A DNA stretch of 64,000 nt, taken from Botryococcus braunii (lineage: Eukaryota > Chlorophyta > Trebouxiophyceae). Of this stretch, positions 1 to 64,000 are shown piece by piece. Each line of letters starts with the position of its first letter. Position 1 is the first letter of the stretch. The position numbers were made by a program, and so were the translations under genes. A model generated the notes under the pieces. It did no database searches, had not been told where the DNA came from, and saw nothing but the letters and a program-made list of their open reading frames with translations. The stretch is from positions 1-64,000 of the forward strand of contig MVGU01001123.1 in the NCBI GenBank assembly GCA_002005505.1. The letters run 5' to 3'.

Positions 1-1432
1 CCCTGAAATCCTATCGAGCTTGGTAAAATGTCCGCCACATTTCTGCTGAGGGACATATCTCACATCCACTTGACCCAATGCAATAGCTTCTCTAGCAAAA
101 TGGAAGCTGATTGCAATGTGTTGGTGTGCTTGGAAACACTGGATTTCTGAGATGGTTGATGCATCCTTGATTATCACAGTGAATCTTGACAATCCACGGA
201 GAAATTCCAATTTCTCGAGGAAGCCTTTTACCCAATTTGCCTCCTTGACAGCTGCACTTGCCGCCATGAACTCAGCTTCCACAGTGGAGGTGGCCACTGT
301 AGACTGCTTCTTGCTCCCCCAAACTACGGCTCCTCCAATCACTCGGATGACGTAACCAGTGGTGGAGAACCGATGATCTTGATCTCCTCCATAATCTGCA
401 TCAACGAACCCTTCTAATTCTGTATCCTTCCCTCCAATGACCAGAACTAGATCTCTCGTTCCCTTTAAATACTTCAGCACCCTGATGGCTTCATTCCTGT
501 GTGCTGTAGTGGGATAGATTCTGTAACGAGAGAGCACCCCCACTGCCTGGGCTATATCAGGCCTAGTGGTATTGGCAACATACAACAGTGACCCAACTAA
601 CTCACAGTATCGGTGGCCAACAGGTAAACTGCTTCCAGCTCCAATACTGTCATTGCTGTCCTTGGACATAGGCCTTTCAGTGGCCACAAAATCTTTAGTC
701 ATTGGGGTATCAGGTCCCAAGGACTCCAGATCCAACCCAAACTTTTCTACCAATGCATCAATCTTAGGGATGCAGCTCAATGAAATGAGCCCTTTATCCC
801 TGTCTCTCATCACTTGGCAGCCCAAGATATCTATCACCTCTCCCAAATCATGGATGGTGAATTCTTGCTTGAGCAACCCCTTCACTCTCTCAATCTCTCC
901 CATGCCTTTTTATACTATCAGCAAATCATCAACATAGATTAAGACAAATGACTTCCCCCCATCTCCAGAGCACTTCACATAGACCCCTGCATCACTCTTG
1001 CAAACTTCATAGCCCATGGTGTGAAGCTTCTCATTGAGGGTTTTGTGCCAGGCTCTCGGTGCTTGTTTCAGGCCATACAAAGCCTTTTTCAAGCGGCAGA
1101 CGATATTGCCATCTCCATTCTCAAACCCAGGTGCTTGTGTGACATACACCTCTTCTTCTAACTCTCCATTTAGGAATGCAGTTTTAACATCCACCTGGTG
1201 GATCTCAAACCCTCTCTGGCAGCAACTGAAAGCATTGCTCTTCTGGATCCATAGCTGCTGGTTTGAGCAAACACTTCCATGCATGACATCTACTCCAGGG
1301 ATTTGTCTACATCCCTGAGCAACCAGCCTGGCCTTGAATCGGATTACATTGCCATGGGCAACCATCTTCACCGAAAATATCCAGTGAACCGGAATCACTT
1401 TATGTCCACGAGGCCTAGGCACATACTCCATC
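1..1432 (-). pseudogene. pol: copia A pol, C-terminal part: reverse transcriptase and RNase H remnants
   Basis: Reading right to left, the frames give the RT core ([67 protein letters not shown]) and then RNase H (FVDADYGGDQDHRF, SAVATSTVEAEFMAAS). The frame is broken by a 4-bp CATG tandem duplication near 1280, by an in-frame TAA just after YVDDLLIV (about 910), and by several single-base indels in the first ~230 bases. The same TAA and CATG duplication occur in copy A', so they predate the duplication of this nest. Not functional. Confidence 0.9.
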
Positions 1433-1436
1433 ACCT

Positions 1437-2902
1437 TGTCACGTCCTTTATCGGGTACCCGTTACCCAAGGTGAACAACTTTTTCTTGTGATTGAAATAA
1501 GAGATTATGCAACTACGGTTAGTAATAGCTGGGCTGCGGCTTCTGTATCAAGGTAAATTATGCGGATCGCCACTCAAGGATTCGGCCTTGAGACCTGGAT
1601 TACCGGAATACTGGATTACTGGTACTTACGATAGGGGCAATCGAAGGCTGGAGGTTCGGGACCACCGGCTTACGGCCTTGCGCAGGCCGGACTATCTGAC
1701 TCCGGGTTGACGGCTGGAGTATGGAGTTAACTTATGTTATGGGACGTGCGTTTCGCTAGAAGAGGTACTAGAATGTGTTGTCAATATCCTACTGTTAGTG
1801 TTTGTAGTTTCCTTTCTGTATCCGGGTGGGTACTACGGTGCGTGATGTTACGACTTATGTGTGGCCGCTACGTACCAAATTACTTGCGGCGCTTGTCAAG
1901 TCAAACTTATGAGCGACTATATGATAAATTAACAATTACTATAAGTAATGGAACAGGTTAAATGATTATTACTGCACGAAAGTGGGACGGCTAGATCTTG
2001 ATATTGATCTTCGGTTCTTGCTAAAAAGGTGGAATACTCACTAATACTATTAAGATTTGATAAACGATATTCAAATCAATACTGACACTGAGTTTCAGAG
2101 GTGTTGCTTCACAATTATGACAAGTTACGCCAGACAAGTCGGATAGATCAAGTTGCGACTAGGACAGTCAAGGACAAACAGACACATGCACTTTAGCGCA
2201 GGCGACACGGACGTGGCTGGTAGGAATCTTGGGGTTCAACTTGTGCTTACAAAGAGACTTGCGACAGACTCTTCCCTCTCCTAACACCTAGCACAGCGTA
2301 CTTTGAAAGGACGGCTGGTCGCCCTTAAATACTGTTCCCCGAACTTACGCGGGGATTCTGGACCTTTCAGGACCCCGCTGGAACGAAGAGTCCAAAATGA
2401 TCAGGTCCTTCTAGTGTCCACAGAACAACAGATTCTAAACTGCCACGTAATCCACAAAGCAGGATCACTTGACACGTAAAGAGAATCTAGATAGTTCTGG
2501 TTAAATCAAGCAGATTCTGGAAATGAGGTTCACAATGAAGGGACGCTAAACATTACACGTCGCCACTATTCTAGAAAGTACGAGCTGATTCCTGAAACAT
2601 CAAGGACTGTTTAGCAGCTGCTTATGAACTGCACATTAAAAGTGGCCTTCAAGCGGGACCACAACGTGTCAAACAGCAAATTTCCCTCTTAGTCCCACTC
2701 CAGACCAACACGTGCGGGGCTGGGACTTGAAAGGGGCACAAGATTGAGGGTTTTGATTGAGCAGTACCCAATCCTCTCGAATCGCGCAAGTCCCGACTCG
2801 AGGGCGCAGTCATCCCAGTCCCTAGGACACAAGGAAAGGACATATTCTGTTCGAAATCCGTAATGACTACTCAGTATAATAGGCACCTGCTATATCGTCA
2901 CA
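1437..2902. repeat. Solo LTR 'S' inserted in copia A pol
   Basis: A 1466-bp non-coding block starts TGTCACG and ends CGTCACA (TG...CA ends) and is flanked by a perfect 4-bp direct repeat ACCT (1433-1436 and 2903-2906). Removing it with one ACCT restores the sequence found uninterrupted in P (rc of the region near 11495). This is the signature of an LTR insertion reduced to a solo LTR by LTR-LTR recombination. The same block is in A' at 48849-50313. Family is uncertain; the 4-bp duplication and length fit a Ty3/gypsy-type element better than the local copia LTRs. Open frames inside it look like noise. Confidence 0.82.
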
Positions 2903-2906
2903 ACCT

Positions 2907-5682
2907 CATGAGCATCTAATGAATCCTGCTCCTCTTGCATAGCAGCCTTCCAGTATTCCCACTGTGGGGACTGCTGTGCTTCTCTCAAACTTGAGGGCAC
3001 ACTAATCTTGCTGAAACGCACCCTTGTGTGCTTCCCCTTTTCTCCCCATTTCTCATCAGTGCTGCTCTCAGTCTCTCCAATACCCACTACTCTTCCACTG
3101 ACTTTCGCCGCACTGCACACCGGGGCAGCCTGAGCTTCCTCTGAATTTCTCCTCTGTCCTCTCTCTCTCTCTCTTTGACTCGCAGTTTGCCTTTTCAAGC
3201 TTGCTTCTCCGCACGCTTACATCATCCTCCCAAACACAGGTGCCTCTCGGAAAGCTCTTGTAATTTGGAGTTTCTGCACCGTGTCCAAGCTTCCGATTCA
3301 CCTCCTCAGTCACACTCTGACATGTCTGGCGAACATCAGTTTCGCTAATTCTCTCACAACCAATGCTGGCATAGTGTGTCGTTTGTGTGCACTTCCCCTC
3401 TTGCTTGTGTGTCTGAGCCTCTCTCTCTCTCTCTCTCTTTCGCCCCCCCCCCCCCCCACAGACATGAGCGCTGGGGCGCTGGCCCAGCTGCACTCTCACA
3501 GACATTGCGGTTAGGTGTGTGGCTGGCACCACATTGTTCTTTGACTTCTGAGATCCAAGATGGGCAATCCATGCTCTGCTCACAGCTCACGTTGCTAACA
3601 TTGCTCTCAGGCACTGAAAAGGTCCCACCCATGCAACTCAGCTCACTTGGACCAGTGTCAGTCTGCTCAGAGACTGTCCCCCTCTCATCACTCACATATA
3701 TTTCAGGTCTCTCATGATTCTGACCCAAGTCCTGCACTTCCCCTGGTCCCTGTGACTCTCTGTCACGTTCAGTCAACCCTTTAGCTCACAGCTCTCACCC
3801 TTCTCCTGTGCCAGCAGGAGTTCGCGTGTGGCACTTCGTTGTTCGTAGCGTTGAGATCGAGTCTGGCCGTCCGGCGGCTTGTCTTCGCCGGTGGGTTGAG
3901 AGTCTCGAAGGTACTGCTGCGCCCGCTCCAAAAGAGGTCGATGCTCTCCATAGTCCTGACTTCCTCGAGCCAGGTGGCGAAGTGACTCCATCATCCATGA
4001 CTGGTTCAGGTCCAGCAAGCGTGGTTCTCCTGAGGGCCCAATAGAACGTTCGGAGGTTGCATCCGCCGGGAAGCACTTCCCCTGACAGCCAGACTCGGTT
4101 GCAGCCTCGTCAGGGGGTTCTGGGAGGGTGCTGTCAGGCCTGTTGCTGGAACTGGGAATGCTGGTAGCTCCAGTCCTGACGCTGGTTTGGAGATTGTCTG
4201 CGGGAAGTTCACTGCTCTGCTGCTGGAAATCTAACCCCTCTGGATACGAGAAATTCTGTGGTTGCCCAGAGGTAGCGTTTACTCCCACTCGAGAGGCCCC
4301 AGGAATATGTTCCACAAATTCCACGTCTCTACTTTCTCTCCAGACTCCTCCTCCCGGGTAAATTCGAAATGCTTTAGACACTGGAGAGTATCCTGTGAAC
4401 ATTCCAGGTACTGCCTTGGGCGAAAACACACCCCTCTCCTGATCAGGGACATGGACAAACGCCAGACATCCCCATGTGCGTAAGAGGGAGACATCTGGTT
4501 TGTAGCCCATAAACATTTCAAAGGGGGTAAGAGGCCTGCCTGTACTGGGTCCCATATTCAGGAGGATGCATGCTGTTTCCAAAGCTTCTTTCCACATCAC
4601 AGGACTGGCTGCAGCAAAATTGAGGAGGGTTCTTGTACGCTCCTTCAGGGTCCTGTTGGCTCGCTCTGCTATCCCGTTCTGTTGCGGGGTGTATGGGGCA
4701 GACATCTCGAGTTTAGTTCCCTGAGAGGCACAAAATTCCTTGAATCTGGAGTTGATAAATTCAGTACCTCAATCGCACCGAATGCACTTAATAGTGACCC
4801 CCCTTTCAGTCTGCCAGAACAATATAAGGTCCTTGACCACCGATTTGATGACGTCTTTCGATGTAAATGGTAGGACTGCTTTCCAGCCAGATGCCTCATC
4901 TGCCACAGTCACCCAAAATCGTTCTCCAGTGATGGCGGCAGGGGAAATGGGGCCAACTGTGTCAATATGGACTCTGTCAAGGGGGTTCACTGCAGGTCTG
5001 GAACTTTCTCCAAAGGGAGGGCGAGCATGCTTCCCCTCGCTGCAGGCTTCACGGTATTTCGGGCAACTTTCACATGGCGACAGGGATGTATCGATTCCAG
5101 TGACCAGCTGTTCATTGCTCAAACGCAGCATCCATGGTTCTCTTGGGTGTCCCTGTCTGCTATGCCACAGGACCCTTCTGGCACAGTCATGTTTCGGGTT
5201 TTTCTTGCACTTGTTCTTTACTGCAGCTGTGACTGGGGAGGGGCAACTATTTGTGGTAACAGGGAAGCAGTCATGTACATAATATAAACCATTTTCTGAT
5301 CTGACTGGCATTCCCCACCCATTTGGGCCAGACACTGCATTAAATGCACCCACACTGTCTGTGGTGAAGCAAGCTCCGTCACGGAGGGCAGCAGACACTG
5401 ACATGATATTTGTTGTGGCAGACGGAACACACTGAACATGGTGCAGCCACAGTAGGATACACTGTTGGGTCAAAAGGCATACTGATCCAGTGGCAACAAT
5501 TCCTCCGGTGGCATCAGAGGTGGCAAGCTGTAGTGGAATGGTGTGGCATGTATTCTGGGAGCATGCAGCAACGACAGATTGTTGACAAGGTGCACAGAAG
5601 CTCCACTGTCAACTAACCAGGACTGTTTGGACTTCTTGCTGTTGAGAGAGTCCAGCACATTGTAAGACACCACGTATGGCAT
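2907..5682 (-). pseudogene. pol: copia A pol, N-terminal part: protease, integrase, Cys-containing linker
   Basis: In minus-strand order: protease (WLVDSGASVHLVN), GAG-pre-integrase (VLWHSRQGHPREPWMLRL, with paired Cys), integrase core (HIDTVGPISPA as first Asp; second Asp in RCD; YTPQQNGIAERANRT with the catalytic Glu) and the long linker with NYKSFPRGTCVWEDDV. Breaks: TAA between gag and protease at about 5681, a TGA right after the second catalytic Asp (about 4772), frame changes in the linker, and a long C-run plus CT-repeat tract (about 3419-3459). The same lesions occur in A'. Confidence 0.9.
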
Positions 5683-6392
5683 ACCTTATGGAGGAGGTGA
5701 AGGTGGACCAGGAGGAGGGTGCAGCAGTGGGAAGGCTCCAGCTCCAGGGAAAGCATGCTGAACTGCTGGAGGGGGCTGAGGTCCTCCGGGAAGCGGTCCT
5801 TGAGGCCACATGCCTGCCAGTTGCTGCATTGCTGCCACAACATTTCTCTGCGTCTCTGCGTCCCTTTGCCTCTTGCGACAGTCTCGCCAGAAGTGCCCCT
5901 TTTTATGGCAGTAGTTGCAGGTCCCAAGTACCTCTGCCTTTGGGTCGGTGTCAGCAGGCTGCCTGGGCTGGTTTACCACACTGGCAACAGTGGCAGGCAT
6001 AGTTGCAGCTGGGGCAGGCAGAGCCATCATGACCCTTGCAGGCTGGTCTTCCTCGTCGTTGTATCCAATTGCTTCTGCTGTGGTGGAAACGAGGTCTGCC
6101 AGTTGGTCCAATGGATGGGCGACGGCAGTGGGCAGCAACTCTGGCGTGCTTGCAGCAGTAGGCAGTCCTTGCACAATCTGAGTTGCCACATGTCCGTCCA
6201 CTAGGTCATGTCCATTGTTGTTCAGGCAATTTTTGAGGTTGATCATCCTATTCACATACTGGGATATTGTCTCTCCTTGTCTCATGCCTCTAGACATCTC
6301 CTTCAACTATTCTGCGTTGGCCTGAACATTACTTCCACATGTGAATTTCTTGCAAATGTGGATATAAGCGTCATAAGCAGAGGGTTTGCTAG
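5683..6392 (-). pseudogene. gag: copia A gag, C-terminal part (cut by insertion of P)
   Basis: Minus-strand frame with the UBN2-like gag tail (GETISQYVNRMINLKNCL, HVATQIVQGLP) and one CCHC zinc knuckle (CNYCHKKGHFWRDC), then a Pro-rich segment ending in a stop before protease. The N-terminal half of the same gag continues at 13722 on the other side of element P; the junction carries the GCTAG duplication. The uninterrupted equivalent is in A' at 53075-54112. Confidence 0.92.
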
Positions 6393-7120
6393 TGTTATAA
6401 TAGTGACAGAACATGTTGGTGCCTTTCCCTCAGAAGAGTAATAGTGGCCAGATCATCTTCCATTACCAGAGAGAACAGTTAGTAGAATGAGTAATCAGTG
6501 GCAGAACCCAGGAGTTCTGCCAGACCCGATCTAGACCAATTGCACGTTAATAAGAAAGGATGAGGTAACCGGACACGGTTTGCTCGAAAGGCTATATGCT
6601 CCTGGCTCGAAGGATTGAGGCACTTGATTGGGACATCAAAAGCACTTCGGGTGTTTGCTACTTTACTGTTGCCAGTCAAGTCTCTTCATTCACAGACGAC
6701 ACTGCTTGTTTCTCTACGCACAACAAGAGTGTCGCCGAGCTTAACACCCTCGTGCCGGGTCATACAGGTAAACTGCTGTCAGGACATCAAATGAACATGA
6801 ACAATGGTTTAGGAAGGGTCTAGATAAGGTACAATAGAAAGGTGTAATTGCTTAGCTCATCGGACATTGGTAATGCAGACTATCAGTAACATTGTTGATA
6901 GAGTAGTTTGAATTGCCGAGTGACGAGAGAAAGCAATAAGCATTGTAACACTTGATTGGGACATCAAAAGCACTTCGGGTGTTTGCTACTTTACTGTTGC
7001 CAGTCAAGTCTCTTCATTCACAGACGACACTGCTTGTTTCTCTACGCACAACAAGAGTGTCGCCGGGCTTAACACCCTCGTGCCGGGTCATACAGGGAAC
7101 GCCGAACACAGAAGTTTACA
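6393..7120 (+). repeat. 5' LTR of copia P
   Basis: 728 bp, TGTTATAATAG... to ...GAAGTTTACA. Contains a 148-bp direct duplication (6621-6768 and 6949-7096) separated by 180 bp, an inverted repeat GGCAGAAC/GTTCTGCC (6500-6507/6514-6521), and near its start the motif CTTTCCCTCAGAAGAGTAAT shared with LTRs of A, B and D. The pair LTR is 12989-13716. Confidence 0.96.
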
Positions 7121-7134
7121 GGTTATGGGCCCAC
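7121..7134 (+). promoter_or_regulatory. Primer-binding site of copia P (initiator tRNA-Met anticodon region)
   Basis: GGTTATGGGCCCAC lies directly after the 5' LTR with no spacer. It is complementary to the anticodon stem-loop of initiator tRNA-Met (GGGCCCAUAACC), not to a tRNA 3' end (which would start TGG). This is the half-tRNA priming type known for Drosophila copia and related elements. Confidence 0.85.
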
Positions 7135-7186
7135 CACTTTTCTGCTGAGGCATGAAAAATGTATGACTTGGGCATAGTCGTCTGCG

Positions 7187-7711
7187 ATGGCGCGAAAGAG
7201 ACCAACCGGACGTATGAGCACGGGCGGAAGTAGACCTCCTCCACCTCCACCTCCTCCTCCAACGTATAACGAGCGAAGAAAGGCAGGAGGAGAGAAAGGC
7301 CCACGGACGATAGAAGAACGAGCATTCCTGGTGAAGGACTTCGTCCACGAAGCACACGGACGGGGAGCACTCGCGCCTCCTCAGTGGTTCCGAGAGCGTT
7401 TTCCGATTTATCCAGCCTATAAATTCACTGTCTGGGAAATCTCATTCATCAACGGAGACCCAGGATATTTGACACGAGCAATTTTTGAGAGGTGCTTACA
7501 GCTAACGGGAGGTCCATCGCACGAAGCTTATTGGACGGAGAAAGCCGCCTACGCAGCGATTGAGCTAGCTTTGAGCAGCCTGGGAGACGACTTCATTGAT
7601 CATCTAATTCTCTACGGCGAGGGAGAATTTCACGTAGACGAGTGGGTTACAGAGGACGACAGTGAGGACGAGGACGGAGACTCCCGATTGTCAGAAAGGA
7701 GCGACGACTGA
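7187..7711 (+). CDS. Copia accessory protein ORF1 (histone H3 tail-like N-terminus, PPxY motif, acidic C-terminus)
   Basis: 174-residue frame between PBS and gag, ending 15 bp before the gag ATG. I do not recognise it as a known family. The start is MARKRPTGRMSTGG, resembling the H3 tail (ARTKQTARKSTGG) with Met at the K9 position. A Pro run ends in PPTY (residues 24-27), then comes a block conserved in A and B (ERRKAGGEKGPRTIEERAF, VKDF), a less conserved middle (WEISFINGDPG, AYWTEKAAYAA) and an acidic tail (EDDSEDEDGDS). The same ORF occurs in A (14087-14611), A' (54128-54651) and, shortened, in B (27578-27850), always first after the PBS. Conservation of frame across diverged elements argues it is a real gene. 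Chromatin or ubiquitin-ligase interaction is inference. Confidence 0.85.
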   Translation: MARKRPTGRMSTGGSRPPPPPPPPPTYNERRKAGGEKGPRTIEERAFLVKDFVHEAHGRGALAPPQWFRERFPIYPAYKFTVWEISFINGDPGYLTRAIFERCLQLTGGPSHEAYWTEKAAYAAIELALSSLGDDFIDHLILYGEGEFHVDEWVTEDDSEDEDGDSRLSERSDD

Positions 7712-7726
7712 CAGAGTCCGAACAGC

Positions 7727-8410
7727 ATGAAGAAGAAGGGTACCAGCACCAGCTCAGAATCTAAGTCAGCAGGAGAGGAGTCCACATCAACCCCTACCAG
7801 GGAGCCTTGCACTCCCAGCACCTCCAGAGGGGAAGGAGACGCCCTTCCCACAGTCATTGCCACTCAGGTCAAGGTACATATAAAACTGCTACGTAAGGGC
7901 CAGAACTTTGTGGTGTGGGATAATGCTTTCACTGCGGCCAATAGTGCTAAAGGTTCCTTACCTGCCATTCAGTCTGCCATGCCTGGGACTATCCATAATG
8001 CGGCTGCAATGCTCCTGCTGTATGAGTCTGTGCCAGAGGAATGGTTGGGGGAGCTATCTAGCAAGCCCTCTGCGTATGATGCGTATGTTTTTATATGCAA
8101 GAAATTTGTTGGGGGACACAATCCCCAGGCCAATGCAGACTGGTTGAAGGAGATGGCAAGGGGCATGAAGAGAGGTGAGACTATATCCCAGTATGTATCC
8201 AGGATGATCAACCTGAAGAGCTGCCTGAAACGTAATGGACACGATCTCTTGGATGGTCACGTGGCAACCCAGATAGTGCAGGGACTTCCAGCAGCAGCCA
8301 ACCCACCAGGATTGCTACCCACTGCAGTTGCTCAGCCTTTGGATCAGCTGGCAGACCTAATCTCCACCACAGCAGAGGCCTCAGGGTATGATGATGATGG
8401 GGAGCAATAG
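7727..8410 (+). CDS. gag: Copia P Gag (capsid part), ending in TAG in frame with pol
   Basis: 227 residues starting MKKKGTSTSSESKS. Ser/Thr/Lys-rich N-terminus, then a UBN2-type copia capsid domain (VWDNAFTAANS, YESVPEEWLGEL, GETISQYVSRMINLKSCL, HVATQIVQGLP). It stops at TAG (8408-8410, codon 228) and the frame continues without any other stop to 12970, so gag and pol form one 1747-codon frame apart from this stop. The zinc knuckle lies after the TAG. Related copies A' and B have a sense codon here, so the simplest reading is a point lesion; stop-codon readthrough (CAA TAG G context) is the alternative. Confidence 0.9.
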   Translation: MKKKGTSTSSESKSAGEESTSTPTREPCTPSTSRGEGDALPTVIATQVKVHIKLLRKGQNFVVWDNAFTAANSAKGSLPAIQSAMPGTIHNAAAMLLLYESVPEEWLGELSSKPSAYDAYVFICKKFVGGHNPQANADWLKEMARGMKRGETISQYVSRMINLKSCLKRNGHDLLDGHVATQIVQGLPAAANPPGLLPTAVAQPLDQLADLISTTAEASGYDDDGEQ

Positions 8411-8413
8411 GCA

Positions 8414-11400
8414 GTGGTCATGATGGCTCAGCCTACCCCACCTGCCCCTGTACCTGCTCCAACAGCATGTGCGCTGAACCAACCCAAGCAGCCTGCAGAG
8501 GGGGAAGCAAAGGGAGAGATAAGGGGGACCTGCAACTACTGCCACAAAAGGGGACACTTCTGGCGAGACTGCCGCAAGAGGCAGAGGGACGCAGACACCC
8601 AGAGGAACGTAGTTGCAGCTGTACAGCAGCTGGCTGGCATGTGGCCTCAGGGGCAATTTCCTGGAGCACCTCAGCCACCCCCAACTGTGCAGCATGCCTT
8701 CCCGGGAGCTGGAGCATTCCCACTGTTGCATCCACCACATGGTCCTCCCTCTCCCCCTTCAGAAGGTATGCCATACGTAGTGTCCTACAATGTGCTGGTC
8801 TTTCACCACAATAGACAGTCCAAACAGTCTTGGCTTGTGGATAGTGGAGCGTCAGTGCACCTTGTGAACAGCCTGTCCCTGCTGCATGCCCCCACTGTAC
8901 ATACCAAACCTATTCCCCTTCAACTTGCCACTTCAGACGCAACAGGAGAAATCATTGCCACTGGTTCAGTTTGTCTATTATCCTCACAGCACGTACCACT
9001 GTGGCTGCATCATGTGCAGTGTGTTCCATCAGCTACGACCAATATCCTGTCAGTATCTGCTGCCCTTCGTGATGGTGCCTGCCTTGCCACAGACGGTGTG
9101 GGCAGCTTTACAGCAGTGACAGGCCCAAATGGGTGGAGGATGCCAGTGAGTGCAGAGAATGGTCTGTATTATGTACACAACTGTTTGCCTGTGACTGCAA
9201 GGAAACCCCCATGCCCAGTAACAGCTGCCCTGAAGAGAAAATGTAAGAAAAGCCTGAAGCACGACTGCACTAGACGGTTCCTGTGGCACAGCAGACTGGG
9301 ACACCCTGGAGAAACATGGATGCTACGGCTGAGCAGCGAGCAATTAGTCACTGGCCTAGACACACATCTCCCCCCTTGTGAAAAATGCCCCAAGTACTGT
9401 GAAGCTTGTATTGAGGGGAAGCATGCACGCCCACCGTTTGGGGAAAGTTCCAGACCTGCAGTGAACCCCCTTGACAGAATTCACATTGATACTGTGGGTC
9501 CCATATCTCCAGCTGCAATCACTGGAGAACGGTTTTGGGTGACAGTAGTTGACGAAGCATCAGGATGGAAAGCAGCCTTGCCAGTTAAATCAAAGGATGT
9601 TATCGGAGCGGTTGTCAGGGATCTTGTCCTGTTTTGGCAGACAGAACGAAGGACCACTGTGAAATGCATTCGATGTGACAGGGGCACTGAATTTATTAAT
9701 GCCAAATTCAAGGAGTTCTGTGCATCTCAGGGCACTAAGTTGGAGATGTCAGCACCATATACCCCGCAACAGAATGTAATAGCAGAGCGGGCCAACAGAA
9801 CCCTCAAGGAGCGAACCAGGACACTTCTCAACTTTGCAGCAGCCAGTCCTGTGATGTGGAAAGAGGCACTGGAGACAGCCTGCACCCTTCTGAACATGGG
9901 ACCCAGCTCAGGCAGGCCTCTTACCCCCTGTGAAATGTTTATGGGATACAAACCTGATGTCTCCCTTCTACGTACCTGGGGATGTCTGGCATTCGTGCAT
10001 GTTCCAGACCAGCAGAGGGGTGTATTTGCTCCTAAGGCAGTACCCGGGATGTTCACTGGATATTCACCAGTGTCCAAGGCATATCGAATCTATCTAGGAG
10101 GAGGGGTCTGGCGGGAGAGCAGAGATGTGGAATTTGTGGAGCACATTCGGGGGGCCTCCAGAGTAGGAATACACATTCTGCCTGGACAGCCACAGATGTT
10201 TTCGTATCCTGAAGGTCTGCACCTCCAGCAGTGGGATAGTGAACTTCCTGCTGGTCACATCCAGCCCCACACTCAAGATAGCATGATCAGCATACCCTGC
10301 TCCAGCAACAGACCTGACAGCACCCTCCCAGACGCCCCTGACAAGGCTGCAACCGAGCCTGACTGTCAGGGGAAGTGCCTCCCGGAGGAAGGTGCCTCAG
10401 ATCTTGCCACTGGATCACCGGGAGGAACTCATCCGCTGGACCTGGACCAGTCCGGCATGTTGGAGACTCTTCATCAAATGGCAAGAGGGAATCCCCACAG
10501 TGGAGAACACCAACGGTGTCTGGGGCGAGCACAGCAGACACTCCGAGATCCGCGGTCTGATAACGAAGGCCAGCAGCCAGATGGATTGACAAGATCACAA
10601 CGTTATGAGCAGCGCACTTCTGCTCGAGAGCTCCTGCTGGCACAGGAGAAGGGAGAGAGCTGTGAGCGAGTGGGGTTGACTGAATGTGACACCGAGTCAC
10701 AGGGACCAGGGGAAGTGCAGGAAAGAGGTCAGGATCCTGAGAGACCTGCATCACATGTGAGCGATGAGAGGGGGACAGTCTCTGATCAGACTGAAAATGG
10801 TCCAAGTGAGCTGAGTTGCCTGGGTGGGACCTGCTCAGTGCCTGAGGAAATTGTTAGTGATGGGAGCCCTGGTGGTAATGCCCAGAGACAATGTGGTGCC
10901 AGCCACGCAAGTGTGGGCTATGCTTGTGAGTGTGCTGCTGGGCCTGCGCCCCAGCGCTCATGTTTGGCAGGGAGCAGACAGAGAGAGAGAGAGACATGGG
11001 CACAGTCTCAAGACAGACCAAGAGCTCATGCAATGCAGTGTGGTTCAAATGCCTGTGAGAGTCCAGACGGGACTGCAAACCGTCAGCCATGTGAGAGTGT
11101 GTCTGAGGAGGTGAATCGGAAGCCTAGACAGTGCGAGAATTCACCCAATTACAAGAGCTTTCCGAGAGGTACCTGTGTTTGGGAGGATGATGTGAGAGTG
11201 ACTGGCAGCAAGCTTGAGAGGGCAAGTTGTGAGTCTAAGAGAGAGAAAGGTCAGAGAGGGGGGTCTGGATCGCTGCCCACAGTCCCCACCTGCAGTGCGG
11301 CGATATTCAGCGAAAGAGTAGTGGGTGATTGTGAGAGTAAGAGTAAGCAAGATCAGGGGAAGCACACTGGTGTGCGATTTGGGAAGATTAGTGTGCCTTC

Positions 11401-12970
11401 CAGTTTAAAGGAAGCCCAGCAGTCCCCACAGTGGGAATATTGGAAGGCTGCGATGCAGGAGGAGCAAAACTCCTTAGATGCTCATGAGGTGATGGAGTTT
11501 GTTCCAAGACCTCGTGGTCACAAAGTCATCCCAGTTCACTGGATTTTCTCAGTGAAAATGGATGCTCACGGTAATGTGCTTAGATTCAAGGCTAGGCTAG
11601 TGGCTCAAGGGTGTAGGCAAATTCCAGGAGTGGATGTAATGGAGGTATTTGCTCCCACCAGCAGTTATGGGTCTAGAAGAGCGTTGCTGTCAGTAGCTGC
11701 ACAGGAGGGTCTTGAAATTCACCAGGTGGATGTCAAGACTGCATTTTTAAATGGTGAACTAGAGGAGGAGGTCTATGTCACACAACCTCCTGGGTTTGAG
11801 AATGAGGATGGGAACACTGTGTGTCGCTTGAAGAAGGCACTGTATGGCCTGAAGCAAGCTCCAAGGGCATGGCATAAGACCCTTAATGAGAAGCTACATA
11901 CCATGGGGTATGAGGTGTGCAAGAGTGATGCTGGGGTCTATGTGAAATGTTCTGTGGATGGAGGGAAGTCCTTTGTGTTGATTTATGTTGATGATCTATT
12001 GATAGTTTCGAAGGGCATGAGTGAGATTGAGAGAGTGAAAGGGTTGCTGAAGCAGGAGTTCACCATTCATGATCTAGGAGAGGTGAAAGATTTCTTGGGC
12101 TGTCAAGTGATGAGAGATAGAGAAAAAGGGTTGATTTCTTTGAGTTGCATCCCAAAGATAGATGCCCTAGTTGAGAAATTTGGGCTGGATCTGGAGTCTG
12201 TGGGGCCTGACACCCCTATGACTAAGGATTTTGTGGCCACACAGCGACCTATGTCTAAGGACAACAGTGCCAGTATTGGAGCTGGGAGTCCCTTACCACC
12301 AGGTCACAGATATTGTGAACTGGTTGGGTCACTGTTGTACATTGCCAACACCACAAGGCCTGATATTTCCCAGGCTGTGGGAGTGCTTTCCAGGTATAGG
12401 ATTACTCCCACCACTGCTCAATGGAATGAAGCCATCAGAGTGTTGAAATATCTGATGGCTACCAGGGATCTTGTGTTAGTACTTGGAGGAAAGGATACAG
12501 AGCTGGAGGGCTTTGTAGATGCAGATTATGGTGGTGATCAGGATCACAGGTTTTCCACTACTGGTTACGTAATTCGTGTGTTTGGAGGAGCAGTAGTTTG
12601 GGGAAGCAAAAAGCAGTCTGCAGTGGCCACATCCACTGTAGAGGCTGAGTTTATGGCAGCAAGTGCAGCTGTCAAAGAGGCAAATTGGATGAAGGGATTC
12701 CTGGAGGAAATTGGGATTTCTCCATGGATTGTGAAGATCCACTGTGATAATCAGGGATGCATCAATCATCTCAGAAATCCAGTGTTTTCTAAGCATACCA
12801 AGCACATCGCAATCAGCTTCCATTTTGCACGGGAAGCTATTGCATTGGGTCAGGTGGATGTAAAATACGTTCCTTCTGCAAGGAATGTAGCAGATATATT
12901 CACGAAGCCTTTGACAAGGCAGGTGTTTCAGGGACATCGTGAGGCTCTGGGGTTGGCCAAGTTTTTGTGA
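8414..12970 (+). CDS. pol: Copia P polyprotein: zinc knuckle, protease, integrase, linker, RT, RNase H
   Basis: Open for 1518 codons. In order (numbering from gag Met at 7727): CCHC knuckle CNYCHKRGHFWRDC (about 268-281), aspartic protease DSGAS (about 372), GAG-pre-integrase LWHSRLGHPGETW, integrase with Asp in HIDTVGP, Asp in RCDRGTEF and Glu in IAERANRT (usual QQNG is QQNV here), a ~350-residue Cys-containing linker with NYKSFPRGTCVWEDDV, RT with YVDD (about 1420), and RNase H with DADYGG, TVEAEF, HCDNQG and NVADIFTK. All catalytic residues are present. Ends with TGA 18 bp before the 3' LTR. The ATG at 8414 is only the first Met after the TAG and probably not the natural start. Confidence 0.95.
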   Translation: MVMMAQPTPPAPVPAPTACALNQPKQPAEGEAKGEIRGTCNYCHKRGHFWRDCRKRQRDADTQRNVVAAVQQLAGMWPQGQFPGAPQPPPTVQHAFPGAGAFPLLHPPHGPPSPPSEGMPYVVSYNVLVFHHNRQSKQSWLVDSGASVHLVNSLSLLHAPTVHTKPIPLQLATSDATGEIIATGSVCLLSSQHVPLWLHHVQCVPSATTNILSVSAALRDGACLATDGVGSFTAVTGPNGWRMPVSAENGLYYVHNCLPVTARKPPCPVTAALKRKCKKSLKHDCTRRFLWHSRLGHPGETWMLRLSSEQLVTGLDTHLPPCEKCPKYCEACIEGKHARPPFGESSRPAVNPLDRIHIDTVGPISPAAITGERFWVTVVDEASGWKAALPVKSKDVIGAVVRDLVLFWQTERRTTVKCIRCDRGTEFINAKFKEFCASQGTKLEMSAPYTPQQNVIAERANRTLKERTRTLLNFAAASPVMWKEALETACTLLNMGPSSGRPLTPCEMFMGYKPDVSLLRTWGCLAFVHVPDQQRGVFAPKAVPGMFTGYSPVSKAYRIYLGGGVWRESRDVEFVEHIRGASRVGIHILPGQPQMFSYPEGLHLQQWDSELPAGHIQPHTQDSMISIPCSSNRPDSTLPDAPDKAATEPDCQGKCLPEEGASDLATGSPGGTHPLDLDQSGMLETLHQMARGNPHSGEHQRCLGRAQQTLRDPRSDNEGQQPDGLTRSQRYEQRTSARELLLAQEKGESCERVGLTECDTESQGPGEVQERGQDPERPASHVSDERGTVSDQTENGPSELSCLGGTCSVPEEIVSDGSPGGNAQRQCGASHASVGYACECAAGPAPQRSCLAGSRQRERETWAQSQDRPRAHAMQCGSNACESPDGTANRQPCESVSEEVNRKPRQCENSPNYKSFPRGTCVWEDDVRVTGSKLERASCESKREKGQRGGSGSLPTVPTCSAAIFSERVVGDCESKSKQDQGKHTGVRFGKISVPSSLKEAQQSPQWEYWKAAMQEEQNSLDAHEVMEFVPRPRGHKVIPVHWIFSVKMDAHGNVLRFKARLVAQGCRQIPGVDVMEVFAPTSSYGSRRALLSVAAQEGLEIHQVDVKTAFLNGELEEEVYVTQPPGFENEDGNTVCRLKKALYGLKQAPRAWHKTLNEKLHTMGYEVCKSDAGVYVKCSVDGGKSFVLIYVDDLLIVSKGMSEIERVKGLLKQEFTIHDLGEVKDFLGCQVMRDREKGLISLSCIPKIDALVEKFGLDLESVGPDTPMTKDFVATQRPMSKDNSASIGAGSPLPPGHRYCELVGSLLYIANTTRPDISQAVGVLSRYRITPTTAQWNEAIRVLKYLMATRDLVLVLGGKDTELEGFVDADYGGDQDHRFSTTGYVIRVFGGAVVWGSKKQSAVATSTVEAEFMAASAAVKEANWMKGFLEEIGISPWIVKIHCDNQGCINHLRNPVFSKHTKHIAISFHFAREAIALGQVDVKYVPSARNVADIFTKPLTRQVFQGHREALGLAKFL

Positions 12971-12988
12971 GGAAAAGGCAAGGGGAAG
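12971..12988 (+). promoter_or_regulatory. Polypurine tract of copia P
   Basis: GGAAAAGGCAAGGGGAAG directly precedes the 3' LTR (TGTTATAATAG at 12989) and directly follows the pol stop codon. The same tract precedes the 3' LTRs of A', B and D. Confidence 0.9.
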
Positions 12989-13716
12989 TGTTATAATAGT
13001 GACAGAACATTTTGGTGCCTTTCCCTCAGAAGAGTAATAGTGGCCAGATCATCTTCCATTACCAGAGAGAACAGTTAGTAGAATGAGTAATCAGTGGCAG
13101 AACCCAGGAGTTCTGCCAGACCCGATCTAGACCAATTGCACGTTAATAAGAAAGGATGAGGTAACCGGACACGGTTTGCTCGAAAGGCTATATGCTCCTG
13201 GCTCGAAGGATTGAGGCACTTGATTGGGACATCAAAAGCACTTCGGGTGTTTGCTACTTTACTGTTGCCAGTCAAGTCTCTTCATTCACAGACGACACTG
13301 CTTGTTTCTCTACGCACAACAAGAGTGTCGCCGGGCTTAACACCCTCGTGCCGGGTCATACAGGTAAACTGCTGTCAGGACATCATATGAACATGAACAA
13401 TGGTTTAGGAAGGGTCTAGATAAGGTACAATAGAAAGGTGTAATTGCTTAGCTCATCGGACATTGGTAATGCAGACTATCAGTAACATTGTTGATAGAGT
13501 AGTTTGAATTGCCGAGTGACGAGAGAAAGCAATAAGCATTGTAACACTTGATTGGGACATCAAAAGCACTTCGGGTGTTTGCTACTTTACTGTTGCCAGT
13601 CAAGTCTCTTCATTCACAGACGACATTGCTTGTTTCTCTACGCACAACAAGAGTGTCGCCGGGCTTAACACCCTCGTGCCGGGTCATACAGGGAACGCCG
13701 AACACAGAAGTTTACA
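12989..13716 (+). repeat. 3' LTR of copia P
   Basis: 728 bp, same length as the 5' LTR; I count about four substitutions (for example ATTTTGG for ATGTTGG near the start and ATCATATG for ATCAAATG). Followed by the GCTAG target duplication. Confidence 0.96.
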
Positions 13717-13721
13717 GCTAG

Positions 13722-14071
13722 ACACTTCTCCCAGCCAGTCTTCTGGGACTGATTCATACAGCAGTAACATGGCAGCAGCATTGTGGATAGTTCCAGGCAT
13801 GGCTTCTTGAACGGCAGGCAAAGAGCCTTTTGCCTGCCGTTCATTAGCTGCAATCATTAGCTGCAATAAACGCATTATTCCACACTACAAAGTTCTGACC
13901 TTTGGACTGTAGCTTTACATGGACCTTGACCTGGGTGGCAATAACCTTTGGCAGGCTGTCTCCTTCGCCCCTGGATGTACTGGGTGTGGAGGGCTCTCTG
14001 GTAGGAGATGATGTAGACTGTTCGCTGGCCGACTTCGATGCTTCACTGGTGCTTGAACCCTTCTTCTTCAT
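13722..14071 (-). pseudogene. gag: copia A gag, N-terminal part
   Basis: Starts MKKKGSSTSEASKS at 14071 and matches P gag and A' gag (53075-54112). It is interrupted near 13829-13849 by a 19-bp insertion absent from A', which creates a perfect inverted repeat (13808-13821/13829-13842) and breaks the frame, and then by element P at 13716. Not functional. Confidence 0.9.
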
Positions 14072-14086
14072 TCTGCTGGTGGTTGA

Positions 14087-14611
14087 TTAGTGGTCGCTCC
14101 GGTCTAAAAGTCGGGAGTCTCGGTCTTCGTCCTCGCTGTCTGTCTCTGTAAACCACTCCTCTTCGCAGTGGTTATCGCTGTTTGTCGTCAGGTGCTCCAA
14201 AAAGTCGTCGTCTATGCAGGCCAGTGCATACTCAACAGCTGTGTAGGCAGCTTTCTCCGTCCAGTAAGCTCCCTGGGTGGGGCCTCCCGTCTGCTGCAGG
14301 CACCTTTCAAGTATTGCTCTGGTTACAAACCCTGGATCTCCGTTGATGAACGAGAGCTCCCACGCCGTCACTTTGTAGGCTGGGTAAACTGGAAATCGCT
14401 CCTAGAACCACCCTGAAGGGGTGAGTGCGCCTTGTCCGTATTTCTCGTAGACGAAGTCTTTCACGATAAACGCTCGTTCCTCGATTGTCCTTGGTCCTCT
14501 CTCCCCTCCAGCCCTTCTTCTTTCGTTATAAGATGGTGGTGGAAGTGGTGATCTTCTAATCGGTCCAGTATATCCCGTTGACATTCTCCCGGTTCGCCTC
14601 GTTCGCGCCAT
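14087..14611 (-). pseudogene. copia A accessory ORF1 (H3 tail-like start), broken
   Basis: Begins MARTRRTGRMSTG at 14611. Aligned with the H3 tail ARTKQTARKSTG it keeps A1, R2, T3, T6, R8, S10, T11, G12, with Arg at K4 and Met at K9. PPSY follows at residues 25-28, then conserved RAGGERGPRTIEERAF and VKDF. A TAG just after GWF (about 14402) splits it; the second part (14087-14371) has YWTEKAAYTA and the acidic tail DSEDEDRDS. Its stop is 15 bp upstream of the gag ATG, as in P. Confidence 0.85.
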
Positions 14612-14663
14612 GGTTGATTACACAACTTAAGTCATACATCTTACATGCCCAGCTGAAAAGTTG

Positions 14664-14677
14664 GTTGGCCCATAACC
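14664..14677 (-). promoter_or_regulatory. Primer-binding site of copia A
   Basis: On the minus strand GGTTATGGGCCAAC directly follows the LTR. It is the same initiator-tRNA anticodon-loop complement as in P and B, with CA to AA divergence at its end. Confidence 0.82.
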
Positions 14678-15405
14678 TGTACACTTATGTGCTTGGCGAT
14701 TCCTGTATGACCCGGCACGAAGGGTGTTTAGCTCGGCGGCACTCTTGTTGTGTGTCGATAAACAAGCAGGGCCGACTGTGTATGTACACTTTACAGGCAA
14801 CTGTTCAGAGATAAGCACCCGGAGTGCTCTTTGTAGTCCCAATCAAGTGATTACAATGCTTATTGCTTTCTCTCATCACTCAGGAATTCAAACTAATCAC
14901 TCTACTTATCGACCGATAGTCTGCATTACCGTTGTTCGATGAGTCAAAACATTAGCACTATTCTAATAACACTATCTAGACCTCTTCCTAACCGATTGTT
15001 CATGAGCATCTGGTGCTGCAACATCAAGTTACCTGTATGACCCGGCACGAAGGGTGTTTAGCTCGGCGGCACTCTTGTTGTGTGTCGATAAACAAGCAGG
15101 GCCGACTGTGTATGTACACTTGACAGGCAACTGTTCAGAGATAAGCACCCGGAGTGCTCTTTATAGTCCCAATCAAGTGCCTCATCCTTGCGAGCCGGCG
15201 ACATGTATCCTTCTAGCAAAACCGTGTCAGATTACCTCATTCTCCCTAATCTCAGTGGAATCAGTCTAGATTGACCTTGGCAGAACTTCTACGTTCTGCC
15301 GCCTATTACTCATTGTCTTTATTGTTCCAGCTTGTCGTTCTGAGTCGATCTGGCCACTATTACTCTCGTGAGGGAAAGGCACGAATTTCTCTTCCCAATA
15401 TAGCA
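14678..15405 (-). repeat. 5' LTR of copia A
   Basis: 728 bp. Plus-strand ends are TGTACACTTATG and CCCAATATAGCA, so the minus-strand LTR starts TGC instead of TGT. It contains a 148-bp duplication (14702-14849, 15032-15179; spacer 182 bp) and the inverted repeat GGCAGAAC/GTTCTGCC (15279-15300). ACAAT (15406-15410) follows, the target duplication shared with A'. Confidence 0.93.
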
Positions 15406-15672
15406 ACAATACATGACTGATTGGCAACTGTAGAGAAACACCCGGAGTGCTTGTTTAGTTCCAACCAAGTGCCTTGCCTATCCGTGCGACCACCACTACC
15501 TTTCTGCTGCAAATGTGTATGTAACTTGCGTTATCTTTATCTACATTCAAGTTCATGATAATTACGGCGGTACCACAGTTTCACCGTATTTGTCTCACCT
15601 TTATTGTCACTGACGGATTGGCCACTATTACTCCTCTGAGGGAAAGGCACAAATACGATATACATCACAACA
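15406..15672 (-). repeat. 3' LTR of copia D, proximal part
   Basis: The right-hand portion of an LTR whose left portion would lie before the window; the complete arrangement is visible in the second copy (45300-45729 plus 55446-55712). It ends CATCACAACA and holds the conserved box CTCCTCTGAGGGAAAGGCAC. A polypurine tract (rc of CTTCCCCTTGCCTTTTCC) follows at 15673-15690. Confidence 0.88.
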
Positions 15673-15690
15673 CTTCCCCTTGCCTTTTCC

Positions 15691-17609
15691 TCACAGGAAC
15701 TTGGCTAGTCCAAGTGAGTCACGGTGACTCTGAAACACTAACCTAACTAGTGGGTTCGTGAAGATGTCAGCCACATTTCTAGCAGATTGAATACACTTAA
15801 AGTCAACCTGCCCCTTTGCAATAGCTTCACGTGCAAAATGACAGCGGATTGCAATGTGCTCCGTATGTTTAGAATACACAGGATTCTTGAGGTGGTTAAT
15901 GCACCCTTGGTTATCACAATGGATCTTCACTATCCATGGTAACACTCCAATTTCCTCCAGGAATCCTCTCAGCCAATTAGCCTCCTTTATAACAGCACTG
16001 GCTGCCATGAATTCGGCCTCTACTGTAGATGTGGCTACAGCAGACTGCTTCTTGCTTCCCCACACCACGGCCCCTCCAAACACTGTGAGGGCGAAGCCTG
16101 TAGTGGAAAACCGGTGGTCCTGATCACAACCGTAATCTGCATCCACATACCCCTCCAGCTCTGTTTCTTTTCCACCAAAGATCAGAACCAGGTCTCGGGT
16201 TCCCTTTACGTACTTCAGCACACGGATAGCTTCATCCAGTGTGCTGTTGTCGGGGACATACGATATCTAGAAAGCACTCCCACAGCATGAGCTATATAAG
16301 GACGGGTGGTGTTATCTATATAAAGCAGTGACCCTACTAGCTCACAGTATCGGTGTCGAGGAGGTAGTAGACTCCCAGCACCAATACTATCACTCCCATC
16401 CTTAGGTGCTGGCATCTGGGACATCACAAAATCTTTTGTCATTGGGGTGTCGGGCCCAACTGACTCAAGATCCAGACCAAACTTCTCCACGAGTGCATCT
16501 ATTTTGGGAATGCAGCTCAAGGAGATTATCCCTTTATCTCTATCTCTCATCACTTGACATCCCAAGAAATCCTTCACTTCTCCCAGATCATGGATAGTGA
16601 ATCCTTTCTTGAGGTGCTCCTTCACTTTCTCAACTTCTGAGATGCCCTTGGATACAATCAGAAGATCATCCACATAAATCAGCACATATGATTTACCCCC
16701 ATCCTCAGAGAATCTCACATGCACTCCAGCATCACTCTTACACACCTCATACCCCATGACTTCCAACTTGTCATTTAGGGTCTTGTGCCGGGCACGTGGG
16801 GCCTGCTTCAGGCCATACAGTGCCTTCTTCAATCGACACACTGAATTGCGATCACCATTTTCAAACCCAGGAGACTGCGTCACATACACTTCATCCTCTA
16901 GCTCTCCATTTTAGAAAGGCAGTCTTGACATCCACTTGGTGGATCTCAAACCCTCTCTTGCAGCAACAGCCAGTAAGGCTCTTCTAGCTCCATAGCTACT
17001 AGTTGGAGCAAACACCTCCATGACATCTACCCCAGGGATTTGTCTACATCCCTGGGCAACCAATCTTGCCTTGAATCTCACAACATTCCCATGTGCATCC
17101 ATCTTCACTGAGAAGATCCAGTGAACTGGTATCACCTTGTGCCCATGAGGTCTTGGAACATACTCCATGACTTCATGAGTGTCTAAGGAATTCTGCTCTT
17201 CTTGCATAGCAGCCTTCCAATATTCCCACTGAGGAGACATCTGAGCTTCCCTCAAATTTGAGGGAACATGAATTTTGCCAAATCTAACACCTGTGTGCTT
17301 CCCCTCTTTTCCCTTATCATTGGGAGATTTGCTGGCTACACCATTACAACCCACTACTCTTCCACTGACACTCGCCGCACTACAGCTGACATTTCCCTCA
17401 GTGGGATCAGGATTCTCCCTCATTTTTCTCTCTCGCTTTGACTCACATTTCGCGCTGCCCAATTTGCTGCTTTGCACACTCACATTATCCTCCCTGACAC
17501 AAGTACCTCCCGGAAAGCTTCCATAGTCAGGAATTCTCTCACACTGTCCAAGCTTCCGGTTCACCTCCTCATTCACACACTTACGTACCCTCCGGAGCTC
17601 AGGCTCCAC
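15691..17609 (-). pseudogene. pol: copia D RT and RNase H
   Basis: RNase H (YVDADYGCDQDHRF, TVEAEFMAAS, HCDNQGCINHL) and RT ([30 protein letters not shown]) in several frames. There is a frame change at about 16215-16221, and offsetting small indels near 16911-16960 (the frame ends in a stop where others read TAFLNGELE). The 5' part has one copy of the EEVN...RGTC linker module (NEEVNRKLGQC, here GGTC). A CAQ-type change gives HAVGVLSRY for QAVGVLSRY. Confidence 0.88.
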
Positions 17610-17684
17610 GGGTCCCTCACAGGCAGGACAAGGGGGAGTCTGATCAGCACTGGACTTCCCCTCAAGTACGTGACTGGAGTGTCC

Positions 17685-19661
17685 CTAGCTTCCACAGTTT
17701 GTCACAGTAGGTTGTGACCTCACATCCCTGACATCTTCCTCCCATGCACAGGTACCTCTCAGTGTGCACTTGTAGTTTGGCAAGATCCCACAATGTCTGT
17801 GCAACTGATTCACCTCCTCTTCTCGTCGCTTACACAGGTACTGGGATGCAGACCCAGTACTGCGCTCACAGACATGTCTGGCTGTTCCTGAGGAGGTTGG
17901 GTGCCTCTTCTCAAGCTTGTGGCTGTCACCACTATCCCGTCCCTGTCCACACCACTGATGGGAAGAGCCAGTTGTTCTCTCACAGGTCTCGTCTCTTACA
18001 TGCTGCTCATTCACTGGACAGGACCCACCCATGCAACTCAGCTCCCTAGGACCTGTTACAGCCATAATTGTTGCTGCCCCTCTCACATCACTTACATTCA
18101 AGTCAGGGCTCTCAGGGTGACACCCATCTACCTGCACTTCCCCTGGTCCCTGTGACATTGTGTCACTTTCAGTCAGCCCCACTCCTTCTCTGCTCTCTCC
18201 CACCTCCTGCGAGAGCAGGAGTTCTCTTGCAATGGTACGTTGCTCGTGTCGTTGTGCTCGGGTCAGTCCATCAGATTGCAGACTGGGGTTCTCCAGAGCA
18301 GCTGGTCTGAGCGCCTCTTGTGCTCGCATCATTTGTTGTTGCAGGCCAGGGTCAGAGCGTGTGCCGCGTGCCAGGTCCTGAGCTGCTTCGATGGTCCTTC
18401 GGATCTCCATGGGAGCAGTGTACCTGCGGGGGTCTGGCTGGGGCTCAGCCTTCCCAGAGGGTCCAGAATGGTCTGGGTCTGAAGCCTTGCGAGGAACAGG
18501 GGAATGGGCAGGCTCCCAGTCCGAGTCCTGAGCTTCTGGCTCAGGAGTGGTCTCACGGGAAATGGGAACTGTCTTAGGGAACTGTTGGGAAATGCTGCTC
18601 TCTGGGGACTGGGGCATAGGAACTCCTGAGACTGAGCTGGAGTCACGCTTATGCCAACACGGGAAGCCCCTCTGAGGTGCTCCACAAATACAACATCTGT
18701 GCTCTCCCTCCAGACACCCCCCCCCCATATAGATGCGGTAAGCCTTGGAGGTGGTGGAATACCCGGTAAACATCCCAGGCACAGTCTTAGGAGCAAAGAC
18801 TGGCCTTTGCACATGTGGAATATGAACATATGCCAGGCATCCCCAGGTGCGTAGAGGAGTGACATCAGGCTTATAACCCCAAAACAGCTGTAGAGGAGTA
18901 AGGTCCCTGCCTATACTTGGGCCCATGTTGAGCAGGGTGCATGCTGTTTCCAGAGCTTCCTTCCAAAGGGTTGGGCTAGCTGCTGCAAATGCCAGAATAG
19001 TCCGGGTTCTTTCCTTCAGGGTGCGGTTGGCCCGTTCTGCCACTCCGTTCTGCTGTGGGGAGTATGGAGCAGAGGTCTCAAGCTTAGTTCCCAGGGAAGC
19101 ACAAATTCCTTGAACCGAGCATTAATGAACTCTGTGCCCCGGTCACATCTGATGCACTTCTTAGTCGTTTTTCGTTGTGTCTGCCAGTAGACAAGGAGGT
19201 CTCTGACTGCTGCACTGATAGCATCTTTGGTCTGCACACGAATTACAACTTTCCACTGTGAAGATTCATCCACGACAGTAACCCACAAACCGACAAATCT
19301 CCAGTAATGGCTGCAAGTGTCATGGGACGCACTGTGTCAATGTGAACTCTGTCCAGGGGTTCCAAAGCAAGTCTGCTACTTGTTCCCAAGGAGGGTCTGG
19401 CAGTCTTTCCTTCTATGCAAGCTTCAAAGTGCACTGGGCATTCAGCACAAGGAGAGAGGGAGGTGTCAATTCCAGTCACCAATTTCTCTTTGGTGAGGCG
19501 CTGCATCCAAGTCTCTCCAGGGTGTCCCATTCTGCTGTGCCATTCGTACCGTCTAGCACAGTTGTGGGGCGTTTGACTGGGTTTTGAGGATTTAAGGACA
19601 CTTGCAGCATGCTTTAGCTGGCTGCCCCCTCTCACTGCTATCAGGTGATGGATGTAATATA
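17685..19661 (-). pseudogene. pol: copia D integrase and Cys-containing linker
   Basis: GAG-pre-integrase (YEWHSRMGHPGETWMQRL), first catalytic Asp (HIDTVRP, G to R), Asp in IRCDRGTEF, then a frame change at the QQNG motif (19016-19043) and the integrase C-terminal part (LWKEALETACTLLNMGPS, TPLRTWGCLAYVHI). The linker carries REEEVNQLHRHC and NYKCTLRGTCAWEEDVR. The copia reading ends at about 19661 (LYYIHH). Confidence 0.86.
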
Positions 19662-20683
19662 GTGTAGGGATAACTGAGCGGAAGAGGTTTTAGGAGACAG
19701 TGAGACAGTTCGTGGTGTGCACGGAAAGAGTGTTACATGAACGATTCGCAGTCCCACTCTTAAACCCAGGGTGGGTTGAATTATAGTGTACTGCCTCAGA
19801 CGCGTAGTCGGGCAACCGAGCGAACTACCTGAACGAGGTTGTACTGCGAACCCAGATCACATGGCAAGTCAATGAGCAATGCCAAGGACCATACTAGAGC
19901 ATTATACCCTAGGAAATGCTACATGCCCTCCCCCTTGGCAGAAGCTATGAGATGGTGTTTATGGCAATGGGGCCACAAACGTAAGACGGGGGTGTCACAA
20001 ACCCTGCTTACTGTAACTATAGACATCACGCCTCCTATAGTTACTAATCAGCAAGTAAGAGGATTAAGTCCACAAAGCAAGTTAGCACGACACAGACGAG
20101 GGACTCATCTGCTCAGTGCTCGAATACCTTAACATTCTAAGGACTATCGTCTGCAAGGCGGATCCTCTAACTTAGGGGACGAACTCTCTAGACAGCACTC
20201 ACACCAGTGATGAAACAATTAGGTTGAGTCATCAGACTAGCACTTGTCCAAACCTTGGGTCCAGTTACCCTGCACGGCAGTGTAACCTTCGCTTGAGGTG
20301 GCTCTCGAACTACAGGCATAAGGCATATCGTCTAGAGCAGCAAGCCATATACAACTAACTGCCACATAGTGTATCTCATGGGTAAGATACCAAAGCAAGT
20401 GATTCAAACACGGAACTACAATTTGCAACTACACTGCCACAGCAAGTGCATCACAAAATGGAGCCGTGGGTCAAGGAAACATAACCCATGCAAAGCATAT
20501 TAACAAGAGACATGCATGCAAGTCCCAATTCATGATCCCTCTCCCTCCCAGACCCTTCCACCCTCCCTCCCTCCCAGATCCAAGCTGGCTGGCGAAGTCC
20601 AAGGGTCATCAGCCGCAAATGGCTGGAAAAGTCTCAAGGCCGCAAGTGGCTCAATAAGGGATGCCCGCAAGGGGGTGTTAGTT
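19662..20683. other. Unassigned intergenic stretch
   Basis: About 1.0 kb with no convincing coding frame, no copia similarity and no repeat partner elsewhere in the window. It contains CT/CCCTCC-rich sequence near 20535-20577. Its right end, GCAAGGGGGTGTTAGTT, directly before the G1-type LTR, could be a worn polypurine tract of another element of the G1 family. Confidence 0.5.
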
Positions 20684-21470
20684 TGTCGTGAAATGGCGTG
20701 TGGCTGTGACTGCAAGTGGACAAGCAATAATTGTTGTGCTTTATGGTGCAAAATCAGTAGAAATAAGATGCCGACGGAAAAGAGACATTTGACAGCTCGG
20801 AATTGAGTGGAAAATTGTGATGGTACACCTTCGAAGGGGTCGACGAATTCGTCCCGTTGGGGAATAAGACCTAGAAAATTGGCGACCTTTTACCATGTAG
20901 GCTCCCGATTCTGGTCCCTTTCTAGACCACTTAGGACCCTCAGGAAGTCCCGTGTTAGGGAGTACAGCCAGAAGTAGACATTGGCTTCAGACTGAATAGA
21001 TTTACCTTCTCGTGGGTGCTGTGTGGTGTCGGCCCATGGAAGTGATCGGCACTTAAAGGCACCTACCGATAGATGCCGACGGATGTACCTGAACCTAAAG
21101 ATTGATGATTTGGCAATTCAAAGCCGTTCAAGACCGCTTCTGATATATTCTAAAAGGTTAGCTGCGTGAGAGCTACGCCGGTATGCACATGAAAGCGCCG
21201 GTTGTCTATATAAAGAGGGATGCCTCCCCCTCACAGTTACAGTGAGATTCTAGAAAGTAAGGTTGTAAAAGGTTTGCCACCAAATCTGCCTCCTGTCCGG
21301 GCCGCGCCCCGATAGTGTGTCATGAGTCCTGATTGATCTGAATGATCGTTGTTAGTCCCACCAGAGCAATACCTGCAGTGTGACCTGCCTGACTGTCTTA
21401 CCAACGAAAGAATAGCAATATATTTGAGCAAAACTACAGCAACATTCTGAGAGCAAGTTACAGGGCACCT

Positions 21471-22161
21471 TGAAATATTCTGGGCTTGGCGTATCCTGCA
21501 TGGTGGCGGCACGGAGGGTGTTAGACGATGTCCTCCTACTTGTGCGTTGTTAAGTAGGCACGGACATATACAAGTCAAGGACTGGTTAGCAACTGATTGA
21601 TAGACACCCGGAGTGCCACTATAGGTCCAACCAAGTGTTACAATATCTCTCATCTCTCCTAACAAGGTGACGCAGTTCAAACACGCCTAACCTGCTCTCA
21701 CCCAGGTCGTGTTCATTACTTTGTCCGATGAGCTAAACTCAACTCTATATGTCTAACATGTTCTAACAATGTTCATCTGAGTGCTAAATCCAGGAATACA
21801 ATAAGGATTAAGTCACCTGCATGGTGGCGGCACGGAGGGTGTTAGACGATGTCCTCCTACTTGTGCGTTGTTAAGTAGGCACGGACATATACAAGTCAAG
21901 GACTGGTTAGCAACTGATTGATAGACACCCGGAGTGCCACTATAGTTCCAACCAAGTGCCTTCCCTATCCGTGCTTGCCCCATATGCCTCCTTTCTACAA
22001 ACGTGTCTGTAACTTGCGTTATGATAGTCTTCGTTCAAATGCATGTATTGCCTGGCAGAACTCAGGGTTCTGCCTCTCTTTCCTAATTGGTATTGTCTTC
22101 ATACGGAGACTTGCCATTATTACTCCTCTGAGGGAAAGGCATAAAATTAATTAACACAACA
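21471..22161 (-). repeat. 3' LTR of copia B
   Basis: 691 bp, plus-strand ends TGAAATATTC and ACACAACA. Internal 143-bp duplication at 21495-21637 and 21816-21958 (spacer 178 bp); inverted repeat GGCAGAAC/GTTCTGCC at 22054-22074. Confidence 0.95.
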
Positions 22162-22179
22162 CTTCCCCTTGCCTTTACC
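22162..22179 (-). promoter_or_regulatory. Polypurine tract of copia B
   Basis: The minus strand reads GGTAAAGGCAAGGGGAAG directly before the LTR start TGTTGTG, between the pol stop and the LTR. Confidence 0.85.
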
Positions 22180-24294
22180 TCACAGAAACTTGGCCAGTCC
22201 CAGTGAGTTACGATGTCCCAGAAACACTTGTCTAACTAGTGGTTTGGTAAAAATGTCAGCCACATTTCTAGCAGATTGAATGTACTTGAATTCAACCTGC
22301 CCCTTTGCAATAGCTTCACGTGCGAAATGACAGCTAATTGCAATATGCTTTGTGTGTTTGGAGTACACCGGATTCCTCAGGTGGTTTATACACCCTTGGT
22401 TGTCACAATGAATCTTCACTATCCACGGTAACACTCCAATTTCCTCCAGGAAACCTCTCAGCCAATTTGCTTCCTTCACAACAGCACTTGCTGCCATGAA
22501 TTCAGCCTCCACTGTTGAAGTGGCAACAGCAGATTGCTTTTTGCTTCCCCACACTACTGCTCCTCCAAACACAGTGAGGACAAAGCCAGTGGTAGAGAAG
22601 CGATGATCCTGATCACCTCCATAGTCGGCATCCACATAGCCTTCTAGCTCTATCTCCCCCCCTCCAAGAGTTAGAACCAAATCTCGGGTTCCTTTCAGAT
22701 ACTTCAACACACGGATGGCTTCATTCCAATGTGCTGTGGTGGGAGATATGCGATAACGAGACAATACACCTACTGCCTGAGCTATATCGGGACGTGTGGT
22801 GTTGGCTATATACAGAAGAGACCCTACTAACTCACAGTAACGGTGACCTGGAGGTAGTGGACTGCCAGCACCAATGCTGTCGCTCCCATCTCTCGGTGCA
22901 GGCCTTTGGGACATTACGAAATCTTTTGTCATGGGAGTATCAGGTCCCACTGACTCAAGATCCAAGCCAAATTTCTCTACAAGTGCATCGATTTTAGGGA
23001 TGCAACTCAGGGTGATCAGCCCTTTATCTCTATCTCTCATCACTTGACATCCCAAGAAATCCTTCACTTCCCCAAGATCATGGATGGTGAATTCTTTCTT
23101 GAGAAGTCCCTTCACTCTCTCGATTTCTGACATGCCCTTGGAAACTATCAGAAGATCATCAACATAGATCAGCACATAGGACTTTCCTCCATCAGTAGAG
23201 CATCTCACATACACTCCCGCATCACTCTTGCACACCTCATACCCCATGACTTCAAGTTTGTCATTCAGGGTTTTGTGCCAGGCACGTGGAGCCTGCTTCA
23301 GGCCATACAACGCCTTTCTCAATCGGCACACAATATTCTTATCACCATTCTCAAAGCCAGGAGGTTGCGTTACATATACTTCCTCCTCGAGCTCACCATT
23401 CAGAAAGGCGGTCTTAACGTCCACCTGATGAATTTCACAGCCCTCTCTTGCAGCAACAGCAAGCAGAGCTCTTCTAGCTCCATAGCTACTAGTAGGAGCA
23501 AAGACCTCCATCACATCCACTCCAGGGATTTGTCTGCATCCCTGTGCCACTAATCTGGCCTTGAATCTCACAACATTGCCATGTGCATCCATTTTCACTG
23601 AAAATATCCAGTGAACTGGAATAACCTTATGTCCACGAGGTCTCGGAACATACTCCATGACCTCATGAGTATCTAGAGAATTTTGCTCTTCCTGCATAGC
23701 TGCCTTCCAGTATTCCCACTGGGGAGACATCTGTGCTTCTCTCAAATTAGAGGGAACGTGAATTTTCCCAAATCTGACACCTGTGTGCTTTTCCTCTGAA
23801 TTGCCTGATTTTCTCTCACTTTGTCCAGAACCCACTACTCTTCCACTGACACTCGCTGCGTTACACATCACAGGCTCTCCAGTAGAAGTAGAATGCTCTC
23901 TCATAGCACGCTCTCGCTTGGACTCACACTTGGCTTTGCACAAGTTACTCTGCTCATCCCTCACATCATCCTCCCATGCACAGGTACCTCTCGGACAGTC
24001 TTTGTAATTTGGAATCCCTTCACATTGTCCAGACTTCCGATTCACCTCCTCAGACACACTCTGACATGCCTGCAAGAGTTCAGACTCTTCAGGTCTCTCA
24101 CAAGCAACATCGGGATATGGCAGAGTGTCTGCATACTTCCCCTGATTTATGTGATCCACATGCCTCTCAGACCGACTGCATGTCACTGTTGGGAGTGACC
24201 TCACATCTCTGACATCACTCTCCCAGGCACAGGTACCTCTCAGTGAGCACTTGTAATTTGGTCTGTCTCCACAATGTCTGTGCTCCTGATTCAC
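22180..24294 (-). CDS. pol: Copia B pol, C-terminal frame: linker, RT, RNase H
   Basis: 704 residues open from MNQEHRHC. It holds two copies of the linker module (NYKCSLRGTCAWESDVR and NYKDCPRGTCAWEDDVR), a complete RT (HWIFSVKM, VDVKTAFLNGELEEE, YVDDLLIV) and RNase H (YVDADYGGDQDHRF, TVEAEFMAAS, HCDNQGC, NVADIFTK). All catalytic acids are intact. It is really the continuation of the 24321-27581 frame: compared with D, one base is missing near 24310-24320, shifting the frame onto a TGA. The Met at 24294 is therefore not a natural start. Confidence 0.92.
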   Translation of the reverse strand: MNQEHRHCGDRPNYKCSLRGTCAWESDVRDVRSLPTVTCSRSERHVDHINQGKYADTLPYPDVACERPEESELLQACQSVSEEVNRKSGQCEGIPNYKDCPRGTCAWEDDVRDEQSNLCKAKCESKRERAMREHSTSTGEPVMCNAASVSGRVVGSGQSERKSGNSEEKHTGVRFGKIHVPSNLREAQMSPQWEYWKAAMQEEQNSLDTHEVMEYVPRPRGHKVIPVHWIFSVKMDAHGNVVRFKARLVAQGCRQIPGVDVMEVFAPTSSYGARRALLAVAAREGCEIHQVDVKTAFLNGELEEEVYVTQPPGFENGDKNIVCRLRKALYGLKQAPRAWHKTLNDKLEVMGYEVCKSDAGVYVRCSTDGGKSYVLIYVDDLLIVSKGMSEIERVKGLLKKEFTIHDLGEVKDFLGCQVMRDRDKGLITLSCIPKIDALVEKFGLDLESVGPDTPMTKDFVMSQRPAPRDGSDSIGAGSPLPPGHRYCELVGSLLYIANTTRPDIAQAVGVLSRYRISPTTAHWNEAIRVLKYLKGTRDLVLTLGGGEIELEGYVDADYGGDQDHRFSTTGFVLTVFGGAVVWGSKKQSAVATSTVEAEFMAASAVVKEANWLRGFLEEIGVLPWIVKIHCDNQGCINHLRNPVYSKHTKHIAISCHFAREAIAKGQVEFKYIQSARNVADIFTKPLVRQVFLGHRNSLGLAKFL

Positions 24295-24320
24295 CTCCTC
24301 CTCTCGTCCCTTACATGGAG

Positions 24321-27300
24321 TCAGGATGCAGATCCTGTCTCCCGCTCACAATCATGTTTGGCTGGTGCAGAGAAAGCATATGATGCTTCCTCTGACCGGT
24401 GGCTGCCACCACAGTCCCGTCCAGGAGTGCTCTGACTGGACGGGTTGCCAGAAGAACTCTGCATGGTCACATCTCTTACATTTCTCTCAGTCACTGAACA
24501 AGACCCACCCATACTGCTCAGCTCCCCGGGACCATTTGCAGCTTTGCATGTAGCTGCCCCCCTCACTGCACTCACATGCAATTCATGCCCCTCATGTGAA
24601 TCACCCTCTAGCTGCACTTCCCCTGGTCCCTGTGACAGAGAGTCACATTCAGTCAACCCCTCTCGCTCTCTGCTCTCTCCCTTCTCCTGTGGCAGCAGGA
24701 GGTCTTTGGCGGCAGTGCGTTGTTCGTGTCGTTGAGCCCGGGTCAGGCCATCCAATTGGTGGTTGCGGCAATCAGACCTAGTTGGTCTGAGGACCTCCTG
24801 GGCTCGCTCCATCTGCGGTCGAAGGTGGGAGTCCTGTCTCACTCCTCTGGCTAAGTCCTGTACTGCCTCCAGGGTTTGATCCATCTCCACTGGGTCACAC
24901 AGTCTTCTGGATTCAGGCTCGGGCTCAGCCTCACTGGGGGGTCCTGTGACAGGCTGTGTGGGGAGGTTGCTGGAGGCTGGCAGGTACTCAGGCTCACTGT
25001 GTGGGTCATCAAGATCTGTCTCAAGGCTGATGTTGGTTGTGCCAGGGGAGGTGCCGGGAAAGACTGGGGGAGTGTCACTTGCAGAGGGCTCAGGACACAG
25101 AAACTCTGTAGACTGTGTTGAGGAAACGCTCATGCCAACCCGAGAGGCTCCCCTGAGGTGCTCCACGAAAACCACATCTCTGCTCTCCTTCCAGATACCC
25201 CCTCCCACATAGATCCGATAGGCTTTGGAGGAGGCTGAGTAACCAGTAAGCATCCCTGGCACAGTTTTAGGGGAAAACACAGAGCGCTGGACATCAGGAA
25301 TGTGCACAAAGGCCAAGCAACCCCAGGTACGCAGTGGGGTTACATTTGGTTTGTAGCCAAAAAATAATTCTGATGGCGTGCGGTCCCTCCCGGTACTGGG
25401 ACCCATGTTCAGTAGGGTGCATGCAGTTTCCAGGGCCTCCTTCCACAACGTTGGACTGGCAGCTGCAAAAGCCAGAAGAGTCCTGGTACGTTCCTTGAGG
25501 GTGCGATTGGCTCTTTCAGCCGCTCCATTCTGTTGCGGGGTGTAAGGAGCTGAGGTCTCCAATTTAGTCCCCTGGGATGCACAAAATTCTTTGAACGTGG
25601 CATTCAGAAATTCAGTTCCACGGTCACACCGGACACACTTCACTTTGGTTTTCTTCTGGGTCTGCCAGTATAGAATGAGGTCCCTCACAGCAGCACTGAT
25701 GGCATCTTTGGACTTCACAGGCAGGACCGCCTTTAACTGAGATGACTCATCCAAAGCAGTCACCCAGTAACGTTCACCAGTTACTGCAGCAGGAAAAATG
25801 GGGCCCACAGTGTCAATATGTACTCTGTCAAGTGGTTCAACAGCTGGTCTACTGCTTATTCCAAATGGAGGCCGAGACGTCTTTCCCTCAATACATGCTT
25901 CACAGTAGACTGGACAATTGGAGCAGGGACATAGGGATGTATCAAGTCCCGAGACCAGGTCCTCATTGGTTAGGCGCTGCATCCATGTTTCACCTGGATG
26001 TCCCATTCTGCTATGCCAGAGGTATCGTCTGGCACAGTTGTGTGAGTTTTGGGTGGGGGTTTTGGACTTCACAGCAGCTGAAATTCTTCTGTGGTTAACA
26101 CTGGGACTCAGAGCTACAACTTGATGAATATAAAATAGCCCTTTCTCTGCACTGATCCGAGACCTCCAGCTGTTTGGACCACAGACTTCAGTGAACGCTC
26201 CAACATCATCTGTGCGAAAGACTGCCCCATCCCGCAATGCTGCAGATACTGACAGTATGTTTGAGGTTGCAGAAGGAACACACTGAACATGATGTATCCA
26301 CAGGGGAACTCCCACTCGACTGAGGATGCAGACAGAGCCTGATGCTACAATTCCTCCAGTGGCATCTGAAGTGGCCAGATGTAATGGGATGGGTTTGGCA
26401 TGCACAGTTGGATTATGTAGTAGGGTCACATCATTCACCAGATGTACAGATGCTCCACTGTCCACCAGCCAGGATTGCAGAGACGAATTTCTGACAGGAG
26501 TCTTCAGGATGTTGAGGGAAATTATGTATGGCATACCTCCAGGTGGTGGAGGTGGGGGAGCTGGGGGTTGGAACCATGCCGGAAAGGCATCCAGTCCAGG
26601 GTGCGCCAGCTGGGCTGCAGGAGGGTGTGGGCCACCCATATGTGGAGGTCCCTGTGGCCACATTCCCTGCAATTGTTGGACCGCTGCCACTACGTTCCGT
26701 TGGGTCTCCTCGTCCCGCTTCCTCTTTCGACAGTCCCTCCAGTAATGCCCCTTCTTATTGCAGTAGTTGCAGATGCCCTTAGTCTCGGACTTGGCCTCAG
26801 AGACAGTTGGTTGGGCCTGCTGATGGACTGCACTGGCAGCTGGTGGGGTATTGGCTCCACTGGAGCCTTGTCCAAGAGCCAAAACCCTTGGTTGGCGAGG
26901 AGCATATTCATCAAAACCCACTGCAGCTGCTGTGTTGCGCAGAAGTCCAGCCAGCTTCTCCAGGGGTTGTGCTGCAGCAGTTGTGATCATTCCTGGCTCT
27001 TTAGCTGCATCAGGCAAGCCCTGCACAATCTGGGTTGCAACGTGTGCATCCAGTAGAGCATGGTTGTTCCTGTCAAGGCATGCCTTCAGGTTGATCATTC
27101 TGTTGACATATTGCGAAATCGTCTCGTCATGTTTCATTCCCTGGCTCATTTCTTGGAGCCAATCTGCATTGGCCTCGATATTATATCCACCAATAAACTT
27201 TCTGCAGATGAACTCATATGCATCATAAGCAGAGGGCAGATTAGACAGAGGTCCCAGCCATTCCTCTGGGACTGACTCATAAATCAGTAACATTGCGGCT

Positions 27301-27581
27301 GCGTCATGTGCTGTACCAGGCATAGCCTCCAGGATGGCAGGCAAAGACCCTTTTGACTCATTTGCTGCCAAAAATGCATTCTTCCAAACAATAATATTTG
27401 TCCCCCGTTCCTTCAGTTTTATGTGTACCTTGACATTTGTTGGGATAATCTTGGGCAGCTCATCTCCGCTGCCTCTTGAGGTGCTGGGAGTACACGGTTC
27501 TCTGATGGGTGTGGATGAGGCTGGTTCACTGCTTGACGTTGATGCTCCACTAGCTGATGATCCTTTCTTCTTGGAAGTCAT
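24321..27581 (-). CDS. gag-pol: Copia B gag, protease, integrase (pol N-terminal frame)
   Basis: 1086 residues. Starts MTSKKKGSSASGAST; UBN2-like capsid; CCHC knuckle CNYCNKKGHYWRDC; protease WLVDSGASVHLVN; GAG-pre-integrase LWHSRMGHPGETW; integrase HIDTVGPIFPA, RCDRGTEFLNA, YTPQQNGAAERANRT. There is no stop between gag and pol, unlike P. It ends in the linker (CERETGSAS then TGA) because of a 1-nt deletion. The start ATG overlaps the stop of ORF1 as ATGA. Confidence 0.94.
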   Translation of the reverse strand: MTSKKKGSSASGASTSSSEPASSTPIREPCTPSTSRGSGDELPKIIPTNVKVHIKLKERGTNIIVWKNAFLAANESKGSLPAILEAMPGTAHDAAAMLLIYESVPEEWLGPLSNLPSAYDAYEFICRKFIGGYNIEANADWLQEMSQGMKHDETISQYVNRMINLKACLDRNNHALLDAHVATQIVQGLPDAAKEPGMITTAAAQPLEKLAGLLRNTAAAVGFDEYAPRQPRVLALGQGSSGANTPPAASAVHQQAQPTVSEAKSETKGICNYCNKKGHYWRDCRKRKRDEETQRNVVAAVQQLQGMWPQGPPHMGGPHPPAAQLAHPGLDAFPAWFQPPAPPPPPPGGMPYIISLNILKTPVRNSSLQSWLVDSGASVHLVNDVTLLHNPTVHAKPIPLHLATSDATGGIVASGSVCILSRVGVPLWIHHVQCVPSATSNILSVSAALRDGAVFRTDDVGAFTEVCGPNSWRSRISAEKGLFYIHQVVALSPSVNHRRISAAVKSKTPTQNSHNCARRYLWHSRMGHPGETWMQRLTNEDLVSGLDTSLCPCSNCPVYCEACIEGKTSRPPFGISSRPAVEPLDRVHIDTVGPIFPAAVTGERYWVTALDESSQLKAVLPVKSKDAISAAVRDLILYWQTQKKTKVKCVRCDRGTEFLNATFKEFCASQGTKLETSAPYTPQQNGAAERANRTLKERTRTLLAFAAASPTLWKEALETACTLLNMGPSTGRDRTPSELFFGYKPNVTPLRTWGCLAFVHIPDVQRSVFSPKTVPGMLTGYSASSKAYRIYVGGGIWKESRDVVFVEHLRGASRVGMSVSSTQSTEFLCPEPSASDTPPVFPGTSPGTTNISLETDLDDPHSEPEYLPASSNLPTQPVTGPPSEAEPEPESRRLCDPVEMDQTLEAVQDLARGVRQDSHLRPQMERAQEVLRPTRSDCRNHQLDGLTRAQRHEQRTAAKDLLLPQEKGESREREGLTECDSLSQGPGEVQLEGDSHEGHELHVSAVRGAATCKAANGPGELSSMGGSCSVTERNVRDVTMQSSSGNPSSQSTPGRDCGGSHRSEEASYAFSAPAKHDCERETGSAS

Positions 27582-27850
27582 AATTCCCCAGTTGTCTTAT
27601 AACTCCAGTACTCGCAAGGTAGCAGCAAGATCTTACTTCTGAACCAGGTGGGTTGAGCTAACGGACAGCCAACGTGAAGGTGAAAGATGTAGTCTTTGAC
27701 GATAAAGGCTCTCTCGTCAGGATTGCGGTCTCCACGTTGTCCTCCTTCTCTGATTAGTTCGTTGTATGACGGAGGTCCTGATCTCAAGCGCGCTGGAACG
27801 TTGAGGTTGGTGGTCTTCCTGGCTGTTTGCTTTGTCCGCTTCTTCGCCAT
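27578..27850 (-). CDS. Copia B accessory ORF1, short form with H3 tail-like N-terminus
   Basis: 90 residues starting MAKKRTKQTARKTT; residues 5-12 (RTKQTARK) are identical to histone H3 residues 2-9. PPSY is at residues 26-29, followed by NELIREGGQRGDRNPDERAF and IVKDY, which match ORF1 of P and A. The C-terminal half (WEISFINGDPG..., acidic tail) is missing and the frame ends GEL, with its TGA overlapping the gag ATG. The gene is either truncated by deletion or a short natural form. Function unknown; see P ORF1. Confidence 0.82.
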   Translation of the reverse strand: MAKKRTKQTARKTTNLNVPARLRSGPPSYNELIREGGQRGDRNPDERAFIVKDYIFHLHVGCPLAQPTWFRSKILLLPCEYWSYKTTGEL

Positions 27851-27904
27851 TCACAGTCTAGTGAGCTCCGATTTAGGCGCCACCCACTCTCAGCATCCGA
27901 GCCC

Positions 27905-27918
27905 GTGGGCCCATAACC
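27905..27918 (-). promoter_or_regulatory. Primer-binding site of copia B
   Basis: The minus strand reads GGTTATGGGCCCAC immediately after the 5' LTR, identical to that of P: initiator tRNA-Met anticodon-loop complement. Confidence 0.86.
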
Positions 27919-28609
27919 TGAAATATTCTGGGCTTGGCGTATCCTGCATGGTGGCGGCACGGAGGGTGTTAGACGATGTCCTCCTACTTGTGCGTTGTTA
28001 AGTAGGCACGGACATATACAAGTCAAGGACTGGTTAGCAACTGATTGATAGACACCCGGAGTGCCACTATAGTTCCAACCAAGTGTTACAATATCTCTCA
28101 TCTCTCCTAACAAGGTGACGCAGTTCAAACACGCCTAACCTGCTCTCACCCAGGTCGTGTTCATTACTTTGTCCGATGAGCTAAACTCAACTCTATATGT
28201 CTAACATGTTCTAACAATGTTCATCTGAGTGCTAAATCCAGGAATACAATAAGGATTAAGTCACCTGCATGGTGGCGGCACGGAGGGTGTTAGACGATGT
28301 CCTCCTACTTGTGCGTTGTTAAGTAGGCACGGACATATACAAGTCAAGGACTGGTTAGCAACTGATTGATAGACACCCGGAGTGCCACTATAGTTCCAAC
28401 CAAGTGCCTTCCCTATCCGTGCTTGCCCCATATGCCTCCTTTCTACAAACGTGTCTGTAACTTGCGTTATGATAGTCTTCGTTCAAATGCATGTATTGCC
28501 TGGCAGAACTCAGGGTTCTGCCTCTCTTTCCTAATTGGTATTGTCTTCATACGGAGACTTGCCATTATTACTCCTCTGAGGGAAAGGCATAAAATTAATT
28601 AACACAACA
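27919..28609 (-). repeat. 5' LTR of copia B
   Basis: 691 bp, near-identical to 21471-22161, including the internal duplication and inverted repeat. Followed on the plus strand by CACCT (28610-28614). Confidence 0.95.
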
Positions 28610-29211
28610 CACCTTAGTCAAGGAGCCGCAGCATACCGGTCGACCACCGAAGCAACACCAACACGTACAAGTAAGTGCCAATATTTCCAAGGAGATTTAT
28701 CATTTGCCACAGTCATATCCTAGACTGAGGTGAAGCAACAGCACCTAGATCAAGCCGCACGTTCAGTGCCACGCACCCAAGCCGTAGGGAACAATCGTCC
28801 CAAGCCCTCGAGCCAAGGAAGAATAGATACATCCTTGAATAGCCTTGTAAGCTCGCCAAATACAGTTTTAGTAATAACAGAACCTTGAAAGACGCAATTG
28901 TTGAAGTCCACACGAACCGCGACCACACCACTAGGTAGCCGCGCGCCTCACCGACTAAAATAGTCCGACCGACCCGAACAAGCCGGCGAAAGCCGAATCG
29001 GCAACCCGGAGCCTTTCAGACCGTAATATCGACATGTCATGACACCGTAACAGCTAGGTCTCAGGGCCGTAATCCCTGGGTGGCGATCCTGTCCAGACGT
29101 ACCTTTAACAGTAATTGACCGCAGCAGCACAACCCAGATTCAAAACCCTGATAAAATTCAGCCATTTAAACGCCAAAAAATTTGGATACCGTTGGGCACG
29201 GGTACCCTATA

Positions 29212-29231
29212 TGGCTGCATCGTCAAGGGAG
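29212..29231 (+). promoter_or_regulatory. Primer-binding site of gypsy G1
   Basis: TGGCTGCATCGTCAAGG begins directly after the LTR end (CCCTATA). TGG is the complement of the universal tRNA CCA end, so this is a conventional 3'-end PBS. I cannot name the tRNA. Confidence 0.65.
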
Positions 29232-30018
29232 TTTTAGCGCGTAGACTTAGTCATCGCCTGGGCTGTCCGACGAATCTGACTCTTCTGCGCAGATTTGCCG
29301 TGTTTATTGTACAAAGACGTACCGTATTTCGAATCAGTTGAGCTTTATCCGCATATAGGACTGGGTATACCCCTTTAGGAGGGGCTTGATTACATTCCGT
29401 TTGTCGCAGGAATTAACAGCAAAAGCATCGGCAATGACCGTTTGGAGCGAAACCATACTTTAGGAAAGTTCAGTTTGAAGCACATCATCATCTGTACCGC
29501 AGAGTTAGTTGAGACAAAGTAATTGATTGTAGCACTTGAATTCCGTTTGTGTGAATCCTATCAACAGTAAAGACCTTAATTTCATAGCCGCGATTGCTTG
29601 ATTGTTTGTTTATCGAAATCTTTGCAGCCCCGAAGATCGCGGTAGTTTGATACGCATCAGGAAGAATATATATTTGATCGATCTAAGAAATTGTAGTAGC
29701 AGTTCTTGTAGTATTTAAAGATCATTCATAGTACCTTTGTAAGGATTGCCTTTATCATCTGGAAGTCCAAGGTTGGTAGTGAGACCTTGTTTAGGTTGAA
29801 GATACTGCAACCTTAGTAATACGATTCGTTAATTTTATAACTGCAGTGAATGTAATAAGCAGAAAGAAACCTTGTAATACCGAACTTACAATAGACTAGC
29901 ATTGTACGATTGCAATTGGGTTCGCGGGATGCCCCTTTAGGAGGGGTCTGATTACACTCCGTTTGTTGAACAGGCACCCCTACAGCCAGCTAAAATAGCA
30001 GAATCAGCAATACAGTAA
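29232..30018 (+). other. Gypsy G1 leader with duplicated hairpin motif
   Basis: About 790 bp of AT-rich non-coding leader. The 15-mer CCCCTTTAGGAGGGG, able to form a CCCCT/AGGGG stem, occurs at 29370-29384 and 29932-29946, each followed by a ~20-nt conserved tail (TGATTACAxTCCGTTTGT). It could be a packaging or dimerisation signal, or a duplicated relic of the polypurine tract. Confidence 0.55.
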
Positions 30019-33000
30019 GTGGCAGTACCGGCAATATCTGACATTAATTTGTGTCGTGGACACACGAGCGTAATCTCTCATAGTGTGTTAGGCCATCTAG
30101 AGCACAAGGCCTTATTTGATCAAGAAACTAGAATGGCAGACGTACAAACTCCTGTTCGTTTAGAATTTTTCTATGGAAAGCCCACAGAGGACCCTTTTCA
30201 GTGGCTTGAGTCTTTTGAGTTGTTCATTGAGATCAACCATGTTGTGGGCGATCGAGTTTTAAGATTTGTCAAACACGCAATGCGTGAAGAAGCATATACC
30301 TGGTTTCGTGCAAATCAAGATGACTTTAATGACTGGGATGAATGCAAGGAGGCTTTTCTCGAAAGATTTGGCCTCGACAAGGACACCCTTATGTTGAAAT
30401 TAGACACATGTGCACAACAATCTAATGAGACTGTTAGGAGTTATGCTGACAGATTCAGGAAAATAGTGGGTTATTTGCAGAAGTCTCTGCCACCCAGAAT
30501 GATAACACAACTATTCGTAAAAGGCCTAGTACCACATCTACGTGAGAGGGTTCAGATGACCTACCCCGGCAAAGGAGCGTTAGCCGACATTATAAAATTG
30601 GCAGCTGATTATGAACAAACATTCGGACACGCGCCTTTAGGGGGCATGTATTCAAGCCAGAACATACAAGTGCCGGTGCGCGAGAGGATGGATCAATGGA
30701 ATCGCCGCGCCGATGACAATGTGGATCACCGTGCACCACGCCCGCCGCCGCAGCAAAATCAGAGGGAGAACAATAGAGACAACAGAAATTGGCAGCGCCA
30801 GCGAGACTTTCCGGAGCGACGCAACCAGCAGCAACCAGCAGTACCGCCTAGACAGATTGCTCCAATCAACCCACCAAGGGAGGCACCTGCGCCACCCCCA
30901 ATTAATGACATTGACACCCTCACAAGGGAGATGGAGAGACTACGAATTCAAATCGCAGAACTACAGCGACAGCCCATAGCCAACTTCACCAAGTTTGTGG
31001 AGCATGAACAGCAACCGGAGCAACCGCCCCCGGAGCACGCCACAATAATGTATGATGGATTTACGGATCCTTTTCCCGTGTATCCTATATATGCCACTAA
31101 GAGGCCAGCAGAAAGTCCACCTGAAGCAAACCAACTGCTGCTTCGGCGCCGCCCCAACAATCTGAAGGACACCACAGTTGACCCAAGAAACATACCAAGG
31201 CCTGCCGCCCCTCGGCCTGCACCAGCTCAGAGACAACCAGTAGAACCTACAACACCAGCAGCACCCCCGCCTGCACCTGCAAGGGAGCCAGCAGCGCGTC
31301 CACATGTGGACCTTGGAGGATTGCCTCCCCTACCTAATGCCGCACGTCCCGCTGCCTACAGGAGACCAGTGGCCATCGCACCAGCAACGGCAGAACCCAT
31401 TCAGCAGATTAAAGGGCTTCCCATGAAGCTCACCGTACAAACCTACCTGAACCACATCAGCGAGGAGGAGTTCAACAAGTCAATCAAGGAGCTAAAGGAG
31501 TCCCGTGAGGAATTCCTGCGTACCAGACAGCGAGACCCGCCGTCGGCGAGAGCTACCAACACGGAAGTTATCTACGTTTCTGGAGGGACCACCTCAACTA
31601 GCGAGACTGACAACGAGGAGTCACCTTCAGCGCGAGTCCCACAATCAAACCTGCAAAGGAATCCGGTGAACACTACGGTTGCCACCGTACCCATAATCAT
31701 TAATGACTTAGTATTTGAGGATGGCATCATTGATACTGGTGCCACAAACACAATGATTTCACAATCAGCCGCACGACAGTTAAATTTAATTGATCAGATT
31801 GAGCCTTCACGTCTTAGATACTCGTGTGCAGATGGGAAAATGTCCACTCCTTGGGGCATTATTCGCAAGCTCCCTGTAGGAGTTGAGGGCTTAGTAATAC
31901 CAATTGACGTATTTGTTAGTGGAGCGACTTCTTATGATGTACTTCTTGGAACAGATTGGCTTACTCAGGCTCACGCCGAGATAAGTTTCGCAAAACAAGA
32001 AATGTCCTTTCGTATTGAACCACAAATTATGGGGAGAGTTCCCATCACTGTCATGCCTGCCAGTAAAAGCAGCAACCGATATTGCGTCGCGAGAGTCCCC
32101 GGAATAGACTTCGAAGGTCCCGCGGGTCACCCCGCCGAGCCAAGGGTACCGAGGGTACCCGGCCTACCGAACGAAATTATAAACATTGAGGACGATCTGT
32201 CAGAAGAATCCCAGGAAGAAACAGACCTTTATTCCGGGAGTGAGGGAGAAATTCCTAGTACTGAACCCTCCGATGAGGAGGAAGAGTATTCGGAGGAGCA
32301 TGAGGCTTTCTCTTCCGAAAGTGAGATTGAGATTTACAATGCGACAGTAAGCAACGAGGGTCGAGAGCTTGAGTTAGCAGCGCATCCCTACATGACTGAA
32401 GATTGGATGTTAAAAACTAGCATTTTTAGAGAAATTGAAACACAGAGGGGTCCTTTTGACCTCGACGCATGTTGTGATCTCCAAGGTCACAACTCTCAGT
32501 TACCTTTGTATTGGACCGCTGAGGACGATTGTTTACAGCAGAGCTGGACCCATTTGAGTATATATTGCAACCCACGTTTTTCGATAATTGACAGAGTTGT
32601 GAATCACTGTCTCGCGTGTTTCACCAGTAGTCCCTTTACCACTAGTGCAGTACTTGTGCTACCATGGTGGCCTTCCGCCCCTTGGTTTCCTACAGTAATG
32701 GAGGAATTTGAGATCATCAAACAATACCCTCCTGGTGTGCAGCTTTTCACAGCCCCTGGAGAGGACCCTGCAGGTCCGCGACGTCGTTCTGGCCCTACCA
32801 GATGGCCTGTCATTATTGTTCGTGTCCCCACCTCCCTTAGGAAGGAAGATCCTGGTATGCAGAAGTTGAGAGAGATAATAAATACTGAAAAGATGAAACA
32901 GGACCCCGATCCCATGTTAAAAATCACCACCGGGATGCGAAAATTGGGTCCTATGAGAGAACAAGAGATTGAGAGATCAGTACAGGAGTACAAGGATGTA

Positions 33001-34824
33001 TTTACCCCAGGTATAGTACAAGAGAGAACCACCTTAATGCACCACCGCATAGACACTGGGGATGCGGTCCCCATCAAAACACGCCCTTATCGCTTGTCCC
33101 GTTCGGAGGATCAGGTGATCGAGGAAGAAGTTCATAAACTGCTCGAGGCTGGAGTGATAGTGCCTTCCAGCTCTCCTTGGTCTAGTTCGCCTGTGTTAGT
33201 AGGCAAGCCGGATGGCTCTGTCCGGTTTTGTATTGACTACCGCCCATTAAACGCGGTTACCAGACGTGACAACTACCCCATGCCTAGGATAGACGAGACC
33301 CTAGATTCCTTAGGCCAGGGGGTGGAATACTTGAGTAAGCTTGATTGCAAGTCAGCCTTTTGGTTGATACCAATAGCCCCAGAGGACCGTGCAAAGACCG
33401 CTTCTACTACCAAAGAAGGTTTATTCGAGTTCGTATCAATGCCGTTCGGCTTGCGTAATGCCCCGGCTACGCTTCAGAGATTTGTTAACACTCTGTTGCA
33501 AGACTTAATAGGAAAGTGTTGTGTCATTTATCTAGATGACTGTTTGATATACAGCCGCACATTTGAGGACCACCTCACACATCTGAAATTAGTGCTTGAA
33601 CGCTTCCGTGCGGTGGGCTTTAGAGCCAACCCAGCCAAGTGTGAGTTATGTTGCAGTGAAGTGTTGTACTTAGGATACATTATTACGCCCCAAGGCATAA
33701 AGCCCAACCCTTCCAAGGTTGAGGCAGTTCTCAACGCAGCACCGCCGACGAACGTTACCGAAGTCAGGTCCTTTTTGGGACTTGCAAACTACTACAGGAG
33801 ATTTCTGCACAACATGGCCGCCATATCTGCCCCTTTGACGCGGCTCACGAGAAAGGGGGTTGTTTTCAACTGGACCACTGACTGCCAAGCCGCCTTCGAA
33901 GCCATCAAGGCCATGCTAGTGGATGCGCCGCTTCTACGATACCCCGACTTCAGCAAGAAATTCACGCTATATACTGATTGGCAGCCCGGAGCCGCCGCCG
34001 CTATTCTGGGCCAGGAGCTCGAGGACGGTGACCATGTGATCGCATACGCCAGCAAAACTTTACAAGGAGCAGAGCTCAACTACTCTCCAACGGATGGGGA
34101 GCTGCTTGCCATAGTGTGGGCCGTGAAGCTATTCCGCCCCTACCTCTATGGAGTTCAATTTACTATAGTAACAGACCACAAAGCTTTGAAGTGGTTACTC
34201 ACCACACGCAATTTGTCCGGCAAGCTAGCACGATACGCCATCGAACTACAAGAATATGACTTTGACATCCAGCACCGCTCGGGGACCTTGCATGGGAATG
34301 TGGACTGCCTTTCTCGTCTACGCCTACTGCCGCCCCCTGGAGTTGACTACAGTGAAGAGCCGCCGCCGCCGCCGCTAGAAGAAGAAAATATTGAGGAGAG
34401 CCGCATGCACTGCTGCTACACCATGACCTTGGACAAGGAAAATATGCCGCCCGCCAAAGACACATTGGACCAGGACCAGCCTTACCAGCCACTCGCGTAC
34501 GAGACCACTCAGCGCGGAGAGATAATAACTTCACCAACCCTACGCCGCATGACGACCCCGAAGGATGATGCACCCCCTTCCAGGGACTACCTTCCGGAGA
34601 TGAGAATTGAATCAACACCGATTTATGACCTGCCACCGCCTACAGAGACTTTGTCTGGCCGTTCTGCCGCCCTGGCCAGCCAAGAACCTATGACTACACC
34701 GCGTACGCGTTTTGACAGCCCGCCGCTTACGGAAGATGTACCGTGCCAAGTATGCACGGGAAGAGATGATGAGGAGACCATGCTACTATGTGACCTCTGC
34801 AACCACGGATACCACATCGACTGA
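30019..34824 (+). CDS. gag-pol: Gypsy G1 Gag-Pol: gag, protease, Dam-like domain, RT, RNase H, PHD finger (ends at TGA)
   Basis: 1601 codons; the likelier start is MADVQTPVRLEFFYGK at 30133. Domains: retrotransposon gag (about 45-200), Arg/Pro/Gln-rich tail without a CCHC knuckle, protease IIDTGATNTM (Asp 572), an acidic Ser/Glu linker, a Dam-like domain (about 790-937: GPFDLDACCD at 812-821, NPRF at 851-854, LPWWPSAPWFP), RT (IDYRPLNAV, FVSMPFGLRNAPATLQRF, YLDD 1171-1174), RNase H (TLYTDWQPGAA where TDAS is usual, DGELLA, TDHKALKWLL), a Pro-rich linker, then a PHD finger (CQVC, LLCDLCNHGYH) cut by TGA exactly where the next zinc-binding Cys is expected. The frame continues after the stop. 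Confidence 0.9.
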   Translation: MAVPAISDINLCRGHTSVISHSVLGHLEHKALFDQETRMADVQTPVRLEFFYGKPTEDPFQWLESFELFIEINHVVGDRVLRFVKHAMREEAYTWFRANQDDFNDWDECKEAFLERFGLDKDTLMLKLDTCAQQSNETVRSYADRFRKIVGYLQKSLPPRMITQLFVKGLVPHLRERVQMTYPGKGALADIIKLAADYEQTFGHAPLGGMYSSQNIQVPVRERMDQWNRRADDNVDHRAPRPPPQQNQRENNRDNRNWQRQRDFPERRNQQQPAVPPRQIAPINPPREAPAPPPINDIDTLTREMERLRIQIAELQRQPIANFTKFVEHEQQPEQPPPEHATIMYDGFTDPFPVYPIYATKRPAESPPEANQLLLRRRPNNLKDTTVDPRNIPRPAAPRPAPAQRQPVEPTTPAAPPPAPAREPAARPHVDLGGLPPLPNAARPAAYRRPVAIAPATAEPIQQIKGLPMKLTVQTYLNHISEEEFNKSIKELKESREEFLRTRQRDPPSARATNTEVIYVSGGTTSTSETDNEESPSARVPQSNLQRNPVNTTVATVPIIINDLVFEDGIIDTGATNTMISQSAARQLNLIDQIEPSRLRYSCADGKMSTPWGIIRKLPVGVEGLVIPIDVFVSGATSYDVLLGTDWLTQAHAEISFAKQEMSFRIEPQIMGRVPITVMPASKSSNRYCVARVPGIDFEGPAGHPAEPRVPRVPGLPNEIINIEDDLSEESQEETDLYSGSEGEIPSTEPSDEEEEYSEEHEAFSSESEIEIYNATVSNEGRELELAAHPYMTEDWMLKTSIFREIETQRGPFDLDACCDLQGHNSQLPLYWTAEDDCLQQSWTHLSIYCNPRFSIIDRVVNHCLACFTSSPFTTSAVLVLPWWPSAPWFPTVMEEFEIIKQYPPGVQLFTAPGEDPAGPRRRSGPTRWPVIIVRVPTSLRKEDPGMQKLREIINTEKMKQDPDPMLKITTGMRKLGPMREQEIERSVQEYKDVFTPGIVQERTTLMHHRIDTGDAVPIKTRPYRLSRSEDQVIEEEVHKLLEAGVIVPSSSPWSSSPVLVGKPDGSVRFCIDYRPLNAVTRRDNYPMPRIDETLDSLGQGVEYLSKLDCKSAFWLIPIAPEDRAKTASTTKEGLFEFVSMPFGLRNAPATLQRFVNTLLQDLIGKCCVIYLDDCLIYSRTFEDHLTHLKLVLERFRAVGFRANPAKCELCCSEVLYLGYIITPQGIKPNPSKVEAVLNAAPPTNVTEVRSFLGLANYYRRFLHNMAAISAPLTRLTRKGVVFNWTTDCQAAFEAIKAMLVDAPLLRYPDFSKKFTLYTDWQPGAAAAILGQELEDGDHVIAYASKTLQGAELNYSPTDGELLAIVWAVKLFRPYLYGVQFTIVTDHKALKWLLTTRNLSGKLARYAIELQEYDFDIQHRSGTLHGNVDCLSRLRLLPPPGVDYSEEPPPPPLEEENIEESRMHCCYTMTLDKENMPPAKDTLDQDQPYQPLAYETTQRGEIITSPTLRRMTTPKDDAPPSRDYLPEMRIESTPIYDLPPPTETLSGRSAALASQEPMTTPRTRFDSPPLTEDVPCQVCTGRDDEETMLLCDLCNHGYHID

Positions 34825-35460
34825 TTGGAGCCTGCACTGGCCCCGGTACCCAGGGGACCCTGGCTATGCCCTTTATGTGAACAGATTGCAGATGCCGTCC
34901 CCACTCGTGACATTGTGGACGATGAAGAAGTACTTGACTACCTAGCCGCCCTTGAAAGCCCTGGAGCTTGGGACCGCAAGCTACCTGACATTCTTCTGGG
35001 GTACCGGACGAGTCCCCAGGGTTCCACCAAGCACAGCCCCTTCCGGTTGTTGTACGGAAGAGCAGCCACCCTACCTATCGACAACAAGACCTTACCAAGC
35101 ACCACGCCGGACATGGCAGGCGGGGAAGGAAGTTGCCCCCGCGAGAGACATCAAGAGGAGATAGCAGCCGCCCACACCAACATTTTGCGCGCCCAAGAGC
35201 GCCAGAAAAGAGAATACGCTCCGAAGCTGAAGCCCACCAAGCGTGGACGAGAGATTGAAGAAGGGCTACGTAACCTACAGCCTGGAGACTTAATAGCCGT
35301 CAAAAATCGAAAGAAGCACAAGTTGGCCCCACCCTTTGTGGGCCCCTTCATCTTCAAGGAGTACTACGACGACAGCACGCTTGTTATCCAAAATTCTAAA
35401 GGAAAGATGTGGAGGGAATCCATCCACACTATTGGAAAGTACCATCACGACCGCCGTTAA
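34825..35460 (+). pseudogene. pol: Gypsy G1 PHD finger end and integrase C-terminal remnant
   Basis: In frame with the preceding ORF: LEPALAPVPRGPWLCPLC completes the PHD finger. After DDEEVLDYLAALESPG the reading jumps to the C-terminal part of a gypsy integrase (WDRKLPDILLGYRTSP, HSPFRLLYGR, LQPGDLIAVKNRKKHK, GPFIFKEYY). The HHCC zinc region and the D,D,E core (roughly 250 residues) are missing, so the element cannot integrate by itself. Ends TAA. Confidence 0.86.
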
Positions 35461-35722
35461 AATCCAGCCTGAGAGTTGGCTTGAGAACAAACAAGCAATA
35501 TAATCTTATTGAGAATCATACAAGACTGAATGACATGAGCAATAGTACTTTTTAAATAAAGGAGTTGTGACTCCCTGTGGAGGACAAGCTACACTTGAGA
35601 CACCTGCATGATGTACCTTATGCTCGGATGACCGTACCTTATCTTTATAACCCAGAACCAGAAAGACGTTTCACAGTCTTTCTCTCCTTTTAGGAGGGGG
35701 GGGGGGGAAAGCACGCTACATA
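35461..35722 (+). other. Gypsy G1 3' untranslated region and polypurine tract
   Basis: Non-coding. A purine run AGGAGGGGGGGGGGGGAAA at about 35692-35710 fits a polypurine tract, followed by GCACGCTACATA and the LTR start TGTCGTG. The sequence AAGCACGCTACA (35709-35720) recurs at 38150-38161, right after the 3' LTR. Confidence 0.6.
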
Positions 35723-38032
35723 TGTCGTGAAATGGCGTGTGGCTGTGACTGCAAGTGGACAAGCAATAATTGTTGTGCTTCATGGTGCAAAATCAGTAGA
35801 AATAAGATGCCGACGGAAAAGAGACATTTGACAGCTCGGAATTGAGTGGAAAATTGTGATGGTACACCTTCGTCCCGTTGGGGAATAAGACCTAGAAAAT
35901 TGGCGACCTTTTACCATGTAGGCTCCCGATTCTGGTCCCTTTCTAGACCAATTAGGACCCTCAGGAAGTCCCGTGTTACGGAGTACAGCCAGAAGTAGAC
36001 ATTGGCTTCAGACTGAATAGATTTACCTTCTCGTGGGTGCTGTGTGGTGTCGGCCCATGGAAGTGATCGGCACTTAAAGGCACCTACCGATAGATGCCGA
36101 CGGATGTACCTGAACCTAAAGATTGATGATTTGGCAATTCAAAGCCGTTCAAGACCGCTTCTGATATATTCTAAAAGGTTAGCTGCGTGAGAGCTACGCC
36201 GGTATGCACATGAAAGCGCCGGTTGCCTATATAAAGAGGGATGCATGAAAGAAATCCAATAATTGCAACACAAGCAGCTGTGGATGCTCTCAGTTTTGGA
36301 TGCTCTCTGTCAGGATTAGGATCCCTCCCACCACCCTCCTTTCAGCTTACATTCCCCCATTAATTGGGATGTGGCAAGATGAGGTCGTTTGAACCTTCCA
36401 AGAAATCCCAGCAACCATGGACCTCACGTTGTGTTTCCTCGTTTACAAGACAGGGAGCCTTCAAAGTACACTACTAAAGACCTTGGTCATTGTCATAGAC
36501 TCATGTGACTTATAACACAATCAGCCAGTTGCAGTGTCAACATACAGAAATTGGTGGAAAGCAACAGGTTAGCAGTTCTCAAAGAGGTGCGATGACATAC
36601 AAGCACAGTTATGCATGTCATTTAGAATGGACTCATATTCTAATTGGTCTCATATTAAAGCTACGGGTATGTAATCTACACCATATGACTTGTTGGATTG
36701 CTGTATAACTGGTAACGAGCGAAAAAAGAAATTGTGCACAGGCTCTTGGACATCAAATCCCTTGCCTCTGGGCCAATTTTCAAGTTTGTCATACAATATG
36801 ATTGTAGTTGCAGAAGTTAAACCAAGAGGATTACGTGTGCCAAAAAGACAGTTTGATGACATCGAGAACCCAGGCTTCCTGTGTGAACCGAAACTTGTGA
36901 AGAACCCAGGACTGAAATCAATCCAACTACAAAATGCTTAATGCTTGAAAACACAGCTCACCAGGATAAACCTATACTTCGACTGCGCAATCAATTCGAG
37001 TTTCAGCCGCCACCTACGGTGCCTATGTCACCATCAAGTACCCATGGAATCTGACATTAAAGCAGGACTTACAGCTAGCTTTAAAAAGCCCAACGATACC
37101 AGCAATACAGTGCTCGCCCCGATCAGTGAAGCTGCTGCAGTGATTCAGGCTTTACTGAAACTCTGATATATTATCTGTTTATCTAGAACGCCTATGTGAC
37201 ATTCCAACGGATGGAAAATATGCTGGTTCCTCCGCAGGACTAGCCCGTCAGACTAGCCCGTCAGCAATCCGTTCGAGTCGGATTCAGACCCGGCCTACAC
37301 AGACAGTCAGCAACAGTACATGGCAGCAGTATTCAGGTGGCGGCATGTGTGCTGCAGCAGATGAGCCAGGCAGCATGATGACTGCTGGCTAGGTTCCAGA
37401 TGGCCAGCTTATTGCACAGATGAGCCAGCAGCATGATGAGCTGCTGCTAGTTCTTGCAGATGGCCAGATTATTGCAGCCAGATGAGCCAGGGCAGCATGA
37501 TGAGCTGCTGGCTATGTTATTGTGAAATGGGGATGACGAAGCTGGCGTGGGAGTAGCCACAGAGTAGACACTGGTGAACAAAGCGATGGCAGCAGGGCAG
37601 TGGCAAGTCATATCTGCAGGCTGCTGTGGGCGGCCGCTACGTAGCCGCAGATCCATGAGTCTTATGGCCATTCAAGTGGGCCCTGCAGAAGGCCAGATTA
37701 CCATTGTGACTTTGCCGTACTTTCGGGTTTCACGTTATATCCATATACATATATGCAAGGAGGGACGGACGGACACAGGGAGGGATGGGGGGTGGGAGGG
37801 GGAACGGAGGGATTGTTCGAACGGGAGTTGTGTGTGTCCGTGTGCATGTGTGTTGTGGGCGTGCGTGCACGCGTGCGTGTGTTGTGTATGTGGGAAGGGG
37901 GAGGTGTGTGGGCGGGAATGAGGGAGGGTGCCTACAGAGGTTGAGTGTGAGGGTGCATGTGTCCGCACACGCAGTGTGGTTTGTGTGTGTGTGGTGTGTG
38001 TGTGTGTGGTGTGTGTGGTGTGTGTGTGTGTG

Positions 38033-38072
<40 letters not shown>

Positions 38073-38150
38073 AATTGTGCAGTGTGAAAGAGTGCAAAGA
38101 CCATTTAAACGCCAAAAAATTTGGATACCGTTGGGCACGGGTACCCTATA
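35723..38150 (+). repeat. 3' LTR-like block of gypsy G1 with unrelated middle
   Basis: Begins TGTCGTGAAATGG and matches the 5' LTR to 36244, ends GGGTACCCTATA and matches its last ~50 bp (38100-38150). The ~1.85 kb between has no counterpart in the 5' LTR: it holds imperfect repeats of a GATGAGCCAGxCAGCATGATG unit (about 37360-37515) and a (GT)n/(GA)n microsatellite (about 37975-38073). It is either an insertion with local deletion or a recombinant LTR. The flanking 12-bp direct repeat is too long for a gypsy target duplication. Confidence 0.65.
37975..38073 (+). repeat. (GT)n/(GA)n microsatellite
   Basis: Long TG/GGTG runs followed by a GA run. Open frames of His-Thr or Val-Cys repeats across it are artefacts of the repeat. 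Confidence 0.9.
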
Positions 38151-39041
38151 AGCACGCTACAAGTGCTTGAAATCACTCTAACAGCAAGCCCCCTCAGAAT
38201 AAACCTTAAAGCCCTTTTCTGGTTGTCAAACTGAATCACTCACGCAACGTTACACTTCTGCGTCACGCAACGTTGCACTTCTGCACACCGGCGCAACGCA
38301 ACCGCGATATTTTAAACGGCACACCTCGCACTTAGTTAAATATCATGAAAAGCATCCAGATGGCTTTGGGGGGGGGGGAAGATGCCATGGAAGAAATGTC
38401 CTGAAATCTTCACTGTTTTATTGTTGTCATTGCTGCATGCACTGTTTTATTCATATTTGTACTCGCATACACATTTTGGCAACATGCATTACCTTGCTGG
38501 AACCTTGGCTGGAAAGTGGGTACATCCCATAAGTACTCCCATGGTTCACTCTTTTATATTCGTGGATGTGTACGAGTACCTGTACGTGTACGAGTACCTG
38601 TACGTGGACGAGTACCTGCACGTGGACGAGTACCTGTACGTGGACGAGTGCCTGTACGTGTACGAGTACGTGGACGAGTACCAGTACGTGGACGAGTACC
38701 AGTACGTGGACGAGTACCTGTACGTGGACGAGGACCTAGTACCTTTCCTTGGACGGGACGAATGACCCGCATGGAGATCAACACCTTTCTTGGCTGTGAG
38801 CCATTTTATGGAGCACTTTGCACCATTGGTACCAGGAGCCCCGTCATCCCTCATGAAGTACCAGGATGGACCATCTGCCACCTGTACGGGACTGGTCACC
38901 TCTCGTAATTGTAACGGAGCCAATTCTGGCCATATCCTGATCCGGATCGGAGCGGCCTTCATTAGCCGATTCGCCGGTCGGAGATCGTCAGAAATTGCGC
39001 ACGGTCATCTCTCTCTAAACTTTCTCAAGTTGTACTTCATC
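38151..39041 (+). other. Non-transposon-like stretch with minisatellite
   Basis: No recognised gene. A short direct repeat TCACGCAACGTT(A/G)CACTTCTGC occurs near 38240-38284, and a G-run lies near 38369. The minisatellite of unit TACGTGGACGAGTACCTG at about 38563-38738 is listed separately. This may be host intergenic DNA upstream of the exon-like frame at 39042. Confidence 0.5.
38563..38738 (+). repeat. 18-bp minisatellite
   Basis: About nine imperfect copies of TACGTGGACGAGTACCTG, with 12- and 18-bp spacing variants. It is open in several frames because the unit is a multiple of three. Confidence 0.85.
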
Positions 39042-39404
39042 ATGCAAGATCAACCCAAGCCAAAGCAACCGGCACGCAAAACTGTTAAAGCAATCAGGGC
39101 GGATGATTACAAAGCTTCCCTCCTTAGGATTATCGCTAGGCTTGAGGGAGCAGACAAAAGTGAAAGTACTGATGCCCAGCTTATCAGTACTGCTGCGGCA
39201 GATTATGAGAACGTCAAGACAGACATCCGTGTCCTCAGCAACGTTTTATTCATTCATGAAGACATCAATCGTGGCGTTCAGGGTTGGCAGTCTTATATGC
39301 TGGATCCCTTAAGTAATATCACACGGGATGTGCAAAAAGATGAGGTATGGGGGTTTTCCCCTTTTTGTTCACCACATATATGTGATGGTGCTTCGCGTAC
39401 TTAA
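39042..39404 (+). CDS. Hypothetical protein frame, possible first exon of a host gene
   Basis: Unrecognised. From the ATG at 39042 it reads MQDQPKPKQPARKTVKAIR, then a helical, charged segment (LLRIIARLEGADKSESTDAQ, YENVKTDIRVLSNVLF, INRGVQGWQSYMLDPL) with normal amino-acid composition. After DVQKDE there is a GTATGG, a good splice-donor shape, and the reading beyond becomes Phe/Ser/Cys-rich, so the exon may end at about 39341. It is not related to the retroelements here. The longer open frame reaching back to 38790 is probably not coding. Confidence 0.4.
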   Translation: MQDQPKPKQPARKTVKAIRADDYKASLLRIIARLEGADKSESTDAQLISTAAADYENVKTDIRVLSNVLFIHEDINRGVQGWQSYMLDPLSNITRDVQKDEVWGFSPFCSPHICDGASRT

Positions 39405-39642
39405 GCTTGTTGTAGATTACACGCAATCTAAGTCCGTACGAGCACGTGTGTGTAACTCGCGTTAGCAGTACGTGCAGATCACCAGTAACGGATCGCCTTT
39501 ACGGCGCCCGGCTGCTAACTGATCCTCATATTTATACTAGGGGTTAAGAGGATATTCATAGGAACATGTGTGCTTGTGGCTCTGCGGTAAGGTCTACAAG
39601 AACCTTTGAGCTAGAAGGAAACTGAAAGGGAATAACTCCACA

Positions 39643-39942
39643 GGATGGCATTTTGAGGAAAATGAGTGGGCTCGGAGTCAAGGAAGGAAGGATTAGCAAG
39701 ACGCAGAAAAATAGACTCTAAAAAGAAAAGGAAGAGCTGAAGCAAGCAACTGCCGCATATTTCAGGAAGAAGAAGGCTATAGTGGCAGAGAACCAGCACT
39801 CCAATGCAGCCAAGACCCAAGATGTTACCATGGGAGATGCAGAAGCAATTGACAAGGCCAAAGACGAAAGGGAGATCAGTGATGAGTTGGAGAAGGCTGA
39901 AATCACCAAGCCTCTCTTGGAATTCAAGTACTATGCAGTTTG
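39643..39942 (+). pseudogene. Exon-like frame, Lys/Glu-rich, with one internal TAA
   Basis: After a possible acceptor (CCACAG at 39637-39642) the frame reads DGILRKMSGLGVKEGRIS..., hits TAA at 39718-39720, then continues open (EKEELKQATAAYFRKKKA, VTMGDAEAIDKAKDEREISD, ITKPLLEFKYYAV) to TGA at 39940-39942. The composition suggests a coiled-coil segment. It could be a later exon of the gene starting at 39042, or a gene fragment. 39405-39642 and 39943-40314 show nothing further that I can identify. Confidence 0.3.
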
Positions 39943-40314
39943 AAGGTCCTGGATGAACTGATCCATGTTTTGTGTTTGCTGTTTACGAGAACTTAGTTGC
40001 TCTACAGCTACATGCAGACAAAGGTAACTAGCATGAGACATTTTCATATGATTTATAGTTCCTGGTGTATCAATATGCTAAGGGAACTGCAGCAATGCAG
40101 TGATTTATTCCAGCTATGTCATGATTTATCTCAATCTGGTTTAAGACTCTGCAGTTTGAACAATTAAAGGCTACAAGGTGTACAGCAGTTAGCCTTATTG
40201 GACATGTCATAGTATTGTTATATGGTATGGTACAATGGTCAGTGATGGACAGGCGGTACTCTGGTTTGAACCACTCCAAATCCTTGCAAGAGGATCAATT
40301 GTAGATTTTGTTCA

Positions 40315-41844
40315 CCACACTGTAACGCGCGATAAACCAACGAAAATAATTGGCCAATCCGAGAAATTGCCTTACGTGTTGTACACTAGAAGGCGTGGGC
40401 TATTTATTAATAACCTCGATCTTCTCTGGATCAGGTTTTAGCCCATCCTTCCCTACTAAATGTCCTAAGTATTGAGTTCGTGTGTGAGAAAATTACATTT
40501 AGACAACTTAGCATACAACTGATGTTCCCTTAAGCGGTCTAACACCCGCTTGAGGTGGTGCATATGGTCCTCTGCAGTTTTACTGTATACTAACAAGTCA
40601 TCAAGATATACTACAACAAATCCTTCTCGGACAAAGTCATAAAAGATAGTGTTCATTAAACGCTGGAATGTTGCTGGGGTATTGGTGAGCCCAAATGGTA
40701 CAACTGAAAGATCATAAGAACCAAAAGGAGTCCGGAAAGCTGTCTTCGGTATATCGGAATCCAAAAGTCTAACTTGGTGGTATCCAGACAAAAGATCGAC
40801 AGAAGAAAAATGTTTTGCACATTGCAACTTGTCAAGTAGATCGTCTATCCTAGGCAAGGGATATTTATCGTTGACAGTCAAGTTGTTGATGGCCCTATAG
40901 TCTATAACCATCCGAAATGTACCTTCTTTCTTTCGTACAAACATGATGGGACTGCCATAAGGTGAAGCACTTGGCCTTATCAAACCTTGCTGAAGCAATT
41001 CTTCCACCTGCTTTTGACATTCTTCTAATTCAAGATGAGAAAGACAGTACGTTGGCCTACAAGGGGGTCTGTGTCCCGGGTCCATTGAAATAGTGTGTGA
41101 GACTTGCTGCACGGGAGGCAAGCTCGGCAATTTAGTGGGAAACCTATCCAGATACTCCGTCAATATCTTTTAGAGCATCGGGTTTTTCCAGCAACTCTAT
41201 GACACGACGGGAATTCTCATTTAATTGGCCTTCGGCACCCAACAAGTCCTCTTCCCAAGGGTTCAACTGTTCTGAAGCCATTGCGGCTGGAGAAAATATC
41301 TTTTGCACCTCTGGGGTCATTTCGTCCAATGCAACAGTAGTAGTACCTTCTTTTGAATCCCCGGCGCTTGTTGGCAAAAGTCCCCAGAATGCTTGCGCAC
41401 CCTTACGCAAGTACCGGCAAGCTGTCACCGCACCTACCACCTTTGGCGGTCCTCTCCGCTGATTTCCCAGTAGTGAGTAGGTGTATTGGACAGACTGACA
41501 TAGTTGTGTTTTGCTCGGAGGTAACACATGTTATTCCCATAGTTTAAAATTACCCCCCGAGCCCGTGGAAAATCTTGCCCCAAAATAACATCTACCCCAT
41601 CCAAAAGGGTATCGCATACGATGAATTTTCTTCGGTCAGTGATATGAGACGCTAAGTGTAATCGTAACCGAGCCGTTCCCGCTGACTTCATTGTTTGACC
41701 ATCTGCCAACTGAATGTTGACACTTTCAGTATTGGGCCTGATTCCCAAACTATTTAAGAAAGAAGCTCTAACAAAATAGTGGGTTTCCCCGGAGTCCATA
41801 AGAGCAGTACCCCATACCCCACTTACGTTAAAATTGAAAATCAT
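40315..41844 (-). pseudogene. pol: Gypsy G2 protease and reverse transcriptase
   Basis: Protease ALMDSGETHYFV and VILGQDFP, then RT (RPTYCLSHLELEECQKQVEE, MFVRKKEGTFRMVIDYRAIN, FSSVDLLSGYHQVR, VPFGLTNTPATFQRLMN, YLDDLLVYS). Frame changes lie near 41144-41160 and 41434-41527. A 1-nt loss at about 40465 ends the main frame at THELNT, but similarity continues out of frame (YLGHLVGKDGLKPDP, VRQFLGLANYFRWF) to about 40315. Confidence 0.86.
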
Positions 41845-42073
41845 GTGTAAAGTTCTGTTACCAAAAGCTTGTGCAAAGCTTATGTTATACTTGGGGGCAA
41901 CATAAAAAGTTCTGCAAGAGTAGGGGGAATTTCTATCTACTCTTTCTTACCCTTCCCAACTAAGTTCATTCCCTTGGTGGGAGAGTAAACACTATGAACT
42001 CTAGAAGCTTTTTCCCCTATTAAGAAACACGCCGATAAGTGTGGGTTTTTCCTTTGTGCCTCTAAAAAGGGCC

Positions 42074-42259
42074 CTAACAGTCTGCTTCTGCTTTCCCAGG
42101 GGACACAATTACAAAAGAGGGTCTAGAAGTGCCATCTTCAAGCACTACATCTCCTTCCTCCTTTGCAAATCGACAATTAAGCAAAGTTTCCAGTGTTTTC
42201 TGTTGTTCGGAATAAAATTTGTCGAGACGAGTAAAATTTGGGGAATGTGGGTTAGCCAT
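42074..42259 (-). pseudogene. Gypsy G2 pol N-terminal segment
   Basis: MANPHSPNFTRLDKFYSEQQ..., 61 residues, similar in position and pattern (YSEQQKTLETLLNC, FVIVSPGKAE) to the first part of the G3 frame at 60886 (YSSLKQQAGQLLDC, FVVVERGEVE). This segment lies between gag and protease in both elements and I do not recognise its function. The interval 41845-42073 continues it out of frame. Confidence 0.6.
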
Positions 42260-43023
42260 TTAATATCTCCCCCTCCCCTTCTTCCTCCTCCTCCTGTGCC
42301 TCTGCCCCTGCCTCTGCCCCAGCCCCAACCTCTGCCCCTGCCCCTGCCTTGTCCATATCCCTGTACCATCCCTGCCCCTGGTGGTAGAGCCTATGGGGCA
42401 GGTAGGCCTTGAATGGCCCCCCTACCCCTCCCCTGAGTCATGTAAATGTGAGGGGGGACTCTGTTCTCCATCGCACACTGCTGTAAGCACAACTCGATTG
42501 TGAGTTGATCGACCTGCGTGAGAGGGATATTATTTTGAAGTTTCCTAAAGGGGCACATGTGGAATTCATGACCCATACAATGGCAAGCATGGCAGCGCCT
42601 ATCAGGAGGGATTGCAACCCGAGTGTCAACTCGGAGATGTGGAGCCGCACCATCCCTTCTTTGTGGATACGGGACGAATGGTTGAGCCCCTCCCAAGCTT
42701 GTCCAGCTGCCAGTCCAGCCATACCAGCCACTCCAGCTTGCTCCTGAAGCACTGGTGGTTGAAATAATAATGGCTGCTGCCATTCCCACTGTCCCAGTCC
42801 TTGCCCTTGAGTATCGTGCACGTGCGGCGACCTTGTGCGCGCACTCGGGGCCCCCATCCTGGTCCTTTTTAAGTGTCTCTCTGCTTCTCCTTCTCGTTCT
42901 TGTTGTCGCTCTTCTTCCCGATGGAGCAGATCGTCCAGTTGGCCTCGCAAGGCATCCATGCGCTCGTTGGGAGCGGCATTATCCGCCTGTATAGCTGCTA
43001 TTATTTGTTGTCTGTTAGCCATA
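42260..43023 (-). pseudogene. gag: Gypsy G2 gag with internal deletion
   Basis: Starts MANRQQIIAAIQADNAAP at 43023: a coiled-coil N-terminus (MDALRGQLDDLLHREEERQQ), then directly a Gly/Gln-rich part, a knuckle CHACHCMGHEFHMC and, in another frame, a GRGRGRG tail (about 42260-42370). The capsid segment present in G3 (MPDKFEGRKDDLEQFLEDV...) is absent, indicating an internal deletion. Confidence 0.8.
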
Positions 43024-43197
43024 TTAACTGCTCGCGCAAAGGATCTAGACCGAGTTAACCCAGGCGGGGGCCCCAACGGGGCTCCGAGTGAAACCGCGCT
43101 AAAGCACCACAGATACTGCAAAGCTCTTCTTCAGTTGATGTTAAACTGTTATTCGAACTACTATACACACTCTCCGAGGCCGGAGAGGGGCCTAGCC

Positions 43198-43211
43198 CCT
43201 CGCCGATACCA
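43198..43211 (-). promoter_or_regulatory. Primer-binding site of gypsy G2
   Basis: The minus strand reads TGGTATCGGCGAGG two bases after the LTR end. The same sequence follows the G3 LTR at 57529. It is a TGG-type site complementary to a tRNA 3' end; tRNA not identified. Confidence 0.8.
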
Positions 43212-43213
43212 GA

Positions 43214-43446
43214 TGTTGGAGAGGATCCGGTCGGAAGAGTTTAGGAGAAACGCAAGATTTTTACAAAAGGAGCATCCGCCCAGACCACCATCCAAGTCCA
43301 AGTCCCTTTCCCATTATACAAGGCTATATTCTAGTCTAACTCTACTGAACACACTCTTCTCCTACTCCATGGTGCTTCGCCCCATAAGGTCGCGTCACAC
43401 CGCGTCAGAGATTTGGCGGTACGACTGTACCGGAATCCCTCTAACA
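43214..43446 (-). repeat. 5' LTR of gypsy G2
   Basis: 233 bp; the minus strand starts TGTTAGAGGGATTCC and ends CTCTCCAACA. It abuts copia C coding sequence at 43447. 43024-43197 is the leader between PBS and gag. Confidence 0.8.
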
Positions 43447-44297
43447 TGAATGGTAAAGTCCTTCTTCAGAAGTTCCTTTCCCCACTCAATCTCTGAGATC
43501 ACTCGAGCAACAATGAGGAGGTCATCCACGAAGACCAGAATGAAGGCCATCAGGGCCCTCCTAATGTACACCCTTGCATTATTTTTGCAGACACTATACC
43601 CCATGACACTCAGCTTGTCATTCAAGGTTTTATGCCATGCCCTAGGGGCTTGTTTGAGACCATAGAGTGCCTTCCTGAGTTTACAAACCACTCTCGTATT
43701 GCCATTCTCAAAACCTGGAGGCTGAGTCACAAATACTTCCTCCTCCAGTTCCCCATTAAGAAGGGCAGTCTTGATGTCCACTTGGTGAATCTCAAAGTTC
43801 TGTGTGGCAGCTACTGCCAGCACAGCCCTCCTTGCCCCATAGCTGTTGTTGGGTGCAAATATCTCCCCAACATCTATCCCAGGGATCTGTCTACACCCCT
43901 GGGCAAGCAATCTCGCTTTAAAGCGAGTAACATTCCCATGTGCATCAATTTTAGTGGAGAAGATCCAATGGACAGGAATAACTTTCTGTCCATGTGGTCT
44001 GTCCACATATTCTAGAACCTCATGGGTATCAAGGGAATCCATCTCTTCCCTCATTGCTTGTTGCCAAAAATCCCACGAAGGGGAGCCTTGAGCTTCCCTC
44101 AGGTTAGATGGCACGTGAACCTTTCCCAGTTTGACAGATGGTACACCCTGTACCTTATGCTGTAACTCAGCAGGACTGTCAGCACTCCTGGGACTGTTCT
44201 CTTTTATCTCCCTCTGATCCTGGTTCCCAGCATAACGTAAATTTTGTACCTTATGTTGAGACCCGACAGTACAGCCAGAACTGCCAGATCCCTTCCC

Positions 44298-44373
<76 letters not shown>

Positions 44374-44393
44374 CTCTCTCTCTCCTCCCCTCC

Positions 44394-44483
<90 letters not shown>

Positions 44484-44534
44484 TGGACTGCCAGACTCAT
44501 GCGCTCCACCGTTACAATCTCTCACCTTTCTCAA
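43447..44534 (-). pseudogene. pol: copia C reverse transcriptase with expanded Arg-Glu repeat
   Basis: RT motifs [54 protein letters not shown] and FVDDLLIV (Phe-Val-Asp-Asp for the usual YVDD). The upstream linker is dominated by (RE)n from a (GA)n microsatellite at 44299-44475. Truncated by G2. The short linker frames at 44531-45297 belong to the same element. Confidence 0.85.
44299..44475. repeat. (CT)n/(GA)n microsatellite inside copia C pol
   Basis: About 177 bp of nearly pure CT with a few CC and TCCC interruptions. Shorter GA tracts occupy the equivalent linker position in A (about 3419-3440), A' (about 50825-50847) and P (about 10978-10993), so this is an expansion of an ancestral Arg-Glu coding tract. 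Confidence 0.95.
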
Positions 44535-45297
44535 TGCCGGTGGAAGCAGCAGCTCCCTCTCTCTCTCCTGGACTCACAACTAGGCACACTACTCTGACTT
44601 TCCTGAGCTGCGCCTATTGTGTCAGCCTGCACACCATAAGCATGGTGGGCCCCCAACTCAAATTGGCTACATGCTTCCCCTGCTGCCGGCACTTCTAGCC
44701 CAATACTCTCCTCGCTAACATCTTCTCCAAGCATAGCCTCCCCTGGCTCAACCTGCCTCTGCAAATCAGGGAGACCTACCAAGGGTGGTTCGCTCACAAG
44801 TACCTGGCCTGAGCCAGGGTCATGCATGGGGACCCCTACGGAGTCCCTCCTAGCCTGGCGCTGTTCATAGCGCTGATCCCTTGTGAGGGTGGTTCCTGGT
44901 GGAAGTCTACGTTGAGACTTCCCTTGGAACCTGACCCCCTCCTGCACCTTCTGAATGGCGATGGCGCTTCAGCACCACCCCTAGCTAAATTTTGAAGATG
45001 TCCCAGCACTGACCATGATTGCTGTGAGGTCCCTAGTGTGGCACGGGAACCATCCTGGCTGCTGGGGGCTCCTGCCACAGGTCCGACTGAACTCCTGAGC
45101 CTGATGTGGTCCTCTAGAGAGCTGGCAGAGGTAGCAACAGATCCAGTGGGCTTGCGCTCCACCACTGGGTCATCCTCTGCTTCCCAAGAATTCACGAGAA
45201 TGGCTGATGGTGAGCTATGGACATTGGAATTGCCTCCCCTGCCATGCGAGGACGCTCCTGAGAGCCATTGAGGGGATCCAGGTTGCACCTTAGGCAT
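44531..45297 (-). pseudogene. pol: copia C linker region fragments
   Basis: Two overlapping frames with the linker signature TRDQRYEQRQARRDS, which corresponds to TRSQRYEQRTSARELL of P, preceded by Ser/Gly-rich sequence. This is the integrase-proximal end of fragment C. The integrase is absent because the D-type LTR begins at 45300. Confidence 0.75.
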
Positions 45298-45299
45298 AC

Positions 45300-45729
45300 T
45301 GTTAGGTTATGGGCTTGGCGTATTCCTGTGCAGTGGCGGCACGGAGGGTGTTAACCACTGTCCTCTCTACTGTGCGTCGAAGAGTAGAGTCAAGGACATG
45401 GACAATACAGGACTGATTGGCAACTGTATGGAAACACCCGGAGTGCTCGTTTAGTTCCAACCAAGTCTCTTACAAACTGTTCCCTCGTTCTCTCTTAACA
45501 ACGAAATTCAAACTACCCTAACATGTTCTCACTCAGATAGGATCAATCACTTTGTCCGATGATAAGAAAGACAAGCACATACACCTAACATGATATATTA
45601 AAGGCTTACAGAGCCTCAAATGTTCCATTCTATTCACCATCACGTTACCTATGCAGTGGCAGCACGGAGGGTGTTAACCACTGTCCTCTCTACTGTGTGT
45701 CGAAGAGTAGAGTCAAGGACATGGACAAT
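45300..45729 (-). repeat. 3' LTR of copia D', distal part
   Basis: Starts TGTTAGGTTATGGGC on the plus strand. It has one full internal repeat (45325-45466, 142 bp) and the beginning of the second (45648-45729) after a 181-bp spacer; A' is inserted inside the second repeat, duplicating ACAAT (45725-45729 and 55446-55450). Confidence 0.87.
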
Positions 45730-47342
45730 TGTAAACTTATGTGCTTGGCGATTCCTGTATGACCCGGCACGAAGGGTGTTTAGCTCAGCGGCACTCTTGT
45801 TGTGTGTCGATAAACAAGCAGCGTCGACTGTGCATGTACACTTTACAGGCAACTGTTCAGAGATAAGCACCCGGAGTGCTCTTTATAGTCCCAATCAAGT
45901 GATTACAATGCTTATTGCTTTCTCTCATCACTCAGGAATTCAAACTAATCACTCTACTTATCGACCGATAGTCTGCATTACTGTTGAATGAATTGGTCAA
46001 TACTGTACTTAGTGACATCCCCTGTCACATGCCATCAACAGCAGTGTAAACTATAGCCTTTATAGCCCTTTATGAACGGTATAGATCATACTCGTACCTC
46101 AATGACATAACACGTGACTTGTACGATATGCGTTCTCAATAGACATTACGTATGGTAGTACTTTAGGATCCCTGCAGTCCGAGCCATCCCTGGGCAGCCC
46201 AGGAACGGCTCGGTACTTGTCCGAAGCATGTTGGTATCCTTGACCAACCTCTACTGTTGGAGAGTGCTGTGTGCTGTTCCTGGAAACGTTGTAGCGTGGA
46301 CGGTTTTTCCCACAGGCTACGAACTGACGCTGCCGTCGTGCCATCACTGCAGGTGTGTTTAGGATTCTCAAAGTCGTTCCAGATATGATTGTGCTCAAAC
46401 ATTCAGACCAGTTAGATATTACTGCTGTGTGCATTGATGAGAGTGCATGACGAGAGCGCACTGAATGTTTGACCTCATTGAGACTTATGTTGAAGTCCAC
46501 CGTTGTGGCGGTAAGATAGTTTCACTGTACAAACATCACAAAGAGACCTTGCTGAGTTACTGATGAACTATTATTGTATTCTAGTGACGTAAAGTAGACA
46601 TCGCAAGGCCTCTTTGGTGCTGAACTCTGCTATCAGGCAAGGCGTAGTGTTACGTGGTCTTTAGCAAGAGTGAGAGCAGTTAACATCATTTGTAAGACTT
46701 GTCCGAAGCATGTTGGTATCCTTGACCAACCTCTACTGTTGGAGAGTGCTGTGTGCTGTTCCTGGAAACGTTGTAGCGTGGACGGTTTTTCCCACAGGCT
46801 ACGAACTGACGCTGCCGTCGTGCCATCACTGCAGGTGACGCCGCAAGCAGAAATGCTTGAATTACCGTTGTTCGATGAGTCAAAACATTAGCACTATTCT
46901 AATAACACCATCTAGACCTCTTCCTAACCGATTGTTCATGAGCATCTGGTGCTGCAACATCAAGTTACCTGTATGACCCGGCACGAAGGGTGTTTAGCTC
47001 GGCGGCACTCTTGTTGTGTGTCGATAAACAAGCAGGGCCGACTGTGTATGTACACTTGACAGGCAACTGTTCAGAGATAAGCACCCGGAGTGCTCTTTAT
47101 CGTCCCAATACAAGTGCCTCATCCTTGCGAGCCGGCGACATGTATCCTTCTAGCAAAACCGTGTCAGATTACCTCATTCTCCCTAGTCTCAGTGGAATCA
47201 GTCTAGATTGACCTTGGCAGAACTTCTACGTTCTGCCGCCTATTACTCATTCTCTTAGTTGTTCCAGCTTGTCGTTCTGAGTCGATCTGGCCACTATTAC
47301 TCTCGTGAGGGAAAGGCACGAATTTCTCTTCCCAATATAACA
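45730..47342 (-). repeat. 3' LTR of copia A' with inserted solo LTR E
   Basis: Without E and its duplication it is about 729 bp, matching the 728-bp 5' LTR. Plus-strand ends TGTAAACTTATG and CCAATATAACA. The polypurine tract follows at 47343-47360. Confidence 0.9.
45982..46860. repeat. Solo LTR 'E' in the A' LTR
   Basis: 879-bp insertion absent from the other A LTRs, flanked by ATTAC (45977-45981 and 46861-46865). It starts TGTTGAATG and ends ATGCTTGA, so the right end is not the usual CA. It contains a 141-bp direct repeat (46215-46355, 46697-46837) 341 bp apart. It has no coding capacity and its family is unknown. Confidence 0.75.
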
Positions 47343-47360
47343 CTTCCCCTTGCCTTTTCC

Positions 47361-48844
47361 TCACAAAAACTTGGCCAGCCCGAGAGACTCACGATGTCCC
47401 TGAAATACCTGCCTAGTCAGAGGCTTGGTAAAAATGTCCGCCACATTTCTGGCTGAGGGGACATATCTCACATCCACTTGACCCAATGCAATAGCTTCTC
47501 TAGCAAAATGGAAGCTGATTGCAATGTGCTTGGTGTGCTTGGAAAACACTGGATTTCTGAGATGGTTGATGCATCCTTGATTATCACAGTGAATCTTGAC
47601 AATCCACGGAGAAATTCCAATTTCCTCCAGGAAGCCTTTTACCCAATTTGCCTCCTTGACAGCTGCACTTGCCGCCATGAACTCAGCTTCCACAGTGGAG
47701 GTGGCCACTGTAGACTGCTTCTTGCTCCCCCAAACTACGGCTCCTCCAATCACTCGGATGACGTAACCAGTGGTGGAGAACCGATGATCTTGATCTCCTC
47801 CATAATCTGCATCAACGAACCCTTCTAATTCTGTATCCTTCCCTCCAATGACCAGAACTAGATCTCTCGTTCCCTTTAAATACTTCAGCACCCTGATGGC
47901 TTCATTCCTGTGTGCTGTAGTGGGATAGATTCTGTAACGAGAGAGCACCCCCACTGCCTGGGCTATATCAGGCCTAGTGGTATTGGCAACATACAACAGT
48001 GACCCAACTAACTCACAGTATCGGTGGCCAACAGGTAAACTGCTTCCAGCTCCAATACTGTCATTGCTGTCCTTGGACATAAGCCTTTCAGTGGCCACAA
48101 AATCTTTAGTCATTGGGGTATCAGGTCCCAAGGACTCCAGATCCAACCCAAACTTTTCTACCAATGCATCAATCTTAGGGATGCAGCTCAATGAAATGAG
48201 CCCTTTATCCCTGTCTCTCATCACTTGGCAGCCCAAGATATCTATCACCTCTCCCAAATCATGGATGGTGAATTCTTGCTTGAGCAACCCCTTCACTCTC
48301 TCAATCTCTCCCATGCCTTTTTATACTATCAGCAAATCATCAACATAGATTAAGACAAATGACTTCCCCCCATCTCCAGAGCACTTCACATAGACCCCTG
48401 CATCACTCTTGCAAACTTCATAGCCCATGGTGTGAAGCTTCTCATTGAGGGTTTTGTGCCAGGCTCTCGGTGCTTGTTTCAGGCCATACAAAGCCTTTTT
48501 CAAGCGGCAGACGATATTGCCATCTCCATTCTCAAACCCAGGTGCTTGTGTGACATACACCTCTTCTTCTAACTCTCCATTTAGGAATGCAGTTTTAACA
48601 TCCACCTGGTGGATCTCAAAACCCTCTCTGGCAGCAACTGAAAGCATTGCTCTTCTGGATCCATAGCTGCTGGTTTGAGCAAACACTTCCATGCATGACA
48701 TCTACTCCAGGGATTTGTCTACATCCCTGAGCAACCAGCCTGGCCTTGAATCGGATTACATTGCCATGGGCAACCATCTTCACCGAAAATATCCAGTGAA
48801 CCGGAATCACTTTATGTCCACGAGGCCTAGGCACATACTCCATC
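47361..48844 (-). pseudogene. pol: copia A' pol: RT and RNase H
   Basis: RNase H and the RT C-terminal part are one open frame (47361-48314: FLGCQVMRDRDKGL [here ILGC], GFVDADYGGDQDHRF, TVEAEFMAAS, NVADIFTK). The RT core is broken by TAA after YVDDLLIV and by a 4-bp CATG duplication near 48690, both shared with A. It is cut at 48848 by S'. Confidence 0.92.
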
Positions 48845-48848
48845 ACCT

Positions 48849-50313
48849 TGTCACGTCCTTTATCGGGTACCCGTTACCCAAGGTGAACAACTTTTTCTTG
48901 TGATTGAAATAAGAGATTATGCAACTACGGTTAGTAATAGCTGGGCTGCGGCTTCTGTATCAAGGTAAATTATGCGGATCGCCACTCAAGGATTCGGCCT
49001 TGAGACCTGGATTACCGGAATACTGGATTACTGGTACTTACGATAGGGGCAATCGAAGGCTGGAGGTTCGGGACCACCGGCTTACGGCCTTGCGCAGGCC
49101 GGACTATCTGACTCCGGGTTGACGGCTGGAGTATGGAGTTAACTTATGTTATGGGACGTGCGTTTCGCTAGAAGAGGTACTAGAATGTGTTGTCAATATC
49201 CTACTGTTAGTGTTTGTAGTTTCCTTTCTGTATCCGGGTGGGTACTACGGTGCGTGATGTTACGACTTATGTGTGGCCGCTACGTACCAAATTACTTGCG
49301 GCGCTTGTCAAGTCAAACTTATGAGCGACTATATGATAAATTAACAATTACTATAAGTAATGGAACAGGTTAAATGATTATTACTGCACGAAAGTGGGAC
49401 GGCTAGATCTTGATATTGATCTTCGGTTCTTGCTAAAAAGGTGGAATACTCACTAATACTATTAAGATTTGATAAACGATATTCAAATCAATACTGACAC
49501 TGAGTTTCAGAGGTGTTGCTTCACAATTATGACAAGTTACGCCAGACAAGTCGGATAGATCAAGTTGCGACTAGGACAGTCAAGGACAAACAGACACATG
49601 CACTTTAGCGCAGGCGACACGGACGTGGCTGGTAGGAATCTTGGGGTTCAACTTGTGCTTACAAAGAGACTTGCGACAGAGGTTTCCCTCTCCTAACACC
49701 TAGCACAGCGTACTTTGAAAGGACGGCTGGTCGCCCTTAAATACTGTTCCCCGAACTTACGCGGGGATTCTGGACCTTTCAGGACCCCGCTGGAACGAAG
49801 AGTCCAAAATGATCAGGTCCTTCTAGTGTCCACAGAACAACAGATTCTAAACTGCCACGTAATCCACAAAGCAGGATCACTTGACACGTAAAGAGAATCT
49901 AGATAGTTCTGGTTAAATCAAGCAGATTCTGGAAATGAGGTTCACAATGAAGGGACGCTAAACATTACACGTCACCACTATTCTAGAAAGTACGAGCTGA
50001 TTCCTGAAACATCAAGGACTGTTTAGCAGCTGCTTATGAACTGCACATTAAAAGTGGCCTTCAAGCGGGCCACAACGTGTCAAACAGCAAATTTCCCTCT
50101 TAGTCCCACTCCAGACCAACACGTGCGGGGCTGGGACTTGAAAGGGGCACAAGATTGAGGGTTTTGATTGAGCAGTACCCAATCCTCTCGAATCGCGCGA
50201 GTCCCGACTCGAGGGCGCAGTCATCCCAGTCCCTAGGACACAAGGAAAGGACATATTCTGTTCGAAATCCATAATGACTACTCAGTATAATAGGCACCTG
50301 CTATATCGTCACA
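48849..50313. repeat. Solo LTR S' in copia A' pol
   Basis: 1465 bp, TG...CA, flanked by ACCT (48845-48848, 50314-50317). It is nearly identical to 1437-2902 and at the same position in the host element. Confidence 0.85.
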
Positions 50314-50317
50314 ACCT

Positions 50318-53071
50318 CATGAGCATCTAATGAATCCTGCTCCTCTTGCATAGCAGCCTTCCAGTATTCCCACTGTGGGGACTGCTGTGCTTCTCTCAAA
50401 CTTGAGGGCACACTAATCTTGCTGAAACGCACCCTTGTGTGCTTCCCCTTTTCTCCCTGTTTCTCATCAGTGCTGCTCTCAGTCTCTCCAATACCCACTA
50501 CTCTTCCACTGACTTTCGCCGCACTGCACACCGGGGCAGCCTGAGCTTCCTCAGAATTTCTCCTCTGTCCTCTCTCTCTCTCTTTGACTCGCAGTTTGCC
50601 TTTTCAAGCTGCTTCTCCGCACGCTTACATCATCCTCCCAAACACAGGTGCCTCTCGGAAAGCTCTTGTAATTTGGAGTTTCTGCACCGTGTCCAAGCTT
50701 CCGATTCACCTCCTCAGTCACACTCTGACATGTCTGGCGAACATCAGTCTCGCTAATTCTCTCACAACCAATGCTGGCATAGTGTGTCGTTTGTGTGCAC
50801 TTCCCCTCTTGCTTGTGTGTCTGAGCCTCTCTCTCTCTCTCTCTTTCGCCCCCCCCCCCCCCCCAGACATGAGCGCTGGGGCGCTGGCCCAGCTGCACTC
50901 TCACAGACATTGCCGTTAGGTGTGTGGCTGGCACCACATTGTTCTTTGACTTCTGAGATCCAAGATGGGCAATCCATGCTCTGCTCACAGCTCACGTTGC
51001 TAACATTGCTCTCAGGCACTGAACAGGTCCCACCCATGCAACTCAGCTCACTTGGACCAGTGTCAGTCTGCTCAGAGACTGTCCCCCTCTCATCACTCAC
51101 ATATATTTCAGGTCTCTCATGATTCTGACCCAAGTCCTGCACTTCCCCTGGTCCCTGTGACTCTCTGTCACGTTCAGTCAACCCCTTTAGCTCACGGCTC
51201 TCACCCTTCTCCTGTGCCAGCAGGAGTTCGCATGTGGCACTTCGTTGTTCGTAGCGTTGAGATCGAGTCTGGCCGTCCGGCGGCTTGTCTTCGCCGGTGG
51301 GTTGAGAGTCTCGAAGGTACTGCTGCGCCCGCTCCAAAAGAGGTCGATGCTCTCCATAGTCCTGACTTCCTCGAGCCAGGTGGCGAAGTGACTCCATCAT
51401 CCATGACTGGTTCAGGTCCAGCAAGCGTGGTTCTCCTGAGGGCCCAGTAGAACGTTCGGAGGTTGCATCCGCCGGGAAGCACTTCCCCTGACAGCCAGAC
51501 TCGGTTGCAGCCTCGTCAGGGGGTTCTGGGAGGGTGCTGTCAGGCCTGTTGCTGGAACTGGGAATGCTGGTAGCTCCAGTCCTGACGCTGGTTTGGAGAT
51601 TGTCTGCGGGAAGTTCACTGCTCTGCTGCTGGAAATCTAACCCCTCTGGATACGAGAAATTCTGTGGTTGCCCAGAGGTAGCGTTCACTCCCACTCGAGA
51701 GGCCCCAGGAATATGTTCCACAAATTCCACGTCTCTACTTTCTCTCCAGACTCCTCCTCCCGGGTAAATTCGAAATGCTTTAGACACTGGAGAGTATCCT
51801 GTGAACATTCCAGGTACTGCCTTGGGCGAAAACACACCCCTCTCCTGATCAGGGACATGGACAAACGCCAGACATCCCCATGTGCGTAAGAGGGAGACAT
51901 CTGGTTTGTAGCCCATAAACATTTCAAAGGGGGTAAGAGGCCTGCCTGTACTGGGTCCCATATTCAGGAGGATGCATGCTGTTTCCAAAGCTTCTTTCCA
52001 CATCACAGGACTGGCTGCAGCAAAATTGAGGAGGGTTCTTGTACGCTCCTTCAGGGTCCTGTTGGCTCGCTCTGCTATCCCGTTCTGTTGCGGGGTGTAT
52101 GGGGCAGACATCTCGAGTTTAGTTCCCTGAGAGGCACAAAATTCCTTGAATCTGGAGTTGATAAATTCAGTACCTCAATCGCACCGAATGCACTTAATAG
52201 TGACCCCCCTTTCAGTCTGCCAGAACAATATAAGGTCCTTGACCACCGATTCGATGACGTCTTTCGATGTAAATGGTAGGACTGCTTTCCAGCCAGATGC
52301 CTCATCTGCCACAGTCACCAAAAATCGTTCTCCAGTGATGGCGGCAGGGGAAATGGGGCCAACTGTGTCAATATGGACTCTGTCAACGGGGTTCACTGCA
52401 GGTCTGGAACTTTCTCCAAAGGGAGGGCGAGCATGCTTCACGGTATTTCGGGCAACTTTCACATGGCGACAGGGATGTATCGATTCCAGTGACCAGCTGT
52501 TCATTGCTCAAACGCAGCATCCATGGTTCTCTTGGGTGTCCCATTCTGCTATGCCACAGGACCCTTCTGGCACAGTCATGTTTCGGGTTTTTCTTGCACT
52601 TGTTCTTTACTGCAGCTGTGACTGGGGAGGGGCAACTATTTGTGGTAACAGGGAAGCAGTCATGTACATAATATAAACCATTTTCTGATCTGACTGGCAT
52701 TCCCTACCCATTTGGGCCAGACACTGCATTAAATGCACCCACACTGTCTGTGGTGAAGCAAGCTCCGTCACGGAGGGCAGCAGACACTGACATGATATTT
52801 GTTGTGGCAGACGGAACACACTGAACATGGTGCAGCCACAGTAGGATACACTGTTGGGTCAAAAGGCATACTGATCCAGTGGCAACAATTCCTCCGGTGG
52901 CATCAGAGGTGGCAAGCTGTAGTGGAATGGTGTGGCATGTATTCTGGGAGCATGCAGCAACGACAGATTGTTGACAAGGTGCACAGAAGCTCCACTGTCA
53001 ACTAACCAGGACTGTTTGGACTTCTTGCTGTTGAGAGAGTCCAGCACATTGTAAGACACCACGTATGGCAT
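50318..53071 (-). pseudogene. pol: copia A' pol: protease, integrase, linker
   Basis: Protease WLVDSGASVHLVN; VLWHSRMGHPREPWMLRL; HIDTVGPISPA; stop (TGA) after RCD as in A; YTPQQNGIAERANRT. The linker frame 50762-52111 is better preserved than in A (449 residues). An 18-bp stretch present in A near 5030-5047 is missing near 52439, and HVKVARNTVKHARPP replaces the usual CEACIEGKHARPP. Not functional. Confidence 0.9.
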
Positions 53072-53074
53072 ACC

Positions 53075-54112
53075 TTATGGAGGAGGTGAAGGTGGACCAG
53101 GAGGAGGGTGCAGCAGTGGGAAGGCTCCAGCTCCAGGGAAAGCATGCTGAACTGCTGGAGGGGGCTGAGGTCCTCCGGGAAGCGGTCCTTGAGGCCACAT
53201 GCCTGCCAGTTGCTGCACTGCTGCCACAACATTTCTCTGCGTCTCTGCGTCCCTCTGCCTCTTGCGACAGTCTCGCCAGAAGTGCCCCTTTTTATGGCAG
53301 TAGTTGCAGGTCCCAAGTACCTCTGCCTTTGGGTCGGTGTCAGCAGGCTGCCTGGGCTGGTTTACCACACTGGCAGCAGTGGCAGGCATAGTTGCAGCTG
53401 GGGCAGGCAGAGCCATCATGACCCTTGCAGGCTGGTCTTCCTCGTCGTTGTATCCAATTGCTTCTGCTGTGGTGGAAACGAGGTCTGCCAGTTGGTCCAA
53501 TGGATGGGCGACGGCAGTGGGCAGCAACTCTGGCGTGCTTGCAGCAGTAGGCAGTCCTTGCACAATCTGAGTTGCCACATGTCCGTCCACTAGGTCATGT
53601 CCATTGTTGTTCAGGCAATTTTTGAGGTTGATCATCCTATTCACATACTGGGATATTGTCTCTCCTTGTCTCATGCCTCTAGACATCTCCTTCAACCATT
53701 CTGCGTTGGCCTGAACATTACTTCCACATGTGAATTTCTTGCAAATGTGGATATAAGCGTCATAAGCAGAGGGTTTGCTAGACACTTCTCCCAGCCAGTC
53801 TTCTGGGACTGATTCATACAGCAGTAACATGGCAGCAGCATTGTGGATAGTTCCAGGCATGGCTTCTTGAACGGCAGGCAAAGAGCCTTTTGAATCATTA
53901 GCTGCAATAAACGCATTATTCCACACTACAAAGTTCTGACCTTTGGACTGTAGCTTTACATGGACCTTGACCTGGGTGGCAATAACCTTTGGCAGGCTGT
54001 CTCCTTCGCCCCTGGATGTACTGGGTGTGGAGGGCTCTCTGGTAGGAGATGATGTAGACTGTTCGCTGGCCGACTTCGATGCTTCACTGGTGCTTGAACC
54101 CTTCTTCTTCAT
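53075..54112 (-). CDS. gag: Copia A' Gag (intact frame)
   Basis: 345 residues, MKKKGSSTSEASKSASEQ to PSPPP, ending TAA before the protease frame. UBN2-like capsid (VWNNAFIAANDS, YESVPEDWLGEV, GETISQYVNRMINLKNCL) and CCHC knuckle CNYCHKKGHFWRDC. This is the uninterrupted version of the A gag and shows the empty site of element P (GCTAG at about 53777). In A' and B the position of the P gag TAG is a sense codon (DQPARV). The TAA that separates it from pol makes A' defective. Confidence 0.9.
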   Translation of the reverse strand: MKKKGSSTSEASKSASEQSTSSPTREPSTPSTSRGEGDSLPKVIATQVKVHVKLQSKGQNFVVWNNAFIAANDSKGSLPAVQEAMPGTIHNAAAMLLLYESVPEDWLGEVSSKPSAYDAYIHICKKFTCGSNVQANAEWLKEMSRGMRQGETISQYVNRMINLKNCLNNNGHDLVDGHVATQIVQGLPTAASTPELLPTAVAHPLDQLADLVSTTAEAIGYNDEEDQPARVMMALPAPAATMPATAASVVNQPRQPADTDPKAEVLGTCNYCHKKGHFWRDCRKRQRDAETQRNVVAAVQQLAGMWPQGPLPGGPQPPPAVQHAFPGAGAFPLLHPPPGPPSPPP

Positions 54113-54127
54113 TCTGCTGGTGGTTGA

Positions 54128-54651
54128 TTAGTGGTCGCTCCGGTCTAAAAGTCGGGAGTCTCGGTCTTCGTCCTCGCTGTCTGCCTCTGTAAACCACTCC
54201 TCTTCGCAGTGGTTATCGCTGTTTGTCGTCAGGTGCTCCAAAAAGTCGTCGTCTATGCAGGCCAGTGCATACTCAACAGCTGTGTAGGCAGCTTTCTCCG
54301 TCCAGTAAGCTCCCTGGGTGGGGCCTCCCGTCTGCTGCAGGCACCTTTCAAGTATTGCTCTGGTTACAAACCCTGGATCTCCGTTGATGAACGAGAGCTC
54401 CCACGCCGTCACTTTGTAGGCTGGGTAAACTGGAAATCGCTCCTAGAACCACCCTGAAGGAGTGAGTGCGCCTTGTCCGTATTTCTCGTAGACGAAGTCT
54501 TCACGATAGACGCTCGTTCCTCGATTGTCCTTGGTCCTCTCTCCCCTCCAGCCCTTCTTCTTTCGTTATAAGATGGTGGTGGAAGTGGTGATCTTCTAAT
54601 CGGTCCAGTATATCCCGTTGACATTCTCCCGGTTCGCCTCGTTCGCGCCAT
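54128..54651 (-). pseudogene. copia A' accessory ORF1 (H3 tail-like start)
   Basis: Same N-terminus as A (MARTRRTGRMSTG, PPSY, ERRRAGGERGPRTIEERA) but with a 1-nt deletion near 54500 that changes frame after IVK, so the first frame ends at 54409. The C-terminal part (WELSFINGDPG, YWTEKAAYTA, DSEDEDRDS) is open as 54128-54412. The stop at 14402 in A is also present here (TAG near 54442). Confidence 0.83.
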
Positions 54652-54703
54652 GGTTGATTAGACAACTTAAGTCATACATCTTACATGCCCAGCTGAAAAG
54701 TTG

Positions 54704-54717
54704 GTTGGCCCATAACC
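54704..54717 (-). promoter_or_regulatory. Primer-binding site of copia A'
   Basis: The minus strand reads GGTTATGGGCCAAC directly after the 5' LTR, identical to A. Confidence 0.82.
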
Positions 54718-55445
54718 TGTACACTTATGTGCTTGGCGATTCCTGTATGACCCGGCACGAAGGGTGTTTAGCTCGGCGGCACTCTTGTTGTGTGTCGATA
54801 AACAAGCAGGGCCGACTGTGTATGTACACTTTACAGGCAACTGTTCAGAGATAAGCACCCGGAGTGCTCTTTGTAGTCCCAATCAAGTGATTACAATGCT
54901 TATTGCTTTCTCTCATCACTCAGGAATTCAAACTAATCACTCTACTTATCGACCGATAGTCTGCATTACCGTTGTTCGATGAGTCAAAACATTAGCACTA
55001 TTCTAATAACACTATCTAGACCTCTTCCTAACCGATTGTTCATGAGCATCTGGTGCTGCAACATCAAGTTACCTGTATGACCCGGCACGAAGGGTGTTTA
55101 GCTCGGCGGCACTCTTGTTGTGTGTCGATAAACAAGCAGGGCCGACTGTGTATGTACACTTGACAGGCAACTGTTCAGAGATAAGCACCCGGAGTGCTCT
55201 TTATAGTCCCAATCAAGTGCCTCATCCTTGCGAGCCGGCGACATGTATCCTTCTAGCAAAACCGTGTCAGATTACCTCATTCTCCCTAATCTCAGTGGAA
55301 TCAGTCTAGATTGACCTTGGCAGAACTTCTACGTTCTGCCGCCTATTACTCATTGTCTTTATTGTTCCAGCTTGTCGTTCTGAGTCGATCTGGCCACTAT
55401 TACTCTCGTGAGGGAAAGGCACGAATTTCTCTTCCCAATATAGCA
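54718..55445 (-). repeat. 5' LTR of copia A'
   Basis: 728 bp, same ends as the LTR at 14678-15405 including the unusual GCA end, with the same 148-bp internal duplication. Followed by ACAAT. Confidence 0.94.
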
Positions 55446-55712
55446 ACAATACATGACTGATTGGCAACTGTGGAGAAACACCCGGAGTGCTTGTTTAGTT
55501 CCAACCAAGTGCCTTGCCTATCCGTGCGACCACCACTACCTTTCTGCTGCAAATGTGTATGTAACTTGCGTTATCTTTATCTACATTCAAGTTCATGATA
55601 ATTACGGCGGTACCACAGTTTCACCGTATTTGTCTCACCTTTATTGTCACTGACGGATTGGCCACTATTACTCCTCTGAGGGAAAGGCACAAATACGATA
55701 TACATCACAACA
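55446..55712 (-). repeat. 3' LTR of copia D', proximal part
   Basis: Completes the LTR begun at 45300. Joined, the two parts give an LTR of roughly 690 bp, in line with the other copia LTRs. Polypurine tract at 55713-55730. Confidence 0.87.
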
Positions 55713-55730
55713 CTTCCCCTTGCCTTTTCC

Positions 55731-57333
55731 TCACAGGAACTTGGCTAGTCCAAGTGAGTCACGGTGACTCTGAAACACTAACCTAACTAGTGGGTTGGTG
55801 AAGATGTCAGCCACATTTCAGAGAATCTCACATGCACTCCAGCATCACTCTTACACACCTCATACCCCATGACTTCCAACTTGTCATTTAGGGTCTTGTG
55901 CCGGGCACGTGGGGCCTGCTTCAGGCCATACAGTGCCTTCTTCAATCGACACACTGAATTGCGATCACCATTTTCAAACCCAGGAGACTGCGTCACATAC
56001 ACTTCATCCTCTAGCTCTCCATTTTAGAAAGGCAGTCTTGACATCCACTTGGTGGATCTCAAACCCTCTCTTGCAGCAACAGCCAGTAAGGCTCTTCTAG
56101 CTCCATAGCTACTAGTTGGAGCAAACACCTCCATGACATCTACCCCAGGGATTTGTCTACATCCCTGGGCAACCAATCTTGCCTTGAATCTCACAACATT
56201 CCCATGTGCATCCATCTTCACTGAGAAGATCCAGTGAACTGGTATCACCTTGTGCCCATGAGGTCTTGGAACATACTCCATGACTTCATGAGTGTCTAAG
56301 GAATTCTGCTCTTCTTGCATAGCAGCCTTCCAATATTCCCACTGAGGAGACATCTGAGCTTCCCTCAGATTTGAGGGAACATGAATTTTGCCAAATCTAA
56401 CACCTGTGTGCTTCCCCTCTTTTCCCTTATCATTGGGAGATTTGCTGGCTACACCATTACAACCCACTACTCTTCCACTCACACTCGCCGCACTACAGCT
56501 GACATTTCCCTCAGTGGGATCAGGATTCTCCCTCATTTTTCTCTCTCGCTTTGACTCACATTTCGCGCTGCCCAATTTGCTGCTTTGCACACTCACATTA
56601 TCCTCCCTGACACAGGTACCTCCCGGAAAGCTTCCATAGTCAGGAATTCTCTCACACTGTCCAAGCTTCCGGTTCACCTCCTCATTCACACACTTACGTA
56701 CCCTCCGGAGCTCAGGCTCCACGGGTCCCTCACAGGCAGGACAAGGGGGAGTCTGATCAGCACTGGACTTCCCCTCAAGTATGTGACTGGAGTGTCCCTA
56801 GCTTCCACAGTTTGTCACAGTAGGTTGTGACCTCACATCCCTGACATCTTCCTCCCATGCACAGGTACCTCTCAGTGTGCACTTGTAGTTTGGCAAGATC
56901 CCACAATGTCTGTGCAACTGATTCACCTCCTCTTCTCGTCGCTTACACAGGTACTGGGATGCAGACCCAGTACTGCGCTCACAGACATGTCTGGCTGTTC
57001 CTGAGGAGGTTGGGTGCCTCTTCTCAAGCTTGTGGCTGTCACCACTATCCCGTCCCTGTCCACACCACTGATGGGAAGAGCCAGTTGTTCTCTCACAGGT
57101 CTCGTCTCTTACATGCTGCTCATTCACTGGACAGGACCCACCCGTGCAACTCAGCTCCCTAGGACCTGTTACAGCCATAATTGTTGCTGCCCCTCTCACA
57201 TCACTTACATTCAAGTCAGGGCTCTCAGGGTGACACCCATCTACCTGCACTTCCCCTGGTCCCTGTGACATTGTGTCACTTTCAGTCAGCCCCACTCCTT
57301 CTCTGCTCTCTCCCACCTCCTGCGAGAGCAGGA
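55731..57333 (-). pseudogene. pol: copia D' pol remnants: RT and linker, RNase H deleted
   Basis: After a short C-terminal stub the sequence jumps (at about 55819) to RT ([20 protein letters not shown]), with the active-site YVDD and all of RNase H missing. Then HWIFSVKM, VDVMEVFAPTSSYG and the linker modules (NEEVNRKLGQC, NYKCTLRGTCAWEEDVR). It is cut at 57333 by the G3 LTR, inside sequence equivalent to 18214 in D. Confidence 0.88.
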
Positions 57334-57524
57334 TGTAACGTTCCGAGTGCGAAGGGTCCGTTAGGGAGCCGATCGGCATCGAGCCGATAGCGCGTGATCG
57401 GAGAGCGGGGTACGATGACCTCATTACGTAAACTGGCCAGCTTGGCTGGCGGGGTGCTATCAGACGGGTCGCACCTGTGTGAGGTCATTCTCACACGAAC
57501 TTGAGATCGGCACAAGATATTACA
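57334..57524 (+). repeat. 5' LTR of gypsy G3
   Basis: 191 bp from TGTAACGTTCCGAG to GATATTACA, an unusually short LTR. The left flank is copia D' sequence (AGCAGGA). The partner LTR is beyond the window. Confidence 0.8.
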
Positions 57525-57528
57525 TCTT

Positions 57529-57541
57529 TGGTATCGGCGAG
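57529..57541 (+). promoter_or_regulatory. Primer-binding site of gypsy G3
   Basis: TGGTATCGGCGAG, four bases after the LTR, identical to the start of the G2 site. Confidence 0.8.
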
Positions 57542-57628
57542 AATTCTAAAACCTCGGGTTTTCGATTTCTCGTGTATCTTGTGTGTTTTACGGACCTGGG
57601 GTCCGTGGTCGTAAACCTGGGGTTTGCG

Positions 57629-58123
57629 ATGGCACTCCGGACACTTGTCGAAGTGCCGCAGGGGTTGCGAAATACATTTGTAACCGTGCCCCCTACGAGG
57701 AGGTGTGCTATTGGGACGGTTTGGGACGACTCGTGGCCCACTTGGGCCAGGAAAAATCCCCGTGTCCCGGACCTTTCGAACGGCTTGAGCTACGAAAATT
57801 GTCGCGCTTTCACGAAACAGAAGCTCGTAGAGATCCAAGCACTTCCTAGTGCCGAGATCGCTACGCAGCAACTGGTTCGTGAAATCGGTGATTATTTCGA
57901 GAAGCTTGAGCCGGTCGAGGTGCACTTGGCGAAGCTGTCGACGCAGCTGCACCTCCAGGTAACTGGAGAGGGCGGCTTTAAGCCGGGTTTCGACTCGGTG
58001 GCGCATTTTGCCGAAATGCAGAGGCTCGCGACGGCGAAACTAGAATACGAAACGAGAGTTTGGCAGTTGTACTTCATCGCTGCCGAGCTCGATACGGATT
58101 CCTCTCGTTCCGTACAATCTGAT
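57629..58123 (+). pseudogene. gag: Gypsy G3 gag, N-terminal part (split by hAT-like element)
   Basis: Starts MALRTLVEVPQGLRN and is open for 165 codons to the insertion point. The codons continue in frame after the hAT-like element: with one AATCTGAT kept, ...SVQSD joins ASITSEMARREL. The segment is not recognised as a known domain; it precedes a coiled coil and the capsid domain. The apparent C-terminus at 58129 is created by the insertion. Confidence 0.75.
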
Positions 58124-58492
58124 CAGTGAAATTTTTAGTGGCAGAATTATGCCATTTTGGCAGAATTAAATAATTCCGAGCGGTTGGCTGGCAGAATAAT
58201 CCCATTTTGCACCCTCCGACTCTGCCATTTCAGGCAGCGAAAAAGAAATGCGGAGAGGCTGATTCTGCCACCGAGTGGCAGAGGGAAAAGAATTCAAGAT
58301 AGGGATTTCTGCCACGGTGGCATTTGAAAATGTATTTCTCAAGGGACGATTCTGCCACCCCTGTATTCCGGACGAGGGTCATGATCTCTCAGAGGCCTCT
58401 CACTGAGAGGCTCTCAGAGTGGGCTGCTAGTAGGCTGCCAGCAGGGCGGTCCGCATTAAGGCCAGCGGCTAGAGATAGGGTCTGCTAGAGCA

Positions 58493-58626
58493 GAGGCGAG
58501 TTTCGTGATCAAACTCCAGCAGAGGTAGGGGTCTGCTACATAAGAGGCGAGTATCGTGATCAAACTCGAGCAGAGGTAGGGGTCTGCTACAAAAGAGGCG
58601 AGTTTCGTGATCAAACTCCAGCAGAG
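58493..58626 (+). repeat. 51-bp tandem repeat inside the hAT-like element
   Basis: About 2.6 copies starting GAGGCGAGTxTCGTGATCAAA at 58493, 58544 and 58595. Confidence 0.85.
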
Positions 58627-58788
58627 CACCCATGACAATAAATCTTGTCAGGCGCAAATCTGGGCTGCAGAAATCGGCATTTTAAGACATTTAATCAGGG
58701 GATTTGATGGCCATGGGCAGTACACGTGTGAGGCGTACTGCAAGTTGCCGTAGTACAAAGAAAATCTAGTGGGCCCTGCGCGACAAAG

Positions 58789-59082
58789 ATGGTACAGTAC
58801 CGCCCTGAAGTTGCAGGTGGGACTTGCCGTTTGAAGCCCGAGGAGGTTAGGGCTCTGATTGCAAGAGCTTTAGAGGGCGTTCCCAGGGCTTTCTTTTTGC
58901 AAGAGGCATACCAGTGGGTGGCCGTGGTGGCAAGGAGAAGGGGTGCGAAGTTTGGAGAGCATCGGAGAAGGGACGGAATTTTGCATGCCCAAGGTCCGAA
59001 AGGAAGCCGTGAGCCCGACACCTTGGTAGCATTTTGCTGCAATATTTTCAAGCAATCCGTGATTGTTTTGGGGTATTTCTGA
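58789..59082 (+). CDS. Small unrecognised frame in the hAT-like element, possibly captured
   Basis: 97 residues, MVQYRPEVAGGTCRLKPEEV then RALIARALEGVPRAFFLQEA and VAVVARRRGAKFG. It has no transposase signature. Its composition looks protein-like and differs from the hairpin-rich ends, so it could be a captured host fragment, or chance. A 264-codon open frame runs on the opposite strand (58695-59486) and looks less protein-like. Confidence 0.25.
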   Translation: MVQYRPEVAGGTCRLKPEEVRALIARALEGVPRAFFLQEAYQWVAVVARRRGAKFGEHRRRDGILHAQGPKGSREPDTLVAFCCNIFKQSVIVLGYF

Positions 59083-59616
59083 ATGTTTTGGCTGGGCTGA
59101 AAGCCTGGCCCGTGTGAATGCGGAAGAGCAGAGGGGAGGGGACGCACCCTCAAGGGGTGCTGTTGGGCCCTACGCCGAGTTGCGGGGCCCACAATTGAGA
59201 AATATGGTGAACGTCCACTTGTTGGTGCAACTGGTGTGTGTGAAAACAAGCGTTGGTCGTGTGTAGGGGCTGTGTCTCGTAGGCCTAGCTTCCACCCACG
59301 TTTTGCCTTGCTCATGTAGGACCTTGATATTGAAGCTTGTGGGCTGTAAGCGCCAAGTGGGGTTTTGCAGGCCAGACTTGCGTGAGTAACGCTGTGACAA
59401 GACTTCTTGTCATGGGTGAGAGGTACAAAAGCTGCGAGTTCTGTGGTAAGTTGGCGAAACTCTTGATTTGATGCTAATTCTGCCACCGTGGCGGGGGGAA
59501 ATTAAATTATTCCTGCCGTGTCTGCCACCCTGTGGCAGACGAAAAATAAATTACTGAGCCAAATTATGCCAAGTGGCATAACTCCAAGATTCCTTAAAAA
59601 TTTCACTGAATCTGAT

Positions 59617-60889
59617 GCCTCAATAACTTCAGAAATGGCCCGGAGAGAACTTGATGATTTACGTGCGCAGCTGGATGAGTCCCGAGAGCGGGAAGACGCG
59701 CTCCAAACTCAGATCGACGAACTCCGTGCGGAACAAGAGGCACGACCCACTCCCGTAATTCGTACGCATATGCCTGACAAATTTGAGGGCCGAAAGGATG
59801 ATTTGGAGCAATTTTTAGAGGATGTGCGTTCGTATTGTGTGCTTACTAATCTCCCACTTGACAAGCGAGTGGATTACGCGGTGCGGTGCCTGGGGAAGTC
59901 CGTGAAAAAGGTATGGCTGGCTAAGAAAGCCAATTACCTTAGAACAAACCCAGGTACAGCCCTGACTCTTGAAATCTTTGGACAACTTCTGGGCAGTGTC
60001 TATGACAATAGTGATAAAATCACCAAGGCAAGGGACAAGTTGGATGGGGTTTTTCAGGGTTCTGATACCCTAGAACGTTATGTCGAAAGGTTCACAACAC
60101 TGCTTGCAGAGGTGGAAGTGGGGGGAGAGCTGTCTGGGGGGGGAGAAAATTCATCGCTTTAGAAAGGGGTTGCGCGACGACTTAAAAAAGGTGGCTGTCC
60201 TTGACCCCACCACTGGGGCTCCTTACCAAGACATAGATGCATTGATCAGTGCACTAACAAAGTATGATGCTGCCGTGGGAGGCACGGCGCAGGGGAAAAG
60301 ACAACGTCTTGGGGGCCCTAGTGTGGCAGCCACCACTGCCGTCGAATATGCCTACCCCACAGCCACCCCGGACGGGACATGGACAGGATACAACTATGGC
60401 TATGGTTATCAACAAGCCCCAACGTATGCTGCGGCTCCCATGGCCATGGCCCCAGTCTACCCTCAAGCAGGTCCATTAGCCTCCATGGCAGGTGGGCCTT
60501 CCCTGTATCCCCGTAGGGATGGGGTACCACCCTCAATGCGGGTCGATCGCCGCACCGGGTTCAACCCCGAGAGGCAGTGTTTCTCGTGTCAGAGCATGGG
60601 TCATGAGGCGTGGGTGTGCCCTTTCAAACAAATGGCTGAACACCCTGAGATCCCCCTCACTGCTTTTCAGTTGCACATTGCTCAACAGATTGTGAGGGAC
60701 CGGCGGGCTCGGGGAGTTCCACTTCCTGTCATCCCTGCACAGTTTGCAGAGATGGTGAATAGGGGCCAAGCATATGGTGGGGTGGGAACGGGCGGGACTG
60801 GACCAGGTGGTAGGACTGGGCGTGGGCGCGGACGGGGCCGGGGACGAGGACGGGGCTACGGAAGAGGGCGGGGACGGGCTAGAACATGA
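59617..60889 (+). pseudogene. gag: Gypsy G3 gag, main part (one frameshift)
   Basis: Coiled coil (RRELDDLRAQLDESREREDA), capsid domain (MPDKFEGRKDDLEQFLEDV, RVDYAVRCLG, LERYVERFTTLLAEVEV), then a frame change in a run of eight G (60136-60143); with seven G the frame would read GGEKIHRFRKGLRDDL. Then a Tyr/Pro-rich part, CCHC knuckle CFSCQSMGHEAWVC and a GRGRGRG tail. It ends TGA, overlapping the next ATG as ATGA (60886-60889). Confidence 0.85.
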
Positions 60890-61328
60890 TCATGGAACAA
60901 TACCTCACCACATTTTCTCCTTATCCTAATTTTTATTCTTCTTTAAAACAGCAAGCGGGACAACTTTTAGATTGTTTATTTTCTTGTAGCACTTCTTTGG
61001 AAATTCAGCCCGATGGTACACACTTACCACAGTTTGTTGTTGTTGAACGGGGGGAAGTTGAACAAACATTATCACGCTTTCGGCAAGACCAACTTGGGAC
61101 ACCTCAAATGCATGCTTGCTTTGTCTTAGGGGCAAAAGTTGCCAAAAGTGCGACCATTTTTCCCTTTTTGAAGGGCATGCGTGTGCTCCTGCAAGGGAAA
61201 AAAGATAGGAATATTCCCTATTCCTATGTCGTTTACTATGCACCTCCCCAACATTGCATATCATTTTGTCAGGCACGAGCACATCCAGACCTTGCCTTCA
61301 TCTTCAATATCAGGTGTGGGGGGGGGGG
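60886..61328 (+). pseudogene. pol: Gypsy G3 pol N-terminal segment
   Basis: MIMEQYLTTFSPYPNFYSSL..., similar to G2 42074-42259, running to FIFNIR just before protease. The frame is lost in a run of eleven G (61318-61328). The segment between gag and protease is conserved in G2 and G3 and I do not recognise it. Confidence 0.7.
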
Positions 61329-63907
61329 TCAGTGGAGTCGCTCTGGTAGATACCGGGGCAACCCACACATTTGTGCGCAGGTCTTTTGTGAACACTTTAG
61401 GCCTTCGGCCGGTGAACACTCCGGTGTCTGTCCAATTGGCAGATGGCCAAACAATGACCTCTGCCGGCACTGTTTCTTTAAGGTTGCATTTGTCAAGAAC
61501 TTACGTTGAACAAAGGAAATTCATAGTCTGTGACAGGCTCTTGGATGGTATAGATGTCATTTTAGGAAATGATTTCTTGAAAGACCGGGGCGCATTCATA
61601 GACTACGCGCAAAATGCCTTGCATTTGAAGCCGGCACACTTCCCTCACTACATAACTCTCCGAAATAATGCGATTGTGCCCGGGACAAGCCCAATAAATC
61701 ATACTAAGATTATTTCAGCAATAAGTGCAAACAGGGCTTTACGGAAGGGTGCTCAAATGTTTTGGGGAGTCGTGCGAGAGGAGACAAAGGAGGGGACAAT
61801 GGGGAATGGAAGGGACCAGTCATGGGAGGAGATTGTATTGGGGAAGGTGGCCTCGGCTACCATGAAAGAAGAACCTCCCCCATGGGATACAGATGAAGCC
61901 ACCGACCTTAACCTAAACTCTCGGGATGCAATTGGTAGTATGACTGGCAAACCAAAGGAGCTGCGAGAACTTCTGTTGCAGTTTCTAGATGTTTTCCCAG
62001 ATAAGCTGCCAGAGTTGCCACCAGATAGGGGGGTAGCTCACACTATACCAATAGAACCAGGCCATGTAACCCCGTGCCGACCCACCTATAGGCTTGCTGA
62101 ACCTGAAGTCAAAGAATGTAGGCGGCACGTCGAAGCCCAAGGGTTCATTAGGCCTAGTTCCTCTCCTTATGGCAGCCCAATTCTGTTTGTTAGAAAAAAG
62201 GATGGTTCTTTCCGTATGGTCATCGACTATCGAGCGGTCAATAATCTCACAAGGAAAGACAAATATCCATTACCAAGAATTGACGATTTGCTAGATAAAC
62301 TACAAGGCTCACAATATTTCAGTTCGTTTGACCTGTTGTCGGGTTACCACCAAGTACGACAGCATGAGGCGGATGTACCCAAAACAGCATTTAGGACACC
62401 TTTTGGGTCCTATGAGTTTTTGGTTATGCCCTTTGGGCTAACGAATGCTCCGTCAACTTTTCAAAGGTTGATGAATTCAATATTTCACGACTTTATTCGT
62501 GAAGGCTTCGTCGTTATTTATCTAGATGACTTGTTAATCCACAGTCAATCCTTAGAGGATCATTACCAACATTTGGCACGTGTGCTCGAGCGGCTCCGGG
62601 AACAGAAACTGTATGCTAAGTTATCCAAATGTGACTTCCTAACGTCAGAGTTGTGTTACTTGGGACATGTTGTTGGACGGGACGGGCTGAAAGTGGATCC
62701 GGCTAAAGTTAAAGCTATCAAGGACTGGCCAACTCCCACTACGGCGAAGCACGTACGGCAATTTCTGGGGCTAGCCAACTACTTCCGCAAGTTTGTCAAA
62801 AACTATAGTACGATAGCTGCCCCACTTACCCATCTAACTGGCAAGACTCCATGGATTTGGGGCAACCCCGAGCAACATTCTTTTGATAGTCTCAAGAATG
62901 CCTTAGTCAATGCTACCACCTTGGTATTGCCAAATCCACAAAAGCCGTACCGTGTCGTTACCGATGCTAGTGACATAGGAGTTGGTGCAGTTTTATTACA
63001 AGACCAAAAGCCGGTCGCTTATTTCAGTAAAAAACTCAATTCAGCTGAGACGCGATATAGCACAACTGAAAAAGAACTTTTAGGATTCTTATATGCTTTG
63101 AAAGAGTGGCGCTGCTATGTCCTAGGCACCTCATTTGTTGTTGTCACTGACCATAAGGCTAACAGCTTTTTACAAACCCAATCTCTCCTTTCACCCAGAA
63201 GGGCGCGGTGGGCCGAATATCTGCAACAATTTGACATTAAGTGGGAATGGTCACCTGGGGTTGGCAACCCAGCAGACCCACTTTCAAGATGTCCTAATCT
63301 GGCCGTGGCCAACGTGTCGGGTGGACATCTGGGGGAGCACTCTCTCCTTGTCGAAGCGGATATGATGGGGGCAGGGGAGGCTGCAGACTCTCACTCCCTA
63401 CCCTCGCAACTGGAAGGAATGGAAGCATGGGTGCGGGTTCTAAAGGATGCTTATTTAGTTGATGGATGGCTCTCGCGTAAACAAAACCGTCGGAAATTGG
63501 CCCACCGGAACGGGTTCTGGTATAAAAACTCGCGTTTGTATGTGCCCTCGCATTACGTTTCAGTGGACGGGGCGGAAAGGAACCTCCGTAGGGAAATACT
63601 TGAAAATCTTCATGGACCCCCAATAGTGGGTCATCAAGGGCGGGACAGGACAATCGAGCTGGTCGCCAGATCTTGGTGGTGGCCAGGGGTAAATGCAGAT
63701 GTAACCGACTATGTAGCGCATTGCGACTCGTGCCAAAGAGTAAAACCTTTTTCAGGCTTACCTGTAGGGTTGTTACACCCCTTAGAAATCCCTTCTCGAA
63801 AATGGGAGTCCATGTCTATGGATCTCATCACGGGATTACCTAAGACCAAATCTGGGTACAATGCAATTTGGGTTGGGGCTGATAGATTATCTAAATTATC
63901 TAAATAG
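61329..63907 (+). CDS. pol: Gypsy G3 protease, RT, RNase H, integrase start
   Basis: The open frame runs from 61181, but the real protein enters it at the G-run. Protease VALVDTGATHTFVRRSF; RT (FVRKKDGSFRMVIDYRAVNN, FSSFDLLSGYHQVR, VMPFGLTNAPSTFQRLMN, YLDDLLIHS); RNase H (VVTDASDIGVGAVL, TTEKELLGFLYAL, TDHKANSF, GNPADPLSR); integrase zinc region (LHGPPIVGHQG, CDSCQ) and first Asp (SMDLITGLP). Three or four residues before GFIRPS are missing compared with G2. The frame ends at TAG after DRLSKLSK. Confidence 0.92.
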
Positions 63908-64000
63908 TTTCAGATAGAGACCCACGTTGGGTGGGCAAGTTCTGTCAGGAGTTGTTTAGGCTCACGGGGTGCCGGTCCGCCTTGTCTACTGCTTTCCACC
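63908..64000 (+). pseudogene. pol: Gypsy G3 integrase continuation after an internal deletion
   Basis: In another frame the last bases read SDRDPRWVGKFCQELF and CRSALSTAFH, the second-Asp region of a gypsy integrase. Directly after DRLSKLSK this leaves out some 30-40 expected residues, so there is a deletion of roughly 100 bp that also shifts the frame. Confidence 0.8.

Follow-up and report, generated by a model that had tools for sequence, protein, structure and literature searches.

Very few transposon proteins are known that counter histone-based silencing, and the systems closest to the one described here come from several directions. VANC is sequence-specific and belongs to the VANDAL elements of Arabidopsis, and TrAP comes from geminiviruses, i.e. 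from plant DNA viruses; to our knowledge VANC carries no H3 tail and TrAP no H3-like tail. VANC is described as a transposon-encoded anti-silencing protein (PMC10398659, PMC5735166) and TrAP as a parasite protein inhibiting the H3K9 methyltransferase SUVH4/KYP (PMC4606454), and in these respects both resemble the role that we propose for ORF1, an accessory protein encoded upstream of gag by a large group of Botryococcus braunii copia elements. Short H3-like motifs are reported for viral mimics of the H3 tail, e.g. influenza NS1 (ARSK), SARS-CoV-2 ORF8 (ARKS) and adenovirus protein VII (AKKRS) (PMC10208167), the claim for ORF8 being disputed (PMC10833455). The viral motifs have 4-5 residues, whereas in ORF1 the match to H3 reaches 8 identical residues, or 12 of 17 when aligned, and persists across diverged families of elements; moreover ORF1 comes from an LTR retrotransposon hosted by an alga, and one of its branches has Met at the place of Lys9. 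Met at Lys9 of an H3-like tail is shared with the H3K9M member of the K-to-M histone mutants, which is reported to trap an H3K9 methyltransferase (PMC5030085). These mutants are mutated histones, whereas ORF1, their proposed counterpart, is encoded by a transposon and shows no sign of a histone fold. Additional ORFs besides gag-pol are described in plant LTR retrotransposons, where, unlike ORF1, they are most frequent between pol and the 3' LTR (PMC7264820), and the main text of that review uses the words "histone" and "chromatin" 0 times. Among the best-ranked matches in the open-access literature, outside which most subscription journals lie, we found no retrotransposon H3-tail mimic, no natural K9M mimic and no Botryococcus ORF1, which is not proof of absence. 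Histone mimicry, K-to-M inhibition and transposon anti-silencing have each been described before; what appears to be new is to find them together in a retrotransposon, in natural versions with Lys9 and with Met9. Our analysis of the sequences suggests, at roughly even odds (a probability of about 0.5), that ORF1 is an H3-tail decoy against H3K9 methylation, and that one of its two clades is a natural K9M trap.

The window, i.e. the whole analysed stretch of 64,000 nucleotides, carries ORF1 in three elements, called B, P and A. B (21471-28610) and P (6391-13717) are Ty1/copia LTR retrotransposons, with an RVT_2 domain, an integrase upstream of it and flanking LTRs. The Pfam domains of P pol, rve (350-449) upstream of RVT_2 (1023-1267), follow the copia order. 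P appears to be nested in element A, and B is young since its LTRs differ at one position. P ORF1 has four protein matches, three of them EukProt models with the label Botrbrau1 (Botryococcus braunii). The features are the following.

27578..27850, minus strand: B ORF1, 90 aa, internally deleted form (from ORF translation and genome matches)
27809..27832, minus strand: KQTARKTT core of B ORF1, residues 7-14, matching H3 4-11 with S10T
27815-27838, minus strand: RTKQTARK of B ORF1, residues 5-12, matching H3 residues 2-9
27764..27775, minus strand: PPSY (PPxY) motif of B ORF1, residues 26-29, with pN 0 in nine K-clade sequences
27637..27638, minus strand: junction left by the 283-bp deletion inside B ORF1, compared with the full-length L115
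24321..27581, minus strand: B gag-pol ORF, whose ATG overlaps the ORF1 stop as ATGA
27919..28610, minus strand: 5' LTR of element B, 692 bp, differing from the 3' LTR at 1 of 692 positions (99.86%)
21471..22162, minus strand: 3' LTR of element B
7187..7711, plus strand: P ORF1, 174 aa, M clade, MARKRPTGRMSTGG, with its tail at 7187-7228
7727..8410, plus strand: P gag ORF, starting 15 nt past the ORF1 stop codon
8420..12970, plus strand: P pol ORF with integrase and RVT_2 domains
6391..7121, plus strand: 5' LTR of element P, 731 bp, 99.45% identical to the 3' LTR
12987..13717, plus strand: 3' LTR of element P
14093..14611, minus strand: A ORF1, M clade, MARTRRTGRMSTG, with one internal TAG
54134..54651, minus strand: another A ORF1 copy, divided between two frames

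The reading frame of B is broken on the minus strand at 23904-24321, between the integrase part, which ends at 24321, and the RT part, which starts at 23904. In the B LTR (27919-28610) a stretch of 143 bp is directly repeated (27943-28085 and 28264-28406), and repeats of similar spacing, 328 and 330 bp, are found in the P LTR and in the region upstream of A ORF1. GGTTATGGGCCCA stands just inside the 5' LTR in both B (~27890-27918) and P (7122-7140), and we take it to be a possible primer site for the anticodon arm of tRNA-Met.

We searched the genome (176 Mb, 989 contigs) with several ORF1 queries, which gave ~800 candidates each; the best 150 were scored, and the divergent end is hence a sample. 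The best 150 of the 809 candidates for the B ORF1 query are all 100% identical over 90 aa, and B is a young, internally deleted form, present in at least 150 copies with the same protein sequence. In B 283 bp are gone after Trp-Phe-Arg, which removed the rest of the domain and kept the tail; full-length ORF1 has ~161-175 aa across families, and the B-type relative (P0009, identical with L115) has 166 aa. We rejected a spliced intron as the source of this gap, the missing stretch having no GT-AG ends. The gag ATG overlaps the ORF1 stop in B or comes ~13 to 60 nt later, in varying frames, in the families examined. This variation points to reinitiation behind ORF1, rather than fusion, as the probable way in which gag is translated; a read-through fusion of ORF1 and gag as a general rule was rejected on the same grounds. 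A protein homologue search with the 90-aa B ORF1 gave no match, and a scan of viral contigs and genome contigs with the ORF1 family alignment found no relative. The identity between P and the B type is 44% in ORF1, 71% in gag, 59% from the gag end to the variable spacer, 78.5% in the IN core and 87% in RT-RNaseH. ORF1 is the least conserved of the parts compared, which makes so tightly held a tail core notable.

B ORF1 starts with MAKKRTKQTARKTT, and its residues 5-12 are identical to H3 residues 2-9, as the original prediction had read; the H3-like starts that it had seen in P and A are there as well, with Met at the place of H3 Lys9. Among the families sampled, L090 is the nearest to H3, with 12 of 17 residues identical from Met1 (MGRTKQSGRMSTGGKRP vs MARTKQTARKSTGGKAP). 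To estimate chance, the first 40 residues were shuffled with composition kept, 3000 times per family. The z score is 3.9-9.3 for 11 families of this genome, whose match score was reached in 0-8 of the 3000 shuffles, and for five more distant relatives it is 5.6 (P0014), 3.2 (P0012), 2.3 (P0010), 1.1 (P0007) and -0.4 (P0015). The place of K9 is taken by Arg in P0010 and P0012, the motif is scrambled in P0007 and P0008, and there is none in P0015, whose start is basic and has no H3 likeness.

A search of the tails against PDB sequences put H3 on top for B (25 aa, E 0.085), L090 (21 aa, E 0.0072) and P (25 aa, E 0.83). The first 25 aa of B and P gag gave no match up to E 10 in the same kind of search, nor did the N-terminus of P0014. 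A profile of 32 ORF1 proteins also matched histone H3 first (positions 1-20 on 1-20, E 0.099), followed by Cse4 (0.28), three proline-tRNA ligases (~0.7) and two more H3 entries (0.8 and 0.99). The single E-values are modest since there are only ~20 residues, and the argument relies on their concordance together with the evidence of selection. Taken together, the sequences make H3-tail mimicry by ORF1 well supported: the match goes beyond chance and is under selection, most clearly around Lys9. The host genome has canonical H3 tails, and a CenH3-like gene (L084, C224:266259-266432) starts with MARTKQTARKSVGGNRP, a nearly canonical H3 tail. We rejected recent copying from a host H3 gene, as the codons differ among families (no formal test).

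The ORF1 proteins were aligned and a tree was built from the body alone (PPxY motif onward) with 31 of the 32 rows, the short P0013 being left out. Two groups, K and M, each take one side of a branch, with support 96/94 and 95/94, and P0014 and P0015 form long branches whose placement is unsure. B of the window belongs to the K clade, and P and A belong to the M clade. For counting tails, loci were picked from the match lists for divergence and the rows were classed by the linker, not by the tail, giving 111 rows, i.e. 47 K and 64 M, of which one M row, L077, is masked by Ns. Since near-copies are frequent among the rows, and some places are present both as window and as locus, we counted distinct tails, 12 in the K clade and 28 in the M clade (two and three of them, respectively, from copies without a first Met).

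The core of the K clade is KQTARKTT, i.e. H3 4-11 with S10T, in 10 distinct tails, KQTARKIT in one and KQTAGKTT in one. KQTA (with the matches to K4 and A7), K9 and T11 are found in 12/12 and R8 in 11/12. An M-clade tail reads, for example, MGRTKQSGRMSTGGK against MARTKQTARKSTGGK in H3. Lys9 is replaced by Met in 27 of the 28 distinct M tails and by Ile in one, and the H3 residues kept are R2 (27), T3 (23), Q5 (20), R8 (27), S10 (15), T11 (21) and G12 (27). Lys4 has become Arg in 23/28 and is Lys in 5/28, Ala7 has become Gly in 27/28, and residue 1 is Ala or Gly in 27/28; position 10 holds Ser or Arg in 18/28 and Gly, Ala or Leu in the other 10. In having Met or another hydrophobic residue in place of the target lysine and retaining R8, the M clade has the sequence feature of a K-to-M inhibitor. 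The original prediction was to fall if most relatives lacked the H3-like start, and among the copies sampled the opposite is seen, with R2 in 27/28 M tails and KQTA, K9 and T11 in every K tail. Its placing of the match at the extreme N-terminus does not always hold: R2 is preceded by 2-3 extra residues in the K clade and by 16 in P0014, and an in-frame AUG lies 8 codons upstream in some M-clade copies. Each clade retains H3 residues that the other has lost, which fits a common ancestor with an even more H3-like tail, and we infer such an ancestor.

The KQTARKTT codon pattern occurs at 359 places in the genome (reversed control 0) and the R-T-[KR]-x-[ST]-G-R-M codon pattern at 190 (reversed control 1); these are codon-pattern places, the first 100 of each being listed, and not every one is confirmed as ORF1. 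With such numbers a single-copy accident was rejected. A Lys codon in the M-clade context, searched as CGA-AMN-ARR-NNN-ANN-GGN-MGN, which differs somewhat from the Met pattern compared (190 places), occurs at 0 places (reversed control 4).

Selection was examined in 9 K sequences (L103, a shorter second ORF1 in its locus, was removed) and 17 M sequences, i.e. 16 loci and P of the window, L075 and L092 of the 18 chosen loci being absent from the set. In the K clade KQTARKTT has pN 0.031 and pS 0.722, a ratio of 0.043 compared with 0.321 behind PPxY, and all such ratios are rough since pS is near saturation. The core pN ranks 5 lowest of 145 windows, in agreement with the conservation that had been predicted. 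The uncharged Q, T, A and T of this core are as well held as K/R, the flanking basic residues vary, and R8 is written as AGA, CGC, CGT, AGG and CGG. For the M clade the predicted conservation is borne out in part: GRM has a pN/pS of 0.071 and residues 3-10 of 0.172 (rank 17 of 152 windows), but the whole tail (residues 2-13) has 0.295, near the 0.324 of the rest, with 0.596 in residues 11-13 and 0.706 in the linker after them. The slow evolution is concentrated around Lys9; the outer tail of the M clade does not share in it.

AlphaFold2 with 32 sequences predicts a helical body at residues 31-130 (block-mean pLDDT ~89-96) and a disordered tail in the first 20 residues (pLDDT ~50); an earlier model from 12 sequences had pLDDT 45 and was not used. 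By this prediction the tail would be exposed and disordered. A Pfam search of the 32 members up to E 0.1 gave no histone match and nothing above the cut-off, the PDB-sequence matches of ORF1 to H3 cover the tail end only, and no histone fold was found behind the tail in the sequence searches. The body of the 32-protein set has no convincing PDB-sequence relative and no Pfam family. A PPxY motif lies directly behind the H3-like tail in 29 of the 31 tree rows, with VPxY in P0007 and P0008; it sits at the edge of the predicted helix, and its pN is 0 in the nine K-clade sequences. The predicted layout of ORF1 is a disordered H3-tail mimic, a short PPxY linker and a small helical domain with an acidic end. 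We speculate that PPxY may be a WW-domain site or a ubiquitin-ligase hook.

The best-conserved part across the clades is H3 4-11 and not the free N-terminus, which points to proteins gripping the Lys9 region. In the presence of SAM, the Clr4 and G9a SET domains are reported to bind K9M more strongly than the wild type, with clear density for H3 residues 3-12 in the K9M-SET structure, and chromodomains are reported not to bind K9M (PMC5030085). From the conservation around Lys9 and this preference for SET domains we propose a decoy in the K clade and a trap in the M clade. The ORF1 tail would enter the catalytic groove of a host H3K9 methyltransferase of SUVH/SU(VAR)3-9 type, the class that silences repeats in green algae, in place of histone H3. 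A K-clade tail would serve as a substrate decoy. An M-clade tail, in which Met or Ile makes methylation at that place impossible, would bind as a dead-end, SAM-dependent K-to-M trap. With either tail H3K9 methylation of the element copies would fall, and transcription would be favoured. According to PMC8303541, SUV39H2 reads R8, S10 and T11, and SUV39H1 prefers R, K, S or T behind the lysine; the Ser or Arg at position 10 of 18/28 M tails fits these preferences, and the Gly, Ala or Leu of the other 10/28 does not.

SET-domain exons are present in the host genome. One SET fragment (L122) has the H3K9-specific SUVH6 as its best PDB match (E 5e-11), with an MLL-type H3K4 enzyme nearly level (1.7e-10), and the other fragments look H3K4/H3K36-like by eye only. 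A search for the Pre-SET family gave no match in the host or in the controls. In Chlamydomonas the SUVH homologue SET3p is reported to carry out H3K9 monomethylation and to be needed for silencing repeated transgenes (PMC8566409, PMC3225300). From these comparisons we infer the targeted enzyme, the binding and the effect on silencing. A fuller picture, in which a natural counterpart of the H3K9M oncohistone traps the host methyltransferase, a sister lineage keeps Lys9 as a decoy and PPxY is a possible hook, falls somewhat short of even odds.

The original prediction had offered two functions for ORF1, as bait for the silencing machinery and as a means of targeting integration through chromatin readers. 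The bait is the better half; we consider reader recruitment unlikely, though it is the strongest of the alternatives. A methylated K-clade tail would let HP1-like chromodomains carry ORF1 and the preintegration complex to heterochromatin. Methylated H3K9 mimics are described as binding HP1 or MPP8, and host mimics in G9a and ATF7IP as recruiting chromodomain proteins (PMC9768651), and the K clade keeps K4, A7 and K9 in all its distinct tails and R8 in all but one. However, the M clade has Met or Ile for K9 in 28/28 and mostly Arg for K4, so that the methyl-lysine marks for chromodomains or H3K4me readers cannot form there. A methyl-lysine reader is hence unlikely for this clade, and K9M itself is reportedly not bound by chromodomains. 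The tail might instead engage readers or erasers of the unmodified H3 N-terminus (PHD, WD40 or LSD1-type) or sequester a K9 demethylase, which is slightly less probable still. The R2 kept in 27/28 M tails speaks for this, and with Ala or Gly at residue 1 the removal of Met could expose an ARTK- or GRTK-like end; but the residues before R2 in the K clade and P0014 and the upstream AUG of some M copies speak against it, and trapping a K9 demethylase would harm the element.

The tail might also be simply basic, serving nuclear import or RNA binding, with an H3 likeness that arose once in an ancestor by coincidence and was later kept for a different reason; this is about as doubtful as the unmodified-H3 readers. 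All tails are basic, as is the start of P0015 without any H3 likeness, the match could descend from a single event, and the outer M tail is not slower than the rest (0.295 in residues 2-13). However, the pN/pS of 0.043 in the K clade includes the uncharged Q, T, A and T while the basic flanks vary, shuffles of such basic starts seldom reach the score (0-8 of 3000 in 11 families), and K and M each keep H3 residues lost in the other. Finally, Met10 of the M clade might be kept as an alternative start codon and not as a substitute of Lys9. The gene model of P0002 does begin at Met10 and its matching copy L071 has no first Met, but L064 has ATC (Ile) there, and R8, upstream of Met10, is held through synonymous codon changes, which indicates that the upstream part is translated; this explanation is improbable.

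As a decoy and K9M trap, the ORF1 tail is a compact candidate of ~15 residues in two natural versions for a transposon-encoded counter to histone-based silencing. The proposal predicts SAM-dependent inhibition of a SUVH-type enzyme by the tail. If it is true, the K-to-M trick would have evolved without any link to tumours, and the peptides would be inhibitors of natural origin that give a way to influence how green algae silence transgenes.

The window also contains a gypsy-type polyprotein (30133-34824, plus strand). Its protease and RT are separated by a Dam-like N6-adenine DNA methyltransferase domain (PF05869, E 3.4e-11), and a PHD finger starts at its end (PF00628, E 2.4e-4, under Pfam's cut-off). 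Chromodomain-coding stretches are abundant genome-wide, the best 150 of 1236 candidates having been scored, and many of them lie in open frames of >1000 codons that are chromo-gypsy-like in look.
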